Assembly: GCA_012730045.1 (NCBI GenBank)
Contig: JAAYBR010000114.1
Coordinates: 1 to 59,993 of the forward strand
Direction of reading: 5' to 3'
DNA length: 59,993 bases
DNA from: Candidatus Hydrogenedentota bacterium
Lineage (GTDB): Bacteria > Hydrogenedentota > Hydrogenedentia > Hydrogenedentales > CAITNO01
This document shows positions 1-59,993 of the stretch, in pieces (the stretch's first letter is position 1; every line of letters starts with the position of its first letter). The position numbers were made by a program, and so were the translations under genes. Under the pieces are notes generated by a model. The model ran no database searches. It saw only the letters and a program-made list of their open reading frames with translations, and was not told the origin of the DNA.

Positions 1-380
1 CCGCCGCCCGCCGCCGTGAGCCAGCGCGGCAGGCCGCGCCCCGCCCCGGGGTCAAAGGAGGCGTAGCCCTCGCCGCCGTAAAGCCACTGGGTCACGTTCC
101 AGATGAACTCGCCCCCCCACCGGGACAGGGAGAACCACGCCAGCGCCAGCATGACCAGGCACATCAGCGCGATGGAGAGGTAGAAAAGGCCCATGTTGTC
201 CTGCCGGTGGGCCATGCTGGTCAGGTTGGCCGCCAGCCCGATCACCAGCACCATCACCACAATCACCGCCCACTGCACCAGGAAGGAGATCGTGCGGCTT
301 TGGGCATAGCGCCGCGCCCAACGCACCACCAGCCGGGGATCCCCCGCCCGCAACCGGCCCGTTCCGTGCTGTTCCGTCAT
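1..380 (-). CDS. Hypothetical membrane protein, 3' part outside window
   Basis: An open frame runs leftward from an ATG at 378-380 to the window edge without a stop, giving at least 126 residues. The protein starts MTEQHGTGRL. It has two clear hydrophobic segments: about residues 33-51, rich in Val, Leu and Ile, and about residues 67-85 after a short polar loop. A Trp/Gly-rich stretch follows. This looks like the N-terminal part of an integral membrane protein. I do not recognise the family. It diverges from the rpmH operon, so its promoter must lie between 381 and about 540. The frame choice rests on the hydrophobic pattern; a Gly/Ala/Pro-rich alternative frame over the same bases looks like a shadow. 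Confidence 0.6.
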   Translation of the reverse strand, partial: MTEQHGTGRLRAGDPRLVVRWARRYAQSRTISFLVQWAVIVVMVLVIGLAANLTSMAHRQDNMGLFYLSIALMCLVMLALAWFSLSRWGGEFIWNVTQWLYGGEGYASFDPGAGRGLPRWLTAAGG

Positions 381-479
381 GGCTCTTCTCCGCGGTTGCC
401 AAGGCCCGCGCCCCGGCGTGCCATAAGGATACCCACTTTCCCCGCCCAAGACAACACGCGGAAAAGGAAGGGGTGGACC

Positions 480-515
480 GTCGGACAGGTCAGACCTGTC
501 GGACCGGTCCGACCG
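480..515. repeat. 9-bp tandem GGAC-core repeat with palindromes
   Basis: Four consecutive 9-bp units start with GTC: GTCGGACAG, GTCAGACCT, GTCGGACCG, GTCCGACCG. They contain two perfect palindromes: a 16-bp one (498-513) and a GACAGGTC/GACCTGTC pair around a single A (482-498). They lie in the 365-bp gap between the leftward membrane gene and rpmH. The unit resembles the 9-10 bp arrays at 19855-20041 and 29865-29980. Confidence 0.7.
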
Positions 516-544
516 GGGAGCGTTGTCCCCCGGACGCCATTTAT

Positions 545-573
545 TTGACTTGGGCGGCGGTAAACGGTACACT
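545..573 (+). promoter_or_regulatory. Sigma70-type promoter of the rpmH operon
   Basis: A -35 box TTGACT (545-550) and a -10 box TACACT (568-573) are separated by exactly 17 bp. It points toward rpmH and implies a leader of about 165 nt (580-745). I see no DnaA-box cluster here, although rpmH often lies near oriC. Confidence 0.6.
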
Positions 574-745
574 ACACCGTCCAATCGCCCGACCCGGCGG
601 AGGGTGCTTCTCTCTTTTTGGACGGATGCCCGGCGAGCATGCCCGGGATTTTTCCGTAAGCGCAGTATCAGGAACGGTGTGGGAGTGTGTGCGTTTTCAG
701 CGGCCGCCGGGGTCACTCCCCCCAGGATGACATGAGGAACTCGTT
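574..745 (+). other. rpmH leader region
   Basis: About 170 nt lie between the predicted promoter and the rpmH start. The region contains a T-rich stretch (612-619) and a GC-rich inverted stretch near 625-645, but no conserved RNA element that I recognise. The AGGAAC at 735-740 is the rpmH ribosome binding site. Confidence 0.3.
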
Positions 746-880
746 GTGAAAAGGACGTTTCAGCCTTCAAATCTTAAACGCAAGCGGACGCATGGGTTCC
801 GCGCCCGGATGGCCACCCCGGGCGGGCGGCGCGTCATTTCGGCGCGTCGTCGCAAGGGGCGGTACCGCCTGACGGTCTAG
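746..880 (+). CDS. rpmH: 50S ribosomal protein L34
   Basis: A GTG start at 746 preceded by AGGAAC gives a 44-residue, very basic protein beginning [18 protein letters not shown] and ending in a TAG at 878-880. The [25 protein letters not shown] pattern is diagnostic of L34, a small protein of the large ribosomal subunit. It is followed two bases later by rnpA, the near-universal rpmH-rnpA pair. The GTG start and the small size make it easy to miss in automatic ORF searches. Confidence 0.97.
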
Positions 881-882
881 GG

Positions 883-1257
883 GTGCGCCCCCCCGACCCT
901 GCGGTGTCCGGGGAGGGATTTCCCCGGTCGGCGCGCATCACGCGCCCCAAAGAATACGATTTTGTGTTCAAGAAGGGCCGGAAAAGCGTGGGCGCGCACT
1001 TCATCTGCTATCTTGCGGCGGATCCCGCACCGGAGCCCCGGCTGGGGCTGGCGGTGTCGCGCAAGGTGGGCAACGCGGTGGCCCGCAACCGGGTCAAACG
1101 CCGCATCCGGGACCTCTTCCGGCGGCGGCGCGCGGGGATGGCCGCAGGGACGCATGTCGTGGTGGTGGCGCGTCCGGGAAGCGCCGAGCTGGCTTCCGGG
1201 GCCTTCTTTGGGGAACTGGAAGGCCTGCTGCGCCGCGGGGGCGCGCTGGATGGCTAG
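883..1257 (+). CDS. rnpA: Ribonuclease P protein component
   Basis: This 124-residue basic protein is the protein subunit of RNase P, which helps the catalytic RNA remove 5' leaders from pre-tRNA. The family signature is visible at residues 67-76 (ARNRVKRRIRD region), preceded by the RLGLAVSRKVGNAV strand. The GTG start lies directly after the rpmH stop, leaving no room for an upstream Shine-Dalgarno outside rpmH, so translation is probably coupled. A start closer to ITRPKEYDF is possible because the first 18 residues are not typical of the family. The 3' end overlaps yidD by 8 bp. Confidence 0.95.
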   Translation: MRPPDPAVSGEGFPRSARITRPKEYDFVFKKGRKSVGAHFICYLAADPAPEPRLGLAVSRKVGNAVARNRVKRRIRDLFRRRRAGMAAGTHVVVVARPGSAELASGAFFGELEGLLRRGGALDG

Positions 1258-1492
1258 GCTCCTGGTGGCCTGCATCCGGATCTACCAGCGGACGCTTTCG
1301 CCCCTTCTGGGCAACCACTGCCGGTTCTACCCGTCGTGTTCCCAGTATGCGGTGGAGGCCCTCCAGATCCACGGGGTGTTCCGGGGCACCGCCTACGCCG
1401 CGTGGCGGCTGCTGCGGTGCCAGCCCTTCTGCAAGGGGGGACACGACCCGGTGCCCGCGCCGCGGGCCCGGACGAAGACGGGCGGATTTTAG
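1250..1492 (+). CDS. yidD: Membrane protein insertion efficiency factor YidD
   Basis: The ATG at 1250 lies inside the last codons of rnpA. The 80-residue product begins MARLLVACIRIYQRTLSP and carries the YidD signature: an amphipathic N-terminal helix, then CRFYPSCSQYA with paired cysteines, then a C-terminal CNPFxxGGxDPVP-like segment (here CQPFCKGGHDPVP). YidD aids Sec/YidC-dependent membrane protein insertion at the inner face of the membrane. The position between rnpA and yidC is the classical one. Confidence 0.95.
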   Translation: MARLLVACIRIYQRTLSPLLGNHCRFYPSCSQYAVEALQIHGVFRGTAYAAWRLLRCQPFCKGGHDPVPAPRARTKTGGF

Positions 1493-1503
1493 GGAGACAG
1501 CGA

Positions 1504-3381
1504 TTGTTCGACGATGAGCAAGACAGGAAGATGCAGCGGAACCAGCTGCTGGCCATTGTGCTGATGGTCGCGCTGGTGCTGGTGTGGACGCAGTTTTTCA
1601 TGCCGGCCCCGCCGAAGAAGCCCGCCCCGCAGACGCCTGTCACCGCCGAGATGCCGGCCGCGCCGGAAGATCCGGCGCAGACCCCCGAAACCGCCGACGC
1701 CCCGGCGGTGGACCCCGCCTCCCCCCTGTCGTGGCTGCCCCCCGCCGCCGACATGCCGGCGGACCCCGCAGCCGACGAGGTGACGCTCAAGAACGACCAG
1801 TTGGAGCTTGTCTTCACCCGCGTGGGCGCGCGGCTGAAGCGGGCCACGGTCATCCTGGGGAAAGAGGGGGAGGACTCCCGCCAGCTGGTGCCCCAGCCCA
1901 AGCCGGACACGCCCGACACCGCCGCCGAGTACCCTCTCGGACTGCGGTTTGGCGGGCAGTTCTGGGGGGACGCGGCCAACGACCGCCGATGGGACGCGGC
2001 GGTCTCGCCGGACGGCCTGGAGGCGGTCTTCACGCTGGAGGCCCCCGGCCGGGCGCGGGTGACCAAGACCTTCCGCCTCGGTGCGGAGGGGCACACGCTG
2101 GACACGCGGGTGGGGTTTGCGAACCTCGGGGCGGAGCCGCAGCTGCTCGGTCTGGACACGCGCGAGCCCGCCCTGGCCCTTCTCTGGGGGCCGGATGTGG
2201 CCTCGGGTGACCTGACCAAGGGCGCGTCCCAGCATTTCGTGTGGCGCGTGGGGGACGGCAACACCTACAAGGCGACCACGAAACTGGACGCGGCGGATCC
2301 GGTCGAGCGGATCATGTCGCCCGAGTGGGTGGCCGTCTGGAGCGCCTACTTCTGCGTGGGGCTCAAGCCGGAGTTCGCGGGCGGCCAGGGCTGGATTGAG
2401 GGGCGGGCCGGGGATTTTCTCGTGGGCGTCGGCGCGCCGCGCGAGGAGCTGGCCCCCGGCGCGGAGGCCGCCTGGGCCTACAAGGTGTACATCGGGTCCA
2501 CGGCGGTGCGCGACATGGCGGCGGGGTGGCCGACCCTGCCGTCGGTGCAGCGCTTCTTCACCAGCGTGACCCTGATGGACAAGTTCGCCAAGGCCCTGCT
2601 CGTGGTCCTCAACTGGTGCCACGACCATGTCTGGGCGAACTACGGCATCGCCATCATCCTGCTGACCCTGCTCGTGCGGATCGCGGTGTTCCCGCTCACG
2701 TACAAGAGCATGCTCAGCATGAAGAGGATGCAGAAGCTCGCCCCGGAGCTGGAGCGCCTCAAGGCGGAGTGCGGCGAGGACCAGCAGGAGTTCCAGAAGC
2801 GGAGCATGGAGCTCTACAAGGAGCGCGGGGTCAACCCCCTGGGCGGCTGCCTGCCCCTGTTCCTCCAGATGCCCGTGTTTTTCGCGCTCTACCGCATGCT
2901 GTGGAGCGCCTTTGAGCTGCGGAGCGCCCCGTTCCTCTGGATCGCCGACCTGTCCGAGGCCGACCGCCTGTTCACGTTCCCGTTCACGATCCCGTTCATT
3001 TCGGTGGACAGCCTGAACCTGCTGCCCATTCTGAGCGCCGTGGCCATGTACGCCAGCCAGAAGATCATGCCCCCCTCGGGGCCGGTTCAAAACCCCCAGC
3101 AGAAACTGATGATGAACCTCATGCCGTTCATCTTCTCCGTGTTCATGTACAACCTGGCCTCCGGGCTGAACCTGTACATCCTCGTGAGCACGCTGCTGGG
3201 CATCGCCCAGAATTTTGTGATTCAGGGCGCGAATGTTTCCGTTGAACCCGTAAAAAAGCGGACCCCCAGAAAGGCGCGCCACTTCTACGACGCCGCCCAG
3301 GCCAAGAAACGCGAAATGGCCAAGGAAATCAGGCGTGAAAAGGAAGACAAGCGCTCCCGGAACCGGAAGGACAAGCCCTAG
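1504..3381 (+). CDS. yidC: Membrane protein insertase YidC
   Basis: YidC/Oxa1-type insertase, long Gram-negative form, 625 residues. An N-terminal transmembrane segment (QLLAIVLMVALVLVW) is followed by a Pro-rich linker and a large periplasmic beta domain (about residues 85-350). The conserved five-helix insertase core starts near residue 358 and has the cavity arginine in the LLVRIAVFPLTYKS segment. The cytoplasmic hairpin follows, then the NPLGGCLPLFLQMPVFFALY helix and a basic C-terminal tail rich in Lys and Arg. I chose the TTG at 1504 because AGGGAG (1491-1496) lies at proper distance from it. The ATG at 1531, nine codons on, has a purine run touching the start codon and would give 616 residues. 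It is cotranscribed with yidD and jag. Confidence 0.93.
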   Translation: MFDDEQDRKMQRNQLLAIVLMVALVLVWTQFFMPAPPKKPAPQTPVTAEMPAAPEDPAQTPETADAPAVDPASPLSWLPPAADMPADPAADEVTLKNDQLELVFTRVGARLKRATVILGKEGEDSRQLVPQPKPDTPDTAAEYPLGLRFGGQFWGDAANDRRWDAAVSPDGLEAVFTLEAPGRARVTKTFRLGAEGHTLDTRVGFANLGAEPQLLGLDTREPALALLWGPDVASGDLTKGASQHFVWRVGDGNTYKATTKLDAADPVERIMSPEWVAVWSAYFCVGLKPEFAGGQGWIEGRAGDFLVGVGAPREELAPGAEAAWAYKVYIGSTAVRDMAAGWPTLPSVQRFFTSVTLMDKFAKALLVVLNWCHDHVWANYGIAIILLTLLVRIAVFPLTYKSMLSMKRMQKLAPELERLKAECGEDQQEFQKRSMELYKERGVNPLGGCLPLFLQMPVFFALYRMLWSAFELRSAPFLWIADLSEADRLFTFPFTIPFISVDSLNLLPILSAVAMYASQKIMPPSGPVQNPQQKLMMNLMPFIFSVFMYNLASGLNLYILVSTLLGIAQNFVIQGANVSVEPVKKRTPRKARHFYDAAQAKKREMAKEIRREKEDKRSRNRKDKP

Positions 3382-3438
3382 GCCGGCGGTCCGCGTTCCC
3401 CGCGCCCCCAAAGGGCGCGCATGGAGATGTGACAACCT

Positions 3439-4797
3439 ATGAAATCGGTGGAAGCGCGCGGAAAAACCCGCGAGGAAGCCATTCAGGGCGCCCTCAGACA
3501 GTTGGGCGTCGAACTCTACGAAGTGGACAAGATCGAAATCCTGGACGAGGGGAGCCGGGGCCTCTTCGGCTTCGGCGCCCGGGACGCCCATGTCCGGCTG
3601 ACCTGCCAGCACCTGCACGACACCCCCGCCCGCGCCGAGTCCGGCGGCGACCGCGGCGGCGACCGCGACCGTGACCGCGGACGAAGAGGCGGCCGGGGCC
3701 GCGACCGGGACAACCGCGGCGGCGAGCAGCCGCCGCGTGGACAGGGCGGGCAGGGTCAGGAGCGCCGCGACGGACGCCAGGGCGGCGGCCAGCAGTCCCG
3801 CGACGGCCAGTCCCGCGACGGCCAGTCCCGCGGACGCGGCGGCAATGAACAGAGCCGCGGCGGCAATGACGCCAACCGCGGCCGGGGACGCGACAACCGC
3901 GGCGGCGGCCAGCAGGGCGGCGGCCAGCAGGGCGGCGGCAATGCCCGCCCCCAGCAGCAGCGCCGGGCGGAGGCTCCCGCAGCCCCCGCGCGGGAGAACG
4001 CCCCGTCGGAGGACGTGGCGACGAAGCACACCAGCGTGCACGACGAGGCGCTTGACGCGCTGCGCCGCGCCGAGATGTTCGAGCAGGCCCTGGCCGACGG
4101 CGGCGCGGACGCGCCGGACACGGCGGCCGAGGACCGCGCCCCCCTTCCCCCGGCGCAGGCCGAGGAGCCCGTGGACCCCATCACGGACGAGCAGGGCGCG
4201 GAGGCGGCGGAGCTGCTGCGCGCGATGCTGGACAAGATGGGCCTGCCGGGCGAGGTCGCCTTTGTGCGCTCCGACGACGGCACGCCCCGCCTCGACGTCA
4301 AGTCGGAGCACACCCCCATGCTGATCGGGCGCAAGGGCCACACCCTGAACGCCCTCCAGTACCTCGTCAACCGGATGCTCACCAAGGGCGACACGGCGGA
4401 GAACACCGAGCGCCTCGTGGTGGACATTGAGGGCTATGTGGACCGGCGCCGCCAGTCGCTGGAGGACCTCGCCCGCACCATGGCCTCGCGGGCCAAGGAA
4501 AGCGGCCGCATCGTCCGCCTCAAGCCCCTCAGCCCCCAGGAGCGCCGCATCATCCACATGACCCTCCGCGGCGACGACGGCGTCACCACGGCCAGCCACG
4601 GGGACAGCCTCTACCGCGTCGTCAGCATCACCCCCGCCGGCGGCGCGGTGCCCCGGCCCGCCCGCGATCAGCGCGGCGGCGGCGGCGGCAACCGCTCCGG
4701 AAACGGCGGTTCGCGCCGCCGCAGGGGCGGCGGAGGCGGACAGCGCTCCGGCGAACGACGCCCTCAGGAGCAGGATCCGGGAACCCTGGGGGACTGA
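3439..4797 (+). CDS. jag: Jag/KhpB RNA-binding protein with RGG-rich linker
   Basis: A 452-residue protein. Residues 1-55 form the Jag-N domain (MKSVEARGKTREEAI to the GLFGFG motif). A KH-II domain follows with its GRKG loop near residue 297. The R3H domain contains an RxxxH core (RRIIH, near residue 370). Between Jag-N and KH lies a roughly 200-residue linker dominated by Arg, Gly, Asp, Asn and Gln, with many RGG and RDG boxes, including three 15-bp direct repeats coding DGQSR. The C-terminus is again RGG-rich. Family members are usually about 200-330 residues, so the linker is unusually long. Jag/KhpB binds RNA with KhpA and affects envelope and cell-division gene expression in other bacteria. 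It lies between yidC and mnmE as in many genomes. Confidence 0.93.
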   Translation: MKSVEARGKTREEAIQGALRQLGVELYEVDKIEILDEGSRGLFGFGARDAHVRLTCQHLHDTPARAESGGDRGGDRDRDRGRRGGRGRDRDNRGGEQPPRGQGGQGQERRDGRQGGGQQSRDGQSRDGQSRGRGGNEQSRGGNDANRGRGRDNRGGGQQGGGQQGGGNARPQQQRRAEAPAAPARENAPSEDVATKHTSVHDEALDALRRAEMFEQALADGGADAPDTAAEDRAPLPPAQAEEPVDPITDEQGAEAAELLRAMLDKMGLPGEVAFVRSDDGTPRLDVKSEHTPMLIGRKGHTLNALQYLVNRMLTKGDTAENTERLVVDIEGYVDRRRQSLEDLARTMASRAKESGRIVRLKPLSPQERRIIHMTLRGDDGVTTASHGDSLYRVVSITPAGGAVPRPARDQRGGGGGNRSGNGGSRRRRGGGGGQRSGERRPQEQDPGTLGD

Positions 4798-4801
4798 CCC
4801 C

Positions 4802-6175
4802 ATGTCCTCCGGGACCAACGACACCATCGCCGCGATCTCCACGCCCCCCGGCGAGGGCAGCGTGGGGATTGTGCGGCTGAGCGGGCCGGGCGCGGTGCGG
4901 ACCGCCTCGGCCCTTTTTGTCTCCCCGCATGGACGGAGCCCCCTCACCCACCCGCGCCAGCGCGTGTTTCACGGCCACATCCACGACGCGGCGGGCCGCG
5001 TCCTGGACGAGGTGCTGCTCCACGTCATGCGCGCGCCCCGCAGCTATACCCGCGAGGACGTCGTCGAGATCAACGCCCACGGCGGCCCCGCGCCCCTGCG
5101 CGCCATCCTAGAAGAGGCCCTGCGGCGCGGCTGCCGCCTCGCCCGGCCCGGCGAGTTCACCCAGCGCGCCTTCCTTAACGGCCGCCTCGACCTCGTGCAG
5201 GCCGAGGCCGTCATTGACCGCATCCGCGCCCGCACCGACGCCGCCCTCCGCGCCGCCAACGCGGCCGCCTCCGGCGAACTCTCCGCCGAGATGCGCCGCC
5301 TGCGCGAGACCCTGGCCGACGCCCTCGCCCGCGCCGACGCCGCCGTGGATTTCCCCGACGAGGATCTGCCGGAACTGGTGGACGCCGCGTTTTTCGACCG
5401 GCTCCGCGGGGCCGCGGAGGACATGCGGCGGCTCCTCGGCACCGCCCGCGCCGGACGCCTCTACCGCGAGGGCGCCGAGGTCGCCGTCATCGGACGGCCC
5501 AATGTCGGCAAGTCCAGCCTCTTCAACGCCCTCCTGCGCGACGCCCGCGCCATCGTCTCCCCCACCCCCGGCACCACCCGCGACGTCCTCGGCGAGCAGG
5601 CCCAGTTCGGCGGCGTGCCCGTCCGCCTCGCGGACACCGCCGGCATCCGCGACGCCGACAACGACATCGAACGCCAGGGGGTGGACCTCGCCCGGCGCGC
5701 CCTCCGCTCCGCCCAGGTGATTGTGCTCGTCCTCGACGCCGCCGACGGATGGACCTTGGAGGACCGCCTCCTCGCCGACGAGACCGCCGGCACCGTCCCC
5801 GTGATTCTGGCGGCGAACAAGACCGACCTCGCCCCCGCCCCGGCGGAGGGGCACGGGGACCTGGCCCCGCCCCTCGCCGTCTCCGCCAAGACCGGCGCGG
5901 GCCTCCGCGAACTCGAGGAGGCCCTTGCCGCCGCCCTCCTCGGCGGCGCCGCCCCCCGCGAGGGCGGCCCCCAGCTCACCCGCCTCCACCAGGAAGACAG
6001 CCTCCGCCGCACCCTCGAAAACGTCGAGCGCGCCCTTCACGCCCCCGAAGGCGCCCCCGAATGCCTCGCCGCCGACCTCCGCGCCGCCCTCCAGGCCCTC
6101 GGCGAAATCACCGGCGAAACCACCCCCGAAGACCTTCTCGACCGCATCTTCTCCTCCTTCTGCATCGGGAAATAG
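4802..6175 (+). CDS. mnmE: tRNA modification GTPase MnmE
   Basis: This 457-residue GTPase installs, with MnmG, the (carboxymethyl)aminomethyl group on U34 of certain tRNAs. The N-terminal folate-binding domain opens with DTIAAISTPPGEGSVGIVRL. Helical domains flank an inserted G domain with the P-loop GRPNVGKSS near residue 230, TPGTTRD, DTAGI and NKTD near residue 338. The protein ends in the invariant FCIGK, whose Cys is essential in the E. coli enzyme. It starts four bases after jag ends. The usual next gene, mnmG, is not here; the operon stops at the repeat region 6228-6464. Confidence 0.97.
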   Translation: MSSGTNDTIAAISTPPGEGSVGIVRLSGPGAVRTASALFVSPHGRSPLTHPRQRVFHGHIHDAAGRVLDEVLLHVMRAPRSYTREDVVEINAHGGPAPLRAILEEALRRGCRLARPGEFTQRAFLNGRLDLVQAEAVIDRIRARTDAALRAANAAASGELSAEMRRLRETLADALARADAAVDFPDEDLPELVDAAFFDRLRGAAEDMRRLLGTARAGRLYREGAEVAVIGRPNVGKSSLFNALLRDARAIVSPTPGTTRDVLGEQAQFGGVPVRLADTAGIRDADNDIERQGVDLARRALRSAQVIVLVLDAADGWTLEDRLLADETAGTVPVILAANKTDLAPAPAEGHGDLAPPLAVSAKTGAGLRELEEALAAALLGGAAPREGGPQLTRLHQEDSLRRTLENVERALHAPEGAPECLAADLRAALQALGEITGETTPEDLLDRIFSSFCIGK

Positions 6176-6227
6176 ACGGTTGGGGTGAAACACGGTCTGC
6201 AAGCGCGGGAAAGAGGGCGCGGGGAAG

Positions 6228-6464
6228 AGGGCGCGGCAAGCGGCGCCCCTACATGCGCGCGCCGTGGGCATACGCGAAGAGATCAGGATCACCACCCGTA
6301 GGGGCGCCGCTTGACGCGCCCTACGCGCGCATGGCCAAGGCACACGCGAAGACGCCCGTTCACTCCCGTGGGGCGCCGCTTGCCGCGCCCCACGCGCGCA
6401 TGACCAAGGCACACGCGAAGACGCCCGTTCACTCCCGTAGGGGAGCCGCTTGCTGCGCCCTGAT
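6228..6464. repeat. REP-like palindromic repeat cluster
   Basis: The 400-bp gap after mnmE holds a 69-70 bp unit repeated three times: copies start at 6295, 6365 and 6434, the last one truncated. Each copy begins CCCGTRGGGGCGCCGCTTG and continues through ATGGCCAAGGCACACGCGAAG. An inverted copy of the leading motif (GGCGCGGCAAGCGGCGCCCC) lies at 6231-6250, so the region can fold into a large hairpin. I see no gene in it. It resembles the dispersed palindromic elements of many GC-rich genomes, which sometimes yield spurious ORFs. Confidence 0.7.
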
Positions 6465-6575
6465 CGGTGACCTTCCAGTGCATCAACCCGCGCCTTGGCG
6501 CGGACATGAGGTCATCGGTCTCTGTCCGGCAACCACCGGTCAGGAATCGCGCCGGTCAGTGATTGGCCCGGGGGA

Positions 6576-8153
6576 TTACAGCCGGTTTTTCCAGGAGTGG
6601 ATTTCCATCTTGAGGCCGGTCCAGGCGATGCCGAGGAGGCCGCCGATGCCGGGTTTGAAGGCGGACTCGAAGACCTCCATGAGCAGGGCGAACTTGGCCG
6701 GGGAGTAGGGGAACCAGTAGGACTCCAGGCGGGGGCTCTGCCGGTCTATGAGGATGGACTTGACGTTGGAGAAGGAGTGGAGGCCGAAGTGCCCCTTGTA
6801 GCGGCCGAAGCCGCTTTCCTTGATGCCGCCGAAGGGCAGCGCGGGGCTGGCCAGGGTGGCCATGACGTTGTTGATGGACACGTTGCCAGTGACCAGGGCG
6901 CGGGCGACGCGCTCGGCGCGGACCAGGTCGCGCGACCACACGCTGGACGCCAGCCCGTAGGGCGAGTCGTTGGCCATGCGGATCACCTCGTCCTCCGTCT
7001 TGAAGGGGGTGACGGTGACCACGGGGCCGAAGGTCTCGTTCCACTGGATGGGCATGTCGTTGGTGACGTTGCTGACGATGGTGGGGGGCAGGACATGCGA
7101 CCCGGGGGCGCGTTTGCCGCCGGTGACGATGACCGCGCCCATCTTGACCGAATCCTCGAGCTGCCGCTCGATCTCCTGGATCTGGAACTCGGCGGTCATG
7201 CAGCCCATCGTCAGCTCTTCCTCGTTCTCCCGTGCCTTGGGATTGTCGAGGGTGACGATGCGCTCGGCCTTCTCCTTGAGCAGCTTGAGGAAGGGCTCGT
7301 AGATCGTGTCCTGCACGAAGATGCGCTCAACGGAGGTGCAGGTCTGGCCGCAGTTGGCCATGCCGCCCCAGAGGGCGCCGTTGACCGTCCGCTCCAGGTT
7401 CACATCGTCGAAGACGATCATGGGGTCCTTGCCGCCCAGCTCCAGCTCCAGCGGGATCAGCAGGTCCGCCGCGCGGGCCATCACCTTCTTCCCCGCGCCG
7501 ACGCTGCCGGTGAAGAATATCTTCGCGGGCTTCGCGTCAATGAGCAGGTTGGCCGTCTTGCGGGTGGCGTAGACCACCTGGACGGCGTCCTTCATGAACC
7601 CGCTGCCCTCGATGATCTCCTCCAGCAGGCCCTTGAGGGGCGTCTCCTTGGAGGGCTTGAGGATGACCGCGTTCCCCGCCGTGAAGGCGCAGGTGATGGG
7701 GAGGAAGGACAGGTTGAAGGGGTAGTTCCACGGGGAGATGATGAGCACGGGGCCGAGGGGCTCGTAGACCACCTTGGACTTCTTGCCGAAGAGCAGGACC
7801 GGCGTGGGGGCGCGCTGGTCCTTCAGCATGCGCACCGCGTGCTTCTCATAGTAGGTGATGAGGTCCACCGCGGGGAAGACCTCCATCGCCAGAGCGTCAA
7901 AGAGGCTCTTGCCCGTCTCCAGCGAGATTTTCCGGGCGATCTCGCGCCGGTTCGCCAGCAGGTAGGCCTTCAGCTTGCCGAGTTCCGCCACCCGCTGCGC
8001 CACGCTCATGGCGGCGATCTTCGGGTAAACGGCGCGGGCGCGCGCGTAGACCTGGTCCACCTCCTCCGGCGTGGGCTCGGGGAACGTGTAGAGCGCCTCC
8101 CCGTTCCGGGGGTTGCACACGGTGACCAGCGAATCGTTTGCCGCATCGGACAT
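6576..8153 (-). CDS. Aldehyde dehydrogenase family protein
   Basis: A 525-residue NAD(P)-dependent aldehyde dehydrogenase. Motifs in order: SPWNYPFNL and KPSKETP (cofactor binding), FTGSVGAGKKV, the ELGGKDP motif with the general base Glu near residue 238, and GQTCTS with the catalytic Cys near residue 271. The C-terminal ETFGPVV and LPFGGIKESGFGRYKG motifs follow. The tail after residue 470 (YWFPYSPAKFALL and a hydrophobic stretch) is longer than in cytosolic enzymes and could associate with membranes. The substrate cannot be read from sequence; closest in style are coniferyl/fatty-aldehyde or succinate-semialdehyde-type enzymes. It is a single leftward gene flanked by non-coding stretches. 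Confidence 0.93.
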   Translation of the reverse strand: MSDAANDSLVTVCNPRNGEALYTFPEPTPEEVDQVYARARAVYPKIAAMSVAQRVAELGKLKAYLLANRREIARKISLETGKSLFDALAMEVFPAVDLITYYEKHAVRMLKDQRAPTPVLLFGKKSKVVYEPLGPVLIISPWNYPFNLSFLPITCAFTAGNAVILKPSKETPLKGLLEEIIEGSGFMKDAVQVVYATRKTANLLIDAKPAKIFFTGSVGAGKKVMARAADLLIPLELELGGKDPMIVFDDVNLERTVNGALWGGMANCGQTCTSVERIFVQDTIYEPFLKLLKEKAERIVTLDNPKARENEEELTMGCMTAEFQIQEIERQLEDSVKMGAVIVTGGKRAPGSHVLPPTIVSNVTNDMPIQWNETFGPVVTVTPFKTEDEVIRMANDSPYGLASSVWSRDLVRAERVARALVTGNVSINNVMATLASPALPFGGIKESGFGRYKGHFGLHSFSNVKSILIDRQSPRLESYWFPYSPAKFALLMEVFESAFKPGIGGLLGIAWTGLKMEIHSWKNRL

Positions 8154-8382
8154 GACAGGAACTCCCTACGTGTTGCCGCCTGAAACCCGTCCAAGGCTTG
8201 CCCGGCGCCCCCGCCGCGTGACACAATACGCGGTCCGGGCGGGCCGTTCCCTCCGGCGGGGGGGCGAAACCCCGAAAACCCGGGAAAACTCTAGCAGAAC
8301 CGGGCCTTCCGGTTCACGCGCGGGGCCTCCCGGGGAATACGGAGCCCGTAACTCGCTGTTGCAGAAGGGCGTAGCGAAGCAT

Positions 8383-8401
8383 CCCCCGGCCCTTCCGGGG
8401 G
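8383..8401 (+). other. Stem-loop just upstream of sufB
   Basis: A perfect 7-bp GC stem (CCCCCGG, 8383-8389, with CCGGGGG, 8395-8401) and a 5-nt loop lie about 30 bp before the sufB start. No T-tract follows, so it is not an obvious terminator. The rest of the 279-bp gap between the aldehyde dehydrogenase and sufB shows no gene and no clear regulator site. Confidence 0.4.
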
Positions 8402-8432
8402 CGTCCCATCCGGCGACCGGCGGAGATTCACC

Positions 8433-10689
<2,257 letters not shown>

Positions 10690-10693
<4 letters not shown>

Positions 10694-12054
10694 CAAGGAA
10701 GACTCCCGTGGCGGAAGTGAAGGAAAAACAGGCGGCGGCGGGCAAGGCCCCCTACCTGCGCGACATGGACCGGCTGGACAACACGTCCGCGCCGGCGTGG
10801 CTGCGCGCCCTGCGCGACGGCGGCGCGGCCGCCTTCATGGAGACCCCGTTTCCCCACACCAAGCTGGAGGCCTGGCGGCAGGTGAACGTCGCCCCGGTGG
10901 TGGAGACGCCTTTCACCACCCCGGTGCATGGGGATGCCCGGGCCGCGCTTGCGGAGGGGGACATCGCCCCCTGGACACCCGATGACGACGCGACGTGGGC
11001 GGTGTTCGTGGACGGCGTGCACGCGCCCGGACTGGGCCGCGCCGGGGCGCTGCCGGAGGGCTGCTTTGCGGGCAGTCTCCGCGAGGCCGCCGCGGGCGCG
11101 TGGACCGGCGAGATCGCGGGCCGCATCGGCGGCGCGGCGGGCACGCCGGACGTCTTCAGCGCCCTGAACACGGCCTTCGCCGGGGACGGCGCCTTCCTGT
11201 ATGTCCCCAACGGCGTGGAACTCGCCGCGCCCGTGCATTTCCTTTTCGTCTCGGCGCGCACCGCCCCCAACCAGGCCGCGCATCCCCGCGTGCTGGTGGT
11301 GCTGGGGGACAACGCCCGCGCGAACGTCGCCATCGAGCATGTCGCGCTGGACGGCGCGCCCGCCCGGTTCAACAACGTGGTGGAGGAGATTTTCCTCGGG
11401 CAGGGCGCGGAACTGGTCCGCCAGGAGGTGATTGAGGAGGGGGCCGAAGGACGGCGTGTCGGCCTGGCGGCGGCGGTGCTCGGCCGCGACAGCCGCCTTT
11501 ACTCGCACACCGTGGCGCTTTCGGGCGCGTGGGTGCGCGGGCAGACCCGGGTGCGCCTCGCGGGCGAGGGCGCGGAGGTCCACCTGAACGGCCTCTACCT
11601 GGGCCGGGGGACGGACTTCACGAACCACGACCTGCACATCCTGCACGACGCGCCCCACTGCGCGAGCCGCATCGCCTACCGGGGCATCCTGGACGGCGCG
11701 AGCCGGGCGGTGTTTGTGGGGAAGGTGCATGTGCCGCCCCACGCCCAGCAGACGGACTCCATGCAGCTCAACAAGAACCTGCTGCTGTCGCCGGACGCGC
11801 GCGTGGACACCAAGCCGCAGCTCGAAATCTACGCGGACGATGTGAAATGCACCCACGGGGCCACCGTGGGCGGGCACCCGGACGAGGTGGTCTTCTACTT
11901 CCGCAGCCGCGGCCTGGATGAGAAGACGGCCCGCGCCATGCTAACCTATGGGTTCGCCGGCGACATGATCGGAAACATCCCCAACCACGCGGTCCGCAAG
12001 CGCGCGGACCGGCTGGTGTTGGACCTGTTCAGCCCCGCGCCGGCCAAGAGGTAA
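10690..12054 (+). CDS. sufD: Fe-S cluster assembly protein SufD
   Basis: A 454-residue SufBD-family protein that pairs with SufB in the assembly complex. The central beta-helix and the C-terminal signature (KPQLEIYADDVKCTHGATVG, then VVFYFRSRGLDE and the ARAMLTYGF helix) are present. The start taken is GTG at 10690, overlapping the sufC stop. A GTG at 10708, six codons later, is an alternative. The N-terminal helical region differs between species and is variable here too. Confidence 0.95.
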
Positions 12055-12055
12055 C

Positions 12056-13321
12056 ATGGCCGTGACCGTCACAGACCCGCATTCCCCCGCCCCCGCGTCG
12101 CCCTTTGACGACATGGGGCGCGTCCGCGCGGCATTCCCCATCCTGTCCCGGCAGGTGCGGGGGAAGCCGCTGGCCTATTTCGACAACGCGGCGACCACGC
12201 AGAAGCCGGAGAGCGTCATTGACGCCATGTCGCGCTTCTACCGCGAGGACAACGCGAACGTCCACCGCGGCGTCCACCACCTGAGCCAGCGCGCCACGGA
12301 CCTCTACGAGGAGGCCCGCCACAAGATCAACGTCTTCCTCGGCGCGCTCGTGGGCTGCGAGACCATCTTCACCCGCGGCGCGACGGAGGCCATCAACCTC
12401 GTCGCCAACAGCTTCGGCCGCGCGACGCTCCGGCCGGGCGACGAGATTCTCGTCTCCCACATGGAGCACCACTCCAACATCGTTCCGTGGCAGATGCTCC
12501 GCGAGACGACCGGCGCGGTCCTGCGCGTGATCCCCATCAACGACGACGGCGAGCTTCTCATGGATGAGTTCGACCGGCTGCTCAACGAGAAGACCAAGAT
12601 CGTCGCCGTCACGCACGTGTCCAACGCCCTCGGCACCGTGAACCCGATCCCCGAAATCTGCCGCAAGGCCCGCGAGCAGGGTGCGCGCGTGCTGGTGGAC
12701 GGCGCGCAGAGCGCCCCCCACATGCCCATAGACATGCAGGCCCTCGGCGCCGACTTCTTCGTCTGCGCCGGGCACAAGATGTACGGACCCACCGGCGTCG
12801 GCGTGCTCTACGGCCGCGCCGAAGCCCTCGACCGCATGCCCCCCTGGCAGGGCGGCGGCGACATGATCCTCTCCGTCACCTTCGAGAAAACGGTCTACGG
12901 CCGCATCCCCGGCAAGTTCGAGGCGGGCACCCCGCCCATCGCCGAGGTCATCGGCCTCGGCGCGGCGGTGGACTTCCTCACCGGCCTGGGCATGGGGAAC
13001 ATCGCGGCCCACGAGGCCGTCCTCCTCGACCGCGCCACCCGCGCCCTGCGCGATGTGCCCGGACTGCGGATCATCGGCAACGCCCGCGAGAAGGCCGGCG
13101 TCATCTCGTTCATCATGGACTGCGCCCACCCCCACGACATCGGCCAGATCCTCGACGGCGAGGGCGTCGCCGTCCGCGCCGGGCACCACTGCGCCCAGCC
13201 CGTCATGCAGCGCTTCGGCGTCCCCGCCACGGCGCGCGCCTCCTTCGGCCTCTACAACACCCCGGAGGAGGTGGACCGCCTGGCCGCCGCCCTCCTCAAG
13301 GTGAGGGAGCTTTTCTGCTGA
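12056..13321 (+). CDS. sufS: Cysteine desulfurase SufS
   Basis: A 421-residue pyridoxal-phosphate enzyme that removes sulfur from cysteine as a persulfide. It shows FDNAATTQKP, NVHRGVHHLS, HMEHHSNIVPWQ, and VDGAQSAPHM. The PLP lysine is in AGHKMYGPTGVG near residue 240. The active-site Cys lies in the short loop RAGHHCAQP near residue 380. This loop form marks group II desulfurases, which work with SufU or SufE. It starts two bases after sufD and its stop overlaps the sufU ATG. Confidence 0.97.
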   Translation: MAVTVTDPHSPAPASPFDDMGRVRAAFPILSRQVRGKPLAYFDNAATTQKPESVIDAMSRFYREDNANVHRGVHHLSQRATDLYEEARHKINVFLGALVGCETIFTRGATEAINLVANSFGRATLRPGDEILVSHMEHHSNIVPWQMLRETTGAVLRVIPINDDGELLMDEFDRLLNEKTKIVAVTHVSNALGTVNPIPEICRKAREQGARVLVDGAQSAPHMPIDMQALGADFFVCAGHKMYGPTGVGVLYGRAEALDRMPPWQGGGDMILSVTFEKTVYGRIPGKFEAGTPPIAEVIGLGAAVDFLTGLGMGNIAAHEAVLLDRATRALRDVPGLRIIGNAREKAGVISFIMDCAHPHDIGQILDGEGVAVRAGHHCAQPVMQRFGVPATARASFGLYNTPEEVDRLAAALLKVRELFC

Positions 13322-13779
13322 TGAGCGACCCCCGCGCCATGTACGAGCAGGTCATCCTCGACCACAACAAGAACCCCCGCAACTTCGGGCCCATGCCGGA
13401 CGCCGACACCGTGGTGGACGGCTACAACCCCCTCTGCGGCGACACCATCAAGCTCTACCTCAAGTTCGACGGCGACACCATCGCCGCCGCCAGCTTCGAC
13501 GGCCAGGGCTGCGCCATCGCCAAAGCCTCCGCCTCCCTCATGACCACCGTCGTCAAGGGAAAATCCCGCGCCGAGGCCGACGCCCTCTTCACCCTCTTCC
13601 ACCACATGCTCAAGTCCGCCCCCGACACCCCCCTCGACGAGGCCGCCCTCGGCAAGCTCCGCGTCTTCTCCGGCGTCCGCGAATACCCCGTCCGCGTAAA
13701 ATGCGCCACCCTAGCCTGGCACACCCTCCACGCCGCCCTCGGCGGCAACGCCGAAGACGAGCCCGTCACCACGGAGTAG
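13321..13779 (+). CDS. sufU: SufU-type sulfur transfer/scaffold protein
   Basis: A 152-residue NifU/IscU-fold protein. It starts MSDPRAMYEQVILDHNKNPRN, the classic SufU opening. The three ligand cysteines are in NPLCGD, GQGCAIAKAS and VKCATLAW. The SufU-type insert between the second and third Cys is present. SufU is usually a zinc-containing sulfur acceptor that activates SufS. Last gene of sufBCDSU; no SufE, SufT or SufR homologue is visible nearby. Confidence 0.96.
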   Translation: MSDPRAMYEQVILDHNKNPRNFGPMPDADTVVDGYNPLCGDTIKLYLKFDGDTIAAASFDGQGCAIAKASASLMTTVVKGKSRAEADALFTLFHHMLKSAPDTPLDEAALGKLRVFSGVREYPVRVKCATLAWHTLHAALGGNAEDEPVTTE

Positions 13780-13865
13780 AAATGATACCGGTGATGCGCA
13801 CGTAAAGACGGGCCTGAGACCACCGATCGCTCTCCGGTCATTGGAAGCCTGTATCCAGGGAGGAC

Positions 13866-13894
13866 TTGCGCCACGCACCAGGAAGTGGTATGGT
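13866..13894 (+). promoter_or_regulatory. Putative promoter of the WD40/beta-helix gene
   Basis: TTGCGC (13866-13871) and TATGGT (13889-13894) are spaced by 17 bp. The expected start of transcription, near 13901, leaves a leader of about 33 nt before the GAGGAG site at 13921. This argues for translation start at 13934, not at the upstream in-frame ATG at 13841. Confidence 0.5.
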
Positions 13895-13933
13895 ACCTGC
13901 ACTAGATCGGTTAGCCACCAGAGGAGACAAGAG

Positions 13934-16900
13934 ATGATGAGGTTTTGGGATTCCGGCCAAGGGGATGCAAGAGCGGCTCGTGGAACCACAGGGCCGCTCT
14001 TCCGACTCGCATTGTTCACAGCAGTCCTTCTGTTTCAAGCGCACGGAACTGCGGATACGGTAACGGACCCCATACTGACGCTGAGCATGACTGATCCGGG
14101 TGCGGTGGGCTTCTCACACGACGGAACCACGATCGTCACTGGGTCTGCTGATGTTCCAGCGGCAGTTTTTTCAGTCCAATTGTGGGACGCCAGCACCGGT
14201 GCCCACAAACGCACCTTCTTGGGACACCAGAATCGGGTGGAGTTTGTCGAATTTTCCTTGGATGACACGCAGGTGTTGAGCGCCTCGCAAGATGGGACCG
14301 CCAAGATTTGGGACGTCGCTTCGGGCACCCTCGTTAGAACATTTGCGGGCCACTCAGCAGCGGTCATTTGTGCGCGGTTCTCCCCAGACAACACCCTCGT
14401 GGCCACGGCATCCATCGATAACATCGTGAAACTGTGGGACGTGGCGACAGGTCAGGCCATACGCACATTAACCGACAGCATGAGTGTGGCAAATGCCCGA
14501 GCCTCCGTTTCCTTCTCACCAGATGGTGCCCATTTAGCCACAGCCCAGCTTGATAATACAGCAAAGATATACAATGTTCATACAGGGGTTCTTGAGAAAA
14601 GCCTGTATGGACATGTCGGCATTTTATACAGCGTATCCTTCTCACCGGACGGACAGAAACTATTAACCACATCTCGCGATAAGACTGCGCGAATCTTCGA
14701 CCTATTAACTGGCGATACCCTAAGTATATTGAGAGGACACACAGGGTACATTTATGTATCAGCATATTCTCCAAATGGAAAGCAAGTTGTTACAGCATCT
14801 TCGGATGGTACGGCGCGTGTGTGGAACGCAGACACGGCAGGAGAGATTCGCCGTTATGTGAAGCACAGCGAGAGTATATACGGGGTGTCATATTCCTACG
14901 ATGGGGAAAAGATCCTCACCGGATCAAGCGATGATACCGTTCTTCTATGGGGCGCACCAGATGACCCAGAAGGCAGCATTGTGTATGTAAATTCATCTTC
15001 GAATTGCGCGTCTCCTGACGGATTGTCATGGGAGACTGCATTTAGCGTGTTGCAGGATGGAATAGACTCTGCTAAATATGGATCGTCACTGTGGGTGGCA
15101 GCGGGAGTCTATGTATCATCTGGCGCGCAAGTGATAACGATGAGGGAAGGTGTGGGGATGTATGGGGGATTCATCGGTAATGAGTCTGCATTAAGTGACC
15201 GCGATTACGAAGCTAACGATACTATTATTGATGGCGAAGGGCAGCGGAGATGTATTGTCGGGGCAGATAATTCAGTTCTTGACGGTTTTTCAGTTACGCG
15301 CGGGCATGTAAGTATAGTCGGCTCGTTGGCGACAGGCGGAGGTATGTTGAATGACAATTCTTCTCCAATCATTAGAAACTGCTCATTCTCAAACAATCAT
15401 GCAATCGCAATTCTAGGAAGTCTGCAAGATGGACCAAATGCAATAGGTGGCGGGATTGGACTCATCAATAGTTACCCCGTGATTACTAATTGTCAGTTTA
15501 TTTCTAATTCCGTAACAGGTGCAGACGGTAAGGAGTCAGCATCTGGGGCGGCTGGCGATGGTGGGTCAGCTTACGGTGGCGGTGTTGGTGGCGGATATCC
15601 TCTAATTTCCCAGTGCTCGTTTATTGGGAATTCAGCCACAGGGGGAAAAGGAGGGAACGGCTTCCAGTACGGCGGCTGGGGAGGGAGCGCAGGTGGAGGG
15701 GGTTTATATGCTAACAATGCAGTAGTTGAACGATCTATATTTAATGATAACACCGCTCTCGGTGGAAGAGGAGGTGCAGGTGTTGGCGCATATATCGGCC
15801 GTGGTGGTCCAGGGGGTGACGGTCTAGGCGCAGCCGGATACTTTACTGGGACCGTGTCCAATAGTATCTTCTCCTATAACACGGCATCCGGTGGTAATGC
15901 AGGAAGCGGCGCAGAATATGGAGACGTTGGTGGCGATGGTCTGGGTGGCGCACTGTTTTCTGCGGAGAGCATAGATCTATTTCATTGTACCACTACTGAA
16001 AACAAGGTCATCGCTGGACAGAGCACACAGCCGGCCGCGTTGCCAAGAGGAGTGGTTGACGCGGGAGGGGTTTATGGTGCGGGCATCATCGAAAGTTGTA
16101 TTCTGTGGAATGATACTCGATGGTATGCTTCGACTACATTTAAAGATGTTGATGAATTGGAAAGCGGAAGCGTACGGTATTCTTGCGTTGATGGCGTCAC
16201 TAGCGGCTATGAAAGCATTTCGACAAATCCCCGGTTTGTATCAAGCACAGACCTACGTTTACAGACAACATCGCCGTGCATTGATCTTGGCATATGCACA
16301 GCCTACTCACAATATGATTATCTGGGCACCGTGCGGCCGCAAGGAGCACAATGCGATATGGGTGCTTATGAGTACTATAACGCTGTTGTAGTTCCTGATC
16401 TTTCTGCGCAGATGGAGGGTGAGGCACGCTCGCTAATCTTATTCTGCGGACTACGAGTGGGGTCTATAAGCTATGAGTATTCCGATGATGTACCGAGTGG
16501 GTGTGTTATTCGCCAGTATCCTGAAGCCGGCAGTTCAGTGGCACCATTCTCCAGCGTTCGCCTAGTTGTCTCTGATTCATTAGATGGCGTCGTGTATGTT
16601 GATTCGGAATGTGTGGCAACCTTACATAACGGTCGCTCATGGAATACCGCGTATGCTACTATACAAGAGGGGATTGATGCTGCCCGCGCGCATAGTGACT
16701 CGGAAATATGGGTTAGAAGCGGGACGTACACGTCTAATGGTGCGCCGGTAGTCAGAATGAAAGAAGGCGTGCACATCTACGGCGGATTTTCTGGAGATGA
16801 GCAGTCTCGCGATATACGAAACTGGACACAAAATAGAACTGTGCTAGATGGGCAGCATCTGGATCGTTGTGTAATTGGTGCAACTGGATGTACTCTCGAT

Positions 16901-18382
16901 GGGTTTGTTGTAACAAGGGGATACGCTTCTGCGTCTACCTTGCCTGGCTTCGGCGGTGGAATGCTCAATCTTGGTGCTGCGCCAAAAATCTATAATTGCG
17001 TGTTTGTGGAAAATGTCGCAACAGTTGGTGGTGGGATCGCAGGCGTGGGACTGTCGGACGCAACAATTGCTAATTGTGTTTTTGTTGGGAACAGGGCAAG
17101 CTATGGTGGCGGCGTATCATGTACCAACTCATTTCCATTAATTGTAAACTGTACGTTATCTAAGAATGTGGCTGAGGGTTCCTCTGGCATTGGCGGTGGC
17201 GTGTGGAGTGATAGTGACTCTTTTCCAACGATTATGAATTGTATACTGTGGGGGAATACCGCAACTGGCGAAGGTTCTCAATTATGGAGCGAAGGACTAG
17301 TGGATTATGTAAATTATTCATGTGTAGAAGACTTGCCTGATATTGGCGGCTTTGGGAATATATCAAATGACCCCCTATTTGAGCATCCTGACAGCGATTA
17401 TCGCTTAGGGTGCTCCTCCCCTTGTATTGACGCTGCTGCTTTGTTGCCGGAATTTTTTTGGGATATTTCGGGAGTACATCGTCCTATTGGAAGTGGTTAT
17501 GACATGGGTGCGTACGAATATGTGCCCGACCCGTTCACACCACCAACTGGCTCCGTGAATATAAACCATGGTGCCGCATCGACCAATGTGCCGGAGGTCA
17601 CTTTATCCTTGGCGTGGACCAACTGCGGTGGGTTTGGGGTGTCGCGCATGCGGTTCAGCAATGACGGTGCCACATGGTCGTCCTGGGAGCCTCTTTCTCA
17701 GTCGCGCGCGTATGTCCTGCCCTCCGGTGACGGGTACAAGACGGTGCGTGTACAGTATCTCGACAAGGTGGGGAACCGGTCTGCTGCGTTCAGCGATTTC
17801 ATCCGTCTGGACACCACGCCCCCAACGGGCTCCATAGTCATTAACAACAACCGGTCCGCCACAAATAACCCGGTTGTCGCATTGAAACTCGGATGGTCCG
17901 ACGGGGGTGGTTCCGGGGTGACCCGGATGCGCTTCAGTGACAATGGGGCAACGTGGACCCCTTGGAGTCCCCTGAAGGCATCACAGGCTTTCGTGGTTCC
18001 CGGTGGTGACGGGTATAAGACCATACGCGTCCAATACCGTGACGCCGCAAACAACACCTCGGCCACGTTTAGGGACTTCATCCGTTTGGATACCACACCC
18101 CCAACGGGATCCATCCTCATCAACGGTGGCGATTCCTCAACACGGGACCGCTGGGTGTCGCTGGCTCTCTCATGGGCAGACCCGGGCGGCGCAGGCGCTT
18201 CGAGAATGCGCTTCAGTATTGACGGTGCGACATGGAGCGGCTGGGAACCCTTGGCTGCCACCAAGGCGTATCAGCTTCCATCGGCACCCGGGTATTACAC
18301 CGTGCGCGTCACCTATCGCGACGGTGCGGATAACATCTCGCAGCGTTTCAGTGATTACATTCGTCTCGATGTGCCTAACTAG
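13934..18382 (+). CDS. Large secreted WD40 / beta-helix / PASTA / Ig-like protein
   Basis: 1482 residues. Start ATG at 13934 follows GAGGAG by 7 bp. A hydrophobic segment at about residues 22-36 (LFRLALFTAVLLF), after an Arg-containing N-region, serves as signal peptide. Residues about 45-355 form seven WD40 blades (WDxxTG and SPDG motifs each time). Two right-handed beta-helix regions follow (about 355-815 and 880-1190), each ending in an SPCID...DMGAYEY choice-of-anchor-Q-like motif. Between them lies a single PASTA-like domain (about 815-875). The C-terminus has three tandem Ig-like repeats of about 95 residues, each containing a MRFS-DGATW core and ending FIRLD or YIRLD. GC content is clearly lower than in neighbours, lowest in the beta-helix part. 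Likely secreted or surface-exposed; function unknown. Confidence 0.9.
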   Translation: MMRFWDSGQGDARAARGTTGPLFRLALFTAVLLFQAHGTADTVTDPILTLSMTDPGAVGFSHDGTTIVTGSADVPAAVFSVQLWDASTGAHKRTFLGHQNRVEFVEFSLDDTQVLSASQDGTAKIWDVASGTLVRTFAGHSAAVICARFSPDNTLVATASIDNIVKLWDVATGQAIRTLTDSMSVANARASVSFSPDGAHLATAQLDNTAKIYNVHTGVLEKSLYGHVGILYSVSFSPDGQKLLTTSRDKTARIFDLLTGDTLSILRGHTGYIYVSAYSPNGKQVVTASSDGTARVWNADTAGEIRRYVKHSESIYGVSYSYDGEKILTGSSDDTVLLWGAPDDPEGSIVYVNSSSNCASPDGLSWETAFSVLQDGIDSAKYGSSLWVAAGVYVSSGAQVITMREGVGMYGGFIGNESALSDRDYEANDTIIDGEGQRRCIVGADNSVLDGFSVTRGHVSIVGSLATGGGMLNDNSSPIIRNCSFSNNHAIAILGSLQDGPNAIGGGIGLINSYPVITNCQFISNSVTGADGKESASGAAGDGGSAYGGGVGGGYPLISQCSFIGNSATGGKGGNGFQYGGWGGSAGGGGLYANNAVVERSIFNDNTALGGRGGAGVGAYIGRGGPGGDGLGAAGYFTGTVSNSIFSYNTASGGNAGSGAEYGDVGGDGLGGALFSAESIDLFHCTTTENKVIAGQSTQPAALPRGVVDAGGVYGAGIIESCILWNDTRWYASTTFKDVDELESGSVRYSCVDGVTSGYESISTNPRFVSSTDLRLQTTSPCIDLGICTAYSQYDYLGTVRPQGAQCDMGAYEYYNAVVVPDLSAQMEGEARSLILFCGLRVGSISYEYSDDVPSGCVIRQYPEAGSSVAPFSSVRLVVSDSLDGVVYVDSECVATLHNGRSWNTAYATIQEGIDAARAHSDSEIWVRSGTYTSNGAPVVRMKEGVHIYGGFSGDEQSRDIRNWTQNRTVLDGQHLDRCVIGATGCTLDGFVVTRGYASASTLPGFGGGMLNLGAAPKIYNCVFVENVATVGGGIAGVGLSDATIANCVFVGNRASYGGGVSCTNSFPLIVNCTLSKNVAEGSSGIGGGVWSDSDSFPTIMNCILWGNTATGEGSQLWSEGLVDYVNYSCVEDLPDIGGFGNISNDPLFEHPDSDYRLGCSSPCIDAAALLPEFFWDISGVHRPIGSGYDMGAYEYVPDPFTPPTGSVNINHGAASTNVPEVTLSLAWTNCGGFGVSRMRFSNDGATWSSWEPLSQSRAYVLPSGDGYKTVRVQYLDKVGNRSAAFSDFIRLDTTPPTGSIVINNNRSATNNPVVALKLGWSDGGGSGVTRMRFSDNGATWTPWSPLKASQAFVVPGGDGYKTIRVQYRDAANNTSATFRDFIRLDTTPPTGSILINGGDSSTRDRWVSLALSWADPGGAGASRMRFSIDGATWSGWEPLAATKAYQLPSAPGYYTVRVTYRDGADNISQRFSDYIRLDVPN

Positions 18383-18511
18383 AAACTGGGGCCCATACCC
18401 TGCTGTGTAGCGGATGGCCTTCCGCACCTCCTGCCGTTTCTTTGCATGTGTATCATCGCGAGGTTCTGCGGAGACAGTTTGTTGAGAGATGGCTTCGTTG
18501 CATCCCGCAAG

Positions 18512-18528
18512 GCCGCCGGGACGGCGGC
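18512..18528. other. GC-rich hairpin between convergent genes
   Basis: A perfect stem (GCCGCCG with CGGCGGC around GGA) sits in the 205-bp space between the WD40 gene and the convergent radical SAM gene. There is no T-tract. It may slow polymerase or be a fragment of a dispersed palindromic repeat. Nothing else is seen in this gap. Confidence 0.35.
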
Positions 18529-18587
18529 GCTACGGCGGGAGGTCCTGCTTGCACGGGGACGGCCGTTGACGGCGCGATGTCTCCCCT

Positions 18588-19733
18588 CTACTCCCCCTCC
18601 CCCTCGGGGTCGCGCATGGTTTTGTGCTCGAGGAAGCAGCAGCCGGGGCACATGGCGAAGAGGCGGGTGCGGCAGGTTTGGCGGAAGGCGCGCATCTCGG
18701 GGTTGTTCCAGAGTTCCTGGAGGGTCTGCTCGCGGACGTTGCCGACGCGCTTGATCCAGCAGGAGTAGGCGGCGCCCTGGCGGCCGATGAACATCGTGTT
18801 CCACGCGTTGCGGCAGGTGTAGTCGGCGAGGCGGATGCCGGTGTCGTAGTAGCGGATGAGCTCGGAGACGGGCATGCGCGGCAGGCGCAGGGCGACCCCG
18901 GCGTCGCGGGCGGCGTCGCGGGTGCGGTCGAGGGCCTCGGCGAGCTGTTTGGGGTCAATGCGGGGCCAGGAGAGGTCGCCGGGGCGGAACGACGCGGGGT
19001 CGGCCTCGCCGAGGCCGGGAAGGTCGTGCATGCGGGTTTCGGTGACGAGGTTGAGGACATCGGCGCCGGCGGCGGCGGCGACGCGGGGCATCTCGTGGAG
19101 GACATGGACGCTGGCCTGCTGGAGCACCGTGGTGACGTGGATGCGCGGGCAGGCCCTGCGGGCGGCGGTCCGCGCGGCGCGCAGGGCGGCCATGCCCGCC
19201 ATGGTGCGCTCAAAGGCGCCCTTCATGGACCGGATCTCGTCGTGTAGGTCGCCGGGGGCCTCAATGGAGGTGCCGACGAAGTTGAGGCCGAGGCCGCCCG
19301 TCCGGCGCGGGGCGAGGGCGGCGAGCTGCGCGGCGCGCTCCTCCGTGAGCAGGGTGGCGTTGGTGATGACATGGGTCCGGCACCGGCGCGAGGCGCTCTC
19401 CAGCAGCTCCCCGATGTCCTTGCGGAGGAGGGGCTCGCCCCCCGTGAAGGTGACGAGGCAGAAGCGGTGGCACTGGCTGATGACCCGGAGCCATTCCTCG
19501 GTCGTCAGTTCGCCGTCCTTCTGCGCGCCGGCGGGGGTGTTCTCCAGGAAGTCCAGGTACTGGCACATGCGGCAGCGCAGGTTGCACCGCCGGGTCATCT
19601 CGAAGAAGTAATGCCACGCGGGAAAGGCGCGGCCCGACGCGAAGAAGCGGCGGGGCACGGCGCTGTAAAAGCGCTGCGCGGCCTCATACAGCCGCGCCGC
19701 GCTCAGCATCTCCCGGAAATCACTGTCCGCCAT
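18588..19733 (-). CDS. Radical SAM / SPASM domain protein
   Basis: 381 residues. The radical SAM cluster motif CNLRCRMC lies near residue 50, preceded by the typical hydrophobic-aromatic strand WHYFFEMTRR. FTGGEPLLRKD is the SAM-binding GGEP motif. The C-terminal third carries seven further cysteines, including SCWIKRVGN, TCRTRLF and CPGCCF, in the arrangement of a SPASM domain that binds auxiliary Fe-S clusters. SPASM enzymes modify peptides or act on protein side chains, but some serve in cofactor or carbohydrate chemistry. No precursor peptide is visible next to it, so the substrate is unknown. Convergent with the WD40 gene. Confidence 0.9.
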   Translation of the reverse strand: MADSDFREMLSAARLYEAAQRFYSAVPRRFFASGRAFPAWHYFFEMTRRCNLRCRMCQYLDFLENTPAGAQKDGELTTEEWLRVISQCHRFCLVTFTGGEPLLRKDIGELLESASRRCRTHVITNATLLTEERAAQLAALAPRRTGGLGLNFVGTSIEAPGDLHDEIRSMKGAFERTMAGMAALRAARTAARRACPRIHVTTVLQQASVHVLHEMPRVAAAAGADVLNLVTETRMHDLPGLGEADPASFRPGDLSWPRIDPKQLAEALDRTRDAARDAGVALRLPRMPVSELIRYYDTGIRLADYTCRNAWNTMFIGRQGAAYSCWIKRVGNVREQTLQELWNNPEMRAFRQTCRTRLFAMCPGCCFLEHKTMRDPEGEGE

Positions 19734-19854
19734 CCGTCATCCTTCCGAAGGTCCGTTGCGGAAACACCCAAGCGGGGGTTCCGATTTCATGATGGGGCAT
19801 TATAGCCCGGATCGTTGGGGGAGCGGCGGTTTCGGTGTCCGCGCGGGGGCGCGC

Positions 19855-20041
19855 ATGGACGAGATGGACGGAATGGACGAGATGGACGGAATGGACAGAA
19901 TGGACGATATGGACGAGATGGACGAAATGGACGGAATGGACAAGGAATGAGGCCACCTGCGTCGGATCTGTCCTCCGGGTCCATCCTGTCCATATCGTCC
20001 ATTCTGTCCATTTCGTCCATTCTGTCCATATCGTCCACCCG
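19855..20041. repeat. Inverted pair of 9-bp ATGGACNNN tandem arrays
   Basis: Ten perfect-period 9-bp units starting ATGGAC occupy 19855-19944. After 34 bp the same unit appears inverted seven times as GTCCATNNN (19979-20041). The last three bases of the unit vary, the first six hardly at all. The two arms could form a long imperfect hairpin in DNA or RNA. All six frames give simple repetitive peptides (Met-Asp-Glu/Gly or Val-His-Ser/Phe types) without start signals, so I treat it as non-coding. Confidence 0.85.
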
Positions 20042-20109
20042 GCCCGGCCCGGGGCGCGGGCTGCGGCCACCGTCCGCCGCCCGTCCTGCTCATTTTTCGC
20101 ATTACCCCC

Positions 20110-20138
20110 TTACAAATGGGCGGAATTTATGTTATGCT
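20110..20138 (+). promoter_or_regulatory. Sigma70-type promoter upstream of the PilZ gene
   Basis: TTACAA (20110-20115) and TATGCT (20133-20138) are separated by 17 bp, in the AT-richest stretch of the region. Transcription from it would cover the PilZ, lipoprotein and FadL-like genes. Confidence 0.55.
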
Positions 20139-20214
20139 CTTAGGGGAAGGGATTTGGCCACGGGAGGCTGTGCGGCTGTCCGCGTCCGCGCGGGCGCAGG
20201 AGAGGAACGGGCGC

Positions 20215-20562
20215 GTGGTCAAGGCGAGAACGGAACAGCGGGACTCGGACCGGGTGCGCGTCGCCGCGCGCGTGGAGGTGCGCCTCCACAGCGGGGTGCT
20301 GGTGGAGGGGGGGGTGGTGGACCTGAGCGAGCGCGGCATCCTGATGGCCACGGAGCGGTCGCTGCCGCTGGACAGCCGGGTGCGCGTGCTCATCTGCCCG
20401 GAGGGCGGCCACGCCCGCGACGGGGTCTGCCTGGACGGCCGGGTGGCCCGCGTGGACATACGGGGGGTGGCCATCGCCTTCGCCCCGATGGATTCGATCG
20501 AACGGAAGCGGCTGCGGCGCATCATGGACACGGACGGGGAGGCCCCCTCCGGCGGCGCCTGA
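20215..20562 (+). CDS. PilZ domain protein (probable c-di-GMP receptor)
   Basis: 115 residues from a GTG at 20215, chosen because GGAGAGGA lies 8 bp upstream; an in-frame ATG at 20116 overlaps the predicted promoter. The PilZ signature is intact: RxxxR at residues 15-19 (RVAAR) and DxSxxG at 36-41 (DLSERG), with 16 residues between the two motifs, so c-di-GMP binding is plausible. The rest of the sequence is the small beta barrel and a final Arg-rich helix. Single-domain PilZ proteins relay second-messenger signals to partners. It is followed 50 bp later by a lipoprotein and a FadL-like porin, so a link to envelope functions is an inference from position only. Confidence 0.82.
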   Translation: MVKARTEQRDSDRVRVAARVEVRLHSGVLVEGGVVDLSERGILMATERSLPLDSRVRVLICPEGGHARDGVCLDGRVARVDIRGVAIAFAPMDSIERKRLRRIMDTDGEAPSGGA

Positions 20563-20612
20563 GGGCCGCGCCCCACAGAAGAACGCACGCCCTTACGGAG
20601 GAACCGACGGGG

Positions 20613-22709
20613 ATGAACAAGAGACGGGTGCTTTTCGCGTTTGCGGGACTGCTGCTTGCGGGCGGCTGCGTTTCGGACCCCTCCACAGTGCGGGAAAAGG
20701 ACGGCCAGCCCTACGGCGTCACGGACGGCGTGTTCCACGGGCGCTGGTGGAGCTACTACGAGCGGGGGACCTCCTATCTGGCGGGGGGCTTCCATGAGGA
20801 GGCGGCGGCGGACTTCGAGCAGGCGCTCAAGGGGCGCTCGCGCGACACCTGGCGCGCCCGCACCTACGGCCTGCATTTTGTGGAGTACTTCCCCGCCCGC
20901 GAGCTGGGCGTCTGCTATCTGCGTCTGGGGCGGCTGGACGAGGCGGAACAGCAGCTCCAGGAAGCCCTGGCCATGGTGGACACGGAGCGCGCCCATGCCC
21001 TTCTCGACGAGGTGAAAAAGGAGAAGATCCGCACGGGGGCGCTCAAGGACGACACCGCCCCCGCCCTCGCGGCGGACATGCAGCCCGCCCGCATCGTCTC
21101 CGAGCGCGAGCTGCCCGTCGAGGTGGCCGTCGCCGACGACACCGGCGTGGCCGAGGTTCGTGTGAACGAGCAGAAGGCCTTCCAGCGCGGCAGCCAGACG
21201 GAGATCAAGGTGAAGGAGACTGTCGAGCTGGACGAGGGCACGCACGAGGTGACGGTGACGGCGGTGGACCTGGCGGGCAAGGAGACGGAGCAGAAAACGA
21301 CGGTGACGGTGGACATGACGGGGCCCACGCTGGGCATCTACATCCCCGTGGAGCCGACAGTCACGGGCGACCGCACCATCCTGCTGGAGGGCGCGGCGGT
21401 GGACACGAACGGCGTGAGCCGCGTGGCCGTGGACCAGCGGGTCGTGGCCGAGTCGGCGGGCGATCCGAAGCTGGCCTTCACCGCCGAGCTGCCCCTGGCC
21501 CCCGGCGAGAACACCTTCGTGGTGGCGTCGAACGACACGGCGGGCAACGAGACCCGCTCGGCGCTTAAGGTTTTCCAGGGCGACCCCGAGTCCGTGGAGG
21601 CCAAACTGTGGCTCCGGCAGCAGCGGCAGGACCGCGGCGGGCTGGTCTTCGCCTCCGCCGACGCGCCGCAGGTGCTGCTCCAGCTCGCGCAGGAGGCCGC
21701 CCCCGCGCCAGAGGACGGCGAAATCCGCCTGAAGTCGCCCCTGTCCGACAAGCCCTACCGACACAGCCGCGCGCTCATGGTGTCCGGCGAGGTCGTGGGG
21801 CCGCAGCCCCTCAAGTCCATCTCCATCAACGGCGTGCCCGTGGAGCCCCTGGCCAACGCGCCGAAGGAGAGTTTCACGCGGCGGCTTCCGCTGGAGACGG
21901 AGAAGGAGGGGCGGTTCCAGGTGGCCATCCGCGCCGAGGACGCCACCGGGAAGGTGCTGGAGAAGTCGGTGGACGTGGAGGTGCGCCCCGTGGCGCTGAA
22001 CACCGTCGAGAGCCGGATGCCCGTGGCCGTGCTGGCCTTTGCCGGGCCGGGGGTGGACGAGGGGGCGGCGTTCGCCCTCCGCGCGGAGACCGAGGCCGCC
22101 GTGACGCTAAAGGGGCGGTTCCGCTGCCTCGAGCGCGCGCAGCTCCAGCAGGTGCTCACGGAGCAGCAGCTCGCCCAGGCGCTGGCCGACCCCAATCAGG
22201 CCATCGCCCTGGGCCGCCTCACGAACGCCCAGATTTTCCTGACCGGCGAGCTGTTCCCCCGCGACGGCAAGGGGCTCGAGGTCAAGCTGCGCGTCATCAG
22301 CACGGAGACCTCGGACATCGTGTCCATCCTCGACGCGTTCATCGCCGACGCGTCGGACCCGGCGCAGGTGAAGCAGGCGGCGGCGGCGCTGTCGGCGCAG
22401 CTGGAGGCGATGTACCCGAAGCTGTCCGGCGAGGTGATGGCCGTGCGCGGCGCGGGCGCGGGCGCCGAACTGCTCTTGAACTGGACCAAGGAGGACGGCG
22501 TGCGGCAGGGCGCGTACCTGCTGCTTGTGAACGAGACGCCGGCCTGGGTGGACGAGACGACCGGCGAGGTGCTCGCGCCGCCGGAGTATGTGCCCGTGGG
22601 CCGCGCCCGGATCGAGAGTCCGGGCGACACCGGCACGCGCGCGAAGACGCTTGACCTTCAGCAGGAGGGTGCGACGATTGAAAAAGGCATGCCCGCTGTC
22701 ACGATGTGA
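20613..22709 (+). CDS. Lipoprotein with TPR, Ig-like and CsgG/LpoB-like domains
   Basis: 698 residues. ATG at 20613 with ACGGAGGA upstream. The signal sequence ends in LLLAGGC, giving lipidation at Cys19, although Gly-Gly before Cys is slightly atypical. Residues about 40-135 form a TPR-like helical region (ARELGVCYLRLGRLDEAEQQL). Two Ig-like domains follow (about 160-245 and 245-330), then a third one (about 370-460). A CsgG/FlgO/LpoB-like domain spans about 465-610 (MPVAVLAFAGPG, RFRCLERAQLQQVL, IFLTGELFPRDGKGL). The last 90 residues are a beta domain that includes LLLNWTKEDGV. CsgG-like lipoproteins act at the outer membrane in secretion, motility or as activators of cell-wall synthases. 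Its 3' end overlaps the FadL-like gene by 32 bp. Confidence 0.85.
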   Translation: MNKRRVLFAFAGLLLAGGCVSDPSTVREKDGQPYGVTDGVFHGRWWSYYERGTSYLAGGFHEEAAADFEQALKGRSRDTWRARTYGLHFVEYFPARELGVCYLRLGRLDEAEQQLQEALAMVDTERAHALLDEVKKEKIRTGALKDDTAPALAADMQPARIVSERELPVEVAVADDTGVAEVRVNEQKAFQRGSQTEIKVKETVELDEGTHEVTVTAVDLAGKETEQKTTVTVDMTGPTLGIYIPVEPTVTGDRTILLEGAAVDTNGVSRVAVDQRVVAESAGDPKLAFTAELPLAPGENTFVVASNDTAGNETRSALKVFQGDPESVEAKLWLRQQRQDRGGLVFASADAPQVLLQLAQEAAPAPEDGEIRLKSPLSDKPYRHSRALMVSGEVVGPQPLKSISINGVPVEPLANAPKESFTRRLPLETEKEGRFQVAIRAEDATGKVLEKSVDVEVRPVALNTVESRMPVAVLAFAGPGVDEGAAFALRAETEAAVTLKGRFRCLERAQLQQVLTEQQLAQALADPNQAIALGRLTNAQIFLTGELFPRDGKGLEVKLRVISTETSDIVSILDAFIADASDPAQVKQAAAALSAQLEAMYPKLSGEVMAVRGAGAGAELLLNWTKEDGVRQGAYLLLVNETPAWVDETTGEVLAPPEYVPVGRARIESPGDTGTRAKTLDLQQEGATIEKGMPAVTM

Positions 22710-24117
22710 CGCCCCGTTCCGGCGGCCGGGGATCGCGCTGCTGGCCGTGCTGGCCGCGGCGGCCCTCGCGCCGTGCGCCGGGGCGCAGTCCGTCAACATC
22801 ACGTCCTCCCCGAACGTGGTGGGGAGCGGCGCGCGCGCCCTGGGCATGGGCGGCGCGTTTGTGGCCGTGGCCGACGACGCCACGGCGGCCTCGTGGAACC
22901 CCGGCGGGCTCACCCAGCTGGAGCGCCCCGAGTTCTCGCTGGTCTACGACTTCAAGTGGGACGGCGAGGAGTTCTCCTCGGACCGGCACCCCGAGATGGA
23001 CGAGGGCCACAGCCTCAGCCTGAGCGGCCTGAACTACATGAGCGCGGTCTACCCCCTGCCCTTCGCGCCCGGGGGCCGCAACCTCGTGGTGAGCCTGAGC
23101 CTCCAGCGCAAGTTCGACTTCGACCGCCGGCTGAAGTTCCGCTACAACGGCATCGTCCCCGCCGGGGGCGCCGCGGCCCTGTTCTCCTCCCTCGTGGATT
23201 ACCGGCAGGAGGGCCAGCTCTCCAGCCTCTCGCCCGCCGTCGGCTTTGAGATCACCGAGGAGCTGTCCCTGGGCCTCGTGGTCAACCTGTGGAACGAGGA
23301 CATCATCCCGAACAACGAGTGGAAGTCCGTCTCGGAGCAGCGCGTCCTGAGCCGCATCCTGGGCGGCTTCGCCACCAACACCCTCTCCCGGACCATTGAG
23401 CGCCACAAGAACTTCCACGGCATCAACTACACCGCCGGCGCGCTGTACAAGCCCGACGACCGGTGGAGCTTCGGCCTGGTCTACCACACCCGCTTCACCG
23501 CCGGGGTGGACTACGAGCAGTCGCAGGAGGTGCGCGTGGGCGGCGTGCGCGGCATGCTCCGCACCGGGTCGCGCCACAAGGAGATCACCTTCCCCGACGC
23601 CGTGGGCGCGGGCGCGGCCTACCGCTTCCCCAACGACAAGCTCACGCTTTCCTTCGACGTGACGCGCCGGTCGTGGGACCAGTTCGTGATCCATGACAAG
23701 CGCAACCGGAACCCGCGCCTGCGCAAGGTGTGGGGCGTGTCGGGCCTGGACACGGACGCCCACGACATGGACGCCGTGTGGACCGTGCGCGCGGGCGCCG
23801 AGTATGTGTTTGTGGACGCGCGGAAGCCCGTGCAGAACATCCTGCCGAGCGTGCGCGCCGGCGTGTTTTACGACCCCGAGCCCGCCAGCGGCCGCCGGGA
23901 CGGCTTCCTCGGCCTGAAGCGGGGCGACGGGTCGCCGGACAACTACTACGGCGTCACGCTGGGCCTGGGACTGCTGCTGTACGACCGCGTGAACCTGGAC
24001 CTGGCCTACGTCTACCGCTGGGGCGACGACAACCGGGTGGACACCTTCGGGTTCTCGGGCACGCGCGCCGATGTGGACCAGCACACCGTCTACCTGTCCA
24101 CGGTCATCTACTTCTGA
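22678..24117 (+). CDS. OmpP1/FadL family outer membrane protein
   Basis: 479 residues from a TTG at 22678, chosen for AGGAGGG 8 bp upstream. The signal peptide covers a hydrophobic stretch and AQS cleavage region at about residues 18-37. The mature N-terminus shows the FadL hatch pattern (GSGARALGMGGAFVAVADDATAAS and WNPGGLTQL). The rest is a beta barrel of alternating hydrophobic strands that ends with the aromatic residue Phe (VIYF). FadL channels take up long-chain fatty acids and other hydrophobic compounds across the outer membrane; the substrate here is unknown. It converges with mnhG, the two stop regions overlapping by 10 bp. Confidence 0.9.
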   Translation: MKKACPLSRCDAPFRRPGIALLAVLAAAALAPCAGAQSVNITSSPNVVGSGARALGMGGAFVAVADDATAASWNPGGLTQLERPEFSLVYDFKWDGEEFSSDRHPEMDEGHSLSLSGLNYMSAVYPLPFAPGGRNLVVSLSLQRKFDFDRRLKFRYNGIVPAGGAAALFSSLVDYRQEGQLSSLSPAVGFEITEELSLGLVVNLWNEDIIPNNEWKSVSEQRVLSRILGGFATNTLSRTIERHKNFHGINYTAGALYKPDDRWSFGLVYHTRFTAGVDYEQSQEVRVGGVRGMLRTGSRHKEITFPDAVGAGAAYRFPNDKLTLSFDVTRRSWDQFVIHDKRNRNPRLRKVWGVSGLDTDAHDMDAVWTVRAGAEYVFVDARKPVQNILPSVRAGVFYDPEPASGRRDGFLGLKRGDGSPDNYYGVTLGLGLLLYDRVNLDLAYVYRWGDDNRVDTFGFSGTRADVDQHTVYLSTVIYF

Positions 24118-24443
24118 TCCCGCGGGCCGCCGCGTCCCTCGTCCACGATGGAGCGTTTCCAGAGGGGCACGCCCACCTGGTAGGCCGCGCGCCCGACGAG
24201 GTGCGCCGCCACGGGGGCGGTGAGGAAGATAAACACCACGATGAGGGAGGCCCGCACCGCGATGGCGAAGTCGCCGAAGTGCAGGGCGACCGCGACAATG
24301 GCGCAGGTGACGCCCAGGGTGCCGCTCTTGGTGGCGGCGTGCATCCGGATGTAGAGGTCGGGCAGGCGGACCACGCCCAGCGCGGCCAGGAACATGAACG
24401 CCGCCCCCGCAAGCATCAGCAGCTCGACCAGCATTTTGCTCAT
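24108..24443 (-). CDS. mnhG: Na+/H+ antiporter subunit MnhG/MrpG
   Basis: 111 residues, three hydrophobic helices, with the MnhG signature [19 protein letters not shown]. Start ATG at 24443 overlaps the mnhF stop (TGATG). MrpG is required for assembly and activity of the seven-subunit Mrp antiporter. It is the last gene of the operon and converges with the FadL-like gene. Confidence 0.93.
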
Positions 24444-24703
24444 GGCTTCCCCCCCCTGGCCACGTAGTACGCGAAGGCCACCGTTCCCAGGAACGACACG
24501 ACCGCGAGCACCAGGGCGTCGCGCATGTAGACGGGCTGGTCGAAGACCAGGGCGCACATGCAGATGATCCCCACCACCAGCGTGGAGATGAGGTCCAGCG
24601 CGACGACCCGGTCGGGGAGCGTCGGGCCGCGCAGGAGCCTTCCCACGGTCAGCAGCAGCGCGCCGCCCAGCAGCGCGGCGGCCATGTGCATCAAGGGGCT
24701 CAT
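24440..24703 (-). CDS. mnhF: Na+/H+ antiporter subunit MnhF/MrpF
   Basis: 87 residues with three transmembrane helices and the MrpF core [17 protein letters not shown]. Start ATG at 24703 overlaps the mnhE stop. Small subunit of the Mrp complex, implicated in sodium binding in some species. Confidence 0.93.
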
Positions 24704-25170
24704 CGCAGCAGCTCCAGCAGGCGGCGCTCCAGCCCGTCCTTGATTTCCCGGCGCACGTCCTCCGGGTCGGTGATGAACATGGCGTGCAGGTACAGCGTCC
24801 TGCGGTCCTCCGACACGTCGAGGGTCAGCGTGCCCGGCGTCAGGGTGATGAGGTTCGCCAGGAGGGTGATCTCCAGGTCCGTCTCCGCGTCCAGCGGCAC
24901 CGCCACCACGCCGGGCCGCGACGTGTGCCACGGGGTGATGATGTCGTAGGCCACGCGGAGGTTGGACACCACCATCTGCCACAGGAACCACGGAAAAAAT
25001 AGCAGAAGCCTCCGGGTCCGAAGGAAATAGCCGCTTTCGGCCCCGGCCCGTGTCAGCGACAGCGCCGCGTAGGCGAGGACAAACCCCGCCAGCAGGTTGA
25101 GCGGCGTCATCGCGCCGGTCAGCGCGCCCCAGAGCAGCGCCAGCAGGATGTTCCACAGGAAGAGGATCAT
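24700..25170 (-). CDS. mnhE: Na+/H+ antiporter subunit MnhE/MrpE
   Basis: 156 residues. The N-terminal two hydrophobic helices are followed by the MrpE pattern [23 protein letters not shown] and a soluble tail with [19 protein letters not shown]. Start ATG at 25170 overlaps the end of mnhD by 4 bases. Confidence 0.94.
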
Positions 25171-26681
25171 GCCGCGCCCTCCCCGAGGACCGCGCGGATG
25201 TAGGCGCCCTTGTCCAGCAGCTGCTCCGCCGCATCCAGCGCCAGCCGCATGCACGGGCCCGCGCCCAGCCCCATGAGCAGCGACACCGCCGCCAGCGCCG
25301 TCACGGGGATGAGCATCCCGGCGACGGCCCGGTCGGTCTCCGGGTCGCGGCCCGGCGCGGGGTCGGGCATGCCCTCCGGCGCGGGCTTCCAGAAGGCGTG
25401 GGTCCATATTTTGGTCATGGAGTACAGCGTCAGGAAACTGACCACGACGGCGACGGTGAAGACGGTCCAGTGGCCGGTGCGCGCGGCGGCGACCAGCAGG
25501 GCGAGCTTGCCAAAGAACCCGGAGAAGGGGGGCAGGCCGGCCAGCGACATGGCGGACACGAAGAAGCACGCGGCGAGCCACGGCCGCGCGCGGCAGAGCC
25601 CGCCCAGACGGTCGAGGTGGGTCTCCCCGGTCAGGCGGCGCGCGATGCCCGCCACCAGGAAGAGGTTCGTCTTCACAACGATGTTGTGGACCATGAAAAA
25701 GACCGCGCCCGCGAGGCCCATGGCCGAGAAGAGCCCGAGGCCCATGACGATGTAGCCGATCTGGCTGACAATATGGAACGCGAGAATCTTCGGGAAGTCG
25801 TACTTCGACGCCGCGCCCAGCACGCCCGTGAGCATGGTGACCCCGGCCAGGGCGAGAATCACCGGATGGGTCCACCCGATGTCGTGCGAGAAGACCAGGG
25901 TGAACACGCGGATCAGGGCGTAGGCCCCCACCTTGGTCAGCAGCGCGCTGAACAGCGCGGCCACCACCGTCGGCGGCGTGTGGTACGACGCGGGCAGCCA
26001 GAAGAAGAAGGGGAACAGGGCGGCCTTGATGCCGAAGGCGACGAGGAACAGCATGGCGATGGCGGTCAGCAGCCCCGGCGAGAGGTGCGTGTCCACGGCG
26101 AGGGAGAGGTCCGCCAGGTTGAGCGTGCCCACGCGCCCGTAGAGGATGCCCGCGCCGGAGAGGAACACGGCGGAGGAGACCAGGTTGAGGGTGACATACT
26201 TGATCGCGCCCTCGAGCTGGGGGCGTTCGCCGCCCAGCGCCATGAGAGCGAAGGACGCCATGAGCATCACCTCGAACCACACATAGAGGTTGAAGATGTC
26301 GCCCGTGAGGAAGGCCCCGCACACCGCAGCCAGCAGGGCCAGCACCAGCGGGTAGTAGCCGAAGCGCTCCCGGCCGCGGTCCAGGGCGAACAGGGAGTAG
26401 ACCACGATGCACAGGCCCATCCCGGCGCCCGCGCACACCATGACCGCGGCGAGCAGGTCCGCCACGAAGGTGATGCCGAAGGGCGCGGGCCAGCCGCTGA
26501 TCTGCACCGCCGCCACGCCGCCGCCGCGCACCCCCGCGAACAGCGCCGCCGCCGCGAGGCAGTGCGCCAGCGACACGCCGAGCGCCACGGCGCGCTGCGC
26601 GCCCGGGCTGCGGAAGAGCAGCACGCACAGCACGGCCCCCGTCAGGGGAACCAGCAGCGGGAGTGTCAGCGGCAGGCTCAT
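25167..26681 (-). CDS. mnhD: Na+/H+ antiporter subunit MnhD/MrpD
   Basis: 504 residues, about 14 transmembrane helices, of the complex I NuoL/M/N-like family. Conserved elements include [14 protein letters not shown] with the proton-path Glu, the Lys in [14 protein letters not shown], and the broken-helix region with [19 protein letters not shown]. MrpD is one of the two large proton-channel-like subunits of Mrp. Start ATG at 26681 overlaps the mnhC stop. Confidence 0.95.
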
Positions 26682-27025
26682 GTGTCGGTGCCCTTCAGCT
26701 CGTCCACGTCGTCCGTGGGCACCACCTGGTGCGTCCGCTCCACCAGCGCCAGCAGAAAGGCCAGCACGCCGAACCCGATGACAATGGCCGTGAGGATGAG
26801 CGCCTGCGGCAGCGGGTCCGCCGTGTCCGGCGGCGCCGACAGCGCGCCCTCGGCGATGATGGGCGCGCGCGCGCGGGTGAGGCCGCCCGCCGTGAAGATC
26901 AGCAGGTTCGCGCCGTGGCCGAGCAGGGCCAGCCCGAGGATGATCTTCACCACATTGCGCTGCAGCAGCAGGTACACGCCCGCCGCGTACAGCCCGCCGA
27001 CCACCGCCGCGAAGAGAAGCTCCAT
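26678..27025 (-). CDS. mnhC: Na+/H+ antiporter subunit MnhC/MrpC
   Basis: 115 residues related to NuoK of complex I. Three helices, with the conserved [14 protein letters not shown] and the [17 protein letters not shown] segment. ATG at 27025 overlaps the mnhB stop by one base. Confidence 0.95.
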
Positions 27026-27453
27026 CACGGTTCCCCCCGGTCCACGTCGGCCATGGAGAAAATGATGAGCAGCGACACGCCGACGACGTCCAGGCACACC
27101 CCGGCGTCGAACAGCAGCGGCGTCCCCAGGGCCGCCACGCCCCCGCCGGGAAGCGGCACGTTCACCCAGTACGCCGTCAGGAAAGGCTCGCCCGCCAGCA
27201 GCCCCACGACTCCGGAGGCCAGCGCCAGCAGCAGGCCCGTGCCGATGAGATACCGGGGGTCCAGCCAAAGCCTCCGCCGCGCCTCGGCCGTGTCAAAGGC
27301 CAGCGCGTACAGCACAAAGGCCGACGCGGCCACCAGCCCGCCCGTGAACCCGCCGCCGGGCTCGTTGTGGCCGCTCATGAGCAGGAACACGGAGAGCAGC
27401 AGCAGGATGGGGAACATGTAGCGCGTGGCGGAGCGGAAGATGACGGAGTTCAC
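27025..27453 (-). CDS. mnhB: Na+/H+ antiporter subunit MnhB/MrpB
   Basis: 142 residues, four helices, with the diagnostic [15 protein letters not shown] and the C-terminal [11 protein letters not shown] motif. It begins within four bases of the mnhA end. As a separate gene it complements the MrpB-like tail domain already fused to the C-terminus of MnhA. Confidence 0.95.
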
Positions 27454-29750
27454 GGCTTCCCCCCCTCCCCGCGCGGCTTCAGATACAGCACGGCATAGGC
27501 CCCGAGGGCCGCCAGCGCCAGCACGGTGATCTCGCCCAGCGTGTCCAGGGCGCGGAAGTCCACCAGGATCACGTTCACCACGTTGCGGCCGTGGCCCAGG
27601 GACAGGCTGTTGTCCGAGAAATAGCGCGCGAGGGCCGTCGGGTGGTGCTCGTCGGCGGCCACCAGCACCAGCAGCGCCATGACCACGCCCACCGACCCCG
27701 CCAGCAGGAGGTTTCCGGTCTGGAAGACCCGGCGTGCGGGCGGCGCGAAGGCGGGCAGGTGGTAAAACGCGAGCACCAGCAGGATGACCGTGAGCGTCTC
27801 GATGACGAACTGGGTCATGGCCAGGTCGGGCGCGCCGAAAAGAATGAAGATGATCGCCATGCCGTAGCCCACCACGCCCAGCGCGGCCACGGCGGCCAGC
27901 CGCGTCCGCATGTGGACCACCGCGCCGATGGAGACCGCCATGAGCAGCCCCAGCCCGACCTCATGGAAGCGCAGGTGGAGCAGCGCGGACAGGGACCGGC
28001 TGTGCAGGATGCGCCCCACCTCGGGGCTGTGGCGCAGGAGCACCGGCGCGGTCAGCAGCACGAGGGCCAGGAAGACCAGGGTAAGATAGCCGCGCAGGTA
28101 CCCGTGCTGGATCGCCCGCGTCTGCGCGCCCGCCGCCCACACCATCCCCCGCATCCCGGCGTTCCAGAGGTTTTCCGGCTCCCCCGGCGACAGCAGCCGG
28201 AACCCGCCGAGCAGCCCCCGGATCCGGTCCCGCGCGAAGAACAGGCCCAACCCGACGACGAGGGTGGCCGCGCTCAGGCCCAGCACCAGCCCGCCGTGCG
28301 CGGCGTGCCCGGAGGGGGCCAGGGATTCCCCCAGCACGCCCGCCGCCGCGGGCAGCAGCAGGGCGCGGTCGAGCAGACCCGGCGCGAACCCGAACCCCAG
28401 CGACCCCGCCGCCAGCGCCAGGGGAGGAAGCCACAGGGACGGGGACGGCTCATGGGCGTGTTTTGGCGTGTCGAGGGGGCGCCCCAAGAAGGGGCGCACA
28501 CCCACCGCCAGCGCGACCAGCACAAAGAGCAGCGCGCCCGCAACGGTCACCGCCGCCACGGCGGGCGAGGCCAGCACGGCGGCGTAAACATGCTCCTTGG
28601 CCGTGAACCCGAAAAGGGGCGGCACGCCCGCCATGGACAGGGCGACCACGGCCGCCGCCGCCGCCGTGAGCGGCATGGCCCGTCCCAGTCCGGAAAGCCG
28701 CCGCAGGTCGCGCTCCCCCGTGGCGTGGTCCACCGCCCCGCCCACGAGAAAGAGCCCGGCCTTGTACAGCGCATGGGCGAAAAGGAAGGCGACCGCCGCA
28801 TGGACCGCCGCCTCGGTGCCGATGCCGAAGAGCAGCATCATGACCCCCAGCGCCGCCACGGTGGAATAGGCCAGCATCCGCTTGATCACCGTCTGCGCCG
28901 CCGCCCGCACCCCGCCGTAGAGCAGCGTCGCGCCGCCGAACACGACGAGTCCCGTGTGCCACACGGCGTCGTCCGCGAACAACGGGTGCATCCGCGCGAC
29001 AAGGTACACGCCCGCTTTCACCATCGTCGAGGAGTGCAGGTAGGCGCTGGCGGGGGTTGGCGCGGCCATGGCGTTCGGCAGCCAGAAATGGAACGGAAAC
29101 TGCGCGGACTTGGTGAAGGCCCCCAGCAGGAGCAGCACGACCACCGTGACGCGCGCGGGATGTCCGCGCAGCAGCTCCGCCGACGCGGCCATGCCCGACA
29201 GGCCGGTGTTTCCCGTCACCCCGGCGAGGATCACCAGCCCCGCCAGCAGGGCAAGCCCCCCCGCCGCCGTCACCAGGAGCGCCTGCAACGCCGCCGCCCG
29301 CGAGGCCTCCTCGTCGTGGTTGAACCCGATGAGCAGGTAGGAGGTGAAGCTGGTCAGTTCCCAGAAGATGAACAGTAGATAGAGGTTGTCCGCCAGCACA
29401 AGGCCAAGCATGGACGCCATGAACGCGAAGAGGTACAGGAACCAGCGGCCCAGGAACGGGTGGTTCGAGAGATAGCCGCCGGAGTACACCGTCACCAGCG
29501 CGCCGATGCCGGAGATGAGCAGCGCGAAGAGCAGGGACAACCCGTCCGCGCGGAAGGCGAGGCTCACGCCCAGTTCCGGGGCCCAGTCCAGCGTGGACAC
29601 CGCCCCCCCCGCCGCCAGCAGCCGCAGGAAGTACAGGAACAGTCCGCCGGGGAGCGCCGCGAGGATCCATCCGGTCCGTTTGCCCGCCGCGCCGCACACC
29701 GCCGGCGCAAGCAGGGCCCCCGCGAAACCGGACATGACGGCAATCAGCAT
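27450..29750 (-). CDS. mnhA: Na+/H+ antiporter subunit MnhA/MrpA
   Basis: 766 residues, the largest Mrp subunit. Residues 1 to about 480 are NuoL-like ([15 protein letters not shown] with the key Glu, [15 protein letters not shown] with the key Lys, and the [12 protein letters not shown] broken helix). The C-terminal part after about residue 560 is the MbhD/MbhE-like extension ([22 protein letters not shown] and [19 protein letters not shown]). First gene of mnhABCDEFG. An AGGAGG lies only 3 bp before the start codon, so initiation could also use the ATG five codons downstream. The complex exchanges cytoplasmic Na+ or other cations for external protons. Confidence 0.95.
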
Positions 29751-29864
29751 ACGCCTCCTGTTCAGTCTTGATCTGGGGTTGCTCCCGAAAGCTTCCTAAG
29801 TGGCACGCTCTTTATAACATAGCGGGAGGGCAAGTTCTATTCCCCGGATGCCCGGGTCAGGGGC

Positions 29865-29980
29865 GAACACGGACGAGCACGGACTAACACGGACGAAATC
29901 AGGCCGAGCCCCCCTCAATTCTCCCTGCCCGGATTCCGGTGTCCGTGTCGGTCCGTGCAGGTCCGTGTTCGTCCGTGATT
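29865..29980. repeat. Inverted pair of 10-bp ACGGAC tandem arrays
   Basis: Three 10-bp units ending CACGGAC stand at 29865-29894. After a 46-bp spacer, four inverted units GTCCGTGNNN follow at 29941-29980. The flanking GAAATC at 29895-29900 also has its inverted match, GATTTC, just after the second arm. Located in the 311-bp gap between mnhA and the TPR membrane gene, which otherwise holds only an AT-rich stretch near 29810-29820 that may be the mnhA promoter. Confidence 0.8.
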
Positions 29981-30061
29981 TCCATGCGCCTGTGCCTGCC
30001 GCCGGGCACCGATTCGGGGTATAATCAGGCGCATTAATCCGACATTCCCGGAGACCGGCCC

Positions 30062-32209
30062 ATGGAAGAGACGACCCGCCCCGACATCCCCGAATCCGCC
30101 GCCGAGCAGTCCCCCGCGCCCGCCGCGCCCCTCAAAGCGCCGGAGGGCGAGGTGTTTCAGGGGGTGCAGGCCGCTGTGGCCGCCGTGCTGGTGGGCGTGG
30201 CCGCGCTGTTGGTCCATTTTTCCGTCGTGCACGTCCCCTTTAGCGGTCCAGGCGATGACCTGCTCTGCGACACGCCGAAGGCCCACGCGCTCCTCACCGC
30301 GCCGGAAGCCTTCCCCCTGCTGCCCGACGCCCCGCTCACCGTGCTGGGGCTGTCCGCGGCGTGGCAGGCCGGCGGCGGCGGTGCGGGAACCGTCCGCGCG
30401 CTCGGCCTCTTCGCGCATGTTCTGGCGGCGCTCGGCGTCTTCCTGCTGGCACGCCGGGGGCGCCGTCCCGGGTCGGGCGAGGGGATCGCCCTCGGCACCG
30501 CCCTGCTCTTTGCCCTTTCCCCCGCCGCCGCGGGCGCGCTGTCCACCGCGCCGGGTCTGGCGCCCGTGCTGGGCGCGTCGCTGGCCGTGTGGGCCATGGT
30601 CTGTCTGGACCGCCTGTTTTCCGGCAAGAGCAGGTTTGCCGCCTTCGCCGCGGTGCTGGGCGCGGCCGCCTGCGCCGCCGACGCGACCGCCGCCCTGTTC
30701 TTGGTTGCGGCGCTGGCGGCAGCCCTGCCCGCCCTGCGGCACCGTGCGGGGCAGATCGGGTTCGGCGCGCTGCTGGCCATTTTGTGCGCGGCAACGGGCG
30801 CGGCCGCCCGCCTGGCCGCGGGCATGCCCCTTCCCGGGGCTCTCGGCCATGCCGCCGGCATCGCCGGGGTGAACCCCGCCCTTTCCGCGTATTACGCCTG
30901 GGCCGTCGCGGCCCTCGCGCTGGCGGCGGTGATCCACCGTCTTCCCCTGGGCACCCCCCGCCTCGTCCTCGCTGGGGCGGCGGGCGTTGGGGCCGTCATT
31001 CTTGGCGTTTTCAGTTTCCTCGACCTGGCGGCCCGGCAGAACGCCGACGCCGCGCTCCTCGCCGCAACGGAGGCCGCCCCGGACAGCCCCGGCGCCTGGG
31101 CCGCCCTCGCCCGGTACTGCGAACGCCAGACGGCATCCGCCAGCCTTGCGGACGATGCGCGCGCCGAATGGCGGGGCCGCGCGCGCGAGGCCTGGGTCCG
31201 CGCGGCGGAGACCGCGCCGGACAGGGCTGAATACCGCTGGAAGGCAATCCGCGCCGGCGTTCCGGAGATTCCGCCCGATCCGGCGGAGATCGCCGCCCTC
31301 CTCCTGCGCGCGCCGCACGCCGACTGGGCGGCGGACGCCGCGGCCCTTGCCGCCGGCCTGCGGCCCGCCGACACAATGGACGCCCCCGGCGCGGCCCGCG
31401 CCGCCCTCGACGGGATGGCCTACGCCGCCCGCCGCGCCCCGAACCGCGCCGACCTGCAGGGCGCCCGGGGCCTCCAGCTGTTCATGGCGGGAAACATGCG
31501 GGACGCCGCGCCGCTTCTGGCCGAGGCCGCTGCCGCCCTGCCCGAGGCCCCCTTTGCCTTTGCCGCCGAACCCGCCCAGAAGGCCGCCGAGCGTGTCGCC
31601 GCGCTGGAGAAAACGTCCCGCGAGAAACTGACGGCCAACCCGGGCGACCCGGCCGGGCATCTCGCCCGCGTGGAGTATGAACTCGCCTCGGGACGCCTCA
31701 CCCAGGCGTTGTACCTCGCCGCAAGCACCCACCGCCGGTTCCCCGAGAACGCCGACGCCACCCGTATCCTCGGCATGGTGCGCGCCCTGCGCGGCGAGGC
31801 CGACCGTTTTCTCGACGAGGCTGGCGACACCCTTTCCCCCGAGGCGTGGGACGCCCTCACCAAACAGGCCGCCTCCGCCAATGCCTGGGCCGCCGCCCTC
31901 CGCTACGCCGCCAAGACACCCCGCGCAGGGGGCGAATCGCCCGGGGAAAAACTCGCCGAAACCGCCCTCGCCCTCCGGCGGCCCGACCAGGCCGAACGCC
32001 TCCTCCGCGCCGCCCTTGAGGCCGACCCCGCCAACTGGAAACCCGCCCTCCGCCTCGCCGACATGGCCCGCGACGCCCAGCAGCCCGACGCCGCCGCCGC
32101 CTGGCTCGCCGAGGCCCAAAAACGCGGCGCCCCCGAGAGCGAACTCCAGCAGCGCGGCGGCGCCCCCGCCCCCCAGACCTTCGAGCCCGTCCGCACCATG
32201 ATCCAGTGA
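30062..32209 (+). CDS. Membrane protein with C-terminal TPR-like repeats
   Basis: 715 residues, extremely Ala-rich. After a Pro/Ala-rich cytoplasmic N-terminus, hydrophobic segments are found at about residues 37-58, 115-132, 143-165, 172-190, 200-222, 230-250, 275-292 and 300-320. The soluble part from about residue 330 consists of helical TPR-like units (SPGAWAALARYCE, NPGDPAGHLARVEYELASG, DPANWKPALRLADMARDAQ). The layout resembles O-mannosyltransferase-like/TMTC-type membrane TPR proteins, but I see no catalytic acidic motif. Function unknown. The ATG at 30062 has no strong ribosome site. Confidence 0.75.
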   Translation: MEETTRPDIPESAAEQSPAPAAPLKAPEGEVFQGVQAAVAAVLVGVAALLVHFSVVHVPFSGPGDDLLCDTPKAHALLTAPEAFPLLPDAPLTVLGLSAAWQAGGGGAGTVRALGLFAHVLAALGVFLLARRGRRPGSGEGIALGTALLFALSPAAAGALSTAPGLAPVLGASLAVWAMVCLDRLFSGKSRFAAFAAVLGAAACAADATAALFLVAALAAALPALRHRAGQIGFGALLAILCAATGAAARLAAGMPLPGALGHAAGIAGVNPALSAYYAWAVAALALAAVIHRLPLGTPRLVLAGAAGVGAVILGVFSFLDLAARQNADAALLAATEAAPDSPGAWAALARYCERQTASASLADDARAEWRGRAREAWVRAAETAPDRAEYRWKAIRAGVPEIPPDPAEIAALLLRAPHADWAADAAALAAGLRPADTMDAPGAARAALDGMAYAARRAPNRADLQGARGLQLFMAGNMRDAAPLLAEAAAALPEAPFAFAAEPAQKAAERVAALEKTSREKLTANPGDPAGHLARVEYELASGRLTQALYLAASTHRRFPENADATRILGMVRALRGEADRFLDEAGDTLSPEAWDALTKQAASANAWAAALRYAAKTPRAGGESPGEKLAETALALRRPDQAERLLRAALEADPANWKPALRLADMARDAQQPDAAAAWLAEAQKRGAPESELQQRGGAPAPQTFEPVRTMIQ

Positions 32210-32395
32210 CGGACACCTCCCCGCGGGGGGGCGCCACAGGCCGGGGCCCGACCGCCCGGAGGCTGGGACTTCGTTCCAGCGGCAATACGGTCCGGGCATA
32301 CACTCCTCTCAGGCCCAAGGCGCCGCCCTTCCCCGGCATCCCATACCTCCCATGTTTCCCATCGCTTTCGGAGAACCGCCGCCATGGAAAGGAAA

Positions 32396-32425
32396 CGCCC
32401 GCCGGAGCCGAAGCTCCGGCGGGCG
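32396..32425 (-). terminator. Intrinsic terminator of the giant subtilase gene
   Basis: A perfect 13-bp stem (32396-32408 with 32413-32425) and a 4-nt loop lie just past the end of the leftward giant gene. Read leftward, the stem is followed by TTTCCTTTCC. The rest of the 236-bp gap 32210-32445 shows no gene. Confidence 0.7.
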
Positions 32426-32445
32426 CGAAATGCGGGACGGTGGGC

Positions 32446-35400
32446 CTATTCCGTGCGGCGGCGCCCCAGGGCGGCCAGCAGCGTGAGCGCCAGCGCCCCC
32501 AGGAACACGTCGCCCAGACGCGACTTGAGGCCCTCCACCGTCATGTCGGCCTTGGAGCAGGTACACCCGCATCCGCAGCCCTTGACCCCCAGCTCTTCCT
32601 TGTCCAGCCGCCCGTCATCGTTGAGGTCGAGGGCGTCGAATATGGGCTGGGTGAGGGGGGGATAAACCCCGGCCGCCTCGTCGTACGAAAGCAGCCGGTC
32701 CCCGTTCGTGTCGGCGGACCGGAAGACCTCGGCCAGGGCGGCGCGCGCCGCCTCCACGGAGGCGGGGTCCGGACCCGTGGAGACCACCAGGGAAACGGCG
32801 CTGCCGGGGGCCGCCTGCGCGCCCGCCGCCGGACTCTGGCTGATGACGGCGCCCGCGACCACGGTGTCGCTGTAGGCCCCGGCGACGCCGCCCACGGTGA
32901 GCCCCGAAGTGGCGATGACCGACCGGGCCTGCGCCTCGGCCGTGCCGACCACGTCGGGAACGACCACCGGCTGCGGCCCCTTCGAGACCACCAGGGAAAC
33001 CGCCGAACCGGCGGCCGCGCTTGCGCCCGCTGAGGGCGTCTGGCTGACCACCTGGCCCGCCGGGACCGTGGCGCTGAAGGACTCAGTCACCGTGCCCAGG
33101 GTGAGCCCGGCCCCGCCGATCGCGGTGCCGGCCGCCGCCTGGGTCATGCCGACCACATTGGGCACAATCACCGGGGCGGGACCCTTCGAGACCACAAGGT
33201 TCACCGCCGAACCGGCGGAGGCGCTGGCACCCGCGACGGGCGTCTGGCTGATGACCTGGCCCTCCGGGACCGTGGCGCTGAAGGACTCCGTGACCGTGCC
33301 AACGGCAAGGCCGGCGCCTGTCAGGGCCGTCGCCGCGGCCGCCTGAGTCATGCCGACAACGTCCGGCACGGTGACTGCGGGCGCGGGACCCTTCGAAACT
33401 TCGAGGTCCACCGCCGTGCCGGGAGCAACGGACGCGCCCGCCGCCGGGGTCTGGCTCATCACCTCGCCCGCCGGCACCGTGGCGCTGAAGGACTCCGTGA
33501 CCGCGCCGACGGCAAGGCCGGCCCCTGTGAGGGCCGTCGCCGCGGCCGCCTGCTGCAGGCCCACCACGTCGGGAACAGTCACCGGTGCCGGACCCTTCGA
33601 GACCGTGAGGTTCACGGGGGTGTTTTCGGCGACCATCGCCCCGGCGGCGGGATTCTGGCTGATGACCTGGCCCGCGGGAACCGTGGCGCTGAAGGCTTCG
33701 GTTACCGTGCCCAGGGTCAGCTGCGCCGCAAGCAGAGCCGTCTCTGCCGCGGCCTGTGTCATGCCGACGACGTTGGGCACTTCCTTGTCGCCCGCGGGGG
33801 CCGGGCCCTTCGAGACTTCCAGGTTCACGGCGGTACCCGCCGCCACTTCGGCGCCCGCCGCCGGCGTCTGGCTCATCACCTCGCCCACGGGAACCGTGTC
33901 GCTGAAGGACTCCGTCACCGTGCCGACCGCCAAGCCCGCGCCCGTGAGCGCCGTCTCTGCGGCCGCCTGCTGCAGGCCCACCACGTTGGGAACCGTCACC
34001 GGCGCCGGACCCTTCGAGACCTCGAGGTCCACCGCCGTGCCGGGGGCGACGGACGTGTCCGCCGCCGGGGTCTGGCTCATCACCTCGCCCGCCGGGACCG
34101 TGGCGCTGTACGCTTCGGTCACCGCGCCGACGGCAAGACCCGCGCCCGTCAGGGCGGTCTCAGCGGCGGCTTGAGTCATGCCGACCACATTGGGCACAGC
34201 CACCGGCGCCGGGCCCTTGGAGACCGTGATGTTCACGGGGGTGTTTTCGGCGACCATCGCCCCGGCCGCCGGATTCTGGCTGATGACCTGGCCCACGGGC
34301 ACCGTGGCGCTGTACACCTCGGTCACCGTGCCCAGGGTCAGCTCGGCGGCCACCAGGGCCGACCCGGCCTGCGCCTGGGTCATGCCGACCACATTGGGCA
34401 CTTCCTTGTCTCCCGCCGGGGCCGGACCCTTCGAGACTTCCAGGTTCACGGCGGCGCCCGCCGCCACCTCGGCGCCCGCGGCGGGCGTCTGGCTCATCAC
34501 CTGGCCCAGAGGCGCCGTGTCGCTGAAGGACTCGGTCACCGTGCCGACGGTCAGGCCCGCGCCCGTGAGCGCGGTCTCCGCCACAGCCTGCGTCAGGCCG
34601 ACGACATCGGGCACCGTCACCGGCGCCGGACCCTTGGAGACCACCAGGTCCACGGACGTGCCGGGCGCGACCTCCACCCCGGCGGCGGGGTTCTGGCTGA
34701 TGACCTGGCCCGCCGGAACGGTCAGGCTGAACGCATCCGTCACCGCGCCGACGGCGAGGCCCGCGCCCGTGAGGGCCGCCTCGGCGGCCGCCTGGGTCAG
34801 GCCGACCACGTTGGGCACGGCCACCGGCGCCGGACCCTTCGAGATCGTGAGGTTCACGGGGGTGTTTTCGGCGACCATCGCACCGGCGGCGGGATTCTGG
34901 CTGATGACCTCGCCCGCGAGAACCGTGTCACTGTACACCTCGGTCACCGTGCCCAGCGTGAGCTGCGCCCCGGTCAGGGCGGACTCGGCCTGGGCCTGCG
35001 TCATGCCGACCACGTTCGGCACCTCTTTGTCGCCGCCCGGCGCCGGGCCCTTCGAGACTTCAAGGTCCACCGCCGTACCGGGCGCAACGGACGCGCCCGC
35101 CGTCGGGGTCTGGCTCATCACTTCGCCCACCGGCGCCGTCTCGCTGAACGACTCGGTGACCGTGCCGACGGCGAGGCCCGCGCCCGTGAGCGCGGATTCC
35201 GCAGCCGCCTGCTGGAGGCCGACCACATCCGGAACCGTCACCGGCGCCGGACCCTTCGACACTTCAAGGTCCACCGCGGTGCCGGGGGCCACCGACGCGC
35301 CGGCCGCCGGGGTCTGGCTCATCACCTCGCCCACCGGCGCCGTGGCGCTGAAGGACTCGGTCAGCGTGCCGACGGCGAGACCCGCACCCGTGAGCGCGGA

Positions 35401-38400
35401 TTCCGCAGCCGCCTGCTGGAGGCCGACCACATCCGGAACCGTCACCGGCGCGGGACCCTTCGACACTTCCATGTTCACCGCGGTGCCGGGGGCGACGGGC
35501 GTGCCCGCCGCCGGGGTCTGGCTCATCACCTCGCCCACGGGCGCCGTGGCGCTGAAGGACTCGGTCACCGTGCCGACGGCGAGACCCGCGCCCGTGAGCG
35601 CGGATTCCGCAGCCGCCTGCTGGAGACCGACCACGTTGGGAACCGTGACCGGCTCGGGGCCCTTGGAGACCTCGATGTCCACCGGGGTGCCCGGAAGCAC
35701 CGACGCACCGGCCGACGGATTCTGGCTCATCACCTCGTCCACGGGCACCGTGGCGCTCCAGGTCTCGGTGACTGTGCCAACGTTGAGGCTCGCGCCCATG
35801 ATCGCGGTCTCGGCGGCGAGCCGCTGGAGACCGACCACGGCGGGAACGAGAACGGGCTCGGGGCCCTTGGAGACCTCGAGGTCCACCGGGGTGCCCGGAA
35901 GCACCGACGCACCGGCCGACGGATTCTGGCTCATCACCTCGCCCACGGGCGCCGTGGCGCTAAAGGACTCGGTCACCGTGCCGACGGCAAGGCCCGCGCC
36001 TGTGAGCGCGGATTCCGCGGCCGCCTGCTGCAGGCCGACCACGGCGGGAACGAGAACGGGCTCGGGGCCCTTGGAGACCTCGAGGTCCACCGCCGAGCCG
36101 GGAAGCGCCAACGCGCCGGCCGCCGGCGTCTGGCTCATCACCTCGCCCACGGGCGCCGTGGCGCTGAAGGACTCGGTGACCGTGCCGACGGCAAGGCCCG
36201 CGCCTGTGAGCGCGGATTCCGCGGCCGCCTGCTGCAGGCCGACCACGTCGGGAACAGGAACGGGCTCGGGGCCCTTCGACACTTCGAGGTCCACGGCCGA
36301 TCCGGCAGGCACCACCGCGGCCGCAGCGGGATTCTGGCTGATGACCTCGCCGACGGGAACGGTGGCGCTCCAGGACTCCGTGACGGCGCCCACGGCAAGG
36401 AAGGCCTCCACCAGCGCCGTTTCCGCGGCGCCCTGCTGGAGGCCGACCACGTCGGGAACCGTCACGGGGCAGCCCGCGAAGCCGGTAAGGTCGGTCTCCA
36501 GGTAGTCGGCGGGCACACCCGCGCCCGCGGAGAGCCCCGCGAGCCCGTTCACCGCGTCCATGCCGAGATGGGTGAGGGCAATCCGCCCGTCGAAGTAGAG
36601 CTCGATCTGGAAGTTGTTGGAGTTGGTGGTGTCGTAGTTCGGGACATTGCTGAACGTGACGGCCACCCGGTCCACAAGCTGCTTCCAGGAGACGACGCCC
36701 TGGAATTCCGGGTCGAGGTCCCTGTAAAGGCCCGCAACGCGGGGCAGGCTGAAATGGTTTCCCAGGGATCCGGTGGCCGAACTGTCTCCGGCGGTGAAGG
36801 TGACATACCCGTTGGACCCGACGTAGAAGGTGGAGTACGCCGTCCCATACAGGTAGACCTCCACCCCTGCGGGCAGGTCCACCTGCACGGAGCTGTCATC
36901 CGTCAGAGTCAGGGGCGTGCCGCCCGTGGGATCGGTCGGGAAGGACACCGCCGGTGCGCTGCACACCCCGTAGAACAGGGGGGAGCTGTCGGGGGTGAAC
37001 AGCAGCGTCTGGTGCTGAATGTCCCAGTCATCCGCATCGAACAGCTCTGTGTGGTACTCCCTGCCGATCTCCAGCAGGATGTTCCGGGGAACCGAATGCG
37101 TGGTCGCTTCGTTGACGAAACCCACCATGGCCGGATACGTTCCCGCCGGCAGGGCGGTGACGCCGATGTTGAGGGCGACCAGCACCTCCACGGACGTCCC
37201 CGGGTCCAGCGTTCCGGAGGTCGGGGCCGCGTCCAGCCAGGTCTCGGAGGGGGTCAAATGCCAGGGCACCGGGGACGGGCCGGCATTGGTGAGCGTGTAG
37301 GACGCGGTCAGCGGGGCGAAGGGGCCGCCCGGCGCGCCGCGCGAGCGGAACACCGTGTCCGGCGTGACGCTGAGGGGCTCAAGCACCGTCAGGTCCAGGC
37401 TGCGGTACGTCTTGTACCCCGTGCCGGTGTTGGAGAAGGTGACCCTGCCCGTGTAGTCGGCGGGCACGAGGCTTTGCGCCGCGGCGTTGACGGACACCGT
37501 CACGTCCACCGTTCCGCCCGGATCCAGCGTGCCGGAGGCCGGGACAACATCCGCCCAGGCGGCATCGGCGGCCGCCTGCCAGGGCACGGCTGCCGCGCCC
37601 GCGTTGGTCAGGGTGTAGACCGCCTGCCCGGGGGCGAACGGTCCGCCGAAGTACCCTTCGGCGTCCAGCCCCGTCTCCGGCTGCGCGCGCAGGTCGTCCA
37701 CGCGCACCGTCAGCGTGCAGGGAACCGTCACGGACGGGTTGCCGGGGTCGTTGTGCTCGATCAGGATGTCCGCCGTGTACACGCCCGGAGCGAGCCCGGC
37801 CGCGTCAAAGGTGACGGTCTTGGCGGCGCAGGCGCCGCCGGCGACGGCCCCGGCCGACGGGTCTTGGACCTGCAGCCAATTCTGGCCGCCCGCAGTCCAG
37901 ACCAGCGCGTTCGCCAGCATGCGCGCGCCGTCCGTGGAGGCGTCCCAAAAGTCGGAGCTAACATCGCTGGAGGGCGGGTAGAAGCACACATCCGCGCGAA
38001 GCGCGCCATTGACATCGGCGACCGCCACGAGCGGGTGCCCGTCGGACCATTCCGCCACCAGGGTCGTCCCCGGGTACACAGAGGTCGTGGTGGGCCGGTA
38101 GGAGGAACTCCCTCCATTGAACGAGACCACTCCCGTCATGATCGGATGCCCCGGATCATGGACCGTACCCAGGGTGGCGGGGCTGTCGATGGTGGTTGGG
38201 CGGTCCATCAGCACGTACCCCCCGGAAACCCACCGGCCCTGCATCATGCAGCTGTTCAGGTTGTCGCCCACCTCGAACACGCTGCACACCACGCCGCCGC
38301 CGCCGGCCGCGTAGTCCGCCATGGCGTCGCCCAGGGCGGTGGCGTCGGCGTAGGGCATGTTGCCGTAGACAAGCACTGCGTCAAAGGCCTGGAGTTCGGC

Positions 38401-41400
38401 CAGTGTCGGCGTGACGGCGCCGAGGTTGAAGGTCGCGACGCTGCCGAACTGCCCGGTGGAGATCAGCTTGGCCTGGACGTCCGACAGATACGCCGTGTCG
38501 TCAGCCCCATAGACAGCCACGTTCACGGTGGAGGCCGTGGTGATGCCCGCCTCGGCGGCGGTCATGACACTGGCGACCTGCGCCGGGTCGGACAGGGTGT
38601 CCGCCGCCTTGGTCCCGGCGGCGGCGGCATTGCCCGCGCCCTTTATTGACAACGGCCCGTCCAGGATGCCGCTGCGCTCGATGGCCGTGTCCACGGCGGC
38701 GCGCACTCGGTCCCCGCCGCCCTGCTTGTCCAGGACCGGTTCGTTGTACTGGACGCTGATGGTGTACTCCAGCCAGTCCTCGCCGTCGTTGCAGAGGTTG
38801 AGCGCGGGGTCGAAGGTGAACACGGCCTCCTGGGACAGCGTCGCCTCGAGCGAGGCGGGCGCCTCGATCCGCGCGATGGGCGGGTCGGGAATCGCCGTAA
38901 GCTCCACGTCCCGGGTGATGGAGACGCTGGTGGCGGTGTTGGTAAAGGACACCACCGCCGTGTGCACCCCGAAGGGCAGCGCGTTGGCGTTGCTGTTCAG
39001 GGAGACCACCACCGACGTGGAGGTGCCCGCCGCCAGAATCCCGGACGAAACGGAGACGTCCAGCCAGGCTTCCGAGAGGCCGACGGTCCAGTTCACGTCA
39101 CTGCCGCCCGCGTTGTTGAGCAGGTACTCCTTGCCCGTCGGGTCAAAGGGCCCGCCGGTGCCGCCGGAGGAGACCAGAGGCTCCACCGGGCTGACCCACA
39201 GGTCGTCCAGGACGCCGTTGCCGCTCAGCAGCACCTCCGTCACCGGCTCGTCCAGGTCGTTGGTGGCGATCAGGACCGAGTCGGTGAACGGCCCCTCGCC
39301 GGTCGGGGTGAAGTTGACGTCGAACGTGGTGAATCCGCCGGGATTGAGCGTCAGCGGAAACGAGGGAACCCCGGAGAGGGAGAAGGCGCTCGCCTCCGCC
39401 CCGACGGGCGTGATGCGCACCTCGCCAAAGGCGCAGGAGCCGGCGCCGCCAAACCCGTCCACGATGCACACGCCGGCGTATCCTGCGCCGGAAATGTCCG
39501 AGTCGGTCGTGCTCCAGACGGGCACGCCGTTGAAGATCACCTCCAGCAGGCTTCCATCGGCCGAGAAACGGACCGTGTTCGGCGCCTCTCCGGTATTCAG
39601 TGCGCCGGAACTGGTGCAGCTGAGATCAGTGAATGAGCCGGAAACCACCTTCAGCACACAGTAATCCCCGTCCGGGCTCATCACCAGCACATACCCGGTG
39701 CCCGCGTCGGCCCCCGGATTGAACGCGAAGTCGGCGCTGGCGCGCAGGAACAGGCCCCAGTACAGGTCGCTGTTCGGCGCAATCAGCCGCGCGTCCGCCT
39801 CAATGGAGCCGTTCTGCATGGTCATGCCCGAGTAGTACGACTGGGGGTCGTTTCCGGAGCCGCTGGAGAGAACATACTCGCCCGCAACCACCTCGGTGCT
39901 GCCGGGCTCGGTCGGCACCCATCCGGGGGCGGACCCGCTCTCGAAGTCCTCCGTGTAGGTGAAGCCCACCAACGAGACGCCCTCCAGGGAAAGGTCATGG
40001 ATGGGATCCACATTGGTCACGGTGATCTGGCCCGTTTCGGTGACGCCCACCATCACGTTGCCAAGGGGCATCTGCAGGTCGTCTGCGGGAAGGACGCTGT
40101 CCGTCACTTGGACCTCGCCAGGAAGGGGGATCACCTCCAGGGCCACGTCCCGCGTGGTGGTGTACGCGCTCCCAGTGTTCGCGAAGGTGACCGTGTCCGT
40201 GTAGGTGCCGGGCGTCAGGGTGAAGGCTGCCGTGTTGATGGTCACCTCCACGGCGGTGGACGAGAACGCCCCCAGAGTCCCGCCCGCCGGGGAGACCGTC
40301 ACCCAGGGCTGCGTCGGCGCCGCCGTCCAGGAGATGTCCGCCCCGCTGTGGTTGGTCAGTGTGTAGGTGGTGCCGACCGGGGAGAACAGGCCCCCCTCGT
40401 AGCCCGAGGAGTCCAAGCCGTATTCCGGATCCAGCACGAGATAGTCGTCCAGCCCGGTTCCCGTGACGGCGACAGAAACCTCCGGCTCGTCGGCGTCATT
40501 GGTCTGGATCAGCACGGACGACGCGTCCGGACCGGCCGCAGCCGGGTTATAGACCACGTCGAAGGCCACCGAGGATCCGGGGGCCACCGTGTAAGGAAGC
40601 GTCGGCATGTTGCTGAGGCTGAAAGAGCTGCCCGACGTCTCCATGCCGGCGGGCGCGCCCGTTTCAGCCCTGGGCCCCTTGTACACGGGGAACGCCGAGG
40701 CCGGTGGGGCGAGGGAGGCGGAGCCGCCGGTGACAGGGTGCGCGTTGCGCCAGGCCTGCTCCGCGCTGATCCCCGCGCCCGTGGACAGCGCGAACCCCGG
40801 AGGGCCGGCGGTCACATCATCGAACGAGTGCACGGGGTCATTCCCCCCGGGGCTGTAGCCGGCAAGCGCGATGTGCCCCGCCGAGGGGGACGGATCCGTC
40901 CCGGTCCACGCCAGGGTTTCGTTCAGGAACACGTTGATGGCGCTTCCCTCCACGCTCAATCTGACGGTGTTCGTCACCGGATCCAGCAGCGCCGAAGGTG
41001 TCCAGTCCTGAATCCAGGTGAAGGTGGCGCCGTCAAACCGGATCACCCAGAAACTGCCTTCGGCGCTGATGCCGACGCCCAGGGCGGACCCGGAGACCTC
41101 CGGCACGAAATCGGAACTGGCGCGGACAAACAGGGCGTGGGTGTTGGTGTTGACGCCGGCCCTGCCGAGCGTGGCCACCACGTCCAGGTCGCTCCAGGAT
41201 GCCGCGGTGTACACCGCGGACATGTAGTAGGCGGACGCCGTCTGCGCGCGGTAGTGGCCGTCCACCACGTCCCACATGGCGTCCTCGTATTCCACCCATC
41301 CCTGGGCGAGTCCGTCGCTGAAATCCTCTCGGTAGAAAGCCCCAAAAAGGATGTCCGAAATCACCAGATCGTGCGCGCCGCTGGTGTTGGACACGGTGAT

Positions 41401-44400
41401 GTTCTCTGTCCGGGGAGACCCCACCAACTGATACCCGTAGGGCATGGCGAGGTCGTCGGCGGGGGCAATGGTGTCCGTCACCTCGATCTCGCCGGGCACG
41501 GCCTCCACCTCCAGCGCGACGCTTCGGGCGGCCGAGTAGCCGGAGCTGTCATTCGAGAACGTGACGGTGTCGGTGTAATTTCCGGGCGTCAGGGTGTCGG
41601 CGGTGCCGCCGATGCAGACGTTCACGGTGACGCAGCTGTAGGGGTCCAGCGCGCCGGAGGAGGGCGTCACGGTGACCCAGGGCGCGCTGAAGACCGCACT
41701 CCAGTTCAGGATGCCGCCCTCATTGTTGCAGATGTCATAGGTCTGGCACTCGGGTGTGAACGGCCCGCCGACATACCCGAAGGCGTCCAGGTCCGTTCCC
41801 GTGCTCACCGACATCGGCTCGACAGCGGTCAATTCCACGGGCCTGGTCGAAGTCACCCCGTTTCCGGTGTTCACAAAGCTGACCGTGTCCGTATACGTTC
41901 CGGTGGCCAGCGCGGCCGCGTCCGGCGTGAGGGACACGGTGACGGTGACCGATCCGCCGCCGGCAAGGGTGCCCGACGCGGGGGAAACGGACAGCCACGG
42001 CTGTGTGACGGCGGCGGTCCAGTTAAGGTCGCCCGCCCCGTTGTTGGTCAGGGTATAGTCCGCCGAGGACGGCCCAAACGGCCCGCCCTGGGGGCCGTAG
42101 GGGGAGAAGCCGTCGGACGGGTCCACCGCCAGATCGTCGGCGATGCCGTTTCCGGTGACGGCCACCGCGACCTCGGGCTCGTCGTCGTCGTTGGTGACGA
42201 TGCTCACCGTGGAGTCCGCCGCCCCCAGACGCTGGGGGGCGAAGGTCACGTCAAAGGTGAGGGCCCCGCCGGGGGGCACGGCATGGGGCAGGGCGGGAAG
42301 CCCGCCCAGCGTGAAGGGGGACACGGCGGTGGCCACCCCTCCAGTGGGGGCGGAATCCGCCGATTTGGGCCCGTCATACGCGGGGAAGGCCGATGCGGGA
42401 GGTGCCTGCCCGGTGCCGTAACCAGAAACGGGGTGCGCGTTGTACCAGGCCTGCTCCGTGCTGATCTTGCCGCCGGTGCCGGCGATTTCTCCGGGCAGCC
42501 CCACCCGCACATCATCGAAAATCTGCACGGGATCGTTCCCGCCCCAGCTCCACCCGCCGAGGGCGACATGCCCGGCACCCGGGCTGGGGTCGGTGCCCGT
42601 CCAGGCCAGGGATCCGTTGAAGTAAACACTGATGTCTGAACCGTTCACACTCAGCGTGACGAGGTTGTCCACGGGGTTGAGAAGGGCGGAGGATGTCCAA
42701 CCCTGGATCCAGGTGATGCTGCCGTCGGTGTAGCGGATGACCCAGAACTCGCCATCCGCCACGCCCACGCCGAGGCCGGACCCAGAGACTTCGGGGATGA
42801 AGTCGGAGGTGGCGCGCACAAACACGGACTGGGTGTTCGAGTTAATGCCTGTCCAGCTGAAGGCGACGGAGGCGTCCAGATCGGTCCAGGTGTCCCCTGT
42901 GTAGCGGGAGCTCATGAACAAGCTCGAGCTGCTTGACGCGGAATACTTCCCGCCGGAAACGCTCCACCAGGCGTCCTCGTATTCGACCCAGTCCTGGGCC
43001 AGTCCGTCTTCAAAGTCCTCCATATAGAGAAGTCCGCCCACATTTATGTCGGAGATGACGAGGTCGTGGGCGCCGTCCGTGTTGCTGACGGTGATCTGTT
43101 CGGTGCGGGCGAGGCCGTGGATCACATCGCCGAAAGGCATGGCAAGATCATTGTCCGGGAGAATGGAGTCCGTGACGACGATCTCCCCCGGGATGGCCGT
43201 GATCTCCAGGGCCACACCGCGGGCCACGGCGTGCCCCGAATCCGTGTTCGTGAACAGCACGGTTCCCGTGTGGCTGCCGACGGGAAGGGTCTCCGCCGTG
43301 GCGTTGAGGGAGACGGTGACGTCGGACTCCGCGCCGGCGGGGAGGGTCCCGGTCGCGGGAGAGACGGTGAACCAGGGTTCCGCCGTGCCGGCGGTCCAGT
43401 GCAGGTCGGCCGCCCCGTTGTTGGCCACGGTGTACACCTTGTCCGCCGGGGTGAAGGGGCCGGACACATGCCCGGAGGAGGAAAACCCCTCGCCGGGGGT
43501 CACCAGCATGGGGTCGCAGGAAGAATAGGCGCTCAGGTCGCTTTCGACATAGTCCACAGGGACGCCGTTGCCCTCCGACAGCCCGCAGATGGCGTCTGTG
43601 GCGTCCATGGCGAGATGGGTGACCGTGACGCGCCCGTCGAAGAACAGCTCAAACTGGAAGTTGTTGGAGTTGGTGGTTCCGTAGACGGGAACATTCTCAA
43701 AGGTCACCGCCACGCGGTCGGCGAGCTGCCTCCAGGAAACGGTGCCCGCAGACCCCGGATTCAGGTCCCTGAACAGCCCCGACACGCGGGGAAGGGCGAA
43801 TTGGTTCTCAAGAGACCGCGAGGACGCGCTCGACCCCGCGCCGAAGGTGAGGTAGCCGTTGGACCCGACATAGAAGGTGGTGTAGTCCACCCCGTACAGG
43901 GAGACATGCTGGCCCGCGCCGATGTCCACCTGGGCAAAGTTGTCGTCGCCCACCGCCAGGGCCGTGCCGCCCGTCGGGTCGGTCGGGAACGCCGAGGCCG
44001 CCTCCCGGCAGGCGTGGTAATAACTCAGCGACCCGTCGGGCGTGAAAAACAGCGTCTGGCCTTCGAGGTCAAAGTCGGCGCTGTCAAACCATTCCGTGAA
44101 ATAGTCGGGGCTTTCCGTCGTGGTGAAGTTGAAGCAGCCGCTTCCGGGGGACACGGTCTGGTTGCCCGCGGCGTCCTCCGCCTCGAAGGAGAAGTAGTAG
44201 GGCGTCAGCGGCGTGAGACCGGAAAGGGCGAAGGTGTGGGTGGTCCCCGGAGTCCAGTCGGTCATGTCAATGGCGGTGTCGCCGCAGACGGTGCCGCAGA
44301 GCACCCGCCCGGTCGTGGGCGTGTCGGTGGTGAAGGTGAGCGTCGCCGTGGTGGACTTCACCTCGAGGGCCTGCTCCCCGCCGATGACCGGGGGCGTGCA

Positions 44401-46776
44401 GTCCGTCACCGCCGTGACGGTCACGGTCACGTTGGTGCCGCCCATTCCGTCGTCCGCGTCCACATAGGACGCCGTCAGCGTGTCCCCGCCGGCAGTCTGG
44501 AGGGTTCCGGGGGCGTTTGCGGCGGAGAGCGGCAGGCTCCCCGTGAAGGTGGCCGTGTGCATGCCGGTTTCGGTGAGCACGACGGTCTCCCCGGCGGGTT
44601 CCGTGGTGGAGGCCACGGTCACGGTGACCGTTTCCACCGTGCCGGGGTCCGCGTCCAGGTCGCAGTCGTTGACCGTGACGCCCAGCGTGTCCTCGCAGCG
44701 GTAGGCGGCCCGGTCCAGGGTGAGGATGCCCGCGGAGGTGCAGGCATACAGGGCCGGGGAGGCGGCCAGGGAGAACACCTGCGGGCCCGACGGCACGCTG
44801 GTGCCGGCCACGCTGATGATCCAGTTCCCCTCGGCCGGGGCGTTCACGAACACCTGCTCGATGTTGTTCCGGTGGTCCGCCTGCGTCTGCACAGCGGGGG
44901 CGGAGGGGTTGGCCGGGTCCAGCGTCCAGGGGTAGTGGACGGTGGTTCCGTCGGGGGCGGTCAGGGTCAGGTCCAGGTCGTTGACCAGCTCGGGGATGGT
45001 GTTCACCGCGCCGGGCGCGTCGTCCCAGGCGACGGTGACCTTGAGAAAGGGATCGCCCGCCGTCACGGGCACGATGTAGAACATCGCCTCGCCCTGGTCC
45101 AGCGAGTCCTCGCGGAAACTGCCGCCGCGCATGAAGTCAATGGTGTCCGTCACGCGGACGGAGCCGTAGCCGAACAGGTAGTCCGGCCCGACGTTGCCCA
45201 GGTCCACGGCGTTGTGGGCGAGGAGGACCTTCAGCGTGGAGTTGCGCGGAAGGGGGTCGGCGGGGTGAAGGACCTTGAAATCCTGCAGGATCAGGGCGCA
45301 CAGGCCGGTCACGGTGGGCGCGGCCATGGAGGTGCCGCACATGGTGGTGTAGGCGGTGTCGCCGGTGGAGCTGCACGAGGTCACGGCGCCGTCGTCGTCG
45401 CTCTGGCAGCCGGGGCCGGAAACGTCCGGCTTGATGCGCCCGTCGTCCGTCGGCCCCCAGCTGGAAAAGGAGGTCATGGCCTCGTCGTTGGAGTTCACGG
45501 CGCCCACGGTGATGTGGTTCTTCGCGCAGGCGGGCGGCGCGGTGGTGAGGTATTCCGTGCCGCAGCGGCCGTTCCCGCGCTCGTTGCCGTTCGCCCAGAC
45601 GATGCGCATGGGACTGCCGAGGCTGCCCCGGACAAGCGCGTCAATGACCTGGTCCGTCACGCCGTAGTCGCCCTCGTATTCGCAGGGAAAGCCGTTCGCG
45701 GCCGTGTTCGTGCCGATGGAGTTGTTGGCGATCACCGCGCCGTAAGTGTTGACGGCGGCGGTGTAGTCCGCCTCAATGTCGCCCGGGTTGGTGTACAGGA
45801 AGGTGCCCGAGCCGTCATCCTCGAAGCCGTAGGACTGGATGGTCACGCCGGGGGCCATGCCCCGGTAGGTGCCGCCGCTGGCCGCGCCGCTGCCGCCGAC
45901 CGTGCCCGCAACGTGCGTGGCATGGTCGGCCATTCCGGAGGCGTCGCGCACGGTCAGCCGCCCGCCGAAGTCCAAATGCGTGCCCCGCGCCGTGCCGCCG
46001 TCGTACACGAGCACGTTCACCCCCGTGCCGTCCAGGTTGTACGGCGCCGTCTGCGCGGCGTCCGCCTGCGTGATCACCCGGTTGGAATTGTTGACGGGTC
46101 CCATCTTCGGGAGCACCGGCTCGATCCACTGGACGCAGTCCTCCGCCGCCAGCGCGGCGACATTCGCCGCCGGCACCCACACGACGGCGGCGTTCACGCT
46201 GGCGATGGCGTCCTTCAGCAGGCCCCCGTGGCGCGCCACGGCCTCCGCCCCCGCCGTCGCCTGGTCCACGTCCCCATGAAACACCACGCACACCGCGGCG
46301 GTCAGCACCTCCTCGCCGCCCTTCTCCCCCGAACCGTCCAGAACATACGCGGGCAGGGAGGCGATGGCGTGTTCCGGCCAGTCGCCCGCCGCCACGCGGG
46401 GGTGCAATTTATGGGCGGGATCAATCTCCTCCGCCGACACCAGTCCGGCGGCCGTCGCCGCGTCCGCCGCCTTGTCCGCCCCCGAAAGCGCCGCGAAATA
46501 GGCGTTGCTCCCCAGATAGGCGAGCAGTGTCACGCCCCTTGCTTCAAGCTGTTGACGGACGCCGGGGGCCAGCGGCGCGGCGAACTGAAGCACCACATGA
46601 CGCGGCGCCGGATTTGCCAGCACGGCCGCAGGGGAACCGGCCGCCTTCTGCGCGGCGGCGTTCTTCCACTCGATCGGCCCCGGAGAGGCGCCCTGCGCCG
46701 CCGCGGGAAGCGGCATGGCCGCCATGGCCGCTGTGAGGACCAGCACAAAAGACAAACTCCGTCCGAGAATACCCAT
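32446..46776 (-). CDS. Giant multidomain secreted subtilase with 18 PASTA repeats
   Basis: 4776 residues in one uninterrupted frame. ATG at 46776 follows AGGGAG; an earlier in-frame start at 46848 lies just downstream of the promoter -10 box and lacks such a site. Signal peptide about 1-27 (ends AAAQG). The S8 protease domain has its triad at about Asp259 (VYDGG), His285 (HATHVAGT) and Ser483 (GTSMAAP), followed by a P-domain-like beta sandwich. Then come a fibronectin-like domain, two copies of a beta-sandwich unit (FTPDGS/FTPDSS; about 900-1090 and 3240-3430), several BACON-like, LamG-like and anchor-D-like modules, and an amidotransferase-like fold near 2740-2970. The 18 PASTA repeats span about 3438-4672. 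A pair of EF-hand loops (about 4689 and 4717) precedes CGCGCTC (4734-4740), a hydrophobic helix and RRRTE. Probably exported and anchored at the surface; substrate and role unknown. Confidence 0.9.
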   Translation of the reverse strand: MGILGRSLSFVLVLTAAMAAMPLPAAAQGASPGPIEWKNAAAQKAAGSPAAVLANPAPRHVVLQFAAPLAPGVRQQLEARGVTLLAYLGSNAYFAALSGADKAADAATAAGLVSAEEIDPAHKLHPRVAAGDWPEHAIASLPAYVLDGSGEKGGEEVLTAAVCVVFHGDVDQATAGAEAVARHGGLLKDAIASVNAAVVWVPAANVAALAAEDCVQWIEPVLPKMGPVNNSNRVITQADAAQTAPYNLDGTGVNVLVYDGGTARGTHLDFGGRLTVRDASGMADHATHVAGTVGGSGAASGGTYRGMAPGVTIQSYGFEDDGSGTFLYTNPGDIEADYTAAVNTYGAVIANNSIGTNTAANGFPCEYEGDYGVTDQVIDALVRGSLGSPMRIVWANGNERGNGRCGTEYLTTAPPACAKNHITVGAVNSNDEAMTSFSSWGPTDDGRIKPDVSGPGCQSDDDGAVTSCSSTGDTAYTTMCGTSMAAPTVTGLCALILQDFKVLHPADPLPRNSTLKVLLAHNAVDLGNVGPDYLFGYGSVRVTDTIDFMRGGSFREDSLDQGEAMFYIVPVTAGDPFLKVTVAWDDAPGAVNTIPELVNDLDLTLTAPDGTTVHYPWTLDPANPSAPAVQTQADHRNNIEQVFVNAPAEGNWIISVAGTSVPSGPQVFSLAASPALYACTSAGILTLDRAAYRCEDTLGVTVNDCDLDADPGTVETVTVTVASTTEPAGETVVLTETGMHTATFTGSLPLSAANAPGTLQTAGGDTLTASYVDADDGMGGTNVTVTVTAVTDCTPPVIGGEQALEVKSTTATLTFTTDTPTTGRVLCGTVCGDTAIDMTDWTPGTTHTFALSGLTPLTPYYFSFEAEDAAGNQTVSPGSGCFNFTTTESPDYFTEWFDSADFDLEGQTLFFTPDGSLSYYHACREAASAFPTDPTGGTALAVGDDNFAQVDIGAGQHVSLYGVDYTTFYVGSNGYLTFGAGSSASSRSLENQFALPRVSGLFRDLNPGSAGTVSWRQLADRVAVTFENVPVYGTTNSNNFQFELFFDGRVTVTHLAMDATDAICGLSEGNGVPVDYVESDLSAYSSCDPMLVTPGEGFSSSGHVSGPFTPADKVYTVANNGAADLHWTAGTAEPWFTVSPATGTLPAGAESDVTVSLNATAETLPVGSHTGTVLFTNTDSGHAVARGVALEITAIPGEIVVTDSILPDNDLAMPFGDVIHGLARTEQITVSNTDGAHDLVISDINVGGLLYMEDFEDGLAQDWVEYEDAWWSVSGGKYSASSSSSLFMSSRYTGDTWTDLDASVAFSWTGINSNTQSVFVRATSDFIPEVSGSGLGVGVADGEFWVIRYTDGSITWIQGWTSSALLNPVDNLVTLSVNGSDISVYFNGSLAWTGTDPSPGAGHVALGGWSWGGNDPVQIFDDVRVGLPGEIAGTGGKISTEQAWYNAHPVSGYGTGQAPPASAFPAYDGPKSADSAPTGGVATAVSPFTLGGLPALPHAVPPGGALTFDVTFAPQRLGAADSTVSIVTNDDDEPEVAVAVTGNGIADDLAVDPSDGFSPYGPQGGPFGPSSADYTLTNNGAGDLNWTAAVTQPWLSVSPASGTLAGGGSVTVTVSLTPDAAALATGTYTDTVSFVNTGNGVTSTRPVELTAVEPMSVSTGTDLDAFGYVGGPFTPECQTYDICNNEGGILNWSAVFSAPWVTVTPSSGALDPYSCVTVNVCIGGTADTLTPGNYTDTVTFSNDSSGYSAARSVALEVEAVPGEIEVTDTIAPADDLAMPYGYQLVGSPRTENITVSNTSGAHDLVISDILFGAFYREDFSDGLAQGWVEYEDAMWDVVDGHYRAQTASAYYMSAVYTAASWSDLDVVATLGRAGVNTNTHALFVRASSDFVPEVSGSALGVGISAEGSFWVIRFDGATFTWIQDWTPSALLDPVTNTVRLSVEGSAINVFLNETLAWTGTDPSPSAGHIALAGYSPGGNDPVHSFDDVTAGPPGFALSTGAGISAEQAWRNAHPVTGGSASLAPPASAFPVYKGPRAETGAPAGMETSGSSFSLSNMPTLPYTVAPGSSVAFDVVYNPAAAGPDASSVLIQTNDADEPEVSVAVTGTGLDDYLVLDPEYGLDSSGYEGGLFSPVGTTYTLTNHSGADISWTAAPTQPWVTVSPAGGTLGAFSSTAVEVTINTAAFTLTPGTYTDTVTFANTGSAYTTTRDVALEVIPLPGEVQVTDSVLPADDLQMPLGNVMVGVTETGQITVTNVDPIHDLSLEGVSLVGFTYTEDFESGSAPGWVPTEPGSTEVVAGEYVLSSGSGNDPQSYYSGMTMQNGSIEADARLIAPNSDLYWGLFLRASADFAFNPGADAGTGYVLVMSPDGDYCVLKVVSGSFTDLSCTSSGALNTGEAPNTVRFSADGSLLEVIFNGVPVWSTTDSDISGAGYAGVCIVDGFGGAGSCAFGEVRITPVGAEASAFSLSGVPSFPLTLNPGGFTTFDVNFTPTGEGPFTDSVLIATNDLDEPVTEVLLSGNGVLDDLWVSPVEPLVSSGGTGGPFDPTGKEYLLNNAGGSDVNWTVGLSEAWLDVSVSSGILAAGTSTSVVVSLNSNANALPFGVHTAVVSFTNTATSVSITRDVELTAIPDPPIARIEAPASLEATLSQEAVFTFDPALNLCNDGEDWLEYTISVQYNEPVLDKQGGGDRVRAAVDTAIERSGILDGPLSIKGAGNAAAAGTKAADTLSDPAQVASVMTAAEAGITTASTVNVAVYGADDTAYLSDVQAKLISTGQFGSVATFNLGAVTPTLAELQAFDAVLVYGNMPYADATALGDAMADYAAGGGGVVCSVFEVGDNLNSCMMQGRWVSGGYVLMDRPTTIDSPATLGTVHDPGHPIMTGVVSFNGGSSSYRPTTTSVYPGTTLVAEWSDGHPLVAVADVNGALRADVCFYPPSSDVSSDFWDASTDGARMLANALVWTAGGQNWLQVQDPSAGAVAGGACAAKTVTFDAAGLAPGVYTADILIEHNDPGNPSVTVPCTLTVRVDDLRAQPETGLDAEGYFGGPFAPGQAVYTLTNAGAAAVPWQAAADAAWADVVPASGTLDPGGTVDVTVSVNAAAQSLVPADYTGRVTFSNTGTGYKTYRSLDLTVLEPLSVTPDTVFRSRGAPGGPFAPLTASYTLTNAGPSPVPWHLTPSETWLDAAPTSGTLDPGTSVEVLVALNIGVTALPAGTYPAMVGFVNEATTHSVPRNILLEIGREYHTELFDADDWDIQHQTLLFTPDSSPLFYGVCSAPAVSFPTDPTGGTPLTLTDDSSVQVDLPAGVEVYLYGTAYSTFYVGSNGYVTFTAGDSSATGSLGNHFSLPRVAGLYRDLDPEFQGVVSWKQLVDRVAVTFSNVPNYDTTNSNNFQIELYFDGRIALTHLGMDAVNGLAGLSAGAGVPADYLETDLTGFAGCPVTVPDVVGLQQGAAETALVEAFLAVGAVTESWSATVPVGEVISQNPAAAAVVPAGSAVDLEVSKGPEPVPVPDVVGLQQAAAESALTGAGLAVGTVTESFSATAPVGEVMSQTPAAGALALPGSAVDLEVSKGPEPVLVPAVVGLQQAAAESALTGAGLAVGTVTESFSATAPVGEVMSQNPSAGASVLPGTPVDLEVSKGPEPVLVPAVVGLQRLAAETAIMGASLNVGTVTETWSATVPVDEVMSQNPSAGASVLPGTPVDIEVSKGPEPVTVPNVVGLQQAAAESALTGAGLAVGTVTESFSATAPVGEVMSQTPAAGTPVAPGTAVNMEVSKGPAPVTVPDVVGLQQAAAESALTGAGLAVGTLTESFSATAPVGEVMSQTPAAGASVAPGTAVDLEVSKGPAPVTVPDVVGLQQAAAESALTGAGLAVGTVTESFSETAPVGEVMSQTPTAGASVAPGTAVDLEVSKGPAPGGDKEVPNVVGMTQAQAESALTGAQLTLGTVTEVYSDTVLAGEVISQNPAAGAMVAENTPVNLTISKGPAPVAVPNVVGLTQAAAEAALTGAGLAVGAVTDAFSLTVPAGQVISQNPAAGVEVAPGTSVDLVVSKGPAPVTVPDVVGLTQAVAETALTGAGLTVGTVTESFSDTAPLGQVMSQTPAAGAEVAAGAAVNLEVSKGPAPAGDKEVPNVVGMTQAQAGSALVAAELTLGTVTEVYSATVPVGQVISQNPAAGAMVAENTPVNITVSKGPAPVAVPNVVGMTQAAAETALTGAGLAVGAVTEAYSATVPAGEVMSQTPAADTSVAPGTAVDLEVSKGPAPVTVPNVVGLQQAAAETALTGAGLAVGTVTESFSDTVPVGEVMSQTPAAGAEVAAGTAVNLEVSKGPAPAGDKEVPNVVGMTQAAAETALLAAQLTLGTVTEAFSATVPAGQVISQNPAAGAMVAENTPVNLTVSKGPAPVTVPDVVGLQQAAAATALTGAGLAVGAVTESFSATVPAGEVMSQTPAAGASVAPGTAVDLEVSKGPAPAVTVPDVVGMTQAAAATALTGAGLAVGTVTESFSATVPEGQVISQTPVAGASASAGSAVNLVVSKGPAPVIVPNVVGMTQAAAGTAIGGAGLTLGTVTESFSATVPAGQVVSQTPSAGASAAAGSAVSLVVSKGPQPVVVPDVVGTAEAQARSVIATSGLTVGGVAGAYSDTVVAGAVISQSPAAGAQAAPGSAVSLVVSTGPDPASVEAARAALAEVFRSADTNGDRLLSYDEAAGVYPPLTQPIFDALDLNDDGRLDKEELGVKGCGCGCTCSKADMTVEGLKSRLGDVFLGALALTLLAALGRRRTE
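32764..36466 (-). repeat. Tandem array of 18 PASTA-coding repeats
   Basis: Eighteen in-frame units of about 204-213 bp each code for a 67-71 residue PASTA domain that starts VxVPxVVG and ends VSKGPxP. Three units begin with a KEVPNVVGMTQ variant preceded by GGD or AGD and recur every third unit, showing duplication of a three-unit block. Identity between neighbours is high at DNA level, so assembly or recombination errors in copy number are possible. Confidence 0.9.
38890..43495 (-). repeat. Triplicated composite module inside the giant gene
   Basis: Three successive blocks carry the same order: a BACON-like unit with a YxGGPFxP motif, a VLPxxDLxMPxG strand, a LamG-like unit opening EDFxxGxAxxWV, and an anchor-D-like unit with a TNDxDEPExxVxxTGNG-type motif. 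The first two LamG-like units share long runs (AWTGTDPSP, GGNDPV); the third is more distant. The second block has an extra BACON-like unit. Confidence 0.75.
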
Positions 46777-46856
46777 GACCGTTCTCCCTACATTGCACAA
46801 TCCGCGAGACAGACTGGCGTGACGGAACCGAACCGACACACCAGGCACTTATGGGA

Positions 46857-46885
46857 ATCTTACTCTGCAATCGGGAAAAAGGCAA
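46857..46885 (-). promoter_or_regulatory. Promoter of the giant subtilase gene
   Basis: Read leftward, TTGCCT (46885-46880) and TAAGAT (46862-46857) are spaced by 17 bp, directly after a nine-T tract that could act as an UP-like element. The expected leader is about 75 nt. Confidence 0.6.
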
Positions 46886-47218
46886 AAAAAAACTGCGTCT
46901 TCCCGCCTGGATGCCCCCTCCCCGCCAACCGCACGCGTCCAAACTCCGACTCTTCCATACTCCTTGAAAAAATCTATTCTATTTTCACCAATAGGCTTAT
47001 GCCTGCAACCAATAACAACTCCTCCTTTAGGGCGATGCGACACCGCCGTTTGGCACTCCTCGGAGGCATTCGCACTGGGAAAGCCCTGCTAGGGAGTCCG
47101 AGAGCGGCGCGCGCAAATACCGGGGAAGCGGAGGAACAAGGAAAAGGCACCCCGGCTGCCACACGGAAATCGGCGTTCGGCGTGTAGCCCGTCCGATGAT
47201 TCGGGGGAATCGCACGGG
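46886..47218. other. Non-coding, AT-richer intergenic stretch
   Basis: The 518-bp divergent gap between the giant gene and rhaB contains the two predicted promoters at its ends. In between there is an AT-rich part (46960-47030) and an ordinary GC-rich part. I see no gene, RNA or clear operator. Short open frames in it have no coding character. Confidence 0.4.
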
Positions 47219-47248
47219 TTGTATTTCGGCGGGGCATTCCTCTATCTT
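47219..47248 (+). promoter_or_regulatory. Possible promoter of the rhamnulokinase gene
   Basis: TTGTAT (47219-47224) and TATCTT (47243-47248) are spaced by 18 bp, about 47 bp before the rhaB start. Only a moderate match. Confidence 0.35.
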
Positions 47249-47294
47249 CTTTCCTGACCGTTAAGAAGACGGGCAACCGGCAACGGAGGACAGT

Positions 47295-48761
47295 ATGAAG
47301 ACCCACAAGTTTCTTGCGTTCGATCTCGGGGCCGAAAGCGGCCGGGCGGTGCTGGGCGTGCTGGAGGACGGCCGGCTCCGGCTGGAGGTGATCCACCGGT
47401 TCCGGACCGAGGGGCTGGTGATGCTGGGCACCCGGCAGTGGGACCTGGCGCGCATCTATGAGGAAATGTGCGCGGGGCTGGCCGTGTGCGCCCGCGAGCA
47501 CACCCGGGAGCTGGACGGGATCGCCGTGGACACCTGGGGCGTGGATTTCGGGCTCGTCGCGCGCGACGGGTCGGTGCTGGCCAACCCGGTCCACTACCGC
47601 GACAAGCGCAACGACGGCATGATGGACGAGGCGTTCAAGGCCGTGCCCCGGGAGGAGCTGTACCGCGAGACGGGCATCCAGTTCCTGCCGTTCAACACGG
47701 TGTACCAGCTCCTGAGCCTCGTGAAGTCCGGGTCCCCCCTGCTCGAGGTGGCGGATTCCCTGCTCATGATGGGCGACCTGCTGGCCTACCTGCTGTCAGG
47801 CAAGAAGGCCTGCGAATACACGAACGCCTCGACCACGCAGCTGCTGGACCCGCGCACGCGCACCTGGAACGAGGGCCTTATCGCGCGGCTGGGGCTCCCC
47901 CGTCGGCTGCTGCTGGACCCCGTGGCGCCGGGCACGGTGCTGGGCCCCCTGCGGGAGGAGGTCGCGGCGGCGGCCGGGCTCGCGCAGGGCATCCCCGTGA
48001 TCGCCACGGCGTCGCACGACACGGGGTCGGCGGTGGCGGCGGTGCCCGTGGGCGATGACGGCGCGCCGTGGGCCTACCTGTCCAGCGGCACCTGGTCCCT
48101 GCTGGGCGCGGAGACGGACGCGCCCGTGGTCAACGAACAGAGCGCCGCGCTGGACTTCACGAACGAGGGCGGCGTGGGCGGCAAAATCCGCCTGCTGAAG
48201 AACATCTTCGGCCTGTGGCTGGTGCAGGAGTGCCGCCGGTCCTGGGAGCGTGCGGGCCAGACGGCCGACTACGCCACGCTGACGGCCGAGGCCGCCGCCG
48301 CGGCGCCTTTCCGCTCGGTGCTGAAGGACATTGACGACCCGCGGCTGATGGCGCCGCCGGACATGGTGGCGCTCATCCAGACGCTGTGCGCGGAGAATGG
48401 CCAGCCCGTTCCGGAGACGCGCGGGCAGGTGGTCCGCTGCGCGCTGGAGAGCCTGGCGCTGAAATACCGGCGCACCCTGCGCGCCCTGGACGGCCTGCTC
48501 GGGCGGCCCACCGAGGTGCTGCACATCATCGGCGGCGGCACGCAAAACAAGCTGCTCAACCAGATGACGGCGGACGCCTGCGGCGTGCGCGTGGTGACGG
48601 GGCCCGTCGAGGCGACCGCGCTGGGCAACATCGGCGTGCAGGCCATGGCCGCCGGGGCCGTGGGGTCGCTGGCCGAAATGCGCCGGCTCATCGCCGACTC
48701 CGTCGAGCTGGAGCGGTACGCGCCGAAGGACACCGCGGCCTGGGACCGGCTGGACGCCTGA
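47295..48761 (+). CDS. rhaB: Rhamnulokinase (FGGY carbohydrate kinase)
   Basis: 488 residues. The ATPase fold of the FGGY family is clear: FLAFDLGAESGRAVLG at the N-terminus, AVDTWGVDFGLV, HYRDKRNDGMM, IATASHDTGSAVAAVP, YLSSGTWSLLG and the C-terminal IIGGGTQNKLLNQMTAD. The DLGAESGR and SHDTGSAVAAVP forms are typical of RhaB, which phosphorylates L-rhamnulose. The rhamnose isomerase, aldolase and transporter genes are not next to it, so a related deoxy-sugar such as L-fuculose remains possible. Single gene, convergent with the pseudopilin gene. Confidence 0.9.
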   Translation: MKTHKFLAFDLGAESGRAVLGVLEDGRLRLEVIHRFRTEGLVMLGTRQWDLARIYEEMCAGLAVCAREHTRELDGIAVDTWGVDFGLVARDGSVLANPVHYRDKRNDGMMDEAFKAVPREELYRETGIQFLPFNTVYQLLSLVKSGSPLLEVADSLLMMGDLLAYLLSGKKACEYTNASTTQLLDPRTRTWNEGLIARLGLPRRLLLDPVAPGTVLGPLREEVAAAAGLAQGIPVIATASHDTGSAVAAVPVGDDGAPWAYLSSGTWSLLGAETDAPVVNEQSAALDFTNEGGVGGKIRLLKNIFGLWLVQECRRSWERAGQTADYATLTAEAAAAAPFRSVLKDIDDPRLMAPPDMVALIQTLCAENGQPVPETRGQVVRCALESLALKYRRTLRALDGLLGRPTEVLHIIGGGTQNKLLNQMTADACGVRVVTGPVEATALGNIGVQAMAAGAVGSLAEMRRLIADSVELERYAPKDTAAWDRLDA

Positions 48762-48771
48762 GCGCCCCGGC

Positions 48772-49722
<951 letters not shown>

Positions 49723-49835
49723 GTCCGCGTTCCTTGTGTCCGTCCGCGGCGTCACCCTTCGTTTGATATGACCTGCGGCGCGGCGGTATGGTTTCCCTCC
49801 CGCCCCCGGCGGCGGCAACCCATGGGAACACGCGC

Positions 49836-50693
49836 ATGAGCCAGGAAACCGCGACGCTGACCCTCCACTGCGAGGACGTCAGGGGCATCGTCTACCATGT
49901 GAGCCGGTTCATCTTCGAGAACGGCGGCAACATCATCAACGCGCAGCAGCACGCCGAGGCGCTGGACAACCGCTTCTTCATGCGGGTGCATTTCGACTGC
50001 TCCGGCATGGGGCGGTCGCGCGGGGAACTGCGCGGGGACCTGGCGAAGCTCGCCGAGGCGTTCGGCATGAAGACTTCCCTCTCCTTTTCCGGCGAGCGCA
50101 AGCGCATGGCGGTGCTTGTGTCCAAGTACGACCACTGCCTCTACGACCTGCTGCTCCGCCACCAGTACGGGGAGATCAACGCGGACATCGCCCTGGTCAT
50201 CGGCAACCACCCGGACCTGGAGCCCGTGGCGGCGGGGTTCCGGGTGCCCTTCTTCACCGTGCCCGTGCCCCCCGGCGGCAAGGAGGCCGCGGAGGCGCGG
50301 ATGCTGGAGCTGCTGCGGGCGCACCATGCCGACTTCGTCGTGCTGGCGCGGTACATGCAAATCCTGACCCCGGCCTTCATAGACCGCTTCCCGCACCGGG
50401 TGATCAACGTGCACCACGGGTTCCTGCCGGCCTTCAAAGGAGCCAAACCCTACCATCAGGCCTACGAACACGGGGTGAAGCTGATCGGGGCGACCAGCCA
50501 CTACGCCACGGCGGACCTGGACATGGGCCCCATCATTGAACAGGAGACCCTGCGGGTGAACCACACCCACAGCGTGGAGGAACTGGTCGCGCTCGGGCGC
50601 GACATTGAGCGCCACGTGCTCTCCACGGCGGTGCGCGCGCATGCCGACGACCGGATCATGGTGTACCGCCGCCGAACGATCGTTTTTCGGTGA
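49836..50693 (+). CDS. purU: Formyltetrahydrofolate deformylase
   Basis: 285 residues from ATG 49836, matching the usual length of about 280. The N-terminal ACT domain (residues 5-85, [19 protein letters not shown]) precedes a formyltransferase-like hydrolase domain (from [16 protein letters not shown]) with catalytic features [35 protein letters not shown] and [11 protein letters not shown]. PurU releases formate and tetrahydrofolate from 10-formyl-THF, balancing one-carbon and purine metabolism. An ATG 16 codons upstream would give a Pro/Ala-rich extension unlike the family. Confidence 0.94.
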
Positions 50694-50706
50694 AACCCGA
50701 AAAACG
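50681..50706 (+). other. Perfect hairpin across the purU stop codon
   Basis: CGTTTTTCGG (50681-50690) pairs with CCGAAAAACG (50697-50706) over a 6-nt loop that holds the TGA stop. An A-run follows, immediately before the -35 box of the next gene. It lacks a trailing T-tract on the plus strand, so terminator function is uncertain. Confidence 0.5.
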
Positions 50707-50716
50707 AAAAAAATGC

Positions 50717-50745
50717 TTGCAATGGAAAGGGTTTTGTGGTAGAGT
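50717..50745 (+). promoter_or_regulatory. Promoter of the RRM protein gene, with long leader
   Basis: TTGCAA (50717-50722) and TAGAGT (50740-50745) are spaced by 17 bp. The transcript would have a leader of about 140 nt (about 50752-50893), in which GTCCCGACC (50820-50828) can pair with the GTCGGG at 50859-50864. Long structured leaders are typical of cold-shock-controlled RNA-binding proteins. Confidence 0.6.
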
Positions 50746-50893
50746 AAGACAGTCCCGGAGGCGGTCCGTTTGCCGGTTCCGGTTGTTTGTCGATCAGCTC
50801 CCAGGTGTTCGAGTGTCATAGTCCCGACCTTGCCAGTGCTGAGACGACGTTATTTGTGAAGTCGGGCGATGCCCGGAACAAGGAGCTGTGAAG

Positions 50894-51193
50894 ATGAACA
50901 TCTATGTTGGCAACCTGTCGTACTCGACGCGTGACGAGAGCCTGCGGGCCGCTTTTGAGCAGTTCGGCCAGGTGGACTCGGCCCGCGTGATCATGGACCG
51001 CGAGACGGACCGGTCGCGGGGCTTCGGCTTCGTCGAGATGCCGGTGGCCTCCGAGGGCCAGGCCGCGATCAAGGCGCTGGACAGGGCCGACCTCGACGGC
51101 CGGAACATCACGGTCAACGAGGCGCGCCCCAAGGCGGACAACGACCGCCGCGGCGGCGGCGGTTACGGCCGCGGCGGCGGCGGGCGTTACTAG
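50894..51193 (+). CDS. Small RRM-type RNA-binding protein with RGG-like tail
   Basis: 99 residues. The ATG at 50894 lies 8 bp after AGGAG; the GTG at 50888 is too close. One RNA recognition motif: RNP2 IYVGNL at residues 3-8 and RNP1 RGFGFVEM near residues 38-45. The tail (RRGGGGYGRGGGGRY) is Gly/Arg-rich. Proteins of this kind are known from cyanobacteria and many other phyla and often respond to cold. Single gene with its own promoter and terminator. Confidence 0.93.
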   Translation: MNIYVGNLSYSTRDESLRAAFEQFGQVDSARVIMDRETDRSRGFGFVEMPVASEGQAAIKALDRADLDGRNITVNEARPKADNDRRGGGGYGRGGGGRY

Positions 51194-51212
51194 TCCCCAA
51201 GTTGCACACAAC

Positions 51213-51252
51213 GGGCCGGAAGCCTTTCGGGGCTTCCGGCCCTTCTCTGTTT
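51213..51252 (+). terminator. Intrinsic terminator after the RRM gene
   Basis: A perfect 12-bp stem, GGGCCGGAAGCC (51213-51224) with GGCTTCCGGCCC (51231-51242), and a 6-nt loop is followed by TTCTCTGTTT. It stands 20 bp after the RRM stop. Confidence 0.8.
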
Positions 51253-51269
51253 CCCACCAGGAGGACACC

Positions 51270-51734
51270 ATGCAGCGCGCGCAGGCCGGCGACCGGGTCG
51301 CCGTGAATTACCGGGTGACGAGAATGGACGGGGAGGTGGTGGACGCCTCGCCGGAGGGGGAAACCCTTGAACTGGTGATTGGGGCCAACAGGCACCTGCC
51401 CGGTTTCGAGACGGCCGTTCTGGGCATGGCCCCCGGGGAATCCCGGGAGCTTGTCCTCCCGCCGGAGGAGGCCTTCGGCGTGTTTGACCCCGAGCTCGTG
51501 GTGGAGATCGCCGCGGAGCATTTCCCCGAAGGAAGAATCCCGGAGACGGGGCGGCGCTTTGTCATGGAGACGGCGGACGGCGGGCGTTCGCTGCTGACCG
51601 TGGTGGCGGTGGACGGGGACCAGGTGGTGGTGGACGCGAACCACCCGCTGGTGGGCGAGGCCCTCCGGGTGGAGCTGTCGTTGTCGGCCATTCTCGGCCC
51701 CGGCGGGGAACCGGAGACCGCCGTCACCGCTTGA
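51270..51734 (+). CDS. FKBP-type peptidyl-prolyl isomerase, SlyD-like
   Basis: 154 residues. ATG at 51270 follows AGGAGG at 7 bp. The split FKBP domain is visible: GDRVAVNYRVTRMDGEVVDAS and LELVIGANRHLPGFETAVLGMAPGE at the N-terminus, an insert-in-flap domain about residues 70-125 (EAFGVFDPELV), and VDANHPLVGEALRVELSL returning to FKBP. This is the SlyD arrangement, a proline isomerase and chaperone. The His-rich metal-binding tail of E. coli SlyD is absent. Its end overlaps the convergent pentapeptide gene by 11 bp. Confidence 0.92.
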   Translation: MQRAQAGDRVAVNYRVTRMDGEVVDASPEGETLELVIGANRHLPGFETAVLGMAPGESRELVLPPEEAFGVFDPELVVEIAAEHFPEGRIPETGRRFVMETADGGRSLLTVVAVDGDQVVVDANHPLVGEALRVELSLSAILGPGGEPETAVTA

Positions 51735-52365
51735 GCAGCATCTTCATCCGCTGGGCGAGGGTGAACTGGGCGCCCTTGAGGTTCACATCGCGCAGCACGG
51801 CGCCGTCCATGTCCGTTCCCCTGAAGTTGGTGAACTTCAGCTTTGCGCCGCTGAGGTTGACCCTGACCAGCTGCGCCTCGAAGAAGTTGGTCATCTCCAG
51901 CACCGCCTCCACCAGCATGGCCTCTGTCAGGTCCGCCCCGGAAAGATCGGCCTCTGTCAGGTCCGCCTGGTACAGGTTGGCGCGGCGCAGGTTGGCGCCC
52001 ACCAGAGTCTGGCCTTTCAGGCTCACCCCGCCCATGGTGGCCTGCTCAAAGGACGCGCCCGCCAGGTTCGCCGCCAGCAGGTCAGCCTTGGTCAGGTCGG
52101 CCCCCGACAGGACCGCGTTGCGCAGGTTGGCGTTGGAAAGGTTTGCGGCGTAGAAATTGCAGTGGGTCAGGTCCACCCCCTCCAGGTTGGCCCCCGCCAG
52201 GATGGCGTTGGAGAAGTTCACCTCGCGCAGGTTGCCCCGGCGCAGGTCCGCCCCCGCCAAGTCCATGCCCGACAGGTCCGGTTTGGACCCCGGCGTGGCC
52301 AGACGCCACTGGTTCCACTTGGCGAGGCCCTCGCGCATCTGGTTCACGTGCTGCGTATAAGCCAT
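51724..52365 (-). CDS. Pentapeptide-repeat protein
   Basis: 213 residues. ATG at 52365, preceded by GGAGCAGGA. From about residue 30 to 195 the chain consists of A(D/N)LxX-type five-residue repeats (DLAGADLRRGNL, ANLSNANLRNAVL), predicting a right-handed quadrilateral beta-helix. There is no signal peptide. Some proteins of this fold mimic DNA and protect gyrase, but most have no known role. The helical N-terminus (MREGLAKWNQW) could be a capping element. Confidence 0.93.
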   Translation of the reverse strand: MAYTQHVNQMREGLAKWNQWRLATPGSKPDLSGMDLAGADLRRGNLREVNFSNAILAGANLEGVDLTHCNFYAANLSNANLRNAVLSGADLTKADLLAANLAGASFEQATMGGVSLKGQTLVGANLRRANLYQADLTEADLSGADLTEAMLVEAVLEMTNFFEAQLVRVNLSGAKLKFTNFRGTDMDGAVLRDVNLKGAQFTLAQRMKMLLKR

Positions 52366-52464
52366 GTCCTGCTCCTGCCGGCGCAGCCCCCCGCGCCCGA
52401 TATTCACGCGCACCTCTACAGAGAGTGTATCACATTGCGCAACGGGTGAAAAGGGGAAAAATCG

Positions 52465-53580
52465 TCAGGCGGCGGGTTCGGGGTCCACCTGGCCCGCGCG
52501 CAGGGACATGGGCATGGGGGCGGGACGCTCGCAGACGCTCTCGATCCGCACGCGCGTGCCGGATGCGGCCGCCTCGTGCAGGGCGTGCATGATGTCGAGG
52601 ACATGAAACGCCAGACGGCCCGTGGCGCGGTGGGCGCGGCCCGTGCCGAGGGCGCGTGCCATGTCGGCGAGGCCGAGCCCCCGGGACTGTTCGGCGTAGG
52701 GGTGGGTGAGGGGGATTTCGCGCCAGTCCTCGTGGCCGGGGCGGAAGACACGCACGGGACCGCCGAAGGTGTTGGGGTCGGGAACGATCATGGAACCCTC
52801 GGTGCCATGAATCTCGATGCACGGCAGGGTGGTGCGCCACACGTCGAAACTGGTGACCAGCACGCACACGGCGTCGCTGCGGAAGCGCAGCAGCCCCGCC
52901 GCATGGGTGGGCACCTCGACAGTCACCCGCTTTCCGCGCTTGGGCTCGCTGGTGATGACACGCTCAGGGAAGGTGACGCGGGTTTCGGCGGAGATGGAAA
53001 CCACGGGTCCCAGCAGGGTGACCAGCGCGGTGAGGTAGTAGGGGCCCATGTCGAAGAGGGGGCCGCCGCCGGCGGCGTAGTAGAACTCGGGGTCGGGGTG
53101 CCAGCTTTCGTGGCCGTGGCACTGCATGAAGGCCGTTGCGGAGACGGGCTCGCCAATCCAGCCGTCGTCAATGGCCTTGCGGGCGGTCTGGATGCCCGCG
53201 CCGAGGACGGTGTCCGGGGCGCAGCCAAGGAGCAGGCTGCGCCTCTCCGCAAGCTCCAGGAGCGCCCGCCCCTCCCCGCGCGCGAGGGCGAGGGGTTTCT
53301 CGTTGTATACATGCCGGCCCGCCTCCAGGGCGCGGCGGGCCACGTCGAAATGCGCGCCCGGCACGGTGAGGTTCAGGACAATCTCCACCTCCTCGTCCGC
53401 CAGGAGCGCGTCCACCGGGCAGGCCCTGGGGATGCCGTGGGCCTCCGCCTTGGCCCGCGCCCGCTCCATCGCCAGGTCGGCGCAGGCCACAATCTGGATG
53501 TCGTCAAAGCGCTTTCCCGCCTCGAAATAGCGGTCGGAGATGTTGCCGCAGCCGATGACGCCGACATTCACTGGTTCCAT
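52465..53580 (-). CDS. Gfo/Idh/MocA family oxidoreductase
   Basis: 371 residues. Rossmann domain with [15 protein letters not shown] at the N-terminus, then [24 protein letters not shown], and the EKP motif (YNEKPLAL), where the Lys is catalytic. The C-terminal alpha/beta domain contains [21 protein letters not shown]. These enzymes oxidise or epimerise sugars and inositols with NAD(P). The group of sugar-related genes to its right on the same strand suggests carbohydrate breakdown; the actual substrate is unknown. Confidence 0.93.
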
Positions 53581-53614
53581 GCGAAGGCTCCCTGCATTTG
53601 CGCGCGGGGACAGG

Positions 53615-54259
53615 CTACCGCGCCGCCCAGAGCATTCCGCGCTTCATGATCTCAAAGCACTCAGGCGTGTCGAAATCCGCCGCGACGTGGCCGAGGGCGC
53701 TGTAGAAGACGCGGCCCGCGCCGTACCGGCGTTTCCACACCACGGGCATGACGCAGCCCGCGGTCCAGGGGGCGTGTTCCCCGGTGAGCACGGTGTCGGC
53801 GAGCACCTCGTTGGACGGGTCGGTGTGCATGTAGTAGCACTCCGACCGCATGGTGAAGTCGGGGATGCCGGCCATGACCGGGTCGTCCGGCCGCGTGACC
53901 CGCACGGTGTAGTCCAGGATGCCGCCGGGGTGGGCGACGAACTGGCCGCCGGTCATGAACTGGTAGTCCGTGCTGTTGCGGAAGGCGTCGCCCATGCCGC
54001 CGTGCCATCCCGCGATGCCCGCACCCCCGGCCACGGCGGCCAGCAGGCCCTTTTCCTGCGGTTCCGTCAGGACGCCCATGGTCCAGCAGGGCACCACGAG
54101 GTCGGCCTTGCGCATGGTTTCCGGGTCGGCGAAGACCTCCAGGCTGTCAGAGACGAGGGTTTCGACCCCCTCCCCTCGCAGAAAGGGCAGGAAGCGCTCC
54201 ACGCACTTCCGGGGCTCATGGCCCTCCCATCCGCCCCAGACCAGCACCGCAAACTTCAT
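53615..54259 (-). CDS. ThuA-like domain protein
   Basis: 214 residues with the ThuA (trehalose utilisation) class I amidotransferase-like fold: [14 protein letters not shown] at the N-terminus, [32 protein letters not shown] near the pseudo-nucleophile position and the C-terminal [18 protein letters not shown]. ThuA-like proteins often accompany Gfo/Idh/MocA dehydrogenases, as here, and may act on keto-sugars. It lies 34 bp upstream of the oxidoreductase in the same direction. Confidence 0.92.
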
Positions 54260-54290
54260 GTCGGTCCTCCTTCGGCGCGGGGCCGCCGTG

Positions 54291-54875
54291 TCATCCCTGT
54301 TTGGTACAGAGGTAAACGTGGCAGGGCGGAAGGTTGTTCCACACCGGCCCCAACCGCTTCACCGAGGCGAAGCACGCGGGGAGCCGCGCCGTGAGAAAGC
54401 GCTTCCCCGAGGGCAGCAGGGGGGTCATCACATAGGCAAACGTGACGAAAACGCCGCCCGGGGCCAGGGCCTCGCAGGTGGCCGCCAGAATGCGGTCCTG
54501 CAGGTCGTTGTCAAACCGGGACCAGGGCAGCCCCGAGATGATGGCGTCGCAGCGGTCATGCCCGAGGGCCTGAAGGTGCTTCCGCACGTTTTCCGCGCTG
54601 TCCGTGATGATGGCGGCCCCGGGGCAGCTCTTCCGGCAGGCCTCGGCCAGGGGCGGGTTGATCTCGAGGGAGAAAAACTCCGCGTCCGGGTCCTTCCGAA
54701 GGAGAATTTCGCGGGTGAACACGCCGTCCCCGGCGCCGAACTCCACCAGCATCTTCTTCCCGGAGATGTCGGCCATCTGGACGATCCTCTCCGCCAGTTC
54801 CCTGCTGCTCGGGGCGATGGCCCCCGTTGTCTTGCTGTTGCGGATCACCTCCCGCATGAACGCCAGCCAAGCCAT
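54291..54875 (-). CDS. PmtA-like SAM-dependent methyltransferase
   Basis: 194 residues from ATG 54875, preceded by GGGAG; an ATG at 54908 overlapping the GH4 stop would add 11 residues and couple the two genes. Motif I LVEFGAGDGVFTREIL binds SAM. The N-terminal MREVIRNSKTTGAIAPSS and the ISGLPWSRF motif match the phospholipid N-methyltransferase (PmtA) type. PmtA makes phosphatidylcholine from phosphatidylethanolamine. Its place in a sugar gene group is odd. Confidence 0.82.
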   Translation of the reverse strand: MAWLAFMREVIRNSKTTGAIAPSSRELAERIVQMADISGKKMLVEFGAGDGVFTREILLRKDPDAEFFSLEINPPLAEACRKSCPGAAIITDSAENVRKHLQALGHDRCDAIISGLPWSRFDNDLQDRILAATCEALAPGGVFVTFAYVMTPLLPSGKRFLTARLPACFASVKRLGPVWNNLPPCHVYLCTKQG

Positions 54876-54907
54876 GGTCCTGTTCTCCCGTCCCCTGGTT
54901 GTGATCA

Positions 54908-56209
54908 TCAGAAATACTCCGGCATCCACTCCGCGTGCGCCGCAAACAAGTCGTCGCACAGCGAGACGATTTCGTCCGGCGTCAGTTCCGCCGCCGTGTG
55001 CGGGTCGAGCAGGGCCGCCTGGTAGACATGGTCCCGGCGCCGCGTGAGCGCCGCCTCCACTGCCAGCTCCTGCACGTTGATGTTCGTCCGGTTTAATGCC
55101 GCGCACTGCGGCGGGAGTTCCCCGGCGAAGACCGGGGTGACGCCGTTGCGGTCGGCCACGCACATCACCTCGACGCAGCAGCCGTGCGGCAGGTTGGGGA
55201 TGAGCCCCGTGTTCGCCGTGTTGCCGCCGAAGGTGAAGGGGGCGCCGGTCTCGACGGCCTCCAGGATGCGCGAGGCGTACTCGTCCGTGCGCGTGTGCGG
55301 AAGCGGCGCGTCGGTCACCAGCTCCCCGCGCAGAGCCGCCCACTGGGCGATCTGTTCGCGGCAGCGCCGGGGATATTCGTCCAGCGGGATGCCGAAACGC
55401 CCCACCAGCTCCGGCGCGCGCGCCTTGATGAACCAGGGCACATACTCCGCCGAATGCTCGCTGGACTCGGTGACGTAGTGCCCGAAAAGGCGCATGATCT
55501 CGAATCGGACCGCGTCCCGCGAACGGTATTCCGGAAGCAGTGCCCGCCGCTTGATTTCGGGGTACAGGTCCTCGCCGTTCCGGGAAATTTCCAGCAGCCA
55601 GCCCTGGTGGTTGATCCCGGCGATCCGCCAGCGCAGGTTGTCCTCCGGAAGGTCCAGTTCCCGGCAGAGGCCGGGGGCGCAGGCCTGCACGCTGTGGCAC
55701 AGGCCGACACAGCGCACCGATGCCGCCCGCTGCACCGCGCGGACCAGCATGGCCATGGGGTTGGTGTAGTTGAGAAGGAGCGCGTCCGGAGCGACCCGCT
55801 CCAGGATCCGGCAGTAGTCCAGCAGCACGGGAATCGTGCGCAGGGCGCGGAAAATGCCCCCGATGCCCAGGGTGTCGCCGATGGTCTGCCGCAGGCCGTA
55901 CTTCTTGGGGATCTCAAAGTCCGCGACCGTGCAGGGCTCGTAGCCCCCCACCTGGACCGCGTTCACCACATAGTCCGCCCCGGCCAGCGCGCGCTCCGCC
56001 TTGGCGGCCGGAAAGGCCTCCACCACCGCCGACGCGCCCACGGTCCGGTTCAGGGCCCGCACCATGGCCTCCGAGTCCCGCAGACGGACGGGGTCCACGT
56101 CAATCAGGGAGATGCGGGCGTCACGCAGGGCGTCCGTCAGAAGACAGTCGCCCAGCACGTTCTTCGCAAAGACCGTACTCCCCGCGCCGATAAAGGCGAT
56201 TTTCGGCAT
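54908..56209 (-). CDS. Glycoside hydrolase family 4 (alpha-galactosidase/glucosidase type)
   Basis: 433 residues. Start ATG at 56209 ([12 protein letters not shown]), giving the NAD-binding GAGST at the N-terminus. GH4 enzymes use NAD and Mn2+ and hydrolyse glycosides through oxidation and elimination. NYTNPM lies near residue 146. The metal ligand motif GLCHSVQ is near residue 170, a form found in MelA-type alpha-galactosidases; GINHQGW follows. There is no signal peptide, so it works in the cytoplasm. Its own promoter is at 56255-56284. A longer frame upstream overlaps that promoter and is not credible. Confidence 0.93.
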
Positions 56210-56254
56210 GCTAGTTCCCCGGATGACAACGTGCGCAACCAGGCACACGACGCT

Positions 56255-56284
56255 ATCATAAGTTTTGTCGGAGGAGCGATGCAA
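56255..56284 (-). promoter_or_regulatory. Promoter of the GH4 gene
   Basis: Read leftward, TTGCAT (56284-56279) and TATGAT (56260-56255) are spaced by 18 bp. It lies about 45 bp from the GH4 start, in the 200-bp divergent space with the TIM-barrel gene. Confidence 0.6.
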
Positions 56285-56410
56285 ACCGGGGGCGTTCGTT
56301 GAACAGGCCGGACGGGTCCGGCCAATGCGACCGATGGTCCCGGCGCTCTCTTGCGGCGCTCCCCTCCCGCGTGGTCTAATCGCGGGGTTGCAACCGTAAA
56401 GGAGCCTGCC

Positions 56411-57823
56411 ATGAAACCGTTCTGGACCCTTCTCCTCTGCGCGACGTGCGCCGTGTCCGCCGCCCACGCCGCCACCGTCGTGATTGACGACGACCAGATG
56501 ACGCGGATCGACGGGAAGCGCGCGTTCATCCTGGGGGTGTACGAGACGCCGAAGGAGGACGCCCTCTACGACGAGCTGGCGGCCTCGGGTGTCAACCTGG
56601 TGTATTCAGGCGCCGACACGGGGGTCATGGACAAGCTGGCCGCCCGCGGCATGTTCGCCTGGATCAACACGGGCGGCCAGATTGACCTGAGCGACGACCC
56701 CGAGGGCGGGAAAAAGCATCTGGCCGACCTCGTGGCGAAGTTCGGCGGCCACCCGGCGCTCATCACCTGGGAGGTGCCGGACGAGGCGCTGTGGAACTGC
56801 TGGTACGGCGCCACCATGTGGCGGCGCAACGCTGAAGTGCGCCAGCAGCGCGAGAAGATCGCCGCCCTCGAGGACAAGGCGCTGGCCGAGAAGCTGGCGA
56901 AGGACCGCGGGGAGGTGGAGCGCCTCTTTGGCACAGGCCGGCCGGCGGAGGCTGAGGCCCTTGCCGACGCCATTTGGGAGGCCCTCGGCGAGACACAGCC
57001 CCAGCCCGGCCTGAACCTTTCCAATGCGCGGGAGCGCGCGGACAAGATGGCCGAGGGCATGCTGGCGGGCTATGAGGAGCTGCGCCGCCTCGACCCCGCC
57101 CACCCCGTGGTCATGAACCACGCCCCGCGCAACTCGGTTCCCCAGCTCGCCCAGTTCAGCCGCGCCGCCGACATCATCGCCTGCGACATCTACCCCGTGC
57201 CCCGCACCCGCCACGTCAACCACTCCGACCTCATGGACCAGACCATGTCCAGCGTGGGCGGCTACACCGAGCGCCTCAAGGCCGCCGCCCCCGGCAAGCC
57301 CGTGTGGCTGGTCCTCCAGGGCTTCGGCTGGGCCGACATCCAGCCCGAACACACGCCGGAAGCTAAAAAGGAACTGCGCCGGCCCACCCTCGCCGAGACC
57401 CGGTTCATGGCCTACAACGCCATCGTGCGCGGCGCGCGCGGCCTGGTCTACTGGGGCACCGCATACGTCGAGAAGGACTCGGAATTCTGGAAGGACCTCA
57501 TGCGGGCCGTCCGCGAGCTGGCCGACCTCCAGCCCGTCCTTTCCGCGCCCGACGCCGGCCCCATGATCGAGGCCGACCTCGCGCCCACCTGGGGCTCCCT
57601 GGACCGCGGCGTCATCGCCCTGCCCAAGAACACCGACAGCGGGATGTGGCTCCTTGTGGTCAATGAGTGGACCGACCCCCTCACCTACACCCTCCCCCTC
57701 GGCGAGGAGCATGAGGGCAAACGCTACACCGACCCCGCCGCGGGCGTGGAGGCCGTTGTAAAAGACGGCGCCCTCACGCTCTCCATTGGCCCCCAGTCCG
57801 TCCACGTGCTCCGGCCGGAGTAG
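56411..57823 (+). CDS. Secreted TIM-barrel-like glycosidase-type protein
   Basis: 470 residues. ATG at 56411 follows AAGGAG. Signal peptide about 1-20 (FWTLLLCATCAVSAAHA). The body resembles glycoside hydrolase clan A-like barrels: RAFILGVYETPKEDALYDEL at the first strand, HPALITWEVPDEAL (candidate acid/base Glu), AADIIACDIYPVP, KPVWLVLQGFGW, and MAYNAIVRGARGLVYWGTAY. The final part (GVIALPKNTDSGMWLLVVNEW) looks like a small beta domain. I do not recognise a specific family or substrate. It is divergent from the GH4 gene, which suggests related sugar metabolism. Confidence 0.82.
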   Translation: MKPFWTLLLCATCAVSAAHAATVVIDDDQMTRIDGKRAFILGVYETPKEDALYDELAASGVNLVYSGADTGVMDKLAARGMFAWINTGGQIDLSDDPEGGKKHLADLVAKFGGHPALITWEVPDEALWNCWYGATMWRRNAEVRQQREKIAALEDKALAEKLAKDRGEVERLFGTGRPAEAEALADAIWEALGETQPQPGLNLSNARERADKMAEGMLAGYEELRRLDPAHPVVMNHAPRNSVPQLAQFSRAADIIACDIYPVPRTRHVNHSDLMDQTMSSVGGYTERLKAAAPGKPVWLVLQGFGWADIQPEHTPEAKKELRRPTLAETRFMAYNAIVRGARGLVYWGTAYVEKDSEFWKDLMRAVRELADLQPVLSAPDAGPMIEADLAPTWGSLDRGVIALPKNTDSGMWLLVVNEWTDPLTYTLPLGEEHEGKRYTDPAAGVEAVVKDGALTLSIGPQSVHVLRPE

Positions 57824-57939
57824 GGCCGGAGCCGGAAATATGGGACAGGGTGTCGGGTTGAACCGGCGGGTTCTCTGGTATCATGTCCCCGGCCGGACCA
57901 TGCCCGCGCCGGGGCCCAACCCAGAGGACATCCCCCCCA

Positions 57940-59993
57940 TTGACGACGCTTCGCGATATTCTGCTGTCTGAAATCCTGCCCTCGGTGGAGAAGCCCTCGC
58001 GGTATCTCGGGAACGAGCTGCACTCGGTCCACAAGGATCCCGCGTCGGTGAAGCTCCGCATCGCGCTGTTTTTTCCCGACGTCTATGAGCTTGGGCTGGG
58101 CAATCTGGGGCTCCACCTGCTCTACCATCTGCTGAACGGCCTGGAGGACGTGTGGGCGGAGCGCGCCTACACGCCCGCGCCGGACCTGGAGGCCGTCCTC
58201 CGGAAACGCGGCCTGCCGCTGTTCCTGCACGAGTCCAAGGAGCCGCTGGGCGCCGCCGACGCCGTGGGTTTCAGCCTCCAGTCCGAGCTGACCTGGGTGA
58301 ATGTCCTGAACGCCATGGACCTCGCGGGATTCCCCGTGCGTTCGGCGGAGCGCGCGGACAACGCTCCGCTCTTCTTCGCGGGCGGCCCCACGGCCACCAA
58401 CCCGGAGCCGCTGTCGCCTTTCCTCGACTTCTTTGTGATGGGTGACGGCGAGGAGGCGGTGGTGGAGATTGCGCGCGCCCTGATGCCCCTGCGCGGCGCG
58501 CCGCGCCTCCGGCGGCTGGAGGCGGTGGCGGCCATTCCCGGCGTGTATGTCCCCGCGCTGCATCCCGTGGAGATGGTGGACGGCAAGCCCTTCGCCGACG
58601 CCCGCGTGAAGATCACGCGGCGCGTGGTGGGCGATCTGGGCCGCGCCCCCGTGCCGGAGCACTACATCGTCCCCTACACCCAGCTCGTCCACGACGGCCT
58701 CGCGCTGGAGGTGCTGCGCGGCTGCACGCAGGGGTGCCGGTTCTGCCACGCGGGCATGACCACGCGCCCCGTGCGCGAGCGCGCCCCGGAGGCCGTCGCC
58801 GAACGGATCGGCGGGCTTCTCGACGCCACGGGCCTGGAGGCGGCCACGCTGGTGTCGCTGTCCACCTGCGACCACTCGCGGGTGCGCGAGCTGGTCGGCG
58901 GCGCCATGCGCGCGGCGCGCGGGCGCAACGCCTCGGTGTCCCTGCCGTCGCTGCGTCTGGACACCTTCGCCGTCGGGCTGGCGGACTTCGTGTCCGGCGT
59001 GCGGCGCAGCGGCCTCACCTTCGCCCCCGAGGCGGCCACGGACCGCCTGCGCGCCGTGATCAACAAGAACATCCCCGACGCCGCGCTGCTGGCCATGGCG
59101 GAGGAGGTCTTCCGGCGCGGCTGGGAGCATGTGAAGCTGTACTTCATGATCGGCCTGCCCACGGAGACCGAGGAGGACGTGCTGGCCATCGCGGACCTGT
59201 GCGCGCGCATGCTCGCCGTGGGCCGCCGCTTCCGCCGCGACGGCATGCTGCGCACCGGCGTGTCCACCTTCGTGCCCAAGCCGCACACCCCCTTCCAGTA
59301 CGCGGAGCAGCTCGGGCTGGAGGAGACTTTCGCGCGCCAGCGCCTTCTCGGCGCGCGCCTGCGCGAGATCCGCGGCGTCAAGTTCGGGCGCCACGCCCCC
59401 GCCGCGTCGTTCATCGAGGGCCTCCTGAGCCGCGGCGGCCGGGAGGTCGCGGACCTGCTGGAGCGCGCGTGGCGCAACGGCGCGGGCTATGAGACTTGGG
59501 AGGAGCGCCTGCGGATCGAGCCGTGGCAGCAGGCCCTGGAGGAGACGGGGCTGGACTCCGCCGTCCTGCTGGGGCCGCGCGACCCCGGCGCGCGCCTGCC
59601 GTGGGACCACATTGACACGCGGGTGGACCCCGCCTGGCTGCGGGAGGAGTGGGCGCGCGCCCTGCGCGGCGAGCCCACGCCGGACTGCCGGGGCGGCGAC
59701 TGCAACGGGTGCGGCGTGAGCGGCGGCCTGCCGGGCGAGTGTCTGGAAATGCGCCGGCGCGGCGCGGCGGCCGCGGAGGGCGAAGTCCCCGCCGCGGAGG
59801 AACCGCCCGCGCTCCCCGTCGAGGCGGTCCAGCGCATGCGCTTCCGCATTGGGCGCCGGGGCGAGGCGCGCCTGCTCTCGCATCTGGAGACGGCGCAGGC
59901 GTGGATCCGCGCGCTGCGGCGCGCGCGCCTGCCCCTCGCGTACACCCAGGGCTTCCACGCGCACCCCCGCGTCACCTTCTCCACCGCCGCGCC
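57940..59993 (+). CDS. TIGR03960-type radical SAM protein fused to DUF2344-like domain, partial
   Basis: At least 684 residues, running off the right edge. Start chosen at TTG 57940 because LRDILLSEILPSVEKPSRYLG matches the family opening and AGAGGA lies upstream; an ATG at 57883 in the same frame is an alternative. The N-terminal part is B12-binding-like. The radical SAM motif is CTQGCRFC, near residue 265, in the family style RGCTQGCRFCHAG. Further conserved parts are SLPSLRLDTF, LTFAPEAATDRLR and LYFMIGLPTE. A Cys-rich stretch (CRGGDCNGCG) precedes the second domain beginning MRFRIGRRGEARLLSHLE, typical of the TIGR03936/DUF2344 partner. This pair is often found beside RNase G and ribosomal protein L21; its reaction is not established. 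Confidence 0.92.
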   Translation, partial: MTTLRDILLSEILPSVEKPSRYLGNELHSVHKDPASVKLRIALFFPDVYELGLGNLGLHLLYHLLNGLEDVWAERAYTPAPDLEAVLRKRGLPLFLHESKEPLGAADAVGFSLQSELTWVNVLNAMDLAGFPVRSAERADNAPLFFAGGPTATNPEPLSPFLDFFVMGDGEEAVVEIARALMPLRGAPRLRRLEAVAAIPGVYVPALHPVEMVDGKPFADARVKITRRVVGDLGRAPVPEHYIVPYTQLVHDGLALEVLRGCTQGCRFCHAGMTTRPVRERAPEAVAERIGGLLDATGLEAATLVSLSTCDHSRVRELVGGAMRAARGRNASVSLPSLRLDTFAVGLADFVSGVRRSGLTFAPEAATDRLRAVINKNIPDAALLAMAEEVFRRGWEHVKLYFMIGLPTETEEDVLAIADLCARMLAVGRRFRRDGMLRTGVSTFVPKPHTPFQYAEQLGLEETFARQRLLGARLREIRGVKFGRHAPAASFIEGLLSRGGREVADLLERAWRNGAGYETWEERLRIEPWQQALEETGLDSAVLLGPRDPGARLPWDHIDTRVDPAWLREEWARALRGEPTPDCRGGDCNGCGVSGGLPGECLEMRRRGAAAAEGEVPAAEEPPALPVEAVQRMRFRIGRRGEARLLSHLETAQAWIRALRRARLPLAYTQGFHAHPRVTFSTAA

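Follow-up and report, generated by a model that had tools for sequence, protein, structure and literature searches.

A giant stalked subtilase from Candidatus Hydrogenedentota carries a candidate Cys-type C-terminal sorting tail

How might a secreted protease of several thousand residues be held at its cell, and is its C-terminal end peculiar to one protein or part of a more general scheme? This question is raised by a gene of Candidatus Hydrogenedentota (genome 4.46 Mb, 97.5% complete) that lies in a window of 59,993 nucleotides, i.e. the whole stretch of DNA that was analysed. The gene runs on the minus strand, which the initial annotation did not give, from an ATG at 46776 to the stop codon at 32446-32448, encodes 4776 aa with zero internal stops and thus confirms the unbroken 14.3 kb frame described earlier. 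A Shine-Dalgarno-like GGAGAA is located 5' of this ATG, and no such stretch is found 5' of an alternative GTG at 46848. As the opposite strand also holds long spurious frames of up to 1492 aa, frame length alone is insufficient as proof of a gene; it is the domains and the homologues at 84% and 61-63% identity that establish the gene as real. It stands alone, with a divergent FGGY sugar-kinase gene upstream (47295-48761, plus strand) and a convergent gene for a TPR protein downstream (30062-32209, plus strand). Of the promoter and terminator previously assigned to it, the terminator was recovered and is the best in the region, whereas there are 0 sigma-70-like sites in 30000-48500. Also adjoining on the downstream side, 24440-29750 encodes MrpF, two Proton_antipo_M proteins, MbhD and MbhE, i.e. 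subunits of an Mrp/Mbh-type antiporter.

The features of the gene and its product are collected in Table 1. The Pfam search of the translation recovered Peptidase_S8 (7.5e-37), 18 PASTA stretches (3.7e-269), seven BACON_2 and five HYDIN-type Ig stretches and one EF-hand; the second EF loop is legible in the sequence, and the EF pair is clear in a paralogue. The signal peptide, the S8 triad and the end composed of Cys, helix and RRR are all legible as well, and the earlier description of a secreted subtilase with a long stalk and an anchor-like C-terminal end is supported. Predicted-structure confidence is too low for use, with a pLDDT of 34 for the unnamed beta module and of 44 for the ThuA-like region, which is kept in the orthologues from the other genome of the genus (G001, 82%) and from G057 of family f5 (46%).

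Table 1. Features of the subtilase gene and its product (window coordinates).
Feature	Position	Strand	Basis
Whole gene, 4776 aa	32446..46776	-	frame and homologues
Signal peptide MGILGRSLSFVLVLTAAMAAMPLPAAAQ, aa 1-28, Sec/SPase I type, no lipobox	46693..46776	-	read from sequence
Propeptide-like region, aa 29-230	46087..46692	-	no Pfam family; 41-82% identity in orthologues
Subtilase catalytic domain, aa ~231-545, D258/H285/S483	45142..46086	-	Pfam, phmmer, residue check
C-terminal beta domain, KP-43-type, aa ~546-690	44707..45141	-	phmmer alignment to 1wmd
Ig-like and Fn3-like modules, aa 691-900	44077..44706	-	weak Pfam matches; kept in orthologues
Beta-rich module copy 1, aa 901-1088	43513..44076	-	no Pfam family; 59-60% identical to copy 2
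Tandem BACON / HYDIN-ASH (choice-of-anchor D) / LamG-like modules, aa 1089-2589	39010..43512	-	Pfam, NCBIfam
ThuA/GATase1-like stretch (weak), aa 2590-2960	37897..39009	-	ThuA E=0.15 only
Two more BACON-like modules, aa ~2961-3240	37057..37896	-	Pfam, orthologues
Beta-rich module copy 2, aa ~3241-3444	36445..37056	-	last few residues overlap first PASTA repeat
18 PASTA repeats, aa 3440-4671, 66-71 aa each	32764..36459	-	mean pairwise identity 71%
EF-hand pair, aa ~4681-4730	32587..32736	-	Pfam, alignment
CGCGCTC motif, aa 4734-4740	32557..32577	-	alignment of tails
C-terminal membrane helix LGDVFLGALALTLLAALG, aa 4754-4771	32464..32517	-	alignment of tails
Basic end RRRTE, aa 4772-4776	32449..32463	-	translation
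Intrinsic terminator, 14-pair stem then TTCCTTT	32395..32426	-	terminator search

From the propeptide to the beta domain the protein is, as judged from its sequence, a KP-43-type subtilase and a predicted protease. The best solved relatives of the catalytic domain in phmmer are KP-43 (1wmd, E=2.6e-42; chain residues 4-431 aligned) and SubHal (5fax). The Asp/His/Ser triad lies, as in KP-43, in a subtilase fold with a C-terminal beta domain, and both domains align end to end with these relatives. However, the solved chains comprise ~430 residues, whereas the window subtilase adds ~4,100 residues of stalk and tail. With PASTA Ser/Thr kinases and penicillin-binding proteins it has the PASTA repeats in common, but it contains neither a kinase domain (no kinase family in the Pfam search) nor a transpeptidase domain, its 18 repeats are highly alike, and PASTA is used behind unrelated heads. 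The equivalog model for PASTA Ser/Thr kinases, NF033483, nevertheless scores 1089 on the subtilase (cut-off 450) via PASTA alone; automatic naming could therefore label PASTA-rich giant secreted proteases as kinases. A literature search for PASTA together with subtilase yielded no relevant paper.

The C-terminal end is shared with other proteins. In the same genome, nine proteins carry the EF-hand/Cys/helix/RR tail on unrelated heads, i.e. the S8 domain, two trypsin-like domains (Trypsin_2, 1e-20 and 7e-20), an M6/InhA-like domain, a WD40 propeller, a beta-helix/PMP protein, a large protein without Pfam match and two heads that are cut or unclassified. Signal peptides can be read in 7/7 of those with intact N-termini, and all nine contain PASTA repeats (2-18), which end 104-114 aa from the C-terminus. 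Invariant in the alignment of the nine tails are C64, C66, K68, R79-L-G-D82, F84-L85, L90 and L93. Among 67 examined tails a Cys precedes the helix in 67 and a Gly-Cys in 66, as compared to ~24% of 30-residue stretches of tail proteins expected by composition to contain Cys, the count being biased upward because the 67 partly are seeds of the tail model. The last Cys is a median of 14 residues from the helix (5-95%: 11-18), 98% of the 67 have a basic end, and 13 contain a single Cys. All tails sit at the very C-terminus. EF-hands precede 47 of 62 tails, and as the others follow GE-rich or other linkers, the tail proper consists of Gly-Cys, spacer, helix and basic end. Tails that lack EF-hands, and those of distant families in which little else is conserved, also show Gly-Cys at fixed spacing. 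The M6/InhA-like head (L049, G000:C130) apparently lacks the HExxH zinc motif, with VARHLAGYLG in its place, and thus may be inactive.

A tail-only model (47 positions, 28 seeds) was used to search 68 genomes of the phylum and gave 321 matches, summed over genomes, in 34 of them, including all 17 genomes of family f1 and members of several other families. The sister family f5, which served as same-order negative control, gave 0 matches in 25 genomes, and its EF-hand matches belong to plain EF-hand proteins that lack the tail. In f2, f4 and f8, Gly-Cys/helix/basic tails of a more diverged kind are legible. When GTDB as a whole was scanned with the C-terminal ~100 aa, five loci were confirmed, all from Candidatus Hydrogenedentes/Hydrogenedentota; as the scan required an exact RLGD[LV]FL-type pattern, it locates close relatives and says nothing on distant ones. 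A plasmid search gave no match to the tail, NCBIfam holds no model for it, and no paper was found in the open-licence literature on Hydrogenedentes with PASTA, EF-hand, CTERM or exosortase. The tail is shared across the phylum and is the more novel part as compared to the domain order; it is a candidate for a phylum-restricted Cys-type C-terminal sorting tail.

The orthologues suggest that head and end have had different histories. The first ~650 aa of the mature subtilase are 84% identical in G001 and 61-63% identical in family f10 (G036, G031 twice, G025) and f5 (G057). Orthologues from several families of the phylum keep the order of the N-terminal ~1,200 aa (propeptide-S8-Ig-Fn-beta module-BACON), but their C-terminal halves vary by family. 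The G001 orthologue carries 13 PASTA repeats and likewise ends in the EF-hand/Cys tail, the join of head and tail being unproven since the tail sits on a second contig. Duplicated SELLRxIQFFN EF-like modules form the end of the orthologues of G036 and G031, a dockerin-like EF pair that of G033, and VPVISGAGLLVAMAAALATGAFALRRR (VPVISGAGLL...RRR), an exosortase-type tail, that of G057. As head order is kept and the C-terminal half is not, the exact domain order is a genus-level elaboration of an older subtilase core whose C-terminal end is exchangeable; the suggestion that this exact architecture might mark a defined family is not supported. When plasmids were searched with the N-terminal half, the matches were distant S8 proteins only (<60% identity). 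Four subtilases from f10 and f11 (L196, L197, L198 and L202) carry at their end a duplicated Cys-containing DxNxDxxVxLSELLRxIQFFN module, which is weakly EF-hand-like and below every Pfam cut-off. The G001 copy of the subtilase (L194, G001:C536) shows an in-frame TAG near its N-terminus, reflecting a pseudogene, an assembly error or a later start.

Does the tail belong to a known class of sorting signals? MYXO-CTERM combines an invariant cysteine, a helix and an arginine-rich end and is cleaved Cys-dependently by the CPBP protease MrtX; only in myxobacteria has an enzyme for Cys-containing C-terminal sorting tails been demonstrated (PMC11980579). The window-type tail likewise places an invariant Cys within a short signature, which is followed by a membrane helix and an arginine-rich, basic end. 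Both occur on dozens of proteins per genome, largely within one phylum, and their carriers are mostly hydrolases and adhesins with signal peptides; the heads of the tail proteins, mostly hydrolases or repeat proteins, also resemble those of MYXO-CTERM proteins (PMC11980579). In contrast to MYXO-CTERM, the window-type spacer has charged residues (K-RLGD), an EF-hand pair often precedes, and the nearest CPBP protease of the genome is far below all Mrt cut-offs. Seven tails compared to the NCBIfam CTERM models gave none above cut-off even at E<=10 and did not reach the curated MYXO-CTERM cut-off (TIGR03901), which the published TraA tail, our positive control, passes (20.6, cut-off 20). The resemblance is one of form, and we do not claim membership. 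GlyGly-CTERM, the rhombosortase target, is likewise tripartite and sits on trypsin-like and other secreted proteases, but its signature never contains Cys (PMC3237569). This identity was rejected as Cys is present in the tail and the only rhomboid of the genome (L137), with GlpG-like scores only, reaches 35.8 with the rhombosortase model (cut-off 84). PEP-CTERM/IPTL-CTERM tails are also tripartite, an exosortase is present in the genome, and one subtilase orthologue carries such a tail; the window tail, however, lacks the Pro-containing signature at the helix start.

Candidate processing enzymes in the genome comprise six CPBP proteins, the GlpG-like rhomboid and one XrtH-like exosortase. The best CPBP protein scores 37.0 (MrtJ, cut-off 75), 32.7 (Mrt_core, cut-off 100) and 20.5 (MrtX, cut-off 180). 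No myxosortase MrtX, MrtC or MrtP was found to co-occur with the tail, and the best CPBP protein of the genome does not follow the tail distribution. L131, the CPBP protease closest to the myxosortase core, was rejected as general tail enzyme as clear orthologues are present in only 4 of the 34 tail-bearing genomes. The exosortase (L138, G000:C92:356-1282) contains the Cys/Arg/His exosortase residues and scores 61.4 with TIGR04178 (cut-off 23) and 80.1 with XrtH (cut-off 86). The gene downstream of it encodes a membrane protein of no known family that is fused to the exosortase in G002 (L145).

Taken together, we favour with some confidence the view that the protein is a stalked protease of the cell surface, held there by a C-terminal sorting-type tail of an undescribed, Cys-containing kind, which would act in analogy to MYXO-CTERM. 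Sec would export the subtilase, and the precursor would stay in the inner membrane through its helix, the basic end facing the cell interior. By the same analogy, an intramembrane protease would cut off the helix, and lipidation or another form of anchoring at the conserved cysteine would bring the protein to the cell surface. Beta-sandwich modules and 18 PASTA repeats would form the stalk that holds the KP-43-type subtilase, and the EF-hand pair, GC/CxC motif, ~14-residue spacer, membrane helix and basic end would constitute a reusable display tail. We infer surface location, cleavage and the use of the cysteine; what we observe is the gene with its catalytic residues, a tail that recurs on unrelated heads with its conserved geometry and its distribution over lineages, and the replacement of one end by another among the orthologues of the subtilase. 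It is also rather probable that the subtilase is a broad-type protease and belongs to a group of proteases and repeat proteins that share this tail for display, probably serving to feed on external or polymer-associated protein.

It speaks against our model that no processing enzyme follows the tail distribution (the closest CPBP protein: 4 genomes). Might the XrtH-like exosortase process the Cys tail? Its catalytic residues are in place, it passes the signature model and is just below the XrtH cut-off, it is found in 30 of the 34 tail-positive genomes, a shortfall for which draft-genome gaps could account, and it is more diverged or absent in the tail-less f5; moreover, a model search found no IPTL-type targets in the genome. 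Yet exosortases occur in 50 of the 68 genomes, including 20 of the 34 tail-negative ones, and at least two proteins of the same genome, L218 (G000:C7) and L273 (G000:C2), found among 1.57 Mb examined for other C-terminal tails, end with the Pro-type PVAGLGGLA...RRRR, relatives carrying VPALS...RRR, the usual kind of exosortase target, so that we consider this role unlikely. G030 (95% complete) has 19 tails and no exosortase match and is a candidate for loss with tails kept. Alternatively, the tail may be an ordinary uncleaved C-terminal membrane anchor that was spread together with the EF-hand by domain duplication, its cysteines forming disulphides or binding metal. No dedicated protease was found for the tail, the nine tails of the genome are indeed homologous, EF-hand included, and such an anchor would give a similar pattern, but it leaves the fixed Gly-Cys unexplained, which persists without EF-hands and in distant families. 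In addition, the 13 tails with a single Cys are unable to form an intra-tail disulphide, and an uncleaved 4.7k-residue protease in the inner membrane would face only the periplasm, as outer-membrane proteins (FadL type) are present. We therefore regard a plain anchor as rather improbable.

The remaining alternative concerns the PASTA array. PASTA binds muropeptides in some kinases, and the initial annotation had taken the repeats as pointing to peptidoglycan; on this reading the protein would be a wall-attached protease attacking other bacteria. This idea is weakened by the fixed place of the arrays before the tail behind any head, by the GE-rich linkers that can replace them in relatives, and by their varying number, 18 or 13 in the two congeneric species and differing among the nine tail proteins, with 128 matches in the genome, and we consider it very unlikely. 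Since PASTA follows the stalk and not the head in where it lies and in how many copies it has, it is here best read as a stalk and not as a peptidoglycan sensor.

More generally, and only tentatively, Hydrogenedentota may possess their own surface-protein sorting system, in which an EF-hand or GE-linker and a Gly-Cys-helix-Arg tail would be processed by an as yet unrecognised peptidase and anchored via the cysteine; the same cell would run its exosortase system separately. A tail that is confined to one phylum, has hundreds of members and is absent from NCBIfam would list the surface proteins of uncultured Hydrogenedentota and would make the number of independent Cys-type sorting systems directly testable. 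L275 (G000:C2), a 1965-aa frame, ends in GCAPGTASGTSWADAAVMLAAAGLLALAGRRRRAAGRG, possibly a third tail type. The window itself encodes a second PASTA-containing protein (13841-18382) with a WD40 propeller, beta-helix stretches and one PASTA repeat, which carries OmpL47-like repeats at its C-terminus and is without the Cys tail.
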